Shown here piece after piece: positions 1 through 64,000 of a DNA stretch of 64,000 bases; position 1 is the first letter of the stretch; each line of letters opens with the position of its first letter. Origin of the DNA: Owenia fusiformis. Lineage: Eukaryota; Annelida; Polychaeta; Sabellida; Oweniidae. The position numbers were made by a program, and so were the translations under genes. Under the pieces are notes generated by a model. The model saw only the letters and a list, made by a program, of their open reading frames with translations, was not told the origin of the DNA and did no database searches. The stretch is from assembly GCA_903813345.2 (NCBI GenBank), contig CAIIXF020000006.1, forward strand, positions 9,102,989-9,166,988. Reading direction: 5' to 3'.

Positions 1-240
1 AGCCAAATTACTCCTCTTTGTAATGGATGGAATGTCATTCATTCACAGGGAGTCCTGGCTGAGGGAATAATCATTAAATTCGCAAAGTTTTGTGATTTTA
101 CGAGATATCTGCTTGTTGCGTTTTTGATACGCTCTGTTGTGTGCTACGGATCCTTCATGTTCGGAATTCATACCACGGACTATAAGACCGATTCCTTTGA
201 TTTTGCCTTTATTCTGTTTTCAGCAATCGTACTTCTTTGA
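1..240 (+). CDS. 3' end of an unrecognised hydrophobic protein (partial, enters from left edge)
   Basis: Frame 1 is open from the first base to a TGA at 238-240, giving 79 codons with no start, so it would continue upstream of the window. The predicted C-terminus has a hydrophobic stretch at about residues 33-53 (contains YLLVAFLIRSVVCYG) and another at about 65-79 that ends at the stop, so a membrane protein is possible. An acceptor-like TTCACAG precedes base 49, so coding sequence could also begin there. I do not recognise a family. In AT-rich DNA a 79-codon open frame is unlikely but not impossible by chance, and nothing inside the window confirms it. Confidence 0.3.
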   Translation, partial: SQITPLCNGWNVIHSQGVLAEGIIIKFAKFCDFTRYLLVAFLIRSVVCYGSFMFGIHTTDYKTDSFDFAFILFSAIVLL

Positions 241-715
241 AGTTTAGTGGAATAATGAAGTCCCAGTTACCTTGTGACCTTGACATTAGTCATGTGATGT
301 TTGTCCAGGGGATGGATCGTTCTTACTTCATTTGTTCTATACTTCACATGTACTACTCTACTTTTAATGCTGTAAATTGTTCACAATTCTAAATCAAGAA
401 GTCGCTCGTATTTCTGTCGTATTTAGGAAATCATGTTGCCGGAAATCAGTGCACATTTTTCATGGTGTTGTTGTAAAATGTGAGTATATGCCGTTTGAAA
501 CTCTCTCTTACGCAATTTTATTATAAACCAACACCTTAGGGTTAAACTTTTGCTCGAGGAATTAACTCATTTCCATCAATAAATATTAACCCATCAGGTT
601 TTCTACTAGTAAACTAACGTTTAAACCTCAGTCCATTGTCGTTATCACTTACTACTAAAACCAAGTGAGATATGGCTCTTGCCTCAGCACGAGCCAATAA
701 GAGAGTGCCCCGAGT
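241..715. other. non-coding stretch, nothing recognised
   Basis: AT-rich sequence after the possible stop codon at 240. I see no exon, repeat or hairpin here. It could be the 3' UTR of the partial gene at the left edge. Confidence 0.4.
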
Positions 716-875
716 GTGGAAGATACACAATGTGGAAGATACACAATGTGGAAGATACACAATGTGGAAGATACACAATGTGGAAGATACACAATGTGGA
801 AGATACACAATGTGGAAGATACACAATGTGGAAGATACACAATGTGGAAGATACACAATGTGGAAGATACACAAT
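716..875. repeat. 16-bp perfect minisatellite, ten copies
   Basis: Ten identical head-to-tail copies of GTGGAAGATACACAAT; the eleventh copy breaks after GTG. The unit contains no stop codon in any frame on either strand, and 16 is not a multiple of three, so every frame is open and reads a 16-residue repeat. The long open frames here are therefore a by-product of the array and not evidence of a gene. Perfect identity points to recent expansion. Confidence 0.95.
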
Positions 876-1299
876 GTGAAAGTACTTCTTCTAAAAAAGT
901 AGGCCATATTGAAAATACCACTATAGTCAAATACCCATGCTGCCTTAAATGTATTGCTTAAGGTAGGTGCAACATAGAACTTTCTACAAAAATAGGAAAG
1001 CTTATATTGAAAGACATCTTGAACTGAACCATCCAACTCATTTATGGAAAAAATAGAAAATGTATTGAAAATAAGCAAGAAATAAATTCATCGATGCATG
1101 AAAGTGGTGCAGAGAAAAACGCAATTCAAAATTGTAGAAGATTTCAAATTATGTCATTTTTCCCATTAAGCTCCATCATAAAAATGGAATTTTCAAACTT
1201 TATTTTATTCTCTTGAGTCCTAACTCTTGATACCAAACGAGAGTTGTCGCTCAGAAGTACATATTCAAAAAGAAAAAATAGATAATTCTTGGTACTCAC
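876..1299. other. non-coding stretch, nothing certain
   Basis: AT-rich. It lies downstream (in minus-strand terms) of the exon at 1300-1456 and is probably its intron. No convincing next exon was found. Confidence 0.4.
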
Positions 1300-1456
1300 C
1301 CGACTACATCCAGCCCTATGTGAGTTACCGCTAGCTTCGGGGCAAGTCTTTGTGCAGGTCCCGGAGGTCATATCCTCCGTTGCAAAAACCTTCCCAACAA
1401 AGCATTCCTTGCTATAAACCCTGGCTGCAAGGCCAAGTAATGCCAAGGCAATCAAA
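1300..1456 (-). CDS. internal exon of a secreted cysteine-containing protein (partial gene)
   Basis: On the minus strand a good acceptor (AATTTCAATTTCAG) precedes base 1456 and a strong donor (CGG|GTGAGT) follows base 1300. The exon has one leading base and then reads LIALALLGLAARVYSKECFV, which looks like the hydrophobic core and cleavage region of a signal peptide. About 32 more residues follow with four further cysteines or near-paired cysteines (TCTKTC, GCSR). The initiating Met must lie in an upstream exon that I could not locate, and the rest of the mature protein downstream was not found. The pattern is compatible with a small disulfide-rich secreted or GPI-linked domain, for example a three-finger fold, but I cannot assign a family. 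Only this exon is supported. Confidence 0.55.
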
Positions 1457-1560
1457 CTGAAATTGAAATTACATTTTTTTTAATAAAATAGTTTATTTCA
1501 TCATGTTATAGTTGAAGTAACAATTGCAGTAATCGATCGCTAAGAATTGTTAGTACTATA

Positions 1561-1620
1561 AGTTTCCTTGCTGTAAACCCTGGCTGCAAGGCCAAGTTAT
1601 ATAAAGACAATCAAACTGAA
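1561..1620 (-). pseudogene. broken partial copy of the neighbouring exon
   Basis: This segment is a diverged copy of 1403-1462. It includes the splice acceptor, the leading TTTGATTG and the sequence for the end of the signal peptide and mature N-terminus. In the frame used by the intact exon it reaches TAA after about five codons, so it cannot replace that exon. It sits just upstream of it on the minus strand and looks like a decayed local exon duplication. Confidence 0.6.
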
Positions 1621-2176
1621 AGGATGAGTCTGGATATACACCCTTTTGGTCCCTCATTCAAATGTATGTGAAATATGTTTTGTATTACTGTCCTAGTAAT
1701 ACATGTATTTGATAAGTGTATGCATTTTTAATGAATTTTGATGCATCATAAACCCCCTGCCGAGAGTTAAAATAAGTATCATAACAACAAAAAAATTAAT
1801 CATTATCATAGAAAAACAAGATGGCTGCCATTTGTTTGCCTCACTTCTGATTTTTACATAGAGCAGTTTCCAGGTTTGGATTTTTTCATTGAATCCGACT
1901 GTTCATTATCTAGGTCATTTATAAAGATTAGAGAGCTTTCGATAAAAGTTGCTTCGAAAACGTATACGTAAACTTGTAGTTTAAGGGGTCTTGACACACT
2001 AAAATCAATTTGAAACTGATTTTCATAAATTGTACCCTGTTGACATAAAAAGTTTCCGAATTCTGAACCTCATACTTCCATCAGTGACTGCGAATGTAAT
2101 ATCTGTCGTTGTAATCTGAACGTTCTCAATACCTATAGCTAGCTCTAGCGGCGTGGTGTTATGCCCAAAATACCCT
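1621..2176. other. non-coding stretch, nothing recognised
   Basis: AT-rich sequence with no exon or repeat that I can support. Confidence 0.4.
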
Positions 2177-2820
2177 TTAAGGCAACGGTAAAGTTAATCA
2201 AAAGTACAAAAACGGAACTACTGCTAGACTTCCTGATTAATCCTCATACAAGTTTTGTGACTACACCAAGTGGCATGGATTATCACGTGTATATTTTATC
2301 TATTGCATTATAATTATCATGATTTAGATACATGATGGAGGCTTTATGAGTGATAAACAATGGATACATGAATGAGTATTACTCTGGACTAAAAAATGGT
2401 CCCAGCAAACAAAATGGTGGACATGAAATATTTTGAATTCACAATGGCTTGAGCTTTATTATACTCTAACAATGCAAGAAGTACACATTTTCATGCTCCT
2501 TCGTTGTTCCTTGTAAGGTAAGATGATATGTGGAAATTTGGGATTCTTGCAAATTTGTGACTGTTGCAAGGCTACTTCTTGAAACTTTCAAAAAATAGCC
2601 TCACTTCACACTCTTCATGCCAGCTTTGGGGATCTATGCACCTCCAATTCATAGTTATGAAAAATGCGTTTAAATGCGAGGTTTTCTTTTATGTGTCTCT
2701 TTAGTCAGGAAATGCATTCACATTCAAGGAAAACATTAAAAAATCGTCTGACTTTATCAAAAAAATATGGTTGCCATGTGCATGCTTTTGTACTTTTGAT
2801 TAACTTTAATGTCACCTTAA
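2177..2820. mobile_element. TTAA-flanked MITE
   Basis: Both ends carry TTAA (2177-2180 and 2817-2820) followed by terminal inverted repeats of about 33 bp that share AAAGTTAATCAAAAGTACAA. Left begins TTAAGGCAACGG and right, reverse-complemented, begins TTAAGGTGACAT. There is no open frame of note, so it is non-autonomous. TTAA target duplications are typical of piggyBac and Kolobok/T2 elements. Its right TTAA is shared with the next element. Confidence 0.75.
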
Positions 2821-3713
2821 GGTGCCGTGGAAGTTAACAGGAAATGACAAAACAAAAAGTGACAAAATCATGGTGGATTTTGAAAACTTGTTGAACCAAG
2901 ATAAGAGAGTTCTGTTTGGACCTCCAGTCAGTTGAAATAGTTCCACATATCATTTACATGACCGGGAACACAATGGAAATGGTCAGATTGACCATGAACA
3001 TGAAGAAATAACCTTTTCAGCCCTCTGAAAATGTGACTGAAAAATCTGAAAATAGCTAAATGTAAGTGCTCAGGAAAGGTCATTGAACAGAATCTTTTGA
3101 TTTTCTGACCATTTCCATTGTGTTCCCGGTCATGTAAATGAAAAGTGGAACTAATAACTCAGATGCGAGTAGGTAGTTACTAGATTCACCACCAGGTGGC
3201 CCGTTCGGGTCAGATAGCATGGCGGGTATAGTAAAAAGTTCCCTTTAACTTAAATTACATCTATTTGCGTGGTTCAATTTTCATATAACCCTTGTGTATC
3301 TAATAGTTATGCAAATTAAAATATGTCCAGTAAAAGAAAATGTTATCTGTTCAATACAAGAAAAGATATAATTCACTTTTTGTGATTTTGTAAAATGGGG
3401 TCTATGGGGAATCAACCCGAACAAGAAGTCATATTTTCAAAAAACTTAAATTTTCAAAGTTGATAGACAATTTTCGAAACCATATTTCTAGATGGTCTTC
3501 TACATGCAGATTTCAAATATGACATCGCTCTGACTGAATTTTGAATATTTAATGACGTAAATCAAGATTATTTCTACTCACATCTAGTCTATTAAACTGA
3601 CTGGAGGTCCAACAAAAACGATATTTGTTATTTTGGTCCAAAAAATTTCAAAATCCAGCATGGTTTTGTCACCTTTTGTTTTGTCATTTCTTGTTACTTC
3701 CATGTCACCTTAA
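2817..3713. mobile_element. TTAA-flanked foldback element, copy 1 (interrupted)
   Basis: Ends read TTAAGGTGCCGTGGAAGTTA and its inverted counterpart. The left arm (about 2821-3100) pairs with a right arm split into 3103-3151 and 3595-3710, so the element folds into a long hairpin. A second transposon (3152-3594) has landed in the right arm. Related copies are at 3738-4478 and 46766-46996. No coding capacity. Confidence 0.75.
3152..3594. mobile_element. 443-bp MITE nested in the foldback element, copy 1
   Basis: Terminal inverted repeats read TAATAACTCAGATGCGAGTA and, from the other end, TAATAGACTAGATGTGAGTA. The interior matches 34978-35421 along its full length, which fixes the borders. The surrounding foldback sequence continues on each side, so this is a later insertion. 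The flank suggests a TA target, as in Tc1/mariner, but this is not certain. Confidence 0.75.
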
Positions 3714-3737
3714 GGTGCCATGGACTTCCATGTCACC

Positions 3738-4478
3738 GTAAGGTGCCATGGAAGTAAACAGGAAATGACAAAACATAAAGTGACAAAACCATGCAGGATT
3801 TTGAAAAAAAATTGAACCAAGATAACAGAGTTCTGTTTGGACCTTCAGTCAATTTAACTAGTTCCACATATCATTTACATGACCGGGAACACAATGGAAA
3901 TGGTCAGAATGACCATAAACATGATGAAATAACCTTTTCAGCCCTCTGTAAATGTGACTGAAAAATAGCTAAAAGTAGGTGCTTAGGAAAGGTCAATGAA
4001 CAGAATCTTTTGATTTTTTCAGAAACTGTGTTCAATATATTGCTCTAAATGATACAATCTTTGAAAAAAGAATTGTCTGAAACAATAATGGCTGTAGTAA
4101 AAAGGAAAATAGATTGATGTTCAATTCAGTTTTTTTCATGTTTTTCTTTTCCTAAGAATGATATCAATTTTTTAAATTGTATCATTTAGAGCAATATATT
4201 AGGCACATTTTCTGAAAAAGTCAAAAGATTCTGTTCAGTGACCTTTCCTGAGCTATTTTTCAGTCACATTTTCAGAGGGCTGAAAAGGTTATTTCATCAT
4301 CATTAGGGTCATTCTGACCATGGCCATTGTGACCTCGGTCATTTAAATGATATGTGGAACTAGTTAAATTGACTGGAGATCAAAACAGAACTCTGCTATC
4401 TTGGAAAAAATTCAAAATCCAGCATGGTTTTGTCACTTTTTGTTTTGTCATTTCCTGTTAACTTCAATGGCACCTTAA
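3738..4478. mobile_element. TTAA-type foldback element, copy 2
   Basis: Uninterrupted relative of 2817-3713. Left arm about 3738-4060 and right arm about 4145-4478 are inverted copies; the spacer contains little else. The left terminal TTAA has changed to GTAA; the right one is intact. The transcript or single strand would fold into a hairpin of roughly 330 bp. Confidence 0.75.
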
Positions 4479-4533
4479 TTAGTTCCGCTTGTCGAAACCT
4501 GCGGAACGATTAAATTAACGCATCAAAGACAAA

Positions 4534-4948
4534 AGGGTTTGTGTAAAAAACCAGGTGACCGGGTAACCGGGTAGCCGGGTGACCGGGTACTCTACCTTCC
4601 TGTCAGGGTTGGGAATTTGATTTTTTTCAATTTACGCGTACGTAAATCTTCCAGATTTGTTTTTAAAATATCTAGTAGAAATAGCCATCATAGAAAACAA
4701 TCCTCGATATCCTGTCAATCACTCAGACAATAAATCAAGCAACTAACGTCATCGTACGTGTAAACTGTGTAAGTAACTACCTTGGACTTACGAAATTCAG
4801 TCTCTTACAGGTTCTTGGTAAAATGATAACGTAAAAATATTGAAGGGTAGTCTACAAAATGTGCAACTTTGAAATTTGATAACCCTGCAAGGAACGTAAA
4901 GTACCCGGCCACCCGGCTACCCGGTCACCCGGTTTTTTACACAAACCC
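4534..4948. mobile_element. hAT-type MITE with 8-bp target duplication
   Basis: Inverted termini GGGTTTGTGTAAAAAACC lead into repeated GGTGACCGGGTA-like blocks on both ends. The flanks carry the same 8 bp, AAGACAAA, at 4526-4533 and 4949-4956. An 8-bp duplication is the hAT hallmark. Same family as 54045-54637 and 49261-52590. No transposase. Confidence 0.85.
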
Positions 4949-4956
4949 AAGACAAA

Positions 4957-5568
4957 TTAAAATGATCATGGAGGTTAGACCTAGCCGGGGCCATAAGACA
5001 TGTCAGATAAGAAACGAGGCCCAGGCTAGGTCTAATGTTGTTCGACTAGGCACCTACTTAGAAGGAGGGGAAACACTAGACTCCAACACTAAGGTTGCAT
5101 ATAGGTTCGGACAGAGATTGTTCACAAATTGATACTTTACACTTCCTTAATAGCAGTCATTATCATACTGATTATTATTATTTTGTAGTTAAAAACACCC
5201 ACGTGAACATGTAGAAAATATCTACGTACCTTTTCATGTTTTATCGCAATCGACAGGTCCAAATCGATCCACAACCGTTGTATAAGCTCAATCCCGTGTA
5301 ATGAATTTGGCTTGAATGAGTATCTCATATAAGCTCAAGCAGTGATTGGATTGTTCATAAATTGATAATATACACTTTCTTTTCTTTGAAAAGTAATCCG
5401 TAAACTCTCTGACCCGGAACAACAGATCTTTCAAACGTTCGACTTCAGCGAGGTTAACGAATCTACAGAAACGACAGAGTAGTCATTTCTACATAGGGTT
5501 CGATTTCAGCGACCTCTCAATAAACTGTCAATCATATGAACTAAAATATAAATCGTAATGAGTCGAAG
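4957..5568. other. non-coding stretch, nothing recognised
   Basis: AT-rich; no exon, RNA gene or repeat recognised. Confidence 0.4.
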
Positions 5569-8482
5569 TAGGCGATCAGCCTGGGGGGTTGGTCGGTACC
5601 AAATCAGGGGGAAATATGTGATAGCATTGCAGAAGTGGTAACTTAATAGGTGTTATCACCCATTTTTCAAAATGGCCGCCAGTGCGCTTGCTACCAAATA
5701 AAAGAAGTTATATCTAAGCATACTGAGAGGCAAAATCAGTGATTCTAGGGTCTAATTCTGGCTTTTAGGGGTCAATGATTTGAGTTATGCCAAAATCCAA
5801 GTCACCAAAACATTAATTCATATGAAAATCCAAAATGGCCGCCAAATTTTGTTCAAAAAAATATGTACTAATGATACAAGCTCAGAAACGTTTCAACATG
5901 ATTTTGAAAAGTTTTAGAAGAGGTTTTAGAGTCTAAAGATTTTATTCATGTCTAAAGTTATGTCATCAAAGGATTACTTTATGTTGAAATCCAAGATGGC
6001 CGCAAAATAGGTGCCAAAACGAAATGTCATTATAGTATTGATATACATGTAAGCTCAAGGAACAGATAAAAAGCAATTTTGTAGACAATGAAAGGGTTTA
6101 GGGGTCAAGGATTTCATTTATGCCTCATTTAAGTCTAAGTCAGCAAAGAATTGCTTTATATGGAAATACAAGATGGCCACCAAAATGAAAATGTAGCTAC
6201 ACGTATTGATATAGGCTCAAAGAAGAGATAAAAATTAATTTTGTAGACCATGAAAGTGTTAGGGGATCAATGATTTTTGTCTTAGTCATCAAAGAATAAC
6301 TTGATGTGGAAATCAAAGATGGCTGCCAAAATGAATATGTTACTATTAATATATGTTCAAAGTGATTTTGGAGACCATATCTAGGTTTCAATGGTCGAGA
6401 ACTTTAATTATGTCTAAAACTTAATCATCAAATAATTCTTTTATTTGGATATTCAGGATGGCAACCAAAATGGCTGCCAAAAGAATAAGTAATTTTGGAA
6501 TACATTTATTTGAATATCCAAGATGGCCCCAGTGGGATGTTCCATCTCAATTGTACTCTCTTCATCGCAGCAATGAACTGGATTGTGAAAGCAGAAGAAT
6601 CCAAGTAAAGAGGTCTCAAAGTGAATGATGACACAAAACATCCTTCTTGCCAAGCCCTTATGGACACCATCACTGTAATGACCTAGTCATTCCCTGGAGC
6701 ACAATGGATTCTAAGCTGCCTTGAGATGATGGCCAATTGGGCATGTATCTAGTGCAATCCAAGGAATCTTTTCAGCTGAGTGGTATACAAAGGCAGCTAA
6801 TGTGCAATTATTCATACTTTCCATGATGAGATAATTGAATATCTAGGGATACATTTTGATGAGTTTCTTAAAGGTATCAACAGCATCTGTGAGAACTAGA
6901 AAAATGAATGAAAGCTATTGACTTTAGCCATGTAGGAGTTGGTTCAAAGTCTCATGCTTTCAGTTTGGTGTTATTCTCCTATGACTTTTCCAATTATATA
7001 ACTTCCATTACAACAACAGAGGCTGAGGAGAAAGAGCAACATCAACAGAGTAAGAAGGGATGACTCGCAAAGGTTACCTGGGAGTAGATAGGCAACTTTG
7101 GTTCCAATAATCTCGAACAAACACACACACCCCAGAAAAGGTTAATAAGTATTTTAGCACTCTGGGAATCAGCTCTTGACAATGGACCAAGTTAAATTTT
7201 GGTTTATCTCTAAGCTCTAATTGACTCTAATTTCAAGAAAAAAGAAAAAGAGAAAAACAAAGAAAATGAAAAAAAACAAACACAACACAAATGAGAAAAC
7301 ACAAAAAAACAAGAAAATTGAAAGGCAGCAAAGAAAACAAAAGAAAGAAAACAAAAAACGAAGACAAAAATGAAAACAACAAAGAACACTGAAAAATATA
7401 GAGGTTATAACAGATAAAGAGAGAAATAAGCTAGAAAATAAGAAAAAAATTAACCAACAGCCAATTTGGCAGCGATTTTGGCAGCCATCGTTGATTTTCA
7501 TCAAGACAACAATTTAACAATTAAAGTAAAGAGAAAAAAATTCAATGGTAACTGAAATCCTCAATCCCTTGATCCTAGTTAACTAGTCAAAGATACCACA
7601 ATCACTTGCCAACATCCTCTGTTAATGCTTATAGATATACATGTATGTACAGGTAAATATTCATTTTGGCAGCCATTTTGGTGACCATTTTGTATTTTTA
7701 TTTGAGGAAAGGTTAAGATGACTTTGGTAAAGGCTAAATTGAACCCATTTTCCCCTGAAACCTAGATTCAGATATCTATAACGTACATTACTTTTCCAAC
7801 TTTTCTATGTGCGTATAAATTCATTTTAGCAGCCATTTCATATTTCTATATTATTGTATTCTTTAATAACTTATATTTATCCATGGATGGAATCTGTATT
7901 AACCTGTCAAACCCTTTCATGGTCTGCAAAATCACTTTTTAACTGTTCTTTGAGTTTATATAAATAGTTTACATATTCATTTTGGCACTCATTTTGGTGG
8001 CCATTTTGGAATGTCATATGAAGAATCTCTATTATTACTTAAATTTAGACACAAATAAAATCCTCAGCCTCTAAAACCTATTCATGGTTTCCAAAGTCAC
8101 TTTTTAACCGTTCTTTGAGCTTTTTTAGCTTATATCAATAGTTACATATTTGTTTTGAGACCCATCTTGGATTTCCATATAATTTTTTGATGACTTAGAT
8201 TTTGACATAAATGAAATCCCTGACCCCTAAAACCCAGAAATAGAGTTCAAAATAACTGTTTTTGCCTCTCATTTTACTAAGATATGATTTCTTTTATTTT
8301 GTAAAAAGCGCGATAGCAGCCATTTTGAAATATGGGCGATAACACCCATAAGCTACCACTCCTGCAATGCTATCACATATTTTCTTACTCTGGAGGTATT
8401 TACCTTGCCAAAAATCACTATGAGCATTATTCCCCTAACTTGGTACCGATAACCTAAATTTTGGGGTGAAGCTGATGGCCTA
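5569..8482. repeat. 2.9-kb imperfect palindrome built of degenerate units
   Basis: The outer ends are inverted copies; for example AAATATGTGATAGCATTGCA near 5611 has its complement near 8375. Within each arm a unit of about 115-180 bp recurs, marked by AAATGGCYGCCA and a GGGGTCAATGATTT-like stretch: direct near 5671, 5830, 5995, 6172, 6317 and 6458, and inverted near 7470, 7666, 7825, 7982 and 8314. The middle (about 6500-7650) is unique sequence with an A-rich tract. It looks like one large inverted-repeat transposon whose subterminal region is an array. No transposase frame was seen. Confidence 0.65.
7228..7455. repeat. A/purine-rich low-complexity tract
   Basis: Strongly strand-biased A and AG/AC sequence (AAGAAAAAAGAAAAAGAG and similar). 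On the other strand it reads as Phe-rich open frame, which I attribute to composition. Confidence 0.7.
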
Positions 8483-11400
8483 AAGACGCAATGTCTACAT
8501 CACAACAATTTATTATTGAAAACTCATATAAATATGAATTGATTGGCAGGTTCTATTCATATTTAAATGAGTTACCCCATAAAATAGTAGGTCAATCCGG
8601 TAGCCGACAGGCGTTAGTTGCATTCGCGAATACATGATAATATTTATTCATAATGTGAAAAGGCAATAAACTTCCTCATCATTTTCCATCCACGATTGCT
8701 GCATTCAGGAAGCCAGGTGTACATGTACATAAAATATTATTATATGTAACATGGTATGGCAATGTTACAAGATAATGTTATAAAGATTCTTCAATATTGA
8801 ACAAATATTTCACTCTATTGAGGTGAATACCTGTACATCTTTCACAAGTGATATTCCACGAAGCCCGAAGGGCAAGTGGAATATCACCTTGTGAAAGTGC
8901 TACAGGTATTCACCGAAACTAAATTATTTACACTGAACTAAATTATTTACACTGAACGAAAACAAATTCTTTGAAAATTCCCGGGAGCGTGGGATATCGC
9001 TAGATATCTCACGGTTGTCTTATCTGATTAGCATTGCCATTGAATATCGCCAGATATCCCACGACATGTGACCCGGTTTTGACCAATCATACTGTCGCTA
9101 GCTAGATAGTGATATAATAATGATTGATGTAACAATTAAATACATAATTGTCAGGAAATTAGATCAAGAACACGACCACACTTCAAAAGCAATCAATTTC
9201 TGCATATTGTATATAAAAAAAACTTAATACACAAATCAAGACTCATTAATGCTAAAATAACATTTATACAAATAAAAGAAATCATAAAATATAAAATCAT
9301 TGACGAACGAAATATTGCAAACTTATATGGCACACTGGAAAGTTTCGGCGAGACTTGGAGATGGGTTATAGATAGATTAAACCAATAGCATTGAGCTTTT
9401 TGTTTTACTGTATACCTTTAATGCATTAAATATTGCCAGCCTCTATACGATTGAAAAATAATCGTATTGCATGTATTGTATTTCCAAAACGGTAACCTTG
9501 TAAACTTAGTCAAATTAAATCCTCTGAATGGAGATGATCTCAAAAACGTTCCAACGTATAATTGTTAAATTGTTAAATGAGTGTAATGATATTATCAAAT
9601 GCCTAATGTATATGGATCTGTATGTATGTATGATGTTTGTGTAAGAAAGGTGCGACGAAAAAAAGAAAAAAGGATAATATTTTAAGATAATAAAAATGTA
9701 TAAAACAAATAATAAAACAAAATACGAGGGTTGATCCAAAAGTTTGAAGTCAAACTACTATATATGGGGTTGTTAAGGCCCAATATGAACAATATTCATA
9801 AAACATTAAGATTTTTAGAGCAAACTGTGCAGAACCTTTGAATCAACACTCGTATATAGATAGATATATAGGTACTTACAGGGCAAATAAATATTGAGAA
9901 ACAACAGTGTATTAATGCATTAAATATACTAAAATGAACAAATATGTAACAATCAACACCAATTAAGAGATTAACCAAACATCTGGAATCATCCAAAATG
10001 ATTGAATATCCGCTGCATTACTTTACTACATCTCTGCAATGGATGTCTTTTAATATCGCGTTGTTCGACGAAAATTTGCTTAATGTACTAATGATATCCA
10101 CGATTTTATATAATCAATACCTCTTTGAAGGTTTTAAAGTTTGCAATGATACTATCATAATGATGTATAATAATGAAGGTATGGAAAGGTGGGACGTTAG
10201 GTGAATTGAAATACAACACTAACATGTATTTTGAGTCCATCCTTATATTATATGTCTTTTACATGAAGCTCGAGGCTCTTGGATAATACAGGTTGGGTCA
10301 AAAATGTAGTACACTTTCATAAAGGTTATAGTCATAACACATAGTATTATGCAAGAATTCGATGTTTTAATAGTAGCATCATCTCATTCGTTAAATTAAA
10401 ATAAAAAAATCCATTTCTAAAGAATGTCAAAGTTTTTTATTAAAACGGAAAATTGATAGACGACAATTTTCTCCAAGTAATTTTGTGTAGAAAATACTTT
10501 AGAATTTCCCATCCATTTATTAGTATATTTACATTATTTTGTATTAATTTGTACTTGTAAAGTTTAAAATATAATTTACATTTTCTTAATATTTCACCAG
10601 GTTTAATTATGAAAACAAAATTGTTTGTATTTTTAGTTACCACATATTAGTAAAAGAGCGCAAGGTGTAAGTGTGCATTTGCAATTGCATTTTTAAATGA
10701 AATATTAATATTAAAAGAGATGTAAGGGTCATGAAATCAGAGTGCCATTACAACATTGACGAAAGTAACCTAATGTGACTTAAAATAGTCTTTACAATAA
10801 TGTAACATTAACAAATACTAACACACTAAATCATCGTTAAATCGTCTTTGTCTATTAATCCTGCTAAATCAGAAATAAAGAGATGTATTTCACAAATGCA
10901 ATTCTAAATTCAAATATGTAATACTAGTATATTGAAAACTAAGGTTTTATATATAAGGGAATTTAAATAGTCTAAGAAAAATCGAAAATAAAGGTCTCTT
11001 GGTCAGTAAAAAAGTATATCGAAAATCTAGAGAAATCTAGGTAGTGGAAGACTATGAATTCTAAGTTAAATTATGTTTCGCTAGGAATTAAAATGTATTA
11101 TTGCAACAAATGACATGAACAGATTCGACAGAAGAATATGAAGATAATATTTTGTAAAATTGTTTTAATAAGACAGAAATGGCACACTTACTATACGCGT
11201 GTTGCTGGTCTATTTACTTACTACATGCATACATAGTTACAACTATCAAAATAAAATAAAATATGGGTTTATCCTTGGCATACTAAACAATTTCATAACA
11301 ACAAATGTGTTTTGCTGTTTATTTAATCCAAGTAGGTCTACTATTATAATAATTGATTATATTTAAACAGAAAATCATTGTCAACATATAAATTGTGTGC

Positions 11401-11592
11401 ACCAGCAAAAAAGTATCTTAATATATATTAATCAAAAATTAAAGGAACCTACAAAAAGTATAATCAAAATACAAAGAATAAACAGAAAAATGATTAATTA
11501 TGATCCTGAATGATCTACACCTACTAATCAAATTGTTCCCAAATTGTTCAAAAAACAACAAATAGATGAAATAATTTCTTTTGAATTTACAG
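8483..11592. other. AT-rich non-coding region with two inverted repeats
   Basis: No exon could be supported. It may hold 5' exons of the protease gene that are too short to recognise. Two structures stand out: a hairpin at 8822-8914 (GGTGAATACCTGTA against TACAGGTATTCACC, plus an inner stem around GTGATATTCCAC) and a shorter inverted pair with GTGGGATATCGC near 8978 and its complement near 9050. Confidence 0.5.
8822..8914. repeat. hairpin (inverted repeat)
   Basis: GGTGAATACCTGTA pairs with TACAGGTATTCACC, and the inner arms (TTTCACAAGTGATATTCCAC and complement) also pair, leaving a short loop around GAAGCCCGAAGGG. Probably an end or remnant of a small transposon. Confidence 0.7.
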
Positions 11593-14500
11593 AGACTACC
11601 ACTACTAGCCGTCCAACAACCACCACCCCCAGGTCATCAACACAATCCACAATCTCAACTACTTTACCTCCATTTTTATGTAAGTATATCGTATATTTAA
11701 CTTAGTTGAGTAAATTGATATACAGTATATGTTTTACCAATAGCTAAAGTACGATTGAAAATTATAGCTCTCCAATAACAGCTCGTTGTAATAACAGAGT
11801 GTATCATTAATATGTGTCAATGAAATTTTTTAATGATTGAAGAATCCATGCTGCTTACTGATGATTTATTACATAATAAGAATAATGTCCTAGAATATTT
11901 GAACAACAATTGAAGAATTAAAGGAAAGACAAATCATCCATATTTCAACTTTCACCGATCTGTCTTTCGTAAAAAATGAGATTGTCATCATTCTTTTATG
12001 ATGTTATTTTTATGGTAAAACATATTTTCCGTTATTTCTTGTTAAAAGTTCTTCGAAATTTGAAAAATCTAAGTAAATGTAGCATTTAATTTTTAGATTA
12101 GGCATGAGCTCACTGATTAGTTCAAATGAAACAATAATATTCCCATACAAAAATAAGTAGAAATTGCATATATATAAATGTACATACAAGTAGAAGTATC
12201 TACAGTAAGACTAAAATGTGTTACAAAACAGAATAAGAAAATGAAACAGAGTCATATGGAAGACAAAATGAGATCACAACTCTACTTGCGACTCTTACCA
12301 ATTAATATAAAACAAGAACGTTCGTGAGAAAGCACGTTTGTTATTAGTTATTTACAATTTTAGCATCGTGTGGCCAGCCTTTCTTTACTCCAAGTCCAAG
12401 GCGTGCAGAACCTAGGATCATAGGTGGAGAGGCAGCCGTGAATCATACGTGGCCCTGGGCTGTGAGCTTATTATGGAATGGTGAACACTACTGTGGGGGT
12501 ACTCTCATCAGCCGGTCATATGTCGTAACAGCTGCACATTGTTTTGTGTATGTTTAAATCTTACTTATTGGAATACCTTTAAGAAGATATGATTAAATAT
12601 ATGCATATTGTCTACACGCTTTCGATATATCATTTGTGAACGCGTTCGACATATTTTTCATATTCATTAGTTTGCTTGAAGAACAGCAACACTCGGTGCG
12701 TCTTCATGAACACATTTAAATAAATACAAAATACACCATAAACATAAAAAAAAGATCTTATGAAATACCTTCAACTGTGTACAAGTACACATAAACATAA
12801 ATATAAAAAAATCTTAAAGGCCCCATGTAAAGTTTAAACCACTTTGGCTAATATTGTAGTCTTACCCACTGTTATGAAAGTGTGATATGTGAAACTTTTT
12901 TTTAAAATTTCAAAAAGTGGTTTTTGATAGACTTTTTGTTCCAAAATTTGTGAATTTATTTAAAACCAACTTTTAGAGGTCACTCATATCTTCTAATTAG
13001 CCACAATTCATATCAATGCATAGCATTTATCCTCCCATGTTTTTTGCCGAAAAAATTAAGAAAATCGGTTGATAAACAAGCGAGAAATGAACTTATCAGT
13101 GCATAAAAATGGTTCTGAGAAAAATGCATTTCAAAATTTTAGTTCTCATAGAAACCAATGGTACAATGATATCTAAAACATAATTTATTCTTCCTTTTAA
13201 TTTGGTTAGACAATCAACATTGGTTTTTATGAAAGTCTAGCATATTTAGAAAATATTGACATCGAAAAAAAAATTCAATTTTTTTCAAAAAGTTTTTGTT
13301 ACCTTAGTGACATCACTAATGTTTCAAAATATTTTTGATAAGCTAAAACATTGGTGTAGCCCATTAAATATGACATTTTATTATTGAAATAGCGTGTCTT
13401 TTGTTCAATCTTTGCATTGGTGTTAAAAAGATAATCTTTTTTGAAATGCATTAAGAAATATTTGATGATTAAGAAATTTGAATATTTGAGAAATGAAATG
13501 CTCACAACTTTTTTTGTTCAAAAATCTCTAAAATCACTTTTTAAGTCCTGACAAATAGTAAATGAATGAAAAAAAAATATTTTCAAACTTTAGACGGGGG
13601 CTTTAAACAATCATCTAAAACATTCTTGTATTTTTCATTTTTGTTGTAGAAATCAACGAGCAATATTCTATCGGAATTGGACGTTAGTGTTTGGTGAACA
13701 CGATTTATCAATTACTGAAAAATCCCAACAGGAACGAAAGATGAACTCATTCACCATACATCCGTTTTATGAGGCAGAGGGCGTCCTTCACGACATAGCC
13801 CTGGTAGAGTTGAACAGACCCATCGACTATAACATATATGTAAGCCCTGTTTGCTTACCCCATGTTGACTATTTCGAAAAGGCCGTTACAGAAGGGGACC
13901 CTGGAAATATAAATAGTTGCTATATAGTTGGCTGGGGTGTTACACGTAAGTTTGTCAACTTACATACACACTCCCCTTAAAGTAAGTCAAGTTTTCATTT
14001 TGTAGCATATCACAGTCTGTCAATGTTAAAACCTTAATTCTGTTTGTTACATAAATTCGGAAGTGTATGACAAAGATTAACTTCTTGAATTGCCAAAAAT
14101 AAGCAGTGTTTGATGAATGATCCAAAAGCGGACTTCCAGTTGACAAACTTATGAAGGGTAGTGTAGTAGTTAGCCGAGATAATACGCGCCTTGGCAACGG
14201 GAAGTTTTGGTCGTGAGGCTAGTAAGTGAACGTTTCGTACTTGTGTTTCAGAGGTGATTGGTCCGGATCAAAAACAAAGCAACAAACTTCAGGAATTGGC
14301 AGTTCCTATTATAAACCAAACCCTTTGTAATTCTCCCTACTGGTATGATGGTCGGGTAAAGTCAACCATGATGTGTGCTGGCTATGCAGAAGGTCGGAAA
14401 GATGCGTGCAGCGTAAGATGGTTGTCCTTTTTGCAGTTTGACAAGAATATTTATCTAATCTTAATTAAAAGACAATGGCTTGAATTCAACATTTTCAAAA

Positions 14501-17500
14501 TGAAAGAATTCTGTTGAAATTCGACGCCTGATAATTTCTTTTTAAGTTTGACCCAAAAGATAATTTAAACGTCCACATTTTTATTTCGGTAAACAAAATT
14601 CCCTTTTAATTGCTCTGGAGCCCAATACAGTCTTGCTAAAATATATACGTTTTATTAACTGATTATTACTAGGCAGATTCGGGTTCGCCGCTTGTATGCT
14701 ATGTCGGAAACAGATGGGTGTTTGGAGGGATCATCAGTTGGGGGATCGGATGTGCTGCTCCTAGGCACCCTGGGGTTTACACTAGGGTACCAAAATATTA
14801 TGATTGGATTGTGGGTAACACAGGTCAGTGGCTTTTATCACAGTTGTCGATTCTAAATGACTACATGTTTCAAAGATGCAATGCATGTAATATTAGACAG
14901 ACATTACTAAAAACTGAAACATTCGGAGAACTTACATTTCAGTCTAGATCAAATAAAATGCTATATACAGCCACTGTTTTATGTTTATAAGATGTCGCTG
15001 GGGAGAATTATGTCATAGAGACCCCAGTACCTACAACACCTTCTACTACAAAAAGAACAACTACCATACCATTTGAGGTCACCACTCTAGACCCTGGTCC
15101 TATGGTTTCAAGTAAGTTTTTAATTAGGAGAGGATAAAAATATTTAGCCTGACGTTCAAGTTAGTAACGGGTTCACAAATATATATGTGTACAACTGCAG
15201 GCCCCTGGCCAGATTTATGGGATTCACATTTGACAACTTTAATTTGGCCCAAAATTATTTGAGAAGTGCTCAGGATGGTGAAACAACAACATGACTTTGA
15301 AAGAATTTTTGGCCAAGGGAAATCAGAAAATCTCAAGTTTTCAAAGAGAGGTATCGATATGGTGAAATGAATTCACGGTCCTTTGTGTAATGTTGACTGA
15401 TTGGCAACAATTTAATGCAAAAATCATTAACATATATTTGATTTTTTCTGTTTTGTTAACATTTTTGGTTTTTAGTGAAATTGTTTTTTTGTTTCTTTCT
15501 ACCAATTCTTGTCTTTCCGAACCTTGTTCGAACAAAATAGCATATACAACATTTTCTTAGATCTCTCAATAGTATTGTTATACAAAGGAAATTTTTGTTG
15601 ATTTAACAAAAAGTATGCAAAAACTTAAAACAGAACCCCCAAAAATAGATAAAAAATAAAAAGTTAAACCTTTTATTACATGAACGAGATACTTTTTAAA
15701 ACCAACCAAACGTTTCCTTTGTACACTTACAATATTGAGGGACCTAAACACGTTGTGTTTATGTCGTTTTGTTCCAATGAGGTTCGGATAGATGTTTCAT
15801 TTCATTTCGAACATACAATACCAAGAACGAAAGAAGTGTCTGGTGTGTTTTCTAAAACAATATAGAGAAAAATATATATTTCAAATTATAATGTTACCAT
15901 CCAAAAGATGAACATTAAATTGACTCTGTGTAAAATTTTCAGAATGTTTTGACGACTGGTTTAAGAGAAACGCGTGTTGAAAAAGTTCACCATATCGATA
16001 CCACTCCTTTGAGCTCCAACCCCTAAAGACATGCAATATTAAACTGTACAATTATAGGGCCATGTGGAGACAGAAATTTAGACCAGCTCTACAGAACTCG
16101 AATAATCGGTGGTAAACAGGTTATCCCTTTGTCCTGGCCATGGATGGTGAGCCTATGGTACGACGGACAACACTATTGTGCTGGCACACTTATTAACAAC
16201 TATTGGATCTTGACTGCTGCACAGTGTTTCAGGTAAACATATACAGGACTAGATATCGTATTTTACACCAGGTTTTATTAATAGGCCTATTCATGACCCT
16301 CAATTCGGTATTTGCCAGCATTTTCATTTGAAAGCTATTAAAATTACACTATAAAGTGTGCACTATAAAGTGTGCGCTATAGAGTGTGCACTCTTCGTTT
16401 ACCCCCCCTATCACACAAAACTAGTTCTTACCCGTTCTTGCCAGTCCTACGAAAACGTCGTAAAACGGGCTCAATCTGGCTGTGGTCGGGAAATATGTCT
16501 AAAATAATTAGCTACTTCGTTCATAAACAGTCTTCAAAACGTCCATCTCATTCGCAGTTCGTTCAGGTCGCACCACGTCGGTGTGCAAAGTCGTATAACG
16601 CTTCCCTTAGTCTAGAAGGTCATCATGACCTGATTACAGAACGGTATGGTCGTCATCGAATTTTGAATCGATTCAAAATTCTAAATCACATTCCCCGTCC
16701 GGGAAAGTCCATGAAGTTCGTAAACAGACCGTAGAACGTTGTAGCTACGTTCATTCCGTTCGCACACAGTTTAAAACCAGTTTTGAAGAACGCAGTGGTA
16801 ACTTGCTTGGTGTGCAATTAGTTCTACCTCGTTCTCAATACGTCCTCTGACAGTTCAACTAGTTGTAAAAACGTCCCTAGTAGGATTGAAGTACGACGGT
16901 GCCGTTCGTAGTACGTCCAGCTCGTCGTTAGTAGGTTGTCACTCGTTCTAATTGTAGAACGTGACGACCAAAAGAACATTCTGAGCATGTTCTAAGTTCT
17001 ACAGGACCTACCCGTTCGAGTACGTTCGATGAAGTTTGTATATAGACCCCAAACGGTTCTAAGTACGTTCAGTCCGTTCGTACACAGTTGAAGCCCGTTT
17101 TTGAGAACGTAGTGAGAACTAGTTTGGTGTGATAGTAGGGTTACTATATGCCATTGATTAGATCAAGTATATACGTTTTTAATTATACGTGTATATGTTT
17201 TTCATTATGTGACGCCATTATATCGGAAACGAAATTATTTTGCAAAAGTTATTACTATTTCTAAATGTGCAAGCATTACTTTATTCGAACAAAGCTACTT
17301 TTGAAACGCAGTTTTGAAGATAAAACAAACTTTCCATACATCACATTTTAATCACATTGAGTAAGGTTTCAATATAAGCAGCACGTGGCCTTGACAAGAT
17401 TGCTGTTTATCTATACATGCAACAAAAAGCGCAATTATAGCTCAATATATTATAAAATGTTAAGTTGATTTAATTGATCATTCAAACAATTTAAATGTAA

Positions 17501-18830
17501 TACAATATAAAATAATGTATTTTTATTTTGCAGCTACAATAGAAACGTCCCACGCAAATGGACAGCAAATCTCGCCAGACACGACCTATCAGGGAACGAT
17601 CGCCTTCAAAGGCAGATTAATTTTGCTGAAATTATATCACACGAGAACTTTACTAACTTCCCAATCAGTAACGATATAGCACTTGTACGACTAGCAACAC
17701 CAATAGCGTACAGCACAGGTATATTCCCCGCTTGTATACCATATATCGACCCATTTGCTCCGGCTCTGAGGTATGGAGATCCTGACAATAGGTTCCAGTG
17801 CTTTAGTATGGGATGGGGAATTTATAGTAAGTGCACTAGTGATCTCATTTTTTGTTCTCCTTGACTTTACGCATAGTGTTGGCAATTAAAACCACTGCCA
17901 TGTCACAATAGCAATTTGTATAAAAGCTGCAGAGGATTGAAGTTGCATTCGTAGGCTCTCATTTAAAAAGAAAACAATATTGTGATTGCCACGTCGAGAC
18001 ACGACCCATTCATTTTTTTCCTAATTCACATTTCTTTTTTCTCCAAAGGTGCTAGGCAATTTTCTACGTACAGCAATGTCATAAGACAGGTACAGCTTCC
18101 AATTTTGAAATCCAGTCTCTGTAATTCAACTAACTGGTACAACGGTAAGGTATCGAATGAAATGCTTTGTGCTGGATATGCAAATGGTGGAAAGGACACG
18201 TGCACGGTAAGTCACACTCCCCGCCAAAATTTTGGCAACCCCATTTTCCCATTCGATTGTTATACATACATTTACAGTTAAGCCAGTAAAGGTGTGCACC
18301 GACTTTAAGCTTGTTATGTTTGAATTTGGATTTCAAATCTTTCTGAAAATTGATTACCTTTTAAAAAACTTACCCTGAGACACTGGAAGCAATCTTCAAA
18401 CAGTATGTCCATGTACTCCCTACAATGATAATTTTATTTTCTGAAAAAGAATTAATACATTTGTATGGAATTTATTTTATGTATTTTCTCTAGTACTGGT
18501 TAAAGTTAAATCCCTCATGGTACTCAATCCAGAAACTAGTAAATTAAACAACATTCAATTCACGTTCTAAGACCAGTAGAATGAGATACTTTAACAATTT
18601 TAGATATCAATTAATTATTACATGTTTCCTTATTTATACTTTTGCAGGGCGATTCAGGTGGTCCTTTGATTTGTAATCTACACAATAGATGGCAACAAGC
18701 AGGGATAACTAGTTGGGGCGGCGTGTGTGCCCAAGCACGTCAACCAGGCGTTTACACTCGAGTGGCTAGCTACACTTCATGGATTAATGAGACAATGTAT
18801 AGAATAGATGCACTAATGAACACGCCTTAG
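11593..18830 (+). CDS. tandem trypsin-like serine protease, two S1 domains (5' incomplete)
   Basis: Ten exons join in frame to 601 residues and a TAG: 11593-11679, 12364-12547, 13650-13945, 14252-14412, 14673-14823, 14992-15111, 16058-16232, 17534-17826, 18049-18206, 18648-18830. The order is Ser/Thr/Pro linker, S1 domain 1, linker, S1 domain 2. Both domains have the same intron phases (linker 1, His exon 2, Asp exon 1, next 0), so the second unit arose by duplication of the first. The first exon starts in mid-codon with a linker rich in Thr and Pro, so there must be upstream exons with at least a signal peptide; I could not find them. Secreted or extracellular location is expected for this family. 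Domain 1 keeps the triad; domain 2 lacks His. Introns contain MITEs at 12814, 15342 and 16408. A possible AATAAA lies at 19197. Confidence 0.85.
12364..14823 (+). other. S1 protease domain 1 (catalytic triad present)
   Basis: Spans exons 2-5 of the protease gene. Activation site R-IIGGEAA, His motif VVTAAHCF, Asp motif HDIALVELN, and Ser in ADSGSP. The usual GDSGGP is therefore altered at two of the glycines, one of which (Gly193) helps form the oxyanion hole. KDAC six residues before the Ser places an Asp in the primary specificity pocket, which predicts cleavage after Lys or Arg if active. SWG and PGVYTRV are intact. Confidence 0.85.
12814..13606. mobile_element. TTAA-flanked MITE in protease intron 2
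   Basis: Begins TTAAAGGCCCCATGTAAAGT and ends with the inverted counterpart GGGGGCTTTAA. TTAA target duplication and a TTAAAGG terminus resemble the T2/Kolobok signature. Interior is AT-rich and non-coding. Confidence 0.7.
15342..16011. mobile_element. 670-bp MITE in protease intron, copy 1
   Basis: Inverted termini share GGTATCGATATGGTGAA, preceded by CAAAG on both ends. Interior segments recur inverted at 32308-32692, for example CGGTCCTTTGTGTAATGTTG. Non-coding. Confidence 0.65.
16058..18830 (+). other. S1 protease domain 2, catalytic His replaced by Gln
   Basis: Spans exons 7-10. Activation-like R-IIGGKQV, then LTAAQCF where the family has TAAHCF, so the triad His is Gln. Asp (NDIALVRL) and Ser (QGDSGGPL region, here GDSGGPL) are retained, as is the pocket Asp in KDTC. 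Without the His the domain should be proteolytically inactive and may serve as a binding or regulatory module. The exon and splice sites around it are sound (acceptor ATTATAG, donor AG|GTAAAC), which argues against a pseudogene. A misread base would be needed to explain it otherwise: CAG for CAC or CAT. Confidence 0.85.
16408..17135. mobile_element. MITE with CTATCACACCAAACTAGTTC ends, copy in protease intron
   Basis: Left end CTATCACACAAAACTAGTTC; the right end is the inverted CTATCACACCAAACTAGTTC. Related copies lie at 28646-29270, 31893-32165, 32693-33480 and about 33655-34165. It sits in the intron between exons 7 and 8 of the protease gene. No transposase. Confidence 0.75.
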
Positions 18831-18899
18831 TTGTACAAAAATTGTAGAACACTCATAATGACTGTACATACATGTACATGTGATATAACAAACAGTCAT
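18831..18899. other. short 3' flank of the protease gene
   Basis: Non-coding bases between the protease stop codon and the CACTG end of the next element. The 3' UTR probably runs into that element. Confidence 0.4.
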
Positions 18900-19493
18900 C
18901 ACTGCGTCAAATGTGAAATTCCAAGCAATTTCTAGACGTGCAAAGATAGTCTAGGAACTCCGCGTATCTAGAGATTCCAAGACGTGTCAAGAGGTGCAAA
19001 GACCTCGCGTGTAAAGAGCGTGTCAAGAGTTTTGATATCTCTTTGCACAGCCTTATCAAAACAAACAGTATAATTAGACCGGCCACATGTTGTTATGCCC
19101 TATAGTCGCGCTTAATTATACTTTACTAGGATTGGAATATAACAATCATTTTAATTTCGTGTTAATAATAATTTGTGTTTTTTAAATCATTATCAAAATA
19201 AAATTAATTTAAAATTATGCGTGTGCGTGTAAGTATAGGCAATAGCTTAGTCGAAATGAGTAGATGTGTGCAGATGGAGATCGCCTATGTATTTTGCTAA
19301 ATCTGACATTTTTACAGGATCATGTTAAAGATCAAATGAAAACACGAAATGTGTTTTTCTTAGGTTTATCTACCCTGATTTCGAGTGATTTTAACTTGGA
19401 CGCATATTCCTAGATATTAAAACAGTTTGAATAATTAACAAAGTCCACTTTGAACCGTGTCAATCAAATTGTCAAATATGTAGATAGCACATT

Positions 19494-19695
19494 CAGGCCC
19501 GAATACAGGGGGGATAGATTGGTTCTAGCGACCCCCCCCCCCCCCCTCCGTGACCAAAATTGCATTTTTCACCCCATACTGAGCACCTTTTAAATTAATT
19601 TGCTCATTTTTGAACTAACATTGCCAAAAGTAAACTCCCCCTGGAATTTCTTAAAAAAGTAACCCACCCCTTGGCAAATCCTGGCTATAGGTCTG
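19494..19695. mobile_element. short MITE with CAGGCCCG end and C-run
   Basis: Left CAGGCCCGAATACAGG and an imperfect inverted right end (CCTGGCTATAGGTCTGG), with a run of about 18 C inside. Same family as 21398-21578, 46518-46687, 49622-49832 and the split copy around 49128-52656. Confidence 0.6.
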
Positions 19696-21397
19696 GAACG
19701 CCTGAAACATGCTCTGATATAATGAGGAATATTCTGTGATCTGAGCATATCAGATGGGAAGAGTTATGAATGTCAATAAGTGTGATTGTTATCATGTAAT
19801 CATCTACCTTAATGTCAATACATTACATAAGGCATTGTACATGTATTTAACAACAGGCACATCCTTCTTCAAAGGACTTCATTTATACTTGTAAAATACC
19901 CTTCCAGCGAGGATGCAACAGGCACAGTTACACAAGTTTTATGACCCCAATTAGATGAAATATGAGCTGGGATGAAAGATCTCAAAAATCAAGGGCTGGG
20001 AAGATTTGAGATGTCATGGTTTACTATCATGACGCTGAAACATGTGTCGCTTATTGTCACCTGTATTGATCATGATGGGGCGACGGCAGTGCCCCGAGTC
20101 TTTTTGATCTGTTTAATCTTTATTAGTTACTATTTAAAATTGAATAATTTAGGACCCCGGAAGCAAAACAACTCTTTGTTATGAAAGGAATACACCACCC
20201 ACATGGACAGAACCCCTCATGTAAACCATCTATAAATACCTTTGAAATCAATTTGATTTTTGATCTACATCTGAATCTCAGATGGAGAGTACTCTTTGAC
20301 AAGATCAACATTTAAAAGTGTAGGAAACTTTTGATAAAGATGTTTAATAGCTAATTATTCAGACATATTGTTCTTTCATGTTGACGATCATCGAACATAA
20401 TTGCAATCAACTTCCATGATATTTGCAATTTTGAATTTTGAATTATTTTGAATGCAAATGTACTCAAGTACTATATCCTGAGTTCTGCCCGGATCCCCGA
20501 AAACGTTTAAAATCAAACTCGATTATTTAGCTAGACTTCAAAATAAGGGATTCAATAGAAACATGAAATCCATATCACTGTATAAATTGTGGAATTTCTA
20601 GTAATTTTTAGACGTGCTTAGCCGGTCTAGAAACTCTGCGTATCTAGAGATAGAGGAGGGGAGAGAGGGCTAATTTTATAGCTGAAATTAAAAATAGCTT
20701 ATGATCTATAAATTTATATGGTTGTTCTTATAATGAACAACTATTGGTTTAATATCTGATATGTGGACGGATATTTCTTGATTTGGTTTAAAAAGAAACT
20801 GAATGTAGGGTTGCAAAAATGAGGGAGACAAAGACGTTCGAAGGGTGGGGGTAAAATTTAATTAAAATTAAGCTGAGACAGAATGAGAATAAACATATCT
20901 GTTAGTTGCTCATGTAAACGAAAACAAATTAGAGGGTTCATTAGCACCGCAGACCAGATTTGCAAAATTGGGGGAGTGCATTTTCCCAGGATTTCAAACA
21001 ATACTATATCTAAAATGTTGCCCCTCATATGCCTGGGTCATATTTGCTCCGATTCATCGGACATTAGACAAAGTCTAACAAATCATGAACGAATCAAACT
21101 AAAATTCCTTATAAAACCGGAATCAAATGTTTTAAATGAAATCCAAGTTAAACATGGGTATTGTCAAACTTATCGACGATTTAACAATGATGCAAAAATC
21201 CATCCTTTGATCATTAGTTTAATCACAAGTTCAGGTTATGTGGATTATAAAGTTAAAACTCTTAAAGAATAATCCCTTGCCATTGAAAATGATACCGAGA
21301 CCCTCATACTTCTCCCGGGATACTTAAACCAGACTCGATATTTGGAATACACTCTCTGTATAAAACACATTATTTTAACCCTCAAAATGAATATATT

Positions 21398-21578
21398 CAG
21401 GCCCGTAGCCCCCCCCCCACCCCGGCCAAAAAAATCTTTCAAATCATGCAGTTTTCACCATTCTGAGCACTTTTTTAAGTGATTCTAGCTAATTTTGGAC
21501 CAAAATTGTCACAAGTGAACCACTTCTGGAATTTTTCAAAAAGTGAATCCCCCTTGGCAACTCCTGGCTACAGGCCTG
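21398..21578. mobile_element. short MITE, CAGGCCCGTAGCC family
   Basis: Left CAGGCCCGTAGCC followed by a C-run; right GGCTACAGGCCTG is its inverted counterpart. The interior (AGTTTTCACCATTCTGAGCA) matches other family members. Confidence 0.65.
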
Positions 21579-21773
21579 ATACAGGCCTGAGGTAATTTTG
21601 CTTAGCGCCTGTTTCGAGATTCGCAAAATTAAACCCTGATTCAATCCATTCCTAGCAGAACACCAAACGCTGAAAAGGACACATCGTGAAAGGAAACAAA
21701 AATATTATTTTCAAAGTGCCGAAACAAACATGTCTTATTGTATTTTATGGCTATATCAATTGAATACATGTTA

Positions 21774-22251
21774 CAGGGACGTAGCCAGGCTTCAGCCAGG
21801 GTGGTGCGATCGTCAAAAAATCGGTTTTCAGTCGGGGTGATGCGATTGTGGCATATAAACAAGCCAAAAATTAAGAGGTCGGTCAGGGGAAGGTTTGCAT
21901 ACGATGCAATTTGTACCTGCAAGCTCATTTTTCACATATAAATTAATAAAGTCGATTCCTTGGGAATACGTTACTGGGTTTATAAGCGTAACGAGGAGAA
22001 GCGATGGGTTCGCACCCCCTCCTACAAGCAATAAAAGGTACCATAAGGTAGAGGAAGAAAAGAGCATTAAATTGATTCTTTGTTTGAAGCTTCTAGCTCA
22101 GGTTTGAAGGAAGTTGCATCATTTTCGTAAAAATTCAAAACAAATATTTTTTGCCTCATTTATGTCACGATCGCACCCCCCGACTGAAAACCTAAAATAT
22201 TTTGGTGATTGCATCACCCCTCCCCCCGACTGAAAGCTGGCTACGGCCCTG
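21774..22251. mobile_element. 478-bp MITE with CAGGGACGTAGCCAGG ends
   Basis: Termini CAGGGACGTAGCCAGG and, from the right, CAGGGCCGTAGCCAGC are inverted. The interior shares AAGCTTCTAGCTCA and neighbouring sequence with the element at 47683-49081. Non-coding. Confidence 0.65.
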
Positions 22252-22999
22252 GGGTTTTATCGAAAACTATATCGTCAACATTTTATCATTATGCGGAAAG
22301 TCCAATATGAAATCTTAAATGGTAAATATGTTGCATTTATGGAGGGAATTCCACTGTAAACTATAATGTGAATGTTTGATATGAATACTTCCATACAACC
22401 ATCAATATCCATTCTTTTGAAATAAGATGTTACAACAAAGGGAATATTGAAAACTACAGTGGTAAGAGCATCTTTCTGACTGCTAATTATGTGTATCAAC
22501 ATTTTGATTGCACCTCAGCTGGAGATTAAATCTTATAATAATTTGATCAAAGGGATTGTAATTTTCCCCAATTCGCTTATCTATGTTACAATCTGTATAC
22601 TTGTTATATTGTGAGCGGTATGTGTTGATAAACCAAAAAGTGTAAGATACCATTCTATATGTTTATCTTAGTGTTTAGCATAGGTAAGAATGGGGGATGG
22701 GCTGGCGGGGGTCCGTCTTTGAATAATTCCAAGGGGTTCATATATTATCACAATTTTGCTACAAAATCACTTGGAAAGTGCATGATTTGAAAGATTATTT
22801 GGCCAAGGCGTCCGCTATTAACATGAGTATGAATTTTATAAAAAAAATTACTTGAATCAAAATCGAAGAATTCCTTGCCCCGTGTGTTCACCATTCACCC
22901 CGGGGGTTCACACTCGGCTCAGGTGGGGTACCTGTTTTTACATTTGGTATGTCAAGCCAATGGACCCACATTTTAAGACAGATTTTTCCATTTTCTGGT

Positions 23000-23275
23000 A
23001 TAAGAATCGGTGTGGAAAATATGTTACCCCTCAATTGTGGTACGGCATTGGTCCCGGGGCATTGGTCTAGTTGTTACACATATCCTTCATTTGAGGTTGT
23101 TTATGATCATTTTACTCAAAGATCTGCCTTCTTCTCGGGGCATTCGATATTTCGAATGGCCTTGGTCTTATATTCTGGATATTTGGTACCCGGGGGTATG
23201 GCATTGGTTCTATATTTGGATGTTTGTCATGGCATTGGTCTTGTGTTTGGACATTTGATATGGCTTTTTGGGGTT
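23000..23275. repeat. degenerate GGCATTGGTCTT-type repeat
   Basis: Loose direct repeats of GGCATTGGTCT and ATATTTGGATATTTG. They generate overlapping open frames rich in Trp, Ile and Leu that I do not consider genes. Confidence 0.45.
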
Positions 23276-24747
23276 TATTTTAGTTTGTATGAGAACACAT
23301 TTAATGCCATCCCCCCAAATTACAAATCTACATCTATTCTCTCTATCCCAAAGGTGGATCGGAAGCATGAAAAACAGATGCAGACTCGGGACAGTTGCAA
23401 GGGGGGCTATAATGGAGAAATTCGTTTTGATTTTGAGTCTAACTGAAATATTTTGTCACAAATATTAATTAAATACTCAAATAGCCTGTTTTATTAAATG
23501 AGACTAGGGCAAAAAATCTATTCATTAAATCTAAAGCCTAGACGATATCTTCTGTAATCAAGGTGGTTTTGGTACACTTCCGCAATTATAAAAACAAAAA
23601 CATAGACTAAGTTATTAATCTTTTGTTATCATATCAGATTAAGTCAGGTTTGTCTCCGATTGTTATGCAGGTGTGTGTATCGACTCCAGTGAACAACATT
23701 AAGTGAATCAATCCTTGAAATTCCCAAATTCATTCCAAATTCTGGCCGTTAACCCCCCCCCCCCCCTCCCCCATGTCTCTTAATTACATTTATTTTGCAA
23801 ATGATATATAAATTATAGATTAAAATATTTCATTTTCGAATTGCACAAAGGGCAACATGTGAAGATAAAACCGCGATCCTAAAGCTACTTGCGAAACAAA
23901 GTGGTTTATGGTCCCTCCCCAATATCATTGTTATATTAATACCAATACAATGTACCTCTATGAATATCATAAATTCACTCCTTTTTAATATCAATAGTCA
24001 AACAAATTAAGTACTATGCTATAGTTGGTTATCAATCGGAGTTCACGACCTATTGATTACTCTTTAATACAAAATTTAACCATTTTAGAATGGGTAACTC
24101 ACACCCCCCCCCCCCCGTCCATGTCCATGAAGTGCGTAGACTGACATAATAGTGCCATTTATTAATTAAACATCACTGATTTATGTTGAGACATTCAGTG
24201 CGATTATTTCATTTCTTTGTTCAAAAAGTTAAAGCACCAATTAAATACATATTTTTATCACACAAAAGAGGCAGAATACTTGACCTTGTATCAATTCATA
24301 TCCCGATAATTCTTTACAAGGGAATGTTTCTTATTAAAACATAAGCAGCGCCTAGGCGTCGATTGGGGGGGGGGTCAATCCGGTGTTCTCAGGCTATGTA
24401 CAGCCAAGTATCCTGTTTATGTAAAAACCCTACGTTCCCGAATCACAATCAGACAATTAATTAGTATAGTTGCTGTGTCTAGCAATTGATCATAGAATTA
24501 GATGTTGCGAAAACTATGGGAACTTGTACCTGTCTGTTTATGGATAGGCTGGGAAAGAACAGCAGAGAGAATGGTACATTCGATTGATGAATATGCTTGT
24601 TTTGCCCAATTGTGTATTAAAATGGCCCTCATTTATCATATGTATGGTCACAAGTTAAGTCGGCGATAATTTGTATTGACTTAACTTGAAACAAATTACT
24701 CCGAAATCCAAATACTCGTCGAAAAGTAAGGTTATCTTTATATTAAG

Positions 24748-24777
24748 CATGGGCTCTATCAGGTGGTAGAGCCCATG
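24748..24777. repeat. 30-bp hairpin
   Basis: CATGGGCTCT and AGAGCCCATG flank the loop ATCAGGTGGT. Isolated; function unknown. Confidence 0.7.
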
Positions 24778-25411
24778 TATTAAGCTAATACAAAATAAAT
24801 ATATAAATAGGCCTGATGTATTTGTGTTTTCAAAGTTTATTGCACGTTTTATCCTTGAAACGCCTTTCTTTTTCTTATCATGATATGTATTTCCTTCACT
24901 TAGGATCAATGCGTCGATTAGCATTGCCTGTAACTGATTTATATTTTCAAAAGGCGGCATGAAATTGCCAAAATGTTTAAATAAGTCAATGTGTCAGCGT
25001 ACATACAAAATAGTCTGTTTAATATTTGCTACATGTACTTGTTCCAAACAGTCTGCGAAAGAATGATTAAAAAATATATCAATTAAAAGTATCAGAGAAA
25101 ATACTTGCAATCGTTAAAATACTGTATGTATTGCTATTGGTAATTAGGGTAGTTGTTTACACATAATTATGTTGTTCAGTGTGCCAAGAGCGTGTCAAGA
25201 GATTCCATTAATTGTCACAGGGCGTGCAAAGACTTTTTGACATGGTCTTTACACGTCTTTGCACTGCGTGTGCCAAGAAGTGCAAAGAGGTGTAAAGAGT
25301 TGAATTCATCGCGTGTCAAGAGGTGTAAATAATTGGCACGTCTAGAAACCCGGCGTGTAAAGACCAGTTTCTAGACGTGTCAAGAGTTGGAATCCCATAT
25401 TTCACGCAGTG

Positions 25412-26496
25412 CATGGTATACCACTCCTTCGATCATCATCTACGCTACTGGTATCAATATATTTATTTGGGCCAAAGAGAACAAGAAATCTGGATAAATG
25501 ATTAATACATCATGCGCAAATCTGATCTGAAATTCGTTGTTTCAATGGGCATGGCCGATCTTGGTCGAACTGCTGCGATCAGATTGTAAAGTTGTTCTTC
25601 TGAATCGTACGTAATCGCTGGATAGTATCAAATTTAGTCTTAGCGCACCGCATCCAAACTCGAATATTGATACTGAATGAAGAGTTTACTCGATTTTAAG
25701 GATACTGACGAGTGACGAGTTGACGATAGGAACATCTACAAAGTAAAGAGTTGAAACTCCTTGATTATTTCAGCCATACATCATCATTCCATTTTGTAAA
25801 ACAATGTTATCCATAGACTGGATTAAAAGAGTTAAATCAATTAATTTAATGAAATAACCTGAACCATACAAACAAAAAAGTAAATTACACAGTGTCGTAA
25901 ATATCTTTATCGAAAATATCATTATGGACTTTTCGCTCGTGAATGCTGACTGATATTGATAGGAAGATGTCATTCAAAATCCCAAGATAACAAATGTTAT
26001 TTCTCTTATTAATTTCATCTCTGATTTATTCACATAAATGTGTTTATTATATCAGCTACCTGTTCTTCTGTTCTTGAGGAATATTCACGACATTGATATA
26101 TTTCTGGGTAATGATGGCTAAAATCAAATGTGTATGTATAGGCCTGTCTGATACATATGAGTGATATACGATTGTTAAAGTGAATAGTAATTGTCTTTGA
26201 GTGTATTAAATCACATCTCACGAAAGAAATTTATTCCATTGGCAATGAAATTTTAAGATATTTTACTTCTTGTGTTGATCCTTGTGATTCATTTAATACA
26301 ATGTTATGTTACACGATTGGTAAATATACGATATTAAATACTGTAGCATACATGGCATTACTTTAATTAAATTAATATCATCTTCATTATGGCATTAATA
26401 AACTATTAATTAATAAATTTTTAGTTGTTATAGACATTTAGTAAGATGAGATATTTTTATTCCAGTTACTTTTATTAAGGTAAATATTATATTGAG
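25412..26496. other. AT-rich non-coding region
   Basis: No exon, RNA gene or repeat that I can support. Confidence 0.4.
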
Positions 26497-27004
26497 GATA
26501 ATTCCTTTCACATTTCTTATGAGAACATAACAAGGGGGCATTAACTGCCTTAGCTAGTATAGTTAAGTGTATCCCCTTGATAGAGAACACATGGAGATAA
26601 TTCATTTCACATTTCTTATGAGATCATAACAAGGGGGCATTAACTGCCTTAGCTAGTATAGTTAAGTGTATCCCCTTGATAGAGAACACATGGAGATAAT
26701 TCCTTTCACACTTCGATGAGAACATAACAAGGGGGCATTAACTTCCTTGGCTAGTATAGTTAAGTGTATCCCCTTGATAGAGAACACATGGGGATAATTC
26801 ATTTCACATTTCTTATGAGATCATAACAAGGGGGCATTAACTTCCTAAGCTAGTATAGTTAAGTGTATCCCCTTGAGTGAGAACACATTGGGATAATTCC
26901 TTTCACACTTCTAATGAGAACATAAGAAGGGGGCATAAACTTCCTTGTTAGCTAGTATAGTTAAGTGTATCCCCTTGATAGAGAACACATGGGGATAATT
27001 CCTT
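26497..27004. repeat. 99-bp tandem repeat, about five copies
   Basis: Units begin GATAATTCCTTTCACA and recur every 98-99 bp (GAGAACATAAC landmarks at 26521, 26620, 26718, 26817 and 26916). Each unit contains AAGGGGGCATTAACT and, later, AGTTAAGTGTATCCCCTT, which are imperfectly complementary, so each unit could fold. Not a CRISPR: there are no unique spacers. Confidence 0.85.
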
Positions 27005-28212
27005 ATTGGAAAAAGAGTCGTCCCAATGGCCCCGACCATGTTGGGATATCATCTGAAAATGATAAAATATGGTGACAAGTACATCTATCACCTACGGCAT
27101 AAGTGGAAATTACCTCCGATTAATGTAATGGATAAACAATGAGTAGTGGGTATTAGGTGAAATAATGGCTAGGGACCAAAGGCACGGAACCATTAATTTC
27201 TTCTTAGACCCAGTAGGAATGGTATTTTTTAGCTTTAACCCCATCGGATTCTTATGAAAGGAATTCTGTTAATGATCGAATTTCATTGGGCGTAAACACG
27301 TAGAGTGTTTTCGTATTTTCAGAGTACAGGTAGGTGTGTATATGTAGTTTGTTAGACAAATACGCTCATCACGTTCCCAGTACTCCAGGAAAACATTCCA
27401 TTGTCAAAAATTGACAGCCATCGATCTGGTTTTTCAAGAATGTGGGGTGAACAGAAGAAATATTCTGCTTTTAAGCAAAATTTCTGTGTTAAACCCCACT
27501 TTATTCAAAAAAATGAAAATTTGAGTGGTAATTTGTAACAATGAGATATTTCACCGGTGCATAGGGAGCATGAAGATCGTATTTACAGTCGTAAAAACAT
27601 TCACAGACGACAGACTAAAAGTGCATATGAGAAAAGACAAAATTTCAACTTTTGCCCCCTCCCTCTTGACATTAATAACCTTGCTTGAATTGATACAAAT
27701 ATCAGTTTACTTCATATGGACCTTGAATTGGATTGTTCTACAAGTTGATAGCACTGAAAGTTCTATAAAACACTTCATTCAAATTATTCCAAGTTGTAAC
27801 ACGATAACTCAGTCTACGCTTGTCAGAAAGTAACGCGATATATAACCAAAGATAACCATTGTGTTAAATTGTGCATGTACTCCGTTGCGACATATCAGAT
27901 TAACCCATCATTACATTAGACAATCATGAAAATATGGGCTAATGTTTAGTTGAAAGGTATATTCAATAAATCGAGTATAACAGGATCATTTGGAAATCAA
28001 TCATGTCAATCATGTCAATGTTACTTTGGACTCTCAACCTTGTAAATTGAATCTACAATAGTGTACTCAACGACCCTGGCTCAACGAAGAGGTGCAGTAC
28101 GATATCGCTTTTCAGTCGTAATTTGGATGCTTAGATGTTACCAATAATTAATAGGCTACCCGAAAAATAGGATTAAGCGAATAAACCAAAGTTCTAAAAC
28201 TACACATTCAGA
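27005..28212. other. non-coding region upstream of the small membrane-protein gene
   Basis: No supported exon. The final few hundred bases may contain the promoter of the gene beginning at 28213; I see no clear TATA box. Confidence 0.4.
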
Positions 28213-31200
28213 ATGGAAGCAACAACGGTAAGTTCATGATGTTGAACATGTTCAGATGTTGAATGTTAGTGTGATACCACACGAATTTCATAAACACGCG
28301 ATCGCCTCATTGATCTATAAATCCTTGCGTTCGTCTATATGTGCGCAGACTATTGGAAAAAACGATACGTTTGGAATTAAACAGTATGATTATGAAAACG
28401 ATATGGGTAGCCTTGCCTCAAAACCCTGGACCCCCATTCTGATAATCATCACGTATTTCTGTCTTCAACCAGAAATATGTGTGAAGCTAATAGAAGGCCA
28501 ATGATGCTGGACCCCCGTCCTTATCTACTTTTCAAAAGTGACCTTTTATCAAAGTAGATAAGGGATGCAAGACTACGATATGATATGGGTTTATAATTCA
28601 GTTACTAGTATCTAGTACTTTAAACGTTGGTATAGTAGCACTGGTACCCCCCTATTACACCAAACTAGTTCTTACCGTTCTTGCCAGTCCTACGAAAACG
28701 TTGTAAAACGGGCTCAACCTGGCTGTAGTCGGGAAATATGTCTAAAATAATTAGCTACTTCGTTATAAACAGTCTTCAATACGTCCATCTCATTCGCAGT
28801 TCGTTCAGGTCGCACCACGTCGGTGTGCAACGTTGTACAACGCGTCCCTTAGTCTAGAAGGTCTGCATGGTATGGTCGCCATCGAATTTTGAATCGATTC
28901 AAAATTCTAAATCACATTCCCCGTCCGGGAAAGTCCATGAAGTTCATAAACAGACCGTAGAACGTTGTAGCTACGTTCATTCCGTTCACACACCGTTAAA
29001 ACCAGTTTTGAAGAACGCAGTGGCAACTTGCTTGGTGAAATAGCTATATAATTGCTAACTCGTTGATAAATACGTTCTTAATCAGTTTTAACCCGTTTGC
29101 AATTAGTTCTACCTCGTTCTCAACATGCCCTCAGACAGTTCAACTCGTCGTAAAAACGTCCCTAGGTAGGATTAAAGTACGACGGTTCCGTTCGTAGTAC
29201 GTCCAGTTCGTCGTTAGTAAGTTGTCACTCGTTCTAATTGTAGAACGTGACGACCAAGAGAACATTTTGATATTGATTTGATATTCAAAATGGTGACACA
29301 TTGTTATCCACCAGTTTATGTGATCGACGTCGGTGTCTAACAAATTGTTACTATTTTCTATTTGTAACAGCCCAAAGTCGTCACTGAGTCGTGACTGAGT
29401 TATGACAAGTAATTTGCAAAGTAAATTCCTTGTTTCAGATTGACTGGAATATGACATCTGCTGTGACCCCAGGTAGGACCAATGTCCCTTGTCCCTCGAA
29501 CGAACTTAGATGTTGGCCACTTTGGGTAAATGTCGCTGTACCTATCATTATGGTTGTGATATTCTTTGCTATTTTAACCATACTTTGGTTTCTACCAAAT
29601 AAGGGTGTGAAACGAGCGCTGGCTAAAAAACAAGAATCTGTGAATGACGTCATAAAACAGGTGCACTTTTTATTTTATATTAGTAGTCCAAATATAAGGA
29701 CGCGATGGTTTTCAATAAGTAAATGATATAATAAACAGGGAGACACGAGAAAAAGAAAAAAGATGGCACTAAACAGCATCGACTTGAAATAAATGAAAGA
29801 ATTTGTCAGATTTGCAATAAGGGGGAAGTAGAGGATGAAAAGCATTTTCTTCTTGTGTGTGATGGCTATAAAAAATGTAGATTTGAATTTTTTAATAAAC
29901 TAAGTTTTATTGACACATTTGATAATATGTCGGATAAAGAAAAATATAACTTTTTGATGACTTCTGATGATTTTGAAATTGTTAACGAATTGATACATTT
30001 TATAAATAAACTTTTTAATCAGCGTCGGGAGCTATTTGAAAAAGCGAAGATTGTATGATGGTATTTGTGAAACAATGCATGTTGTTTTTTTAACTGTATA
30101 ATTATATGTAAATGTCTTGTAATTGATTTTGTGAGGAAACCAAGTGTTTGGTTTGAAACACAATAAAATCTTGAATCTTGAATCTTGAATCTTACTTGAC
30201 TATTACATGATACTTGATCGACTAAATAAATCATGTAGACCAAGATCTACACAGGTGTTTGGTTTTGAGAATTGGTTAGTTACTATTTAATTTTAAATTA
30301 AGCTGACAGATACGCCAATGTAACAAAATGGATGAACTTCCTGGTTACGAGTTTTTTTGTTTTCTCGATTTAACCTACTTATAAGTCAAGTTGCAGATTA
30401 TAATTTGGCATAAAGCTAGAAAATATAATTTAGTTTTAATAAGTTTCTTCGATTTGGAATTTGTTTTGTAAATGAAGTTGCAATTCATATATTTAGCTCC
30501 TCGCTTTTGTTACATTGACGAAACTCCGTTATATTACCAATGTATGTTACTTTGACGATTTACGTCAATGTAACAAAAGCGATGGTCTAAATACATGAAT
30601 TAATTAAGCTTTATTTAAAAATCAAATTCCAAACCGAGAATAATTCTAAAAGCTAGACTATATTGTCTAACTTTGTGCCAAATGATAATCCTCAACGTAG
30701 TTTAAACGATCAAGAAAACAAAAAAACGTATCCAGGAAGTTCATCCATTTTGTTAAATTGACGTTCCGTCAAAGTTACTAGTTTTGGAACAGTGAGATAG
30801 CACTTCAAAAATTAAAGTTTGAGCGAGGGGCGAGCAGATTAATTGTTCTTATCAAGTCAACCACCTTATGATCTATGAACACTTTGTACTACCTGGTGGT
30901 CATATCACTGTGATCGATATCTTCTATCTTCAAACTGGTTTCGGTAACAAAATGTCGCAGCCTCGAGGGAACGATGTTTATTTTTCCAACGATTTCACAA
31001 GATGTAGGCGGAACCTACATGACCTTAATTGCACAAACGTGTGTCACAACCATACGGTCACTTTATACATTGCCCTAATTTTCATTTTTCAGAATGTTAA
31101 ATCTTCCACACAAGTAAATACTAACCCAAGCTTCACAATGACAGATGAAAAGAACTATGTTACAATTCATGAAACACCCGAAGACAAAAATGTTTCCCAA

Positions 31201-31344
31201 GAACCTGACCCAAGAGTAACAGTATATGGCTTGCAAATAGCGACAGGTATAGTCAAAGCCAGTGACAGTGACAACGAACCAAAAAGCCCTTCAGCCATAT
31301 CCATCACCAGCACTACCTTACTCGTAAATAACTGTACTTTATAG
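28213..31344 (+). CDS. small single-pass membrane protein, three exons, 162 residues
   Basis: Exons 28213-28227, 29439-29660 and 31093-31344 join at phase-0 junctions: ACG|GTAAGT to TTTCAG|ATT, then CAG|GTGCAC to TTTTTCAG|AAT. The ATG has a favourable context (AGAATGG). The predicted protein has a short N-terminal region of about 33 residues with one N-glycosylation sequon (NMT, residue 9) and two cysteines (23 and 30). A hydrophobic segment follows at about 34-57, then Lys/Arg-rich residues (KGVKRALAKK), predicting an outside N-terminus and a cytoplasmic tail of about 105 residues. The tail is acidic and rich in Ser/Thr. No cleavable signal peptide is seen, so the membrane segment would act as a reverse signal anchor. 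I do not recognise a family. The five-codon first exon is the least certain part; exons 2 and 3 are stronger. Introns carry a MITE (28646) and a LINE tail (29738). Confidence 0.6.
28519..28563. repeat. 45-bp hairpin in intron 1
   Basis: CCTTATCTACTTT and AAAGTAGATAAGG form the stem. Confidence 0.7.
28646..29270. mobile_element. MITE, CTATCACACCAAACTAGTTC family, truncated copy
   Basis: Matches 16408-17135 from its left end through GTAGAACGTGACGACCAA, then stops near 29270 without the right terminus. It lies in intron 1 of the small membrane-protein gene. Confidence 0.7.
29738..30193 (+). mobile_element. 3' fragment of a non-LTR retrotransposon (LINE)
   Basis: An open frame of about 98 codons ends at a stop at 30056-30058 and contains ERICQICNKG then EDEKHFLLVC, a C-x2-C-x9-H-x4-C pattern found at the C-terminus of many invertebrate reverse-transcriptase polyproteins. 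After the stop comes about 130 bp of 3' UTR ending in AATAAAAT and a short (CTTGAAT)n repeat, a typical 3' tail for several LINE clades. The 5' part is missing, as in truncated insertions. It is in sense orientation inside intron 2 of the small membrane-protein gene. Confidence 0.75.
30313..30763. mobile_element. foldback MITE
   Basis: AACAAAATGGATGAACTTCC near 30322 has its exact complement near 30733. The arms extend about 200 bp and the centre holds a second stem with GTTACATTGACGAAA against TTTACGTCAATGTAAC. Non-coding; within intron 2 of the small membrane-protein gene. Confidence 0.75.
30868..31070. repeat. diverged copy of the 47.0-kb palindrome arm
   Basis: GGTAACAAAATGTCG, a GTAGGCGGAA block and CACAAACGTGTGTC follow the same order as in 47012-47270, with much divergence between. 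It directly precedes exon 3 of the small membrane-protein gene. Confidence 0.4.
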
Positions 31345-31502
31345 AGTAAAAGCACGACCACCATAGACCCAATCTGAGTGTGTAACATAGTTTAGCATGT
31401 GCAATCGTACAATATGTAATGGATAAACTAGTAATGGACCCGGGGAAATGGATAAGAATGGCTGGGTCAGCAAGATCGGAGATTCATCAGTAATGTGAAC
31501 AT

Positions 31503-31584
31503 GGGGAGTAAGTCACCCGTCCCTCCTATATTCTGTAGCCTATATATTATTTTAATGTAGAGAATAGGGGGTGACTTACTCCCC
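31503..31584. repeat. 82-bp hairpin element
   Basis: GGGGAGTAAGTCACCC at the left and GGGTGACTTACTCCCC at the right are perfect complements. Confidence 0.8.
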
Positions 31585-31892
31585 GTGAATGTGAACAGGG
31601 TGGGGGAAAATCAGCCACTCTCGCAAAGGGTAAGCTGCACAATGCATACTACTCCTTGTACTCCTAAAAGCATTTGAACTACAGGGTAAAATGTTGAAAT
31701 CCATCACATGTCAACAAATAAAACTTAATTCAAATCCCCAGTTTACATTGAATAAGCAAATAAAAGATGTTCACTAACACACATCATCCTGGATCAATTG
31801 AGGTTACTAGTATAATATGTAGCAGTTATAGAATTCGATCACAAAAATAAAGGTTGTACTCTACAGATTTATTTATGAGACATTATCACCCT

Positions 31893-32165
31893 CCCCCCAC
31901 CACACCAAACTAGTTCTCACTATAAGTTCTCGAAAACGTGCTTAAATTGTGAACGAACAGATTGGACGTACTTAGATCCGTCCGGGGTTTATTTACCACC
32001 TTCAGGAACGTACTCGAGCCAGTAGGTCCTCCAGAACTTCAACGCTCAAAAACTTTCTGGTGGTCGTCACGTTCAGCAATCAGAACGAGTGATTACCTAC
32101 TTAAGACGAAAAGGACGTTCTACGAACGGAACTGTCGTACTTCAAACCTATTAGGAACGTAATTA
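31893..32165. mobile_element. MITE, CTATCACACCAAACTAGTTC family, one end only
   Basis: Begins near CACACCAAACTAGTTCTCAC and follows the family sequence for about 270 bp, then ends without a right terminus. Confidence 0.6.
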
Positions 32166-32307
32166 CGTTAAGACGTTGTTCTGTAGGGCGAAAATAACAG
32201 TCGTATGAGTTGGAGAAAGTGACTTATGACAGAAAACATTGCACTGGTTACCATTGCAATCAGGATAAGAGGGGACTATAAACACATTCTGCATGTAATT
32301 CATCTAC

Positions 32308-32692
32308 AAAGGATTGGTATCGATATGGTGAACGTTTTGAACACACGTTTCTCTTAAACCAGTCATCAAAAAAATCTGAAAAAGGATTGGTATCGCTATG
32401 GAGAACTGAATTCAACAATGTTTTTCTCTTAAACCAATCATTGAAAACATTCTGTAAAAAAGTATATAATAGTATATATAAGTAGTACTTTCCTAGAATT
32501 ATGACCCTATTTTCAAAATCACTCCATTTCGGTTTACGAAATAATACAAAAACAAACAAAAACAGTTATATTAAATAGATATAAATAATTTTCGCATTAA
32601 ATTGTTGTCAATCAGTCAACATTACATAAAGGACCGTGTTTTTACAGAATGTTTTCAATAATTGGTATTGTTGAGTTCAGTTCACCATATAA
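32308..32692. mobile_element. MITE, copy 2 of the 15342 family, interrupted
   Basis: Contains two GGATTGGTATCG blocks and, near 32590-32640, the inverted counterpart of 15370-15430. Its right end stops at TTCACCATA where the next MITE starts, so it appears cut by that insertion or joined to it. Confidence 0.6.
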
Positions 32693-33480
32693 CTATCACA
32701 CCAAACTAGTTCTCACTACGTTCTCGAAAACGGGCTTCAACTGTGTATGAACGGACTGGACGTACTTAGAACCGTTTGGGGTCTATTTACAAACTTCATC
32801 GAACGTACTCGAACGGGTAGGTCCTCTAGAACTTAGAACATGCTCAATGTTCTCTTGGTCATCACGTTCTGCAATTAGAACGAGTGACAACCTACTAACG
32901 ACGAGCTGGACGTACTACGAACGGAACCGTCGTACTTCAATCCTACTAGGGACGTTTTTTACAACGAGTTGAACTGCCTGAGGACGTATTGAGAACGAGG
33001 TAGAACTAATTGCAAACGGATTAAAAATGATTAAGAACGTATTTATCAACGAGTTAGCAAAAATATAGCTATCACACCAAGCAAGTTGCCACTGCGTTCT
33101 TCAAAACTGGTTTTAAACTGTGCGCGAACGGAATGAACGTAGCTACAACGTTCTGTGGTCTGTTTACGAACTTCATGGGACTTTCCCGGACGGGGAATGT
33201 GATTTAGAATTTTGAATCGATTCCAAATTCGATGGCGACCATACCGTTCTGTAATCAGGTCATGATGACCTTCTAGACTAAGGGACGCGTTATACGACGT
33301 TTACACACCACCGTGGTGCGACCTGAACGAACTGCGAATGAGATGGACGTATTGAAGACTGTTTATGAACGAAGTAGCTAATTATTTTAGGCATATTTCC
33401 CGACCACAGCCAGATTAAGCCCGTTTTACGAAGTTTTCGTAGGACTGGCAAGAACGGGTAAGAACTAGTTTGGTGTGATA
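32693..33480. mobile_element. MITE, CTATCACACCAAACTAGTTC family, full length
   Basis: Both termini intact (CTATCACACCAAACTAGTTC and its inverted copy at 33462-33480). Interior shared with 16408-17135 and 28646-29270 in the opposite orientation. Confidence 0.8.
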
Positions 33481-33654
33481 TGGGGGTAATTGCCAAATGG
33501 GTTTAAACTGATAAAGGACGTAATTGATCTACTTGGATACGTTGTGCAGATGAGATAAACGCGCAATTTTACCCGATCTAACTTGATAACAGCGTACTGC
33601 AGACGGAATAACGAGATGGACGTATTAAAGACGACTTATGATCGAGGTAGCAAA

Positions 33655-34165
33655 AATAGCTATAACACCAAAATACTACTGTCACTGCATTCTTCAAAAC
33701 ATTGCCAAACAGGTTTTAATTATAAACTATTTGCGAACGGAATGAACGTAGCTACAAGTTTCTATGGTCTATTTACGAAATCCATGGACGTGCTCGCTTC
33801 GGGAGGGCTATTTAAAATTTTGAACCATTTCAAAAATCGATGGCGAGCATTACGGTCTGTAATTAGATCGTGTGACAATGTAATTCAAACGAGTCAGCTG
33901 ACCTACTAGAATACGAATGTAATTGCCGTACTTCGACCCTACTAGAGATGCGTTAACGACGTTGTGCAATCGGATATCAATTAAACCTGAACGAATTGTG
34001 AACGAGATGGGCGTAATTGAAGACTGTTTATGACAGAGGTAGCTAATTATTTAAGACATAGAAATACATTGTTCATGCATTTCCCGACTATGGCTACAGC
34101 CAGAATTTCACCCATTTTACGACTTTTTTGTAGGACTGGACAGAATAGTTGATAACAAGATTTTT
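33655..34165. mobile_element. decayed MITE of the same family
   Basis: Starts near CTATAACACCAAAATACTAC and follows family landmarks (GCGAACGGAATGAACGTAGC, TAGCTAATTATTTAAGACAT) with many differences. Confidence 0.5.
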
Positions 34166-34242
34166 GTGTCACAAAGATTTGTGTAACATTTATTTTATTT
34201 TCACATTAATACGATGGAATGAAATGATGTTACGTGCGTTCT

Positions 34243-34403
34243 CTCACATTTGATCTACGGCAACCGTACACGGCCGTATCTTCCAAATATCGAGAGAAAT
34301 ATGCAGCATAAAAAATAGGGATGAGCAGTCGATATAGATTTTCTACATGTATATCATGTATATCGGTTTTGTGAAGATACGACCGCCGTAGAGCAAATGT
34401 GAC
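34243..34403. repeat. 161-bp inverted-repeat element
   Basis: CTCACATTTGATCTACGG at the left matches the complement of CCGTAGAGCAAATGTGAC at the right, and CGTATCTTC pairs with GAAGATACG inside. Confidence 0.6.
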
Positions 34404-34725
34404 TGGGGCTTAACAACACGTTAATCAGACCATTAAAAACCAATAATTATCATCTTTAATGTCATTTTTCCTTTTACAATCACAATCGCAAAACATCACA
34501 ATTTTTCAAACCTAAACATAAGGCCTAGTTTGGCCAACCACACTTTAAAGGCATTGCATTGGAAGGCTAGTATAGCAGCTAGGTCCCTTTTACCAGGATG
34601 AACTTGGTCTTCAAACATTAAGAACAACATCTTTCCAAACTGTATTATATACAAAAAAGAAAGATTGTTTCAAAGTCTATTAGACATCTTCATTCAGAAA
34701 TCTATCCATCAGGAGTCATTGGCAT

Positions 34726-37700
34726 TTAGCTCTGGCCATGTAGGTCTTCCGAAAGTTCTGGAACATATGGTACAACATTTCCTTCATTGGTTACTATAAC
34801 TGCATCCTTCGGTTGCTCACTACGTACACTTAAATTTCCCCCAAGGGTGGCCACTTTAAGTTTATGTTTATTTCTAAGATGAAGGTGTAAGTTTCCTTTA
34901 ACATTGGAGCAGTATTCACATAAATGGCATTGGTATTTTTTGGTGTTCTGAAAGAAGTGAAGGAAACACATTAGCACAATAACGCAAATGCGAGTAGGTA
35001 GTTACCAGTTTCACCACCAGGTGGCTCGCTCGGGTCAGATAGCATGGCGAGTTTATAGTAGAAAGTTCCCTTTAACTTAAATTACATCTGTTTTAGTGGT
35101 TCAATTTTCATATAGACTTTATGTATCGAATAGTTATGCAAATTAAAGTATGCCCAGTAAAAGAAAATGGTATATGTCCAATACAAGAAAAGATATTTCA
35201 CTTTTTGAGATTTTGTAATATTGGGTCTATGGGGAATCAACCCGAACTAGAAGTCACATTTTCAAAAAAGATTAAATTTTTCAAAGTTGATAAACAATTT
35301 TCGAAACCATATTTTTAGATGTATTTTTACATGTAGATTTCAAATATGACACCACTTTGACTGAATTTTGAATATTTAATGACGTAAATCAAGATCATTT
35401 CTATTCGCATCTAGTCTATTATTCAGGACTTACATATGTTCAGTACAATTATCTTCAAATGACAAACAGAGTCAAAAGGGAAAAATAGGTACAACATAGT
35501 CATACATAGAAAATCCTTGGATCATCAATCATCCACATACTAATTATTTATGCAAGAAAATTTGAAAATGTAAATAAATCCATCAAATAATTATTAATTT
35601 TCAGAGAAAACCTTCTTAACCTTGTGAGCACAACTGATTTCCCCATAATTCTTAAGAAGTTATTTAGTTTTGGATTGGAAATCTTATGCCATGGAACTGG
35701 CAGAAATATGGTTTCAAATGCTTTGAAGTTTTTTCACCAAACATAGTGTATTTATTCTTTTATTTATTCCATTTAGTTTAAACTTCGTAGTAGTATTACC
35801 CAGTTTTCCCATCGGTCAGGACTGTTAACATAATACGAATAACATAAACAAACTGTTCTAGGCTCAAACTTTGACTCGCAAAACAACATGATGATTCTAC
35901 TTAATTTTCGATTGATAAACTGTAAGGCTACCAAAATATGTCTGCTGAACTGTAACATAACACAAAATGGCCACTTACTAGCCAAAATGTCATAAGAAAG
36001 TGTAAAATGCTTTTTGTTGGTCACATATAAATTTTCAACAAAATCGCTCCACTACTTTTCTAGTTACAGCAGAAATCGTAAAATATTGTATAACAGCCAA
36101 CTGTTTTTCAAAAAAATAAGTAGATTTTCAGCTTAATCAATATCCTAAATAATTTATTGCATTTACAACGTATTATTGTTACACTTCATATGTTGTACCT
36201 AAAATACAATAAAATTGACAACAAAACGACTTTTGAAAATTGGCTTTAGAGCAGAGCTTTGGGCATATACGTATGTGGAAGCCCAAGTATACTTGGCTAC
36301 CCATCTATTCCGACTCTTGCCGAAGTGTTCTTACCTGACCCAGGTATTCCGAGTTTGCTTATTTTTTCAAATACACTCGATAGATGTCTTGCTTTTTATC
36401 GCGGACATCTATCGGATGTATTTGTAAAAATAAGTAAGCTCAGAATACTTGGGTCGGGTCAGTATACTTCGGCAAGAGTCAGAATAGATGGGTAGCCAAG
36501 AATACTTGGGTCTTCACATACGTATAATATATAAACGATATTGGGCCAACACTATTTGAGTTATTGCCCGAACAGACATATGTACGTAAATACATAGAGA
36601 TTGAGCCATTCTCTTTATGACTGTGTACATGTATTAAAACATACCTTATGCGTGTGCATGATTCTAGTATGTCGAATTAGACTACCTTTCCTTCGTAGCA
36701 GTTTATCGCAATGTTCACATTTGTACCCCTTCCCTAAGAAGTAAAAAGTATTGTACATGTATTAACAATTTAAAACAGCAATGAAAAGAACATAAACAAA
36801 ATCACACCACCCAGTATCTGCTCAAAAGTGGAAATGTAGAACTTACACCCTCTTACATGTGTACTAATTTGAAGGAAATCTCATGAGTGATTTCATGAAA
36901 TATAAGGTTCATCAAATAACTTCTGAAATGGCTGTCAGGGAACAAAATACATGTACATGTAACTACCCAAAAAAATAGCCAACAGTAGAACAAATCCGAT
37001 GAGCTGTTTTCCTGGAATGATGACAAGAAGATTTCTTGAAAAACATTTAAAATGGGTGGCTGAAACAACGTGGCTCCTTTTTAGTTACATAGTCGTAAAC
37101 AATAAGTGGAGGGAGGAGGTTGGTAATTTCTGTTAGAAAATTCCTATGCAGATACACTATAGAACTTGGTATCCTCGAACATATATGGTGATGACAAGAT
37201 GAGTAAAAAACTTCAGAAAAGGATGCATGTACTTAATGGGAAGCAGAGTGTTTTGTTATACTTTTTAGTCATTTCGTTTTAGCACGTGTGCATACAATAT
37301 AATCAGATTATCTCAAACTGAAAATAAGCACTGCAGAATACCTTCATGATATGTTCTGTAATGAACTTCCTTGGAAAAGAAACTGGTAAATTTCTTTCCA
37401 CACATTTCACATGAGTATAGCTTAGTTCTCAGCTTTTCATGTTGACTTTCGTGTGTTCTGACATTAGCGAACGTTATATCCCAATAACTACAGCGTTTGC
37501 ATTGATATCTACAAAGAATAAAATCATGGGGACATCAGGATTAGATTTAGTTGTAACATGTAGATCATTTTAAGGCAATAAGTTCAATATTTTGAACATT
37601 TTTTAATGTCAAATAATAATAAATTAAGGAAACAGTCAGAGTCAAACGTACGTGTATCTAAAGTCACTTGCCTTAGCAAACATCAAGGTTGTAGCCAACA

Positions 37701-40700
37701 GGCCAAGTAGGAGCCAGGTGAATCAGTTGCCTCATCAAAACTATCAGAAATGTGCTTACGGTATTCAATCATTTTTGAACCAAAAATGTAAACATGAAGT
37801 CCAAAGGTAATAATTTATTTAATATTTGCCTATTTTGCCTCATCTATTTCAATTTGCCTCATCTATTTTAATTTGTCTAATCTATTTTAATTTTCCTCAT
37901 TTATATAAATTTGCCTCGTCTATTTAAATTTGCCTCATCTATTTAAATTTGCCTCATCTATTTTAATTTGCCTCATCTATTTTAATTTGCCTCGCCTATT
38001 TCAATTTCTCATATATTTCACTTTGTCCCACACACTTCAATTTGCCACAGCTAATTCAACTTGTCTTTCATATTTCAATTTTCCTCATCTATTTCAATTT
38101 GCCTCATCTATTTAAATTTGCCTCATCTATTTCAATTTTCCTCATCTATTTCAATTTGCATCATCTATTTAAATTTGCCTCATCTTTTTATATTTGCATC
38201 ATCTATTTAAATTTGCCTCGTCTATTTTAATTTTCCTCGTCTATTCTAATTTGCTCGGTTATTTTTCAATCCTGGCTACAACCGTGAAGGTTCTTTAAAT
38301 AACCAAGTAAGAACAAATAGATAGTATACATTTTACCATATTCATTACGTTGGCTTCGTATCTTACAATACCGGTTGATATGATGATAAAATTTTAGATT
38401 GAACCAAACCTGTGAAAATCCTTTGGTAGTGGAATTTTGTGAACCTTAGATTCATGGCGTACCAAACTATGTCTTCCTTTAAAGCAAACACCACAAGCTT
38501 GACAAGGGCATATATTGGGAACATTGGAAACCAATTTCCTTCTTTTCTCTGCTTTCACCTCATTATGGGTTGTGTTGTAGTGCCTCTACAATTTAATTAC
38601 ATGTAGACACTTATTTCAGCGTTTTTAAATACTCATAACTTCCACGGTGACCAAGTGTTAACAGTGGAAATTGGCCCGGACGTGATTTTTCAAACTCTTT
38701 AGACGTGTTTTTTGAAAATTTGAGAGGTGGGTTGATAAATTTAGTTATGAAATTGCTTTCACTTGACTTTATGTAAAAGAAAGAAATTTATATTGCTTTC
38801 CATACTATATATCCTAACTCCAGGTATCCGTAAACGCGTAATTTGCACGAATCGTATGCTATAGCCTAGTCTTGGTATATCGGAAAGTGAGCTATTATGT
38901 CAGTGTTATACATTTTTGAACCAAAAATGTAAACATGAAGTCCAAAGGTAATAATTTATTTAATATTTGCCTATTTTGCCTCATCTATTTCAATTTGCCT
39001 CGTCTATTTTAATTTGCCTAATCTATTTTAATTTTCCTCATTTATATAAATTTGCCTCATCTATTTAAATTTGCCTCACCTATTTCAATTTGCCTCATCT
39101 ATTCAAATTTGCCTCACCTATTTCAATTTGCCTCATCTATTTAAATTTGCCTCACCTATTTTAATTTGCCTCATCTATTTAAATTTGCCTCATCTATTTA
39201 AATTTGCCTCATCTATTTAAATTTGCCTCATCTTTTTATATTTGCATCATCTATTTAAATTTGCCTCATAATTAAATTTACCTTATTTATTTTAATTCGC
39301 CTCGTCTATTTTAATTTTCCTCATCTATTCTAATTTGCTCGGTTATTTTTCAATCCTGGCTACAACCTTGAAGGTTCTTTAAATAACCACGTAAGAACAA
39401 ATAGATAGTATACATTTTACCATATTCATTACGTTGGCTTCGTATCTTACAATACCGGTTGATATGATGATAAAATTTTAGATTGAACCAAACCTGTGAA
39501 AATCCTTTGGTAGTGGAATTTTGTGAACCTTAGATTCATGGCGTACCAAACTATGTCTTCCTTTAAAGCAAACACCACAAGCTTGACAAGGGCATATATT
39601 GGGAACATTGGAAACCAATTTCCTTCTTTTCTCTGCTTTCACCTCATTATGGGTTGTGTTGTAGTGCCTCTACAATTTAATAACATGTAGACACTTATTT
39701 CAGCGTTTTTAAATACTCATAACTTCCACGGTGACCAAGTGTTAACAGTGGAAATTGGCCCGGACGTGTTTTTTCAAACTCTTTAGACGTGTTTTTGAAA
39801 ATTTGAGAGGTGGGTTGATAAATTTAGTTATGAAATTGCTTTCACTTGACTTTATGTAAAAGAAAGAAATTTATATTGCTTTCCATACTATATATCCTAA
39901 CTTCAGGTATCCGTAAACGCGTTATTTGCACGAATCGTATGCTATAGCCTAGTCTTGGTATATCGGAAAGTGAGCGATTCTGTCAGTGTTATACATATTT
40001 TTGCCTGAAAATCACTAGCCTGACTTGTATTAAATGAATACATCCATTCATAAGGAAAGCACTCACAATATGTGCGAAAACCACAAGTTAGAAGAACTTA
40101 AATAAGTAGCAATTGACCGAATAATTTTTTCTAGATTAAACTATTTAGACGTGTTCAAAAGATTTTGGTTAATGACGTTGACTTGTTACTGGAACGATTT
40201 AGACGTGTAAAGACATTGAGGTTTAACGATTTCGAAGTGGAAAACAGCACAATTAACAGTATTTATTTCCCAAAAAAATAATCAGGAAGTGGAAGAAATT
40301 GTTGTCTGAGTAATACAATCTTAATTATAAATGATTAACAATTGATTAACAGGATTGATCTATGGAATCATTACAGAATTTGATACTAAAATCAAAATGG
40401 TTAGAATCAGACATGCAAGGTTAAAGGGGCAGCAAGGACTTTAGAGAAAAAATTCAAAATTTTTTATTTTTTCTGAGCTATCAGGTCAATATTTGGCTTA
40501 ACATCTTCTCTGACATACTTATTTTCTTCAAATGTATGGATAAACTCTCAAGTTCAGCATTAAGAAGTGTAAATTCAGTTCAAAATCAAAGTTCTATATA
40601 GGGAGTCCCGCTTATAGATTTTTAAGATTCACCACGTTTCAAGAGCCATATCACCTGAAATAATGTTCATCCAGGGATGTAGATGATGAAAATATATGTT

Positions 40701-43700
40701 AGTCTTGATGAAATATCCAAACTTAAATATATTTTGACACTGGTCGATGATCGTTGAATGCCCCCCCCCCTGCACTAATTGTTGCACCTTTAATGCAAGT
40801 GAGGTTTGCGCAAGTGAGGTTAGCCTCGTCGCTCGTCGTTTAGAAAATTTGACTAGTCACATTTTTTAATTGCCCCGTCGCTCATTTAAAAACCGGACTC
40901 GTTGCTATTTTTTAATTTGCCTCAAATAAGTTTTAAAACGTCTCCATTGGCCTTAAATCTCTTTCCCCTGTCATGGACGTGGAATTTTATTGAAAATGAG
41001 AAGAAATGTTTAGTTTGCGATGCACTAAATGCATATATACTGTATGATCACCTTATGTACGGAATAACTCAACCATTATCTAGTGCTCAAAATCTATTAG
41101 GTTTGCCTCGGGATTTTGAACAATTTGATTCGTTGTTATTTCCTAATTTGCCTCACACAATGCAAATATCTGCCTCAAATTATTTTTGACATTTTCCATT
41201 TGATTTTCATTCCATCAAATAAATAAAACGCTACATATGCTGCTATCGTTGTATGAGTGACCTTTGAACTGTATTGTAACATGATGTGCTATACTGCGAA
41301 TTAAATTACAACATCTGATGATCTTGTCAAATCATACATCTGTCTTTCAACTTCTATCAGAAATACGAGATAGCAAGAATTTGAAAGAATTTGAAATTAC
41401 AAAATATGTGAAAAGTGCATTTTAAACACTCATCTACAAAATACTAATGCGATTATTTTCAGAAGCACAGACAAATTATTAAGCAACAAAACGTGTGAAC
41501 TGTGAACACTATTACGAGACAATTCAAAGTCGTTTATTTTATCACGTCTAAAACGTTAACTGTACGATTCCAAATCGTTAACATGGTTATTATAAGACAC
41601 GTCAATGACGTTATATTGTCCCTTCTCCATCGTAAACTCCACTTTCTACATTAACGGTCATTTATGGCAATTTTAAGACAAAGATAGTTAAAATATTAAC
41701 ACGATCTTAGAGAACTGAATATTATCCCACGTTGTGGGACACTAAACGCAAATTAGTACATATTTCTGGCACTTTTGGTATATAATTGCGATTAATATGA
41801 AGTATGATGGAATTATCCCCAAAATAGATTCGTGGGTATGAAGTCGAAGGTAGAAGTTATGTACGTTTGTAAAATATAGAATATTCTTAGCTTTTTGCTC
41901 CATTCTCACGAATGTCGCATCCTATGTTCTTACAAAACACGACTAAAGAGTTTGAAAAACACGTCCGGGCCAATTTCCACTGTTAACACTTGGTCACCGT
42001 GACTTCTTTCTAAGTCAGTTTTTACGAACAGAACATTGTTAACAATGCTAAGCAGTTTAGGATGCTAGAAAACCCAACCCACTCATTATTAGTGTATTAC
42101 ATTTACTGTGTGATGCTTTTATAACTGACCACACATATGAGTTGTATATGCATACCTTTTCTCTTCTATTAGTCAGGAAGGTCTTCATACAAGAAGGCAT
42201 TCGACATGGAACTGGTTCACTCCTGCTATGTACTTCTAAACAGTCTTCCATAGCAGTTTTTGTATAATACCTATGTCCACATTCCTGAAAGAATATTCAT
42301 TCACACTCATACATGTAGCAAAATTCAAATCAATGAAAACATCAACAGCAACCCATGGCGTAGCAATCCAATCGGCTGTGGTAGAGCATCGGACTTTGGA
42401 GGGGTCCTGGGTTTGATTGCCACACAGGCCTTTCAATTCAGGACACTTTTTCTCAAGTCTATATCTCACTTGTTACACTATGTTTGTTAGTAAGTCATTC
42501 CCTGGTGCACCCTACTGTCATAACAAAACTAAAAATATTCAATATAACTTGACATATAGTGACCAAAATGATAATGGGATTGGGATTTATACCAGCGATC
42601 TTCCTTGGATAGTAAAGAATGCTAGTAGTGAGGAGGTTAAGTTACATGTTTAAAAGGGAAAGTGCATGTATGTGGATGTGTAATATAATAACCATCATGG
42701 ATTACTGTCCCTTTCTCAATCGTTTTATCAAGGAACCTTATTATTACTTATTACTATGATGATGGGGAGAACTTCACATCTGTTATTTATAGAGAGAGGA
42801 CCATGATTCTAAATCCAATAATTCTAATATCTCCACAGGGTACAAAAGCCTTTTACCAGATTTCCCATTCTGATACTCATAACATCTTTCTGTTTCACCT
42901 GAAACATGATCTCAGGGCTGAGAAGAAATGCGATGTCATGGTTTATCATGATGCAGATTTCCAATAATAATGTAATACATTTGTAATAATGATATTCTTA
43001 GCAGGCTACTAAAGTGTCTTTGGATTACTTGGATTAACATTAAATTACTTTATAACGAAATGAGAAGGCTTCAATACAGACATACAGAACTAACAAATAA
43101 AAATAACGTTGCAAGTAAGTTTCAAAATTGGATAAGTCAAGCATATCATAATGAATCATATAAAATACTATCCAGATGAACATATTTAATAATATAAAAA
43201 TAAACTTTTCAATTTTCTCCCATTGGGCATTCATTTAGTCATAGTCATAAAGAATTGCTCATGGGCTTTTAGAGGAAATTCTTATTGATTTACACCTCTC
43301 AAATAACACACATGGGCCTGACATTGAGATACTCCAATTCAAATTGACAGGAAAATTAATGCAAAAAATAAGTACCTCGCATTGGAATTTTGGTCCAATA
43401 ATGTTATTCTGTTTGTGTTTATTCTTGATGTGCTCATTCAAATGTTTTTTTTCGAGAGTAGCATAAGTACAATCGGGTTCCTGCAAATAAAACATAAAAT
43501 CAATGGTAAAAATAAAGGGAAAGTAAATAGTTTTATTCTGAGAGGGACAATTATGATTATAAAATGACTGAAGGTAAATAACATATGGAAAGCACACCAT
43601 CAAGTACCTATCCAAGTAAAATCATCTTCAATTAATCATTTTTATATTTACCTTATTAAGTTCCTACCAAATCTAAACGTTTTAGATTAAAAAACGCACC

Positions 43701-46346
43701 ATTTGTGTTCAACTTACACAGGTTTTCAATCTTACCTTTCTATATTCCTCAGCACATTTCAGAAGTCTGAACCCAGATTGGACAATGCCATGTTTGGAAT
43801 ACATATGACGAGCTAATCTCCGATTGGATTCAGAAGGACGCCTCCGTACTTTTTCTATCTTGATTTTATAAGTGCAGATGTGACAGCTTAACCCAGCAGG
43901 AGATCTGGTTGCAGGGATCTTATCAAATGATGGGAGCGGACATATTTGCAGATGTCTCATCCAAAGTTTTTCACTGACAAATTTGTTGCATTTATAGCAT
44001 CGGATTGACTCAAATATCAACTCACCCTTGTGTTTTGTCTGATAGCAGAAGTAACAATGCCTGAGAAAACGTCTATAATTTAAGAAAGGTGGCATTTGGC
44101 AATTATCACAACAGTAAGCAAAATTGTCAAGAGCAAGATTTGGAGTTGCATTTATTTTAATGAGATCTGTTACTGGTTCTCCTGTCCAACATGTAATAAA
44201 ATGGGTCAAAAGTTTCAATTCATTTTTAAATCTTTGTTTACAGTTAGGACACCTTATCCCACTTTGCGTTATTTTAAAAAGAGGATTTCGTCTAGGCGTA
44301 CATTTTATTTTCTTTCTTTCGGCTGATTTGTCTTTCATTCTTTTACATTTTACCCTACAGCTTCGCTTAATCATAACTGATGCATTATCAATGGTATTAG
44401 ATACCTCTTCCACAGTGCCATAAACTTCAGGCCTAGGGTCAGGGACTTGCTCACTCAGGTCAATCTTGGTATCATTGTACCCTGTATCATTTTCACTGTC
44501 TCCTGTTATTGCCTCCTTATTTTCTGCATAAGTTTCATAGTGTCCAATTCCAATCTCATTTTCTCCTTGAGAAGTGATATTTTCAAGAGAAACAGGCCAA
44601 GGTTTTGCTTTACCAAGACAAGGGGTATTAAAGGGATTATGAGTGACTGCATATTGGCACTTTTCTTGGTATAAATCCAAATACCTTTCCTGATCATACA
44701 ATTGAGTCTCTTCATGTATACCATCCCTATGGTCATTTGTGCCATCTTCATCTTTTAATTCATTCATCTTTTGGATATTCACATTTAGGACATCCTGAAA
44801 GGCATTGACCATATCGGTATTTAGTATAGATGAGTATTGGTGATCGATATATGCCGGTATGATTGTTTTATTTTCTATCTCAAGCTTAGCACACTGAAGT
44901 GTAACAAATGCCTCCCTATTCATTTCATTGTTTTTGTTTAGCATGTTACTTGATATTGTTGCTGATGATGCATCTTTAGTTGTTTCATCATCACTATCTC
45001 GTTCATATTTAATTGTATCCTCAGCGATGTGGACACGTTCATCAACTGAGCTTACTCTATTTTCATTTAAAATTGGTTCATCATTTGAGTTCATTTCAGC
45101 ATTTACATTTCCTTGGTCATACATAAAATGAGCCCCTTGATCTGTGATTAATTCATCATCATTTGACTTCCCTTGATTTGCATGATTGGAGATTAATTCG
45201 TCACCAATTGAGATCATTTCATTAAGCTTTAAATCAACTGCATCATGAGCATAAAGGTTTTCAGAATTAACATGAGATTCTCGTTGACTCGCATCAACAT
45301 CCTCTTCATCACATTCAAGGTTCATCAGATGGCTGCTCTCAGTCTCCATTTGAGGTTCTTTTTCTTCAAATGAGTCTGTCTTAATGTCATTTGATGTTTC
45401 TCCTCCCATGGTGTCTTTATTTACATCATGTTCTGGTAAGATGTTTCCTGTCACCAACGATATATGTTCCTCCTCAGGATTATTTTTCACACCTTTTTCT
45501 TGAAGAGTTTGAGATTCTGACTTGCTTGTGTCAACAGCTTCATGCTTTTCGTAATTGTTCTTGAAATAAAGATGTTGTTTTTCATTGGCTGGCAGATTTT
45601 GAGACTCTGAATCTGATAACTGAAGGCTGCAGATCTTTAGACAATGGGGTATTATTAGTTCTGTAAGAGATTCTAACCCAAGGACCTTACTAGCTTTAAA
45701 TAGAAATATGCAATTGTCAGGTGTTACTTCCATTTCCCCAGTGTAAATATAATGTAAGATATTCATCATGTCCTTGTGATTCAGATTTGATCCTAAATGT
45801 GGTCGTAAATCAAGCAGGACCCCAGAGATTCCCTCAGTGCCACGCATGCGTGAGATAAGGTCAAAGCATTTTTTGAAATACTCAGACGCCGCTATTAATA
45901 TACACGAGTGAGCGTTTACATTGACATCACAAGTTTTTATCTTTATGTCACAAGCTTGGTTTTGTTTCAACATGTTCCATAATATTACAGAGAGGTGTGA
46001 TAGCTTTCCTTTGTGTCTTTCATCTGACAATAAGACCTGAAAATCAGAGTATGGGTTTTCTTAACTTTACAGAAAATTCTTTCAGAACATTCTTTAAGAG
46101 ACTAGAACTAAGTTTCGCCTGCAATATGTAATTCTTTCTTTAATTTTTTATCATAGCACTGTTTGCATATGAGCATATGAGTGTCTCTTGAAACTCAAAC
46201 ATAGACATATGATTCATGAATAAAAATCTTAAGCAATTGCATAATAGTATTAATTCATATGCTGTACATACAAATATCCAAATACAAGTCCTACTACTTA
46301 CTGGATCAGATAAGGTGGGTGGTGCTATATCTTGATTTTGATTCAT
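34726..46346 (-). CDS. BTB/POZ zinc-finger protein A, complete coding region, eight exons
   Basis: Minus-strand exons: 46302-46346, 43736-46036, 43376-43480, 42156-42284, 39494-39669 (or its copy 38410-38585), 37342-37508, 36645-36733, 34726-34947. They join in frame to 1077 residues. BTB domain at about residues 35-150 (NVNAHSCILIAASEYFKKC, ILHYIYTGEM). A long acidic, Asn/Asp/Glu-rich region follows, then a basic stretch (KCKRMKDKSAERKKIK) that may be a nuclear signal. Zinc fingers: three C-x2-C-H-x3-C fingers and one C2H2 in exon 2 (about 611-770), then about seven more across exons 3-8. Several fingers are completed only across splice junctions (for example CRMPSC ending exon 4, the two His in exon 5), which confirms the model. 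Family members are nuclear transcription factors, usually repressors. The start at 46346 is chosen by match with the paralog; in-frame ATGs also exist at 46364 and 46373. Confidence 0.9.
34978..35421. mobile_element. 444-bp MITE, copy 2 of the 3152 family
   Basis: End-to-end match with 3152-3594, including AATGCGAGTAGGTAGTTAC at the left and CGCATCTAGTCTATTA at the right. It lies in the last intron of zinc-finger gene A, 30 bp from the final exon. Confidence 0.8.
36265..36528. mobile_element. 264-bp foldback MITE in the last intron of gene A
   Basis: Near-palindromic arms of about 125 bp (ATACGTATGTGGAAGCCCAA and complement) separated by a short loop around TTGCTTTTTATCGCG. Forms an almost uninterrupted hairpin. 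Confidence 0.85.
37825..38265. repeat. 19-bp minisatellite, TTTGCCTCATCTATTTAAA
   Basis: About twenty imperfect copies with variants CATCTATTTCAAT and CGTCTATTTTAAT. A second block is at 38966-39345. It lies in an intron of gene A, and its open frames are compositional. Confidence 0.85.
38410..38585 (-). other. duplicated zinc-finger exon 5, downstream copy
   Basis: 176 bp with intact acceptor (ATTGTAG|AGG) and donor (CACAG|GTTTGG). It encodes the His pair of the preceding finger and a C2H2 finger (CQACGVCFKGRHSL). It enters at phase 0 and leaves at phase 2. The 39494-39669 copy is essentially identical. Splicing both in series would read into TGA ten codons into the second copy, so at most one can be used in a coding mRNA. 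Confidence 0.85.
38966..39345. repeat. 19-bp minisatellite, second block
   Basis: Same unit and flanks as 37825-38265, copied by the 1.1-kb tandem duplication, with a different order and number of variants. Confidence 0.85.
39494..39669 (-). other. duplicated zinc-finger exon 5, upstream copy
   Basis: Same length, splice sites and reading as 38410-38585; it is reached first in the direction of transcription. Both copies join correctly to exon 4 (phase 0) and exon 6 (phase 2, completing an Arg codon). Confidence 0.85.
39727..42001. mobile_element. 2.3-kb element with CACGGTGACC ends and 5-bp target duplication
   Basis: Left CACGGTGACCAAGTGTTAAC; the right end read inward is identical over about 40 bp. 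ACTTC flanks both sides (39722-39726 and 42002-42006). Inside both ends TTTAGACGTGT motifs recur. A CAC start with 5-bp duplication fits Transib-type elements; that class call is inference. No transposase frame. A second left end at 38643 belongs to the tandem duplication. Located in an intron of gene A. Confidence 0.7.
40421..40793. mobile_element. 373-bp TTAA-flanked MITE nested in the CACGGTGACC element
   Basis: Begins TTAAAGGGGCAGCA and ends TTGTTGCACCTTTAA, inverted with mismatches. T2/Kolobok-like terminus. Confidence 0.6.
42156..42284 (-). other. exon 4 of zinc-finger protein A
   Basis: 43 codons, phase 0 on both sides. Joined to exon 3 (ending FQCE) it forms C-x2-C-x12-C-x3-H, a finger with Cys where the first His is usual. 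Its own end begins a C-x4-C finger whose two His lie in exon 5. Confidence 0.85.
42353..42426 (+). repeat. tRNA-derived SINE head or tRNA relic
   Basis: GGCTGTGGTAGAGCATCGGA resembles a tRNA D-arm and A box, and GGTCCTGGGTTTGATTGCC resembles the T-arm and B box (usual GGTTCGAATCC). The acceptor stem does not pair well, so it is not a functional tRNA. It lies next to exon 4 of gene A, in the intron. Confidence 0.5.
43736..46036 (-). other. BTB exon (exon 2) of zinc-finger protein A
   Basis: Opens with acceptor TTTTCAG|GTCTTATTG and closes with AAAG|GTAAGA, both phase 0, 767 codons. It carries the BTB domain, the acidic spacer and four fingers; three of these use Cys as the last zinc ligand (CPNC..H-FIT-C, CDNC..H-CYF-C, CYKC..H-LQI-C). 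The spacer has one copy of a unit that is doubled in the paralog. Confidence 0.9.
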
Positions 46347-46422
46347 CGTTTGATATATTCTCATATTTTTCATAGCTATCTCTTTTCTCACAATTTTGAA
46401 TTTCTATTGTATCATACAACAC
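46347..46422 (-). other. 5' UTR part of the first coding exon of gene A
   Basis: A splice acceptor (ACTTTTTCAG|GTGTTG) opens this segment. The paralog has a matching acceptor at 56170 (GCTTTCAG|GTTTTGGTA). Conservation of both suggests a non-coding exon further upstream in each gene. Confidence 0.6.
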
Positions 46423-46517
46423 CTGAAAAAGTACAAAACTATGTAAAGGTATTGTTGATTAGAAGCAACACTTTATATGTGCCATTGATATTTTTCACTG
46501 GAATGGTGGATCGAAGG

Positions 46518-46687
46518 CAGGCCCGTAAGTTTTACAAAGGGGGACCCACTTTTCTAAAAGTTCCAGGGGGGGGGCTCACTTGACAATATGGCCAAAAATC
46601 TGTTGAAAAGTGCTCAGAAATGGTGATTTTGGAAGATGTTTTGGCCAGCTCCCTGAACTCCCCCTCCCCTCCCTAGCTATGGGCATG
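46518..46687. mobile_element. short MITE, CAGGCCCGTAG family
   Basis: Left CAGGCCCGTAAGTTT with a G-run; right CCCTAGCTATGGGCATG is the imperfect inverted end. Confidence 0.55.
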
Positions 46688-46765
46688 TAAGGGATTATAT
46701 ATTCATGCTACTTTATCTTTCCGGTAAACACTGCGCATTACCAACTCAGTACATCAATGGAGTTT

Positions 46766-46996
46766 TTAAGGTGTCATGGTGCTTAACAGGAAATGACAAA
46801 AGAGGAAGTAACAAAACCGTGCAGGATTTTGAATATTTTTAAACCAAGATAATAGAGTTCTGTTTTGACCTCCAGTCAGGTTGACTAGTACCACATATCA
46901 TTTACATGACCAGAATCACTTGTATATGGTCAGAATGACCCTAACATGATGAAATATATGCATATTATATGCATGGTTTTGTCACTTTCTGTTTTA
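46766..46996. mobile_element. deleted copy of the TTAA foldback element
   Basis: Follows the left arm of 2817-3713 (TTAAGGTGTCATGG, AACAGGAAATGACAAA) and then passes directly to a short right end (GCATGGTTTTGTCACTTTCT). Confidence 0.65.
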
Positions 46997-47011
46997 GATC
47001 ATAGGCCAGTA

Positions 47012-47545
47012 CACTGGTGATCCACTCGATTACGCTGGTTACCAAAACGAATCGTTTTGGTAACAAAATGTCGGAACGTCGAAGGTACGATTTTTCTTTT
47101 TTCCTTATATCACGCGTTGTAGGCAGAATCCCCACGACTTTTTTTCTCACAAACGTATATCAGTATCATATGTTATAGAAAATGTACATGTTTGCGAAAA
47201 AATAGCTCAGAAGACAACAGAATCGTCGATTTAATTCGTCACTTAAGTTACATAAACGGTTTTGGTTAAAAGTGCAGATCTAACCGTTTTTCGAAAAACC
47301 GTTTATGTAACTTAAGTGAGTAATTAAATCGACGATGCTGTTGTCTTCTGAACTATTTGTTCGCAAATATGTACATTTTCTTAAGCATATGATACTGATA
47401 CACGTTTGTGTTAAAAACATCGCGGGAATTCTGCCTAAAACGCATGATATAAGGAAAAAAGAAAAATCGTACCTTCGACGTTCCGACATTTTGTTACCAA
47501 AACGATTCGTTTTGGTAACCAGCGTAATCGAGTGGATCACCAGTG
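47012..47545. repeat. 534-bp near-perfect palindrome
   Basis: Arms of about 260 bp start CACTGGTGATCCACTCGATT and end with its complement; the turn lies near 47258-47290. Single-arm relatives are at 54746-54943 and, more diverged, 30868-31070. Short inner palindromes such as AAAACGAATCGTTTT also occur. Confidence 0.85.
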
Positions 47546-47682
47546 CAGTAGCAATAAGCTTATATGACTTATATCATAGGACCCTTAAAATATTTTGGAC
47601 CCAAAAATTTTGTAGGGCTTCAAAAAATGGGCCTGTTTGGCATAAATTGGCCTTTTGGCCTTTAGACTCGAAATGTCCCCCC

Positions 47683-49081
47683 GGGTTTGTAGAAAAACCG
47701 GATACCGGGTAGTAAATCCTCCATGCTGGGTTCAAACTTGGTTCCCGGTACCCGGTCGAAAAAAACGGGTACGGGTAACATATACCATTAGAAAACGTGT
47801 ACAGTAAGATTTGTTTTGAATTTACAAAAATGTATGTAACTTCCTTCAAAATTGAGCTAGAAGCTTCAAATAAAAAGCATTTTAAGGCTCTTTTCTTCCT
47901 CTATCATCATGGTCATATTTTCATTGGTTATGGTGGGGGTGCGATCGTACCTCCTGGCTACGCCTATGCCATTGTAAGACGTAACAATTTACACTTCAGT
48001 GGACGTTTCGTCGAAAATTGGGATAACTTAAATTATGATTAATAATCAAAATCTTACACGTTGCATCATGTAAATTAACACACGTCACCTCTCTGCTAAA
48101 GTAACGATAGCTATTTACAAGTTTAAATCATAATCAAAACAGTTCACGCACCAACATACGAACTATTGAAAATAGAGTAAGATTGATTTGTTATGTTTTT
48201 CAAATCGTCTTAATGTCATAGCATGGGCTTTCAACTAGAAGGGTAGGCAACTTCCCATATTTCATACATAAGCATTGCCTTTGGGTATTCAAAATTGGAG
48301 AATGTACACATTCCAAGAAAATCTTATTTTGTACTTTTTATGGATGATTTAAGAAATAACTCAAAAATAAAAACATAATTATCTACATATATGTTTATAA
48401 TTTAATAAAAAATGGAATTCATCATAATTATGACAATACAGAAAGTGAACATTCTCCCACAAATTATGTTTTTATTGGAATGTGTTCTTGAATAATTACC
48501 AACAATGCAATACTCGAAGAGAACATCTTGATACCTCTTATTCTTATTGGTTTTTTTGTTTACTTTTAGATGAGATTGAATATATTTTATGCTTTATCCT
48601 ATTGAAAAAAAAAAATTTCAAAATAATACTAAAGCATATACATTTATCTCATACCTTTTGAAATATTAGCATAAAGGGAAGCATGGCATTGCTCATTTTG
48701 GTCTCATGTTATTGCACAGAGTTGGATACCCTTCTAATTGAAAGCCCATGGTCATAGGCGTAGCCAGGAGGGGGTGCGATGGTGCGATCACCCCCCCCCC
48801 CCCCCCCCCCCCCATAACCAATGAAAATATGGCCATGATGATAGAGAAAGAAAAGAGCAGCTTAAAATGCTTTTTATTTGAAGCTTCTAGCTCAATTTTG
48901 AAGGCAGTTACATACATTTTTGTAAATTCAAAACAAATCTTACACGTTTTCTAATGGTATATGTTATATATTCGTATTTTTCGTTTTTTGGTGCCCGTTT
49001 TTTTCGACCGGGTACCGAGTTTGAACCCAGCATGGAGGATTTACTACCCAGTACCTGGTACCCGTTTTTTTCTACAAACCC
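47683..49081. mobile_element. 1.4-kb hAT-type element with long inverted ends
   Basis: Ends GGGTTTGTAGAAAAACCGG and the inverted counterpart; arms of about 300 bp (47683-47975 and 48755-49081). The flanks GTCCCCCC and GTCCCCCT agree at 7 of 8 bases. The AAGCTTCTAGCTCA segment is shared with 21774-22251. A long C-run lies at 48790-48813. No transposase. Confidence 0.7.
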
Positions 49082-49621
49082 GTCCCCCTTGCTAGCTTCT
49101 GGATCCGCCAGTGAAAAGACCCTCCCCCTTGCCCGTAGCCAGCTTTTACCAGGAGGGGGAGCTTTTTTCCAGGGGGGGGAGCTTTTTCACAATTTTGGCT
49201 AAAAATCATGCGAAAAATTCTCAGAATGGTGAAAAACTGCATGATTTTGAAAGAATTTCTGGGGTTTGTGTAAAAAACCGGGTGACCGGGTAACCGGGTA
49301 CCCGGTCGACCGGGTACCTAACGTTCCTAGCAGGGTGACCAACTTTCAAAGTTCCACATTTTCCCCGATATATAGTCAGATAGTAGCGAATTGATTTGAC
49401 AGACTTAGCCTACCGAGTGCACTGCTGTTCGATATTTTACCCTATACGAGACAAAGCACTTTTTAAAATAATCGATCCAGCAAACAGTGACATCCATGTC
49501 ACGTTGCTCATAAGAAGCATGTGAGTTCCTAGAAGACGTTGCACATTTTCGTTCTTTACACATCGAGGCAACGTAAACATGAGACATCTATTGATGGTAT
49601 AAAAAGAACGTTGTTGTAACG

Positions 49622-49832
49622 CAGGCCCGTAGCCAGGGGGGGTTCGCAGGGTTCGGGCGAACCCCCCCCCCCCCCCTGGCCAAAAATTCTTTCAAAATCA
49701 TGCAGTTTTTTACCATTTTGAGCACTTCTCAAGTGATTTTAGCCTAATTTGGGCCAAAATTGTCAAATGTGAACCCCCTCTGGAAATTTTTGAAAATTGA
49801 ACCCCCCTTGGCAAATCCTGACTACGGGCCTG
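49622..49832. mobile_element. 211-bp MITE, CAGGCCCGTAGCC family, with target duplication
   Basis: CAGGCCCGTAGCCAGG at the left and CTGACTACGGGCCTG at the right; TAACG occurs at 49617-49621 and 49833-49837. This is the clearest copy of the family. It contains a C-run. Confidence 0.8.
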
Positions 49833-49914
49833 TAACGTGTACGTAAAGTTAAAGCTAGTGTGGAAAACATAACAAACAGGAACGTTTTACTACATATATT
49901 GGTCCATGTGACGT

Positions 49915-50390
49915 AACTCAAACGTTAAAATTCAACGTTGTCAAAACAGGCTTTTAATATCAAAATATTTGTTGGTGGAAAAAAACATGACAAAAATTTT
50001 GTGTTCTCACTAAGTTCGTTCATTTCCGACGTATTGTTAACGTTAAAATTTAACGTTGTCGAAACGTTTTTTCGATTTGAAATAACCTCAAAACGTGACG
50101 TCAATAATGACGTTCATGGACCGTATTGATCTGACGTCATTTAAATATTCAGCAAATGTCGATGGATGGTTGAATTTCAACATTGTGGGAATGGCTCCAA
50201 AATATTTGTGAGTTAAGGAAATGTTACAAAGAAGTCAATATGTTCTCACTATATCGGTTCATAATCGACGTTATTTTAACGTTAAAAGTTAACGTTGTCA
50301 AAACGTTCTTACGATTTGAAATAACCTCAAAACGTGACATCGAAAATAACGTACATGTATCGTTCAGATCCAACGTTATAAATAAAAAAA
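49915..50390. repeat. two direct repeats of about 235 bp inside the hAT-type element
   Basis: TTAACGTTAAAATTTAACGT with GATTTGAAATAACCTCAAAA near 50040-50145 recurs near 50277-50380; a third, weaker block begins near 49920. Confidence 0.6.
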
Positions 50391-50439
50391 ATTCCTAACC
50401 CTTGTAGGAACGTTAAGTACCCGGTCACCCGGTTTTTTA

Positions 50440-52578
50440 AGTAGCGGTCACACTAGCCGTGTAGGCTCACCGTTCGCCACCGTGTGGCTAATTATGGCCA
50501 GACGGCGGTGCACGGTATGGCCACACGGTGGGTCGTTTCCCGCCCGTTGAGAAACGTTCAGGGAACGTTGCCGTCCATCCACACCCGGCGAATTTTTTGA
50601 GCATGCTCAAAACTTTTCCCGTTTGAGTAACGTTCGGTTGCGAACGGTGATAGCGGTACGGGAATGGTATAAGGACGGTGCAGCCGTTAAGGACACGTTC
50701 GCAGAGCGGTAATGGGACGATGGTGGACGTTGACTCTATCAGTGACGGGCTGCGAACGAGAGTGTACCGCTTGGGTACCGTCCGATAAACGAGGTTCAAA
50801 CGGGGGTTTGAAAGGTCACATAAAAAGGGTTTTCACGGTACCAGCCGCTTAACGCTTAGGTAACAGTCCATTAACGTGTTAACGGCCTTATAACTGCTCC
50901 ATAACATCCTCTAAACATCCTATTACCGTGAACTCGCAATTGTACCGCCTCGTGACGCAGTGTTGTCACCGTGTTCTGCCGTTTCAACAATTTTGCCTCC
51001 AGTTTATTTAAATATTCAGTTATTGTCCAAGGTTTTGTCCCGTAACTCGAGACATCAATTCTTCGACTTTCTCATTTGTACTTTGAAGCCACAAATCCAC
51101 TCAAACCACTTTGACAGAGATTCTTTTGAAGACACTGAGAAAAACAAGTTACAAATATATTTCTTTTATCATACACGAAGAAAATAAATAAATTGCAAAA
51201 ATGATTAAAGCTCAAATAAAAGTGAAAATAAATGTCCAGTTAGCATTATAAGCCAAACTTCGAACTATCAACTGTTTTATGCATTTTACGTGATCTTTCT
51301 GTTCACGTTACCGTCCATCAAAAAGTTGTGAAAGCTTTATTTCTCATTTACACGACCAATTATATAAGAAAAAATTAATAGGGTGGAGGAAGAGCCGATT
51401 TCTGTCAGAAAATTCAATAAAACTGCAATATTCATGTTCATGACAACTTAACGTTCACCCATTAATCCCTTAATGATTAAGCTACGGTATAACAAAGATG
51501 TGAAGTCTTCCGTGAATTTTCGAGTGATACCCTTCTGAGTTATTCGATTAATTTAAAAAGGCGCGACGTCACCAGCGTGCAAAAGTCAATATTTTTTGGT
51601 ATATAACTCAAACGACGCAGGTCTAAGACCTGTAATATATACGTTGACGCAATTATCACAAAATATATGTAGTTGCCGTTTTACAAAACGTTATAAAAAT
51701 AATATAAAACACCGCCGTCTTTTTTCGAAATCAAATAAGATTTGGCATATTTTTTATTAGTGATTCAATAAACTGACTTCAATTCCAATTCGAGTACAGT
51801 TCACTTCGAATCCTTCCATTTTAATGAGGAAAAATATTTCTAAACGTTGGAGGGGAGTAAAGGTTCAATCTGTACCTTCCAATAACGCTTTGCGTAAAAT
51901 GTAATGTCAAAACAAATAGTTACCCCTCAGAGCAATTAGTTTCAAAACGTATAGTAAAAACGTAAAACGTGATATGTCGGATGAAATATAGATATTGCAT
52001 GTTTGTCTACCAAAGTTGGTCAGGTTCTCGAGACCTATTCATTTTCAACGTATTTTCATGGAATAAACATACTAACTATTACAGAGAAAGACTTAACTCG
52101 GTTGACCCAACTAGCTGCTTACAGGATGGACAAGCTATGTGGCCACATTGTACAGTTAAATATAGACAAACTTGTAATGTTATTGAACATAATTAAGATG
52201 TATAAGCAAATTAATTATATAAATCATTTAGCTTTGAACACGTGGATGGTTGAGCATACATACCAAAAAGTGAGCTAAATATTGTGAGCGTTTGCATGAC
52301 GCCATCAAGGCGGTTCGGCCGATATCCAGGCGTTCCGGCCGGTGAAAACCTGGTGAGGGGATGGTATGCGCCAGTTGAGAACACGGCGAGAACGGTAAGC
52401 AAGAATTCTGAAACACGGTAAGTCCGGTACAAGGCCGATGAGAAGCCGGTACAGACCCGGAATAGAACGGTATAGTCCCGGTCAAAAATGTATAAAAACA
52501 ATGCGGCCGTCGCCGTCTGGCCATAATTAGCCAAACGGTGGCGAACGGTGAGCCTACACGGCTAGTGTGACCGCTACT
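50440..52578. mobile_element. 2.1-kb PIF/Harbinger-like non-autonomous element (inner layer)
   Basis: Inverted ends of about 70 bp start AGTAGCGGTCACACTAGCCG. TTA is duplicated on each side (50437-50439 and 52579-52581); TWA is the usual Harbinger target. Removing it restores the hAT-type right end (GGTTTTTTACACAAACCC). GC-rich ends, AT-rich interior, no transposase. Confidence 0.75.
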
Positions 52579-52821
52579 TTACACAAACCCGAATTTCTGG
52601 CCGGGGGGCGGAAGCTCCCCCCAGCTCCCCCTCTGGCTATGGGCCTGCCCCCCGGCACCCCCACCCCTAATGTTAGGCCTACGATGGTCTCTTACTCTTA
52701 TACTAAGTCTAAAATAAAAATGACCGTGATGTAAGGGCCTAGGCTTAGGCGCCATGACCTAGGCCGGCTGGATCACCTTTACAGTAGTTATCCTGCGACT
52801 GAGCAGAGTCAAGTTATAAAC

Positions 52822-53106
52822 CACTGGCGGATTAGGGGGGGGGGGGGCTGGGGGCCCGCCCCCCCCCCCTTGGGTGGACCCAGAAAAAAAAATTGGGCCC
52901 AAAAATTTTTTTGAGCCAATAAGGCCCCAAAAAGTCGGCCTTTTTGGTCATTACTGGGCCTTTTAAGGCCTTATTTTTTTAATTCAGGCCAAATTTTGAA
53001 GAAAATGGGCCTCAAAATTTGGGCCCACTTTTGCCTTTTAGGGGCCGTTTTTTTCTCTGACCTAAAATGTGCCCCCCCCCCTTGTTGGTTCCCAGATCCG
53101 CCCCTG
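52822..53106. mobile_element. 285-bp MITE with CAGGGGCGGATC-type end
   Basis: Left CACTGGCGGATTAGG; right AGATCCGCCCCTG is its inverted counterpart. TAAAC occurs on both sides (52817-52821 and 53107-53111). The interior has G and C runs and GGCC-rich blocks shared with 47577-47682. Confidence 0.65.
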
Positions 53107-53111
53107 TAAAC

Positions 53112-54036
53112 TACCGAAGACGAAGCTCTCTTTTGAGAGGCGAAGTCGAACGAATACAAAGGGTAAGATCACGCATGTAAACTTGGAATACTAGGCCTTA
53201 CTATCCAGCTGTCCAGAGACATGTTTTAGCCTATAATTTTTCTGGCTTACCTTCTTCCTAGACCAAATAAAATGAAGCACGATTTTGAAAGTCTTTACAA
53301 GGCCTAATACTGAATATTTTCTAAGTATTTGCCAGAAATATATCGTTACTTTACCTTAACAAGACATAAACTTGATCTGCCATTCATAAATGGGATGTAT
53401 TTTGTGTAAATTCTGTAACTTATATTCTTCTTCAAATCTAGCGCCCATATTATTTTTTTTATATCACATGACAGTCACGTGATACGGACTTGGATGTAAA
53501 GAGCGCAATGGCGGATCAGATGGTGAAAGAAGCTTTTTCAATTTCTGACAAAATCTGCTAGCCTACAACTGACCTCCATGTGGCACCGGTGTTCCCTGGG
53601 TATCAAAGAGTTTTGTGTCGGTCCTGCAATCACATGAATCAAAAAGGTGGGTCAAAAATCACAATGGCTTAGAGCTAGAACGTAACTTTAGTATACTACT
53701 TGGCTCAGAAGCCTACATGTATTTTGAAAAAAATTAGCTTGTACTGTAGGCCTACCTTGTACATTGTATCCTATGTAAAAATACAACTTTGCTAGAACTT
53801 GTCAAGTCCATCCCATTGACCAGTCTTGATATCGTGCACTCCCAATAGACTACTGCTGCGTAAAAATGACTGCATAAGTAACTGGTATGTTGGTTTACTA
53901 ATTACTCTCAGGTTTACTATGGAGTGAATTTGTATTCGTGAATGCAGCGGTTGCGGAGTTGATAGTGGTGATTGCAATTTGATGGCAAACTCATTTAGGT
54001 TAGGGTGCATGTTCGGAATCACAGACACGGGAACAA
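53112..54036. other. non-coding; possible 5' region of zinc-finger gene B
   Basis: Less AT-rich than its surroundings around 53470-53645, with CACGTGATACGG and a short upstream-type ORF starting ATGGCGGATCAG, followed by a donor-like AAAAAG|GTGGGT. It could be a first non-coding exon of gene B; nothing in the sequence proves it. Confidence 0.25.
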
Positions 54037-54044
54037 GAGTTCAT

Positions 54045-54637
54045 GGGGTTCGTGTAAAAAACCGGGTGACCGGGTAACTGGGTACTTAACGTTCCTGGCA
54101 GGGTTACCAACTTTCAAAGTTGCACATTTGAAGACTACCCTTCAATATTTTTACGTTATCATTTTACCAAGAACCTGTAAGAGACTGAATTTCGGAAGTC
54201 CTAGGTAGTTATTTACACAGTTTACACGTACGATGACGTAATAGTTGCTTGATTTATTGTCTGAGTGATTGACAGGATATCAATGATTGTTTTCTATGAT
54301 TGCGATTTCTACTAGATATTAAACAAATCTGAAAGATTTACGTACGGGTAAATTGAAACGTTATTTGCCGTTTTTATCTGTTAATTAGTGTACAATGTGC
54401 AATACAACGTTAGTTGCTTGATTTATTGCCTCACTGATTGACATAATATTAATTTTATTTGTCGTTTTGCCGGTTGATTTATTGATAAATAAATTTTGTT
54501 GCTTGTTTGGTTGTTTGCTAATTGATTTGTTGTGTCACTGGTACGTTGATTAATGTCAGTTTTGAGGCATAAAATTCAAATTCCTAACCCTGGTAGGAAG
54601 GTAGGGTACCCGGTCACCCTGTTTTTTACACAAACCC
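54045..54637. mobile_element. hAT-type MITE with 8-bp target duplication
   Basis: GGGGTTCGTGTAAAAAACCG at the left, ACACAAACCC at the right, and GAGTTCAT duplicated exactly at 54037-54044 and 54638-54645. Interior partly shared with 4534-4948 in inverted orientation. Confidence 0.85.
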
Positions 54638-54745
54638 GAGTTCATGCCCCTCCCATTCACTATGTATTACTTAGAAAAACATTATTCAGTTACTCAGGGG
54701 GGGAATTTAAATCTTCTTCCTGGGCCTGTTTTTGTTTTTGGCCTG

Positions 54746-54943
54746 GGTTCTGTTGTCTTCTGAACTATTTATTCGCAATTATGTACATTTTCTTAAACAT
54801 ATGATACTGATACACGTTTGTGATAAAAATGTTGTGGGAATTCTGCCTACAACGTGTGAAATAAGGAAAAAAGAACGTTCCAACCATTTGTTACCAAAAC
54901 GGTTCGTTTCGGTAACCAGCGTAATCAAGTGGATCACCAGTGA
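54746..54943. repeat. single-arm copy of the 47.0-kb palindrome
   Basis: Matches the right arm (47335-47545) from GTTGTCTTCTGAACTATT to GTGGATCACCAGTG; there is no inverted partner beside it. Confidence 0.8.
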
Positions 54944-55451
54944 CTTACAGCATGTGCCTAGAAAAGACTGGTAAGAAGATTTGTTTTGTAAGCTGTATAA
55001 AAAAACCGAGAAAATTCAATGAAGAAATTTTCTGAATTTTTTCACTGTATTTTTTTGTTTTTTATTCATTTTATCAAAACATTCTACTCTCCATTCTCTT
55101 CTAGGTACATTAGTGCACTCATTGTGCAAAAGTGAGAGCTGTAGACATCGTGGGGAAGGAGTGATTCAAATTTAAAAAATAACATGTGACCCTATAGAGG
55201 GTTGCAGCAAAATTCCAAACATGCACCCTGACCTTAAATATGATTCAAACGTGACCATGCTCTTTTTGAATTTCTCAACCAATGAGAATGCAGCATAGCC
55301 TACATGTATATATAGAGGTTCTTATATGAGTACATGTGCATGTACATGTGTACTTGATGAGCTTTGATAATTCTTATTTCTTTGAATCTGTTTTGAATAG
55401 ACTCGCACGAGCCCCCTGTACTTGAAAAGTACCGGTAGATGAACAACATCG
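54944..55451. other. non-coding stretch
   Basis: No exon or repeat that I can support. Confidence 0.4.
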
Positions 55452-55812
55452 TTATTTTAAGGCACCTTTCATTATGTACCCCTTGAGACTTACATCAACT
55501 GTGACAAACTTCCAAATATCACTATCTTCTGGTTTCCAATCTATATCATATATATTTTTCTTCCAATCACTATAAAAGAGCCATATCACGCTGACCCAGT
55601 GAGGTAAATGGTCCACCGTCGTCTTAAAAACAATGTAGTTGTCTGAACCATCATCAGTGTTAATGGCTTCAAATAATTGCTTTTTTAACTTTTATGCCCG
55701 ATGGAGCTTTCAGTATGCGCGGAATTTTTCCTTTACATTGTTTCTTTACATCATTGTATTTGTTTTTCACATTTGAGTCTTCACAATACGTTTTCAGATC
55801 ATCAGCACTCAT
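55452..55812 (-). pseudogene. unknown 118-residue ORF broken by one +1 frameshift
   Basis: From ATG at 55812-55810 the frame is open for 44 codons (begins MSADDLKTYCED), then meets a run of six A (T at 55681-55686). If one base of this run is removed the frame continues for about 75 codons (QLFEAINTDDG, then FKTTVDHLPHWVSVIWLFYS) to TAA at 55454-55452. As the DNA stands the first frame stops three codons after the run. The protein is rich in Lys, Asp and Trp with no clear signal peptide. I recognise no family. A donor-like GAT|GTAAGT near 55493 could end an exon there instead. It sits between the two BTB/zinc-finger genes. It may be a young pseudogene, a polymorphism or a sequencing error. 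Confidence 0.5.
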
Positions 55813-56169
55813 ATTGCAATCATACGTACAAAATCCCGGTAATTTTCGTTAAAAATTACACTGAACGAAAAGATTGCTCTATGACGTTTTTCCTATATGT
55901 ACTACATGGGCGAAAATAGGGTGTGAGTCTAACATTTAAATCAAAAGTCCTCACCATTTGATCTTCTTAACTTTGCGACTCTCATTTCCAGTGTCATTTG
56001 CGTCTCTATAATGTATTCTATTTTATATCCTATGAACTGAACAAATTCCTTATCTAAATGTCACATTTTAAGATAATTTGCTAAGCGAGTAAAGGGTGAT
56101 ATGTAATACAGTGTACATTGAATTACCGAACGCAGAAGTTTTAATACATGTATATTTTCATGCTTTCAG

Positions 56170-56227
56170 GTTTTGGTACTAAGAAACACATTCAAATTCG
56201 TGGCAAAATAGATAACTTAAACAAAAG
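56170..56227 (+). other. 5' UTR part of the first coding exon of gene B
   Basis: Acceptor GCTTTCAG|GTTTTGGTA matches that of gene A. An in-frame TAA lies just before the ATG at 56228, which fixes the start. Confidence 0.6.
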
Positions 56228-59200
56228 ATGAATCAAAGCCAAGCTACAATATCACACACCTTATCTGATCCAGTAAGTAGCAGGTCTTGTATTTGTATAT
56301 GTGTACAGGAAATGCAAGCACTAAAGAATTTTTATCCCATCAAACAAAGTTCGGAGATAGGGAACACCTGTCCGTCCAGGCAATAACTCAAATATGTTTT
56401 GCCCGATTTTGTTCATATTTTGCACACATATACCCTATGGGGGTAGAAGTTCTGCTCGAAAGCCGATTTTCAAAATGGCCACTCATTTGAAAATGGTGGC
56501 CATTTTAGTGCCGATTTTACAGTAATTTAGGTGCAATATGTAAAACTGTAATAGCAATACATGTATGTTTTGAATGTAAAAAAATTATATAGGACATTAA
56601 TAAAGCTAGAAATGTAGATATTAAAGAAGCACACGGCAGCCATCTTGAAAAATTGAGGCCTCTACTCGTTATTTTACAATTTTTGCTATAACTCTTAAAG
56701 TAGTGGAGCGATTTTGTTCATATTTGGTATGTGAACTAAAAGCATGGTACACTGTCTAATGACACTTTTTTAAAGTATTTTGCTATAACTCAAAAAGTAG
56801 TGGAGCGATTTTGTTCATATTTGGTATGTGAATACTATAAGCATGGCACACTGTCTAATGACACTTTTGGTAGAAGGCGCCCATTTTGAAAAATGGCTGC
56901 CATTTTAACGTATTCTACTATAACTCAAAAAGTAGTGGAGCAATTCTGTTCATATTTGGTTTGTGTATTGTGAATACTATAAGCATGGCACACTGTAAAT
57001 GACACATTTGCTAGAAGATGGCCATTTTGAAAAAGTGGCTATTTAAAGGGGGGGGTGTATAGGGGGTCTTGGAAATCCATATACAATATTTTCAGCTCTC
57101 TTATACCATATACAATATTTTTTCACCATATACAATATTTTTCACAGCTCTTATACCATATACAATATTTTACAAAAGTTTAGGTGAAATACAATATACG
57201 ATAATTTTGAAACTGCTGTTGATCGAATATTTGATATTTATAAGGAAATAAATGTTAGGCGCGAATCCATGTACTACAGTAAATGTATTAAGGACCTCAT
57301 AGGTTTACATGTTAACCCCCATATTTGTTTAACGACTGTTTTCTAAGCGGGGAACAAAAGAAATCCCAATAAAGTAAATAAATCTGTATTTTGATTCTAT
57401 TCCCTAAAAAGTCCGCAATGTTCCAATGTTATATCTCCATTACATTCTGTCAAAATTTGATGTCAAAATTGATGAATTTCATGAAATGCAACAAAAATGG
57501 CAGATCCCATGTTAAACAAATGGGGAATGGTGGCTTAGGGGCAACTCAGATTTTGGAATATCTATTCAGCAAAACATTTATTAAAAATACTTTCTAAGTA
57601 GAAAATTGAATGATTTTACATGCTAAATGTCTCGCTTATGTTGTTAAAATTAGCGATACGGAGCGTTAAAGTAATTTTGACCACCTCACTGAACCACCTG
57701 TGTTATTTCAATAAGAAATTCATTAAAAAATTATTGAATTTGAAACCATTAACTTTTGTAAAGCCTGGACAATTAAATCATATTTTGTCAAGTAGACAAT
57801 TTAGTAAATTTAATTATCTCTTACAATCTCAATTTTGAGAGCAATCGGATGGATGGATCGTTCCTCATATGACTTATGGCAACCCAACCATTCCCCATTT
57901 GTTTAACATGGGATCTGCCATTTTTGTTACATTTCATGAAATTCATCAATTTTGACATCAAATTCTGACAGAATGTAATGGAGATATAACATTGAAATGT
58001 TGCGGACTTTTTAGGGAATAGAATCAAAATACAGATCTATTTACTTTATTGGGATTTCTTTTGTTCCCCGCAGAAAACAGTCATTAATCAAATATGGGGG
58101 TTAACATGTAAACCTATGAGGTCCTTAACTTTTTTTGAGGAGTATATTATAAGGCACATAGGCTCCACATATTTACCACAATGATTTCATTTATTAAATT
58201 ATGACTGAGACATTACATTCGGGTAGATCCGCATGTTCAGAAATTCTGTGGCTTCTTTTTATTTTCAGGTAAACAAGTTGATGTAAAACATATTTATGGT
58301 ATAAGATTCTTGACTTCTCTTTATTGATTTCACAATCTACTTTGACCAAAACATTAACTTGACATCTCTGCAATTGGCTAAAGCCAGTATCTGTAAAAGT
58401 GCCATAAGAATATTCAAAATTAGCACAAAAATCGCATCATTGGAATGGATGGAACTCACTGTACCTCTTTCTTATGACCTACTTTCCCATAATTTATTTT
58501 AATATCAATGGAATCCTTCATAGGGAGTCGGGGGATTTCTTGAAACATAATTGATGCAAAATTGAGAATGTGGAATAAAAGATTCATCATGTGTTCTCTG
58601 AAAATAAAGTTTGCTGAGGTAAATATGTACATTATATAACACTATCAGAAAGATAGTGAAGATTCACAATGCACAATAATTTTGTAAGACAGTCACCTGG
58701 AGAATATTAAGTATTGAAAACAGTTTCAAAAACAATTATTAAAGGACTTCCATGTAGATAATTCATTTTTGATTGGACTCGAGTCTGGACTAGAGTTTGA
58801 AATAAAGGCAAGATGAGACTTGATTGTTTGATCATTTGAAACAGAAACGCTTCAGGGTTTCAGATAAGGCAGCCTTAAAAACAGTATAAGTCAAACAAAA
58901 GTGTGTCAAAATTAAGCAAATTTCCATAAAGGTCAAACCACTTGTTTCACGTATGATTTCAAGGCAAAGATGTGTTGATGAGAATGAAAACTACTCTATG
59001 TAACTCGAAATAACCTTCTTTTAAAGGACCATGGACGGTATTGCAACAGATTTCAGTCACATGTTGGATTTTGGCTATTTTCTGAGGATTTTAACAATTG
59101 CATGTGTTAGGCCATCATTAACTCCAGTACAAGCAGCCAAAGAGATGATAAAATAATTTGGACTTTAAGACAGGGAGGGTGCAAACACCCAATCAACATG

Positions 59201-62200
59201 TTTTTCTGTAATGTCCTGATTTCCAGTCCTTCAAACATCTGTTTTTTCAATATTTGTTGCATTAACATGTTGTGTTTTGAGACACGGTTAACATCTTGAC
59301 AATATGATTCATGCTGAGGTTTTTAAGATATCACTTTTGGGTGACTAAAATTAAGCTGAAAACATTTATATATCACATGAGTTTTCCCTATGTGGAAATA
59401 ACATAAGGAATATTGTTTTCCACTTTATCCAAATGAATCATATTTCCTTTAAATTGGTTGACTATGTCTACAAATGCAACATATTGATGCACCAAACATT
59501 GAAAAAACATATGTGAAAAGGGCAACATTTCAGAAAAACGTTTATGGGGTGTTTGCACCTTCCCTGTCTCAAAGTCCAAATCATTTTGTCACCTCTATGA
59601 GTGCTTGATTTGGTTAATGCATTGACCTAACACATGCACCTGTTCAAATCCCCAATCGATAGCCGAAATCGAACATGACAGTTTGAAATCAGTTGCGATA
59701 CCTTCCGTGGTCAATTCTTTGATTAGTTTTAAGACCAAATAAACACCTTTTGCAATATAAGAATATCTTATGATGCTTGAATTAAAACATACGCTGTATG
59801 AACCCTTTATACTCAAACATTTTAATGATTTATCCCAAATACCCCGAAACACAAGTAGCTATAGTGACCATTTTTTTCATCAAAGTTGAGAAGAGTCAAT
59901 GACATTTGGCATTCTTATTCGACACTGTATTTAACACCTCCTGTGAAAATTTGAATGAAAATGGCAAAACCTTTGAGAGTGATTTTCTCAAAACTTATTG
60001 ATCGACATGGAATGTGGAACCAATTAGAGAGACTACTCTTCCATGTTTTCCAACACGATGACAGTAAAAAGTCAGCACAATGGAGATTTTCAGGGCACAA
60101 TTTCTTCATAATTAGCCTTCCGAGGGCCCAAATTCTTTTTTAAATACATAATGAACCTTCTGGTGCCTTGAGATACAATATACCATATATTTTCTTTTAT
60201 ACCATATACCATATTTTTATACCATATACGATAAAATTTGCCCCCTGTTATACAATATACAATAAATTTTCACCCTCTTATACGATATACAATATCCCTA
60301 TACACCCCCCCCTTTAAACGCATTTTACTATAACTCGAAAAGTAGTGGAGCGATTTTGTTCATATTTGGTATGTGAATACTATAATCATGGCACACTTTC
60401 TAATGATACTTTTGGTAGAAAGTGGCCATTTTGAAAATGGCTGCCATTATTGCTATTTACTTTGTTTGTAAAAATTCCAGCAATGGCTGGGATTTGCTAC
60501 TCTTTGGCCTTGCTGTTGTCTAGTAATTCATGAATCATTCGTGGTTTCAAGAAACACCTATCAGCCTATGGTATATGCTTGAACATCCTCCGAACACAGG
60601 CCTCCAGAACTCGTACCTCCTTCTTCCACCCTGCGATCAGCTGGTTACTAGCGGCCAGGAAAAGGAAGGAACTTAGGGGATGATGTCTGGAACCCTGCGT
60701 TCGGAGAATGATGCTTGAATACAACCAGTGCTATATCTACTACAATGCATTACATGTATATACAAAAATATGTATTGAAGAATGTATTCTCTGTTGTTTA
60801 AAAATCAATTACATTGCAGACATTACTGAGTCATAGTATTTAGTCTCTATATATTCCTGTTTTTAAAGAGCTTTCTGTCAAAGTTAAGAAAATTCACACT
60901 CTGTTTTTCAGGTCCTATTGTCAGATGAAAGACACAAAGGAAAGCTATCACACCTTTCAGTAAAATTATGGAACATGTTGAAACAAAACCAAGCTTGTGA
61001 CATCAAGATAAAAACTTGTGATGTTGATGTCAATGCTCATTCGTGTATATTAATAGCTACGTCTGAGTATTTCAGAAAATGCTTTGACCTTATCTCACGC
61101 AAGCGTGGTACTGCAGAAATCTCTGGACTTATAATTGATATACGGCTACAATTAGGACCAGGACTGAATTACAAAGACTTGATGAATATCTTACATTATA
61201 TTTACACTGGAGATATTGAAGTAACACCTGACAATTGCATATTTCTGTTTAAGGCTAGCAGGATTCTTGAATTAGAATACCTTACAGAACTAATAATACC
61301 CCTTTATGTAAAGATCTGCAGCCTTCAGATATCAGACTTGTCAGCCAAAGAAAAACAATATCTTCATAACAAAACCAATTACAAAAAACATGAAGCTGCT
61401 GACACAAGCAAGTCAGAATCTCAAACTCTTCCAGCAAAAGGTCTAGGAAATAATCCTGAAGAGGAACATGTATCGTTGGTGACAGGAAACATCTTACCAG
61501 AACATGATATTGATGAAGACAGTATGGGAGGAGAGACATCAAATGACATCAATAAAGAAACATTTGAAGAAAAAGAACCTCAAATGGAGACTAAGAGCAG
61601 CCATCTGATGAACCTCGAATGTGATGAAGATGATGCTGATGCTAGTAAACAAGGATCTCCTATTAACTCAGAAAACCTTGATGCTCTTGGTGAGGTTAAG
61701 TTAGAGATTGATAAAATGGACTTAAACAGTGATGAATTTATCTCTAATGATGCAAATGAAGGGAACCCAAATGATGATGAATTAATCATAAATGGAGGGG
61801 CAAATTTAGAGTATGATCAAGGGAATGTAAATCCTGAATTGAACTCAAATGATGAACCAAACTCAAATGAAAATAGAGTTAACTCAATTGATGAATCTCT
61901 CCACACCACTGAAGAACTGACAGATGCAATTAAAGATGAAATATATTATGGTAATGAAACAACTAAAGATACATCATCAGCAACAATAACAAGTAGCTTG
62001 CTAAATAGAGACAATGAAAATGATAGTGGCACATCACAATGTGTTCAACTTGAGATGGAAAATAAAACAATCATTCCTGTATATATTGATCATACATACT
62101 CATCTGTACTCAATATTACAGACTCATTTGAAGGTGGAGCACATTATAGTAAGACTGAGAGCAGACACCTGATGAACCTTGAATGTGATGAAGATGATGC

Positions 62201-63752
62201 TGATGCGAGTGAACATGAATCTCCTATTAACTCAGGAAACCTTGATGCTCTGGATGAGGTTAAGTTAGAGCCTAATGAAATGGACTTAAACATTGATGAA
62301 TTGATCTCTAATGATGCAAATGAAGGGAACCCAAATGATGATGAATTAATCATAAATCAAGGTGCTCATTTAGAGAATGATCAAGGGAATGTAAATCCTG
62401 AATTGAACTCAAATGATGAACCAAACTCAAATGAAAATAGAGTAAGCTCAATTGATGAATCTGTCCACACAACTAAAGAACTGACAGATGCAATTAAAGA
62501 TGAAATATATTATGGTAATGAAACAACTAAAGATGCATCATCAGCAACAATAACAAGTAACTTGCTAAATAGAGACAATGAAAATGATAGTGGTACATCG
62601 CAATGTGTTGAACTTGAGATGGAAGATAAAACAATCATACAGGTATATATTGATCGTCCTTACTCATCTTTTCTAAATACTGATATGGTCAATCACTTCC
62701 AGGATGTACCAAATGTGAATATCCAAAAGATGAATGAATTCAAAGATGGGGAAGATGGCACAAATGTCCATAGGGATGATATACATGAAGAAACCCTTCT
62801 GAATGATCAGGAAAGGTATTTGGATTTATATCAGGAAAAGTGTCAATATGCAGTCACTCATAGTCCCTTTAATATAAATGTACCTAGTTTTGGTGATGAT
62901 TACACAAAACCTTGGCCTGTTTCACTTGCAAATATCACTTCTGGAGTGGAAAATGAGATTAATATTGGATACAATGGAACTTGTGCAGAAAGTAAGGAGG
63001 TAATCACAAGAGACAATAAAACTGATAACAACGTTACAAAGATTCATAACCCAAGTGAGCAAGTCCCTGTGCTTTATGGCTCTGTGGAAGAGGTATCTAA
63101 AATCAATGATGATGCACCAGTCATCATCAAACGAAGCTGTAGGGTAAAATGTAAAAGACTGAACAATCAATCAGGTGAAAGAAAGAAAATAAAATGTATG
63201 CCTAGACAAATTCAGATATTTGAAATAACACAAAGAGGGATAAGGTGTCCTAACTGTAGACGAAGATTTAAAAATGAATTAAAACTTTTGAATCATTTTA
63301 TTACATGTTGGACTGGAAAACGAGTAAAAGATGTCATCAAAAGAAAGGCAGCTTCAAATCTTGCTCAAGACAAATCTGCTTACTGTTGCGATAATTGCAC
63401 AATGCCGCCAATTTACTTAAATTATAAACGCTTTCTCAGGCATTGCTACTTCTGCTATCAGACAAATGATAAGGAGGAGCTGATAATTGAGTCAATCCCA
63501 TGCTATAAATGCAACAAATTTGTCAGTGAAAAACTTTGGATGAGACATCTGCAAATATGTCCCCTCCCATCATTCGATGAGATCCCTGCAACTGGGTTAC
63601 ACTGTCACATCTGCACTTATAAAATCAATGAACAAAAAATACGAAAGTGTCCTTCTGTATGCAATCAGAGGTTAGCTAGTCATATGTATCACAAACATGG
63701 TATTGTCCAATCCGGATTCAGACTTCTGAAATGTGCTGAGGAATATAAGAAG
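56228..63752 (+). CDS. BTB/POZ zinc-finger protein B (paralog of A), 3' end beyond the window
   Basis: Exon 1 56228-56272 (15 codons, MNQSQATIS...) and exon 2 60912-63752 (947 codons) match gene A in order, phase and splice sites (CCA|GTAAGT, TTTTTCAG|GTC, AAG|GTAAGA). The BTB domain is almost the same as in A (NVNAHSC becomes VNAHSCILIATSEYF). The acidic spacer contains a unit of 188 codons present twice (about residues 245-432 and 433-620), against once in A, which accounts for its greater length. The three C2HC fingers and one C2H2 finger are intact. The remaining finger exons should lie beyond 64000. Intron 1 (4.6 kb) contains a tandem repeat and a 3.3-kb transposon. Likely a nuclear transcriptional regulator. 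Confidence 0.9.
56687..57042. repeat. tandem repeat in intron 1 of gene B (left part)
   Basis: TATAACTCAAAAAGTAGTGG blocks start at 56687, 56784 and 56919; units of about 97-135 bp contain TTTGTTCATATTTGGTATGT and AAAATGGCTGCCATTTT. The array resumes at 60329 after the transposon. Confidence 0.75.
57043..60317. mobile_element. 3.3-kb TTAA-flanked element in intron 1 of gene B
   Basis: Left TTAAAGGGGGGGGTGTATAG and inverted right end, both with TTAA, inserted into a tandem array whose period is restored when it is removed. Both subterminal regions hold repeated ATACCATATACAATATTTT. An inverted pair lies inside (about 59020-59230 and 59530-59720). No intact transposase; only short frames. TTAAAGG ends resemble T2/Kolobok. 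Confidence 0.7.
57288..58128. mobile_element. 841-bp TTAA-flanked element nested in the 3.3-kb element
   Basis: TTAAGGACCTCATAGGTTTA at the left and its inverted copy at the right; arms of about 265 bp (to 57550 and from 57860) and a spacer of about 310 bp. No coding capacity. Confidence 0.8.
60329..60480. repeat. tandem repeat in intron 1 of gene B (right part)
   Basis: One more unit (TATAACTCGAAAAGTAGTGG through AAAATGGCTGCCATT) continuing the array at 56687-57042. Confidence 0.7.
61594..62720 (+). repeat. in-frame 564-bp tandem duplication within gene B
   Basis: HLMNLECDEDDADAS begins near 61600 and again near 62165, 564 bp (188 codons) apart, and the copies stay closely similar to about 62100 and 62670. 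Both preserve the frame. The copies resemble each other more than either resembles the single unit in gene A, so the duplication followed the split of the paralogs. Confidence 0.85.
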
Positions 63753-63977
63753 GTAAGATTCAAAATACAGTAAAACTGGTAAAATACGGTAAAATTTAAT
63801 ATCATTAAACCTAAAACTGATCCTTTTCAGATTTGGTAGGAACTTAATGAGGAAAATATGATTCATTGAAGATGATTTTGCTTGGATAGATAAAAAACTT
63901 ATTGATAGTTTCCTTTCCATGTTATTTACCTTCAGTAATCTTTCCATATGTTATTTACTTTCAGTCATTTCATAATT

Positions 63978-64000
63978 ATCCCATCAAACAAAGTTCGGAA
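63978..64000. repeat. start of a dispersed repeat at the window edge
   Basis: CCCATCAAACAAAGTTCGGA also occurs near 56338 in intron 1 of the same gene. Here it interrupts intron 2, which otherwise still resembles the matching intron of gene A. Confidence 0.55.

Follow-up and report, generated by a model that had tools for sequence, protein, structure and literature searches.

We found that one exon of a BTB/zinc-finger gene of the annelid Owenia fusiformis stands in two identical tandem copies, and that the inverted ends of a putative transposon in the preceding intron provide one upstream arm complementary to two nearly identical downstream arms, each adjoining one exon copy. We tentatively propose, at somewhat under an even chance, that transposon ends have here acted as ready-made docking and selector arms, so that an insertion and one tandem duplication made a competing-structure pair that chooses between identical exons. 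All positions refer to the window, the whole stretch of 64,000 nucleotides that was analyzed, from contig CAIIXF020000006.1 (9,102,989 to 9,166,988).

The gene, referred to here as gene A, was modelled on the minus strand from 46060 to 34726 as a chain of 1,070 amino acids, with no start codon identified. It is apparently an animal gene. Its exons were placed as follows.

46060-43736, minus strand: BTB exon, open at its 5' end
43480-43376, minus strand: exon 3, from the chain of 1,070 amino acids
42156..42284, minus strand: exon 4, 129 nt, ending in phase 0
39494..39669, minus strand: exon 5a, 176 nt
38410..38585, minus strand: exon 5b, 176 nt, with the same sequence as exon 5a
37342..37508, minus strand: exon 6, entered in phase 2
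36733-36645, minus strand: exon 7, from the chain of 1,070 amino acids
34947-34726, minus strand: last exon, from the chain of 1,070 amino acids

The BTB domain scored above the Pfam cut-off (47.4 bits vs 20.5). The zinc-finger models scored below theirs (best 22.6 bits vs 25.2, E 1.3e-4), and the finger assignment therefore follows mainly from the C2H2 pattern. It was noted that one C2H2 finger is split over a splice, with two cysteines in exon 4 and two histidines in exon 5 (C-x4-C-x12-H-x4-H, read by eye from the 4-5-6 translation), while a second finger lies whole inside exon 5. Together, the split finger and the whole finger indicate that one copy of exon 5 fits and is needed.

Gene A also has an inverted paralog within the window, gene B (60888-63773, plus strand), which corresponds to 43736-46060 of gene A on the minus strand. 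Across the 757 codons compared, the two genes have 73.6% identical amino acids, with a dS of 0.276 and a dN of 0.136 (ratio 0.49); the window stops short of the gene B counterpart of exon 5. The large coding exon of gene B contains an internal tandem duplication of 528 bp (61588-62115 and 62152-62679, 91.9%), which has an offset of 564, a multiple of three, and is absent from the shorter exon of gene A. Elsewhere, several open reading frames at 13594-18281 resemble pieces of what we take to be a serine protease of the trypsin type. Tandem arrays were also observed with a 16-bp period at 715-882 (99% matches) and with a 99-bp period at 26496-27004 (about five copies).

We compared the two exon 5 copies, which the initial annotation had described as near-identical, and found them to agree at 176 of 176 bases (0 differences). 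They are tandem homologous exons with the same length and phase and the same fit to the frame, and, as had been stated, both fit the flanking exons, the 4-5-6 isoform being open and reading through. The predicted stop ten codons into the second copy was also recovered: in the 4-5a-5b-6 isoform, 5b reads TGA at its tenth whole codon. When exon 5 is skipped (4-6), a stop follows after six codons. Double inclusion and skipping of exon 5 are both unproductive, and a single copy keeps the frame. The earlier argument from the frame was thus right and covers skipping too, but the statement that the gene must choose one copy was too strong, because the frame and NMD remove wrong products and make no choice.

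The claim of good splice sites held in part. AG and GT are present at both exon 5 copies, but their acceptors are poor in pyrimidines, with a longest pyrimidine run of 2 at each, the shortest among the seven acceptors examined (4 to 8 at the other five). Pyrimidines occupy 8/17 positions at the 5b acceptor and 9/17 at the 5a acceptor, with exon 4 likewise at 9/17. The intron between 5a and 5b measures 908 nt, which rules out splice-site crowding as an exclusion mechanism; mixed U2/U12 introns are ruled out by the GT and AG found at the introns around exon 5. Since 5a and 5b are identical, the 4-5a and 4-5b junctions have the same sequence, as do the 5a-6 and 5b-6 junctions, and spliced reads cannot separate the copies. 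The only distinctive junction is 5-to-5, yet a single exon 5 closed into a circular RNA would yield the same sequence.

The exon copies lie within a larger tandem duplication composed of two units. The initial annotation had placed this duplication at 37770-39993, an exact match to the units as we delimited them (39993-38911 and 38910-37770).

38911..39993, minus strand: duplicated unit copy 1, with an element end, exon 5a and part of intron 5 including a 19-bp minisatellite
37770..38910, minus strand: duplicated unit copy 2

With the minisatellite excluded, the alignment of the units spans 661 columns and contains 8 substitutions and 2 gaps of one base each. None of these differences falls in the exon, and one of the two gaps falls in the breakpoint itself; 39682, 39769 and 39390 are among the flanking intron positions at which the copies differ. 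The substitutions amount to 1.6% of the 485 non-exon columns, again with the minisatellite excluded. The minisatellite parts of the units, at 37834-38254 and 38975-39338 (about 22 and 19 copies), diverge more than the remainder, and the same 19-bp motif was also seen once inside the intron 4 element, at 40907-40923, with 2 mismatches. The count of 8 substitutions in 661 columns points to young copies, in agreement with the age first suggested. The excess of identity in the exon over its flanks was not significant (0/176 vs 8 in the other 485 columns; Fisher P 0.12), and selection on exon 5 is for this reason not claimed. The longest identical run between the copies was 291 (simulated P 0.03).

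At the outer breakpoints of the duplication, the exact shared bases are ATG only (3 bp), so that the event looks like a tandem duplication joined by microhomology rather than a jump from one long repeat to another. Its upstream breakpoint falls within an element in intron 4, and the last ~267 bases of this element were copied with the exon.

39727..42001, no strand assigned: putative non-autonomous DNA transposon, 2,275 bp, in intron 4, with inverted ends that begin CACGGTGACC and GAAGT flanks

The flanking GAAGT forms an exact direct repeat of 5 bp (42002-42006 and 39722-39726), and among the lengths 2-12 only 5 gives a matching direct repeat. The inverted ends align over 69 nt at 97.1%, with 47 nt exact (arm 1). 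From its termini and the flanking 5-bp repeat, this stretch of intron 4 is most simply read as an inserted non-autonomous DNA transposon. Its 15-nt end string has 3 exact occurrences in the window, all of them at this locus (chance expectation, 0.68 matches), and two further window matches carry 2 and 3 mismatches. The TIR string had 0 exact matches in a viral contig collection. Searches of the window returned 0 Rfam matches and 0 tRNAs by ARAGORN.

The element ends start with CACGGTG, and thus with CAC. Transib and RAG-like transposons are described as having a 5-bp target-site duplication and ends with a leading CAC (PMC7204232, PMC8355894), the CAC being invariant according to PMC7204232, and the element resembles them in its 5-bp target-site duplication (GAAGT) and in inverted ends beginning with CAC. 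It departs from the protostome RAG-like consensus CACTWMCAAAC, with AAA at 8-10 (PMC7204232): compared by eye, position 4 is G and positions 8-10 are ACC. Of its 27 interior frames (>=35 aa), 2 were scanned, and neither gave a Pfam match or showed a transposase. The element may accordingly be called Transib-like by its ends only.

The inverted ends of the element, with the duplicated copy of one of them, supply three arms.

41934..42001, minus strand: upstream arm, sole candidate for the docking site, 154 nt past the exon 4 donor
39727..39795, minus strand: downstream arm 1, candidate selector of 5a, ending 57 nt ahead of the 5a acceptor
38643..38711, minus strand: downstream arm 2, candidate selector of 5b, ending 57 nt ahead of the 5b acceptor

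The duplex energies of the upstream arm with arm 1 and arm 2 were -122.8 and -122.3 kcal/mol, whereas the docking/arm 1 pair, shuffled 200 times, averaged -30.0 kcal/mol (SD 4.9, lowest -46.5). Across all five long stretches folded, either pairing lay 67.9 to 77.3 kcal/mol below the fold in which 40 nt of the docking arm were held open. Pairing of the arms is strongly predicted, and from it we only infer an effect on splicing. Given the element, an upstream breakpoint at any of 2,138 positions in intron 4 (86% of its 2,486 nt) would yield the same layout, and no selection is needed to explain it.

Inverted pairs are common in the window, which contains 28 with arms within 6 kb, the two described here included. 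It was noted that another 69-nt pair (50439-50507 and 52511-52579, 98.6%), with arms 2,004 nt apart, has a different sequence; it is perhaps another transposon, and the ends examined showed no clear repeat at their flanks. The 13-nt motif AAGGTTGTAGCCA occurs once per unit, at 39357-39369 and at 38273-38285 (one mismatch), and is inverted once downstream at 37685-37697, a placement like that expected of a second set of arms. A second arm set in intron 5, as in a bidirectional model, is not claimed from this motif because its duplex energies were not beyond those of shuffles (45/300 and 60/300 shuffles at or below the observed energy).

We propose the following origin for this arrangement. A DNA transposon whose inverted ends are long would have entered intron 4, as suggested by the termini and the 5-bp repeat. 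As the sequence shows, a later tandem duplication joined at a 3-bp microhomology copied the 3' end of this element along with exon 5 and a portion of intron 5. Given the complementarity and the predicted fold, the upstream arm could then pair with either downstream arm, one at a time. Pairing with arm 1 would set exon 4 near 5a, and pairing with arm 2 would set exon 4 near 5b while looping 5a out. The pairing and the frame rule together would bias the transcript to a single copy, and the gene could thereby survive its duplication.

Our proposal, the likeliest of the readings considered though just short of an even chance, is that pairing biases which copy joins exon 4 and that this, combined with the frame rule, leads to mostly single-copy mRNA. 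In its favor, the weak acceptors of exon 5 are sites where the proximity of a donor could matter; against it, pairing with arm 1 alone would not block splicing from 5a to 5b across 908 nt, the layout calls for no selection, and inverted pairs abound in the window. Because the exon copies are identical, the choice between them changes no protein yet, and exons 5a and 5b, if they are a mutually exclusive pair at all, would be one before divergence. The initial annotation had suggested a mutually exclusive pair at birth. This is possible, with the inverted arms of intron 4 as the best sequence evidence for a mechanism, but that account gave no mechanism and missed the arms.

Other explanations were weighed against this proposal. 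The allele may be unproductive or weakened, with both copies usually included, the stop in 5b leading to NMD and the arms useless; we regard this as unlikely, though far from negligible. In that case the duplication would be short-lived, either neutral or deleterious, and perhaps still polymorphic, and the function would be covered by another allele or by gene B, the inverted paralog. Several observations agree with such a state: the 908-nt intron between the copies imposes no crowding against double inclusion, no element was seen that blocks 5a to 5b, the copies appear young at 8 substitutions in 661 columns, and a paralog is present in the window. It is countered by the predicted pairing, which is very strong and has one state with 5a looped out. 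That same state, if it prevailed, would make the arms work in one direction, the upstream arm and arm 2 flanking 5a and looping it out to give a 4-5b-6 mRNA. There would be no real choice, 5b would be the working copy, and a circular RNA of exon 5a would be a possible product. The folding results lean toward this outcome, as arm 2 pairing was favored over arm 1 pairing in all five long stretches, by 2.8 to 8.6 kcal/mol, and the one partition function computed credited arm 2 with 65.5 expected pairs to the upstream arm, and arm 1 with 0.02. However, the energy gap is within the error of folding an RNA of 3.5 to 4.7 kb, and arm 1, transcribed about 1.1 kb earlier, could pair first. We give the modelled preference for arm 2 no weight, as differences this small say little at such RNA lengths and arm 1 is synthesized earlier, and we judge the one-directional outcome unlikely, though a serious rival and nearly as probable as the unproductive allele.

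It is also conceivable, although we consider it improbable, that an assembly error or the merging of two haplotypes produced a false tandem copy. The copies differ by ~1.6% outside the exon and the minisatellite, a value that two alleles in a polymorphic marine invertebrate could show, and the unit contains a minisatellite. Yet the inner join brings together sequences not otherwise adjacent, and the breakpoints share no more than ATG exactly, 3 bases and thus less than the overlap an assembler would need, and the window is without any N.

The proposed choice between copies by arm pairing can be compared with several described systems. In the Dscam exon 6-type docking/selector model, as described in PMC6071210, an upstream arm and a complementary arm for each variant exon allow one pairing at a time. 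The gene A locus is similar in having a single upstream arm and one complementary arm ahead of each exon copy. It differs in that its exons are two and identical, and its 69-nt arms are near-identical and come from inverted element ends. Dscam exclusion is said to need a repressor as well (PMC6071210). In the model of Ivanov and Pervouchine (2018), duplication of an exon with one intronic stem arm leads to two selectors and one docking site, and the layout of gene A equals their figure 3a as the text and legend describe it (PMC6071210). Their model was inferred from statistics on annotated clusters, whereas gene A has legible breakpoints and a stem made of the inverted ends of a transposon. 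A 2022 paper by the same authors treats it as still an open question whether competing structures could be a by-product of tandem duplication (PMC9013439).

Two further cases are partly similar. U2AF1 exons Ab and 3 resemble the gene A locus in having duplicated exons, long inverted repeats upstream, and a frame shift with NMD if both are used, and are unlike it in being an ancient pair (PMC5224494). When the longest inverted repeats ahead of those exons were mutated, splicing was unaffected (PMC5224494), which speaks against assuming a function for the gene A arms. The Drosophila hydra first exons, flanked by DINE-1, resemble the gene A locus in the repeated duplication of an exon beside a transposon, but each of these first exons has a start site of its own, and the passage on them mentions no docking role (PMC9013439). 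Human cases of mutually exclusive exons are nearly all ancient (PMC9741552).

Mutually exclusive exons, docking/selector control and a published birth model are all already known. As far as we have seen, the new feature here is that the case is very young, its breakpoints still legible, its arms derived from the inverted ends of a transposon and its exons still identical. Among the matches listed in the open-licence literature, covered by titles and abstract starts, we noticed no earlier description of docking arms formed by transposon ends. Because the origin of the paired arms is legible here base by base, the birth model becomes testable. The pairing model would also explain how a gene can tolerate an exon duplication that breaks its frame. 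Transposon ends may be a general source of docking and selector arms; if they have indeed acted as such arms, the choice between exons would precede their divergence, and transposon-rich genomes should often make such pairs.
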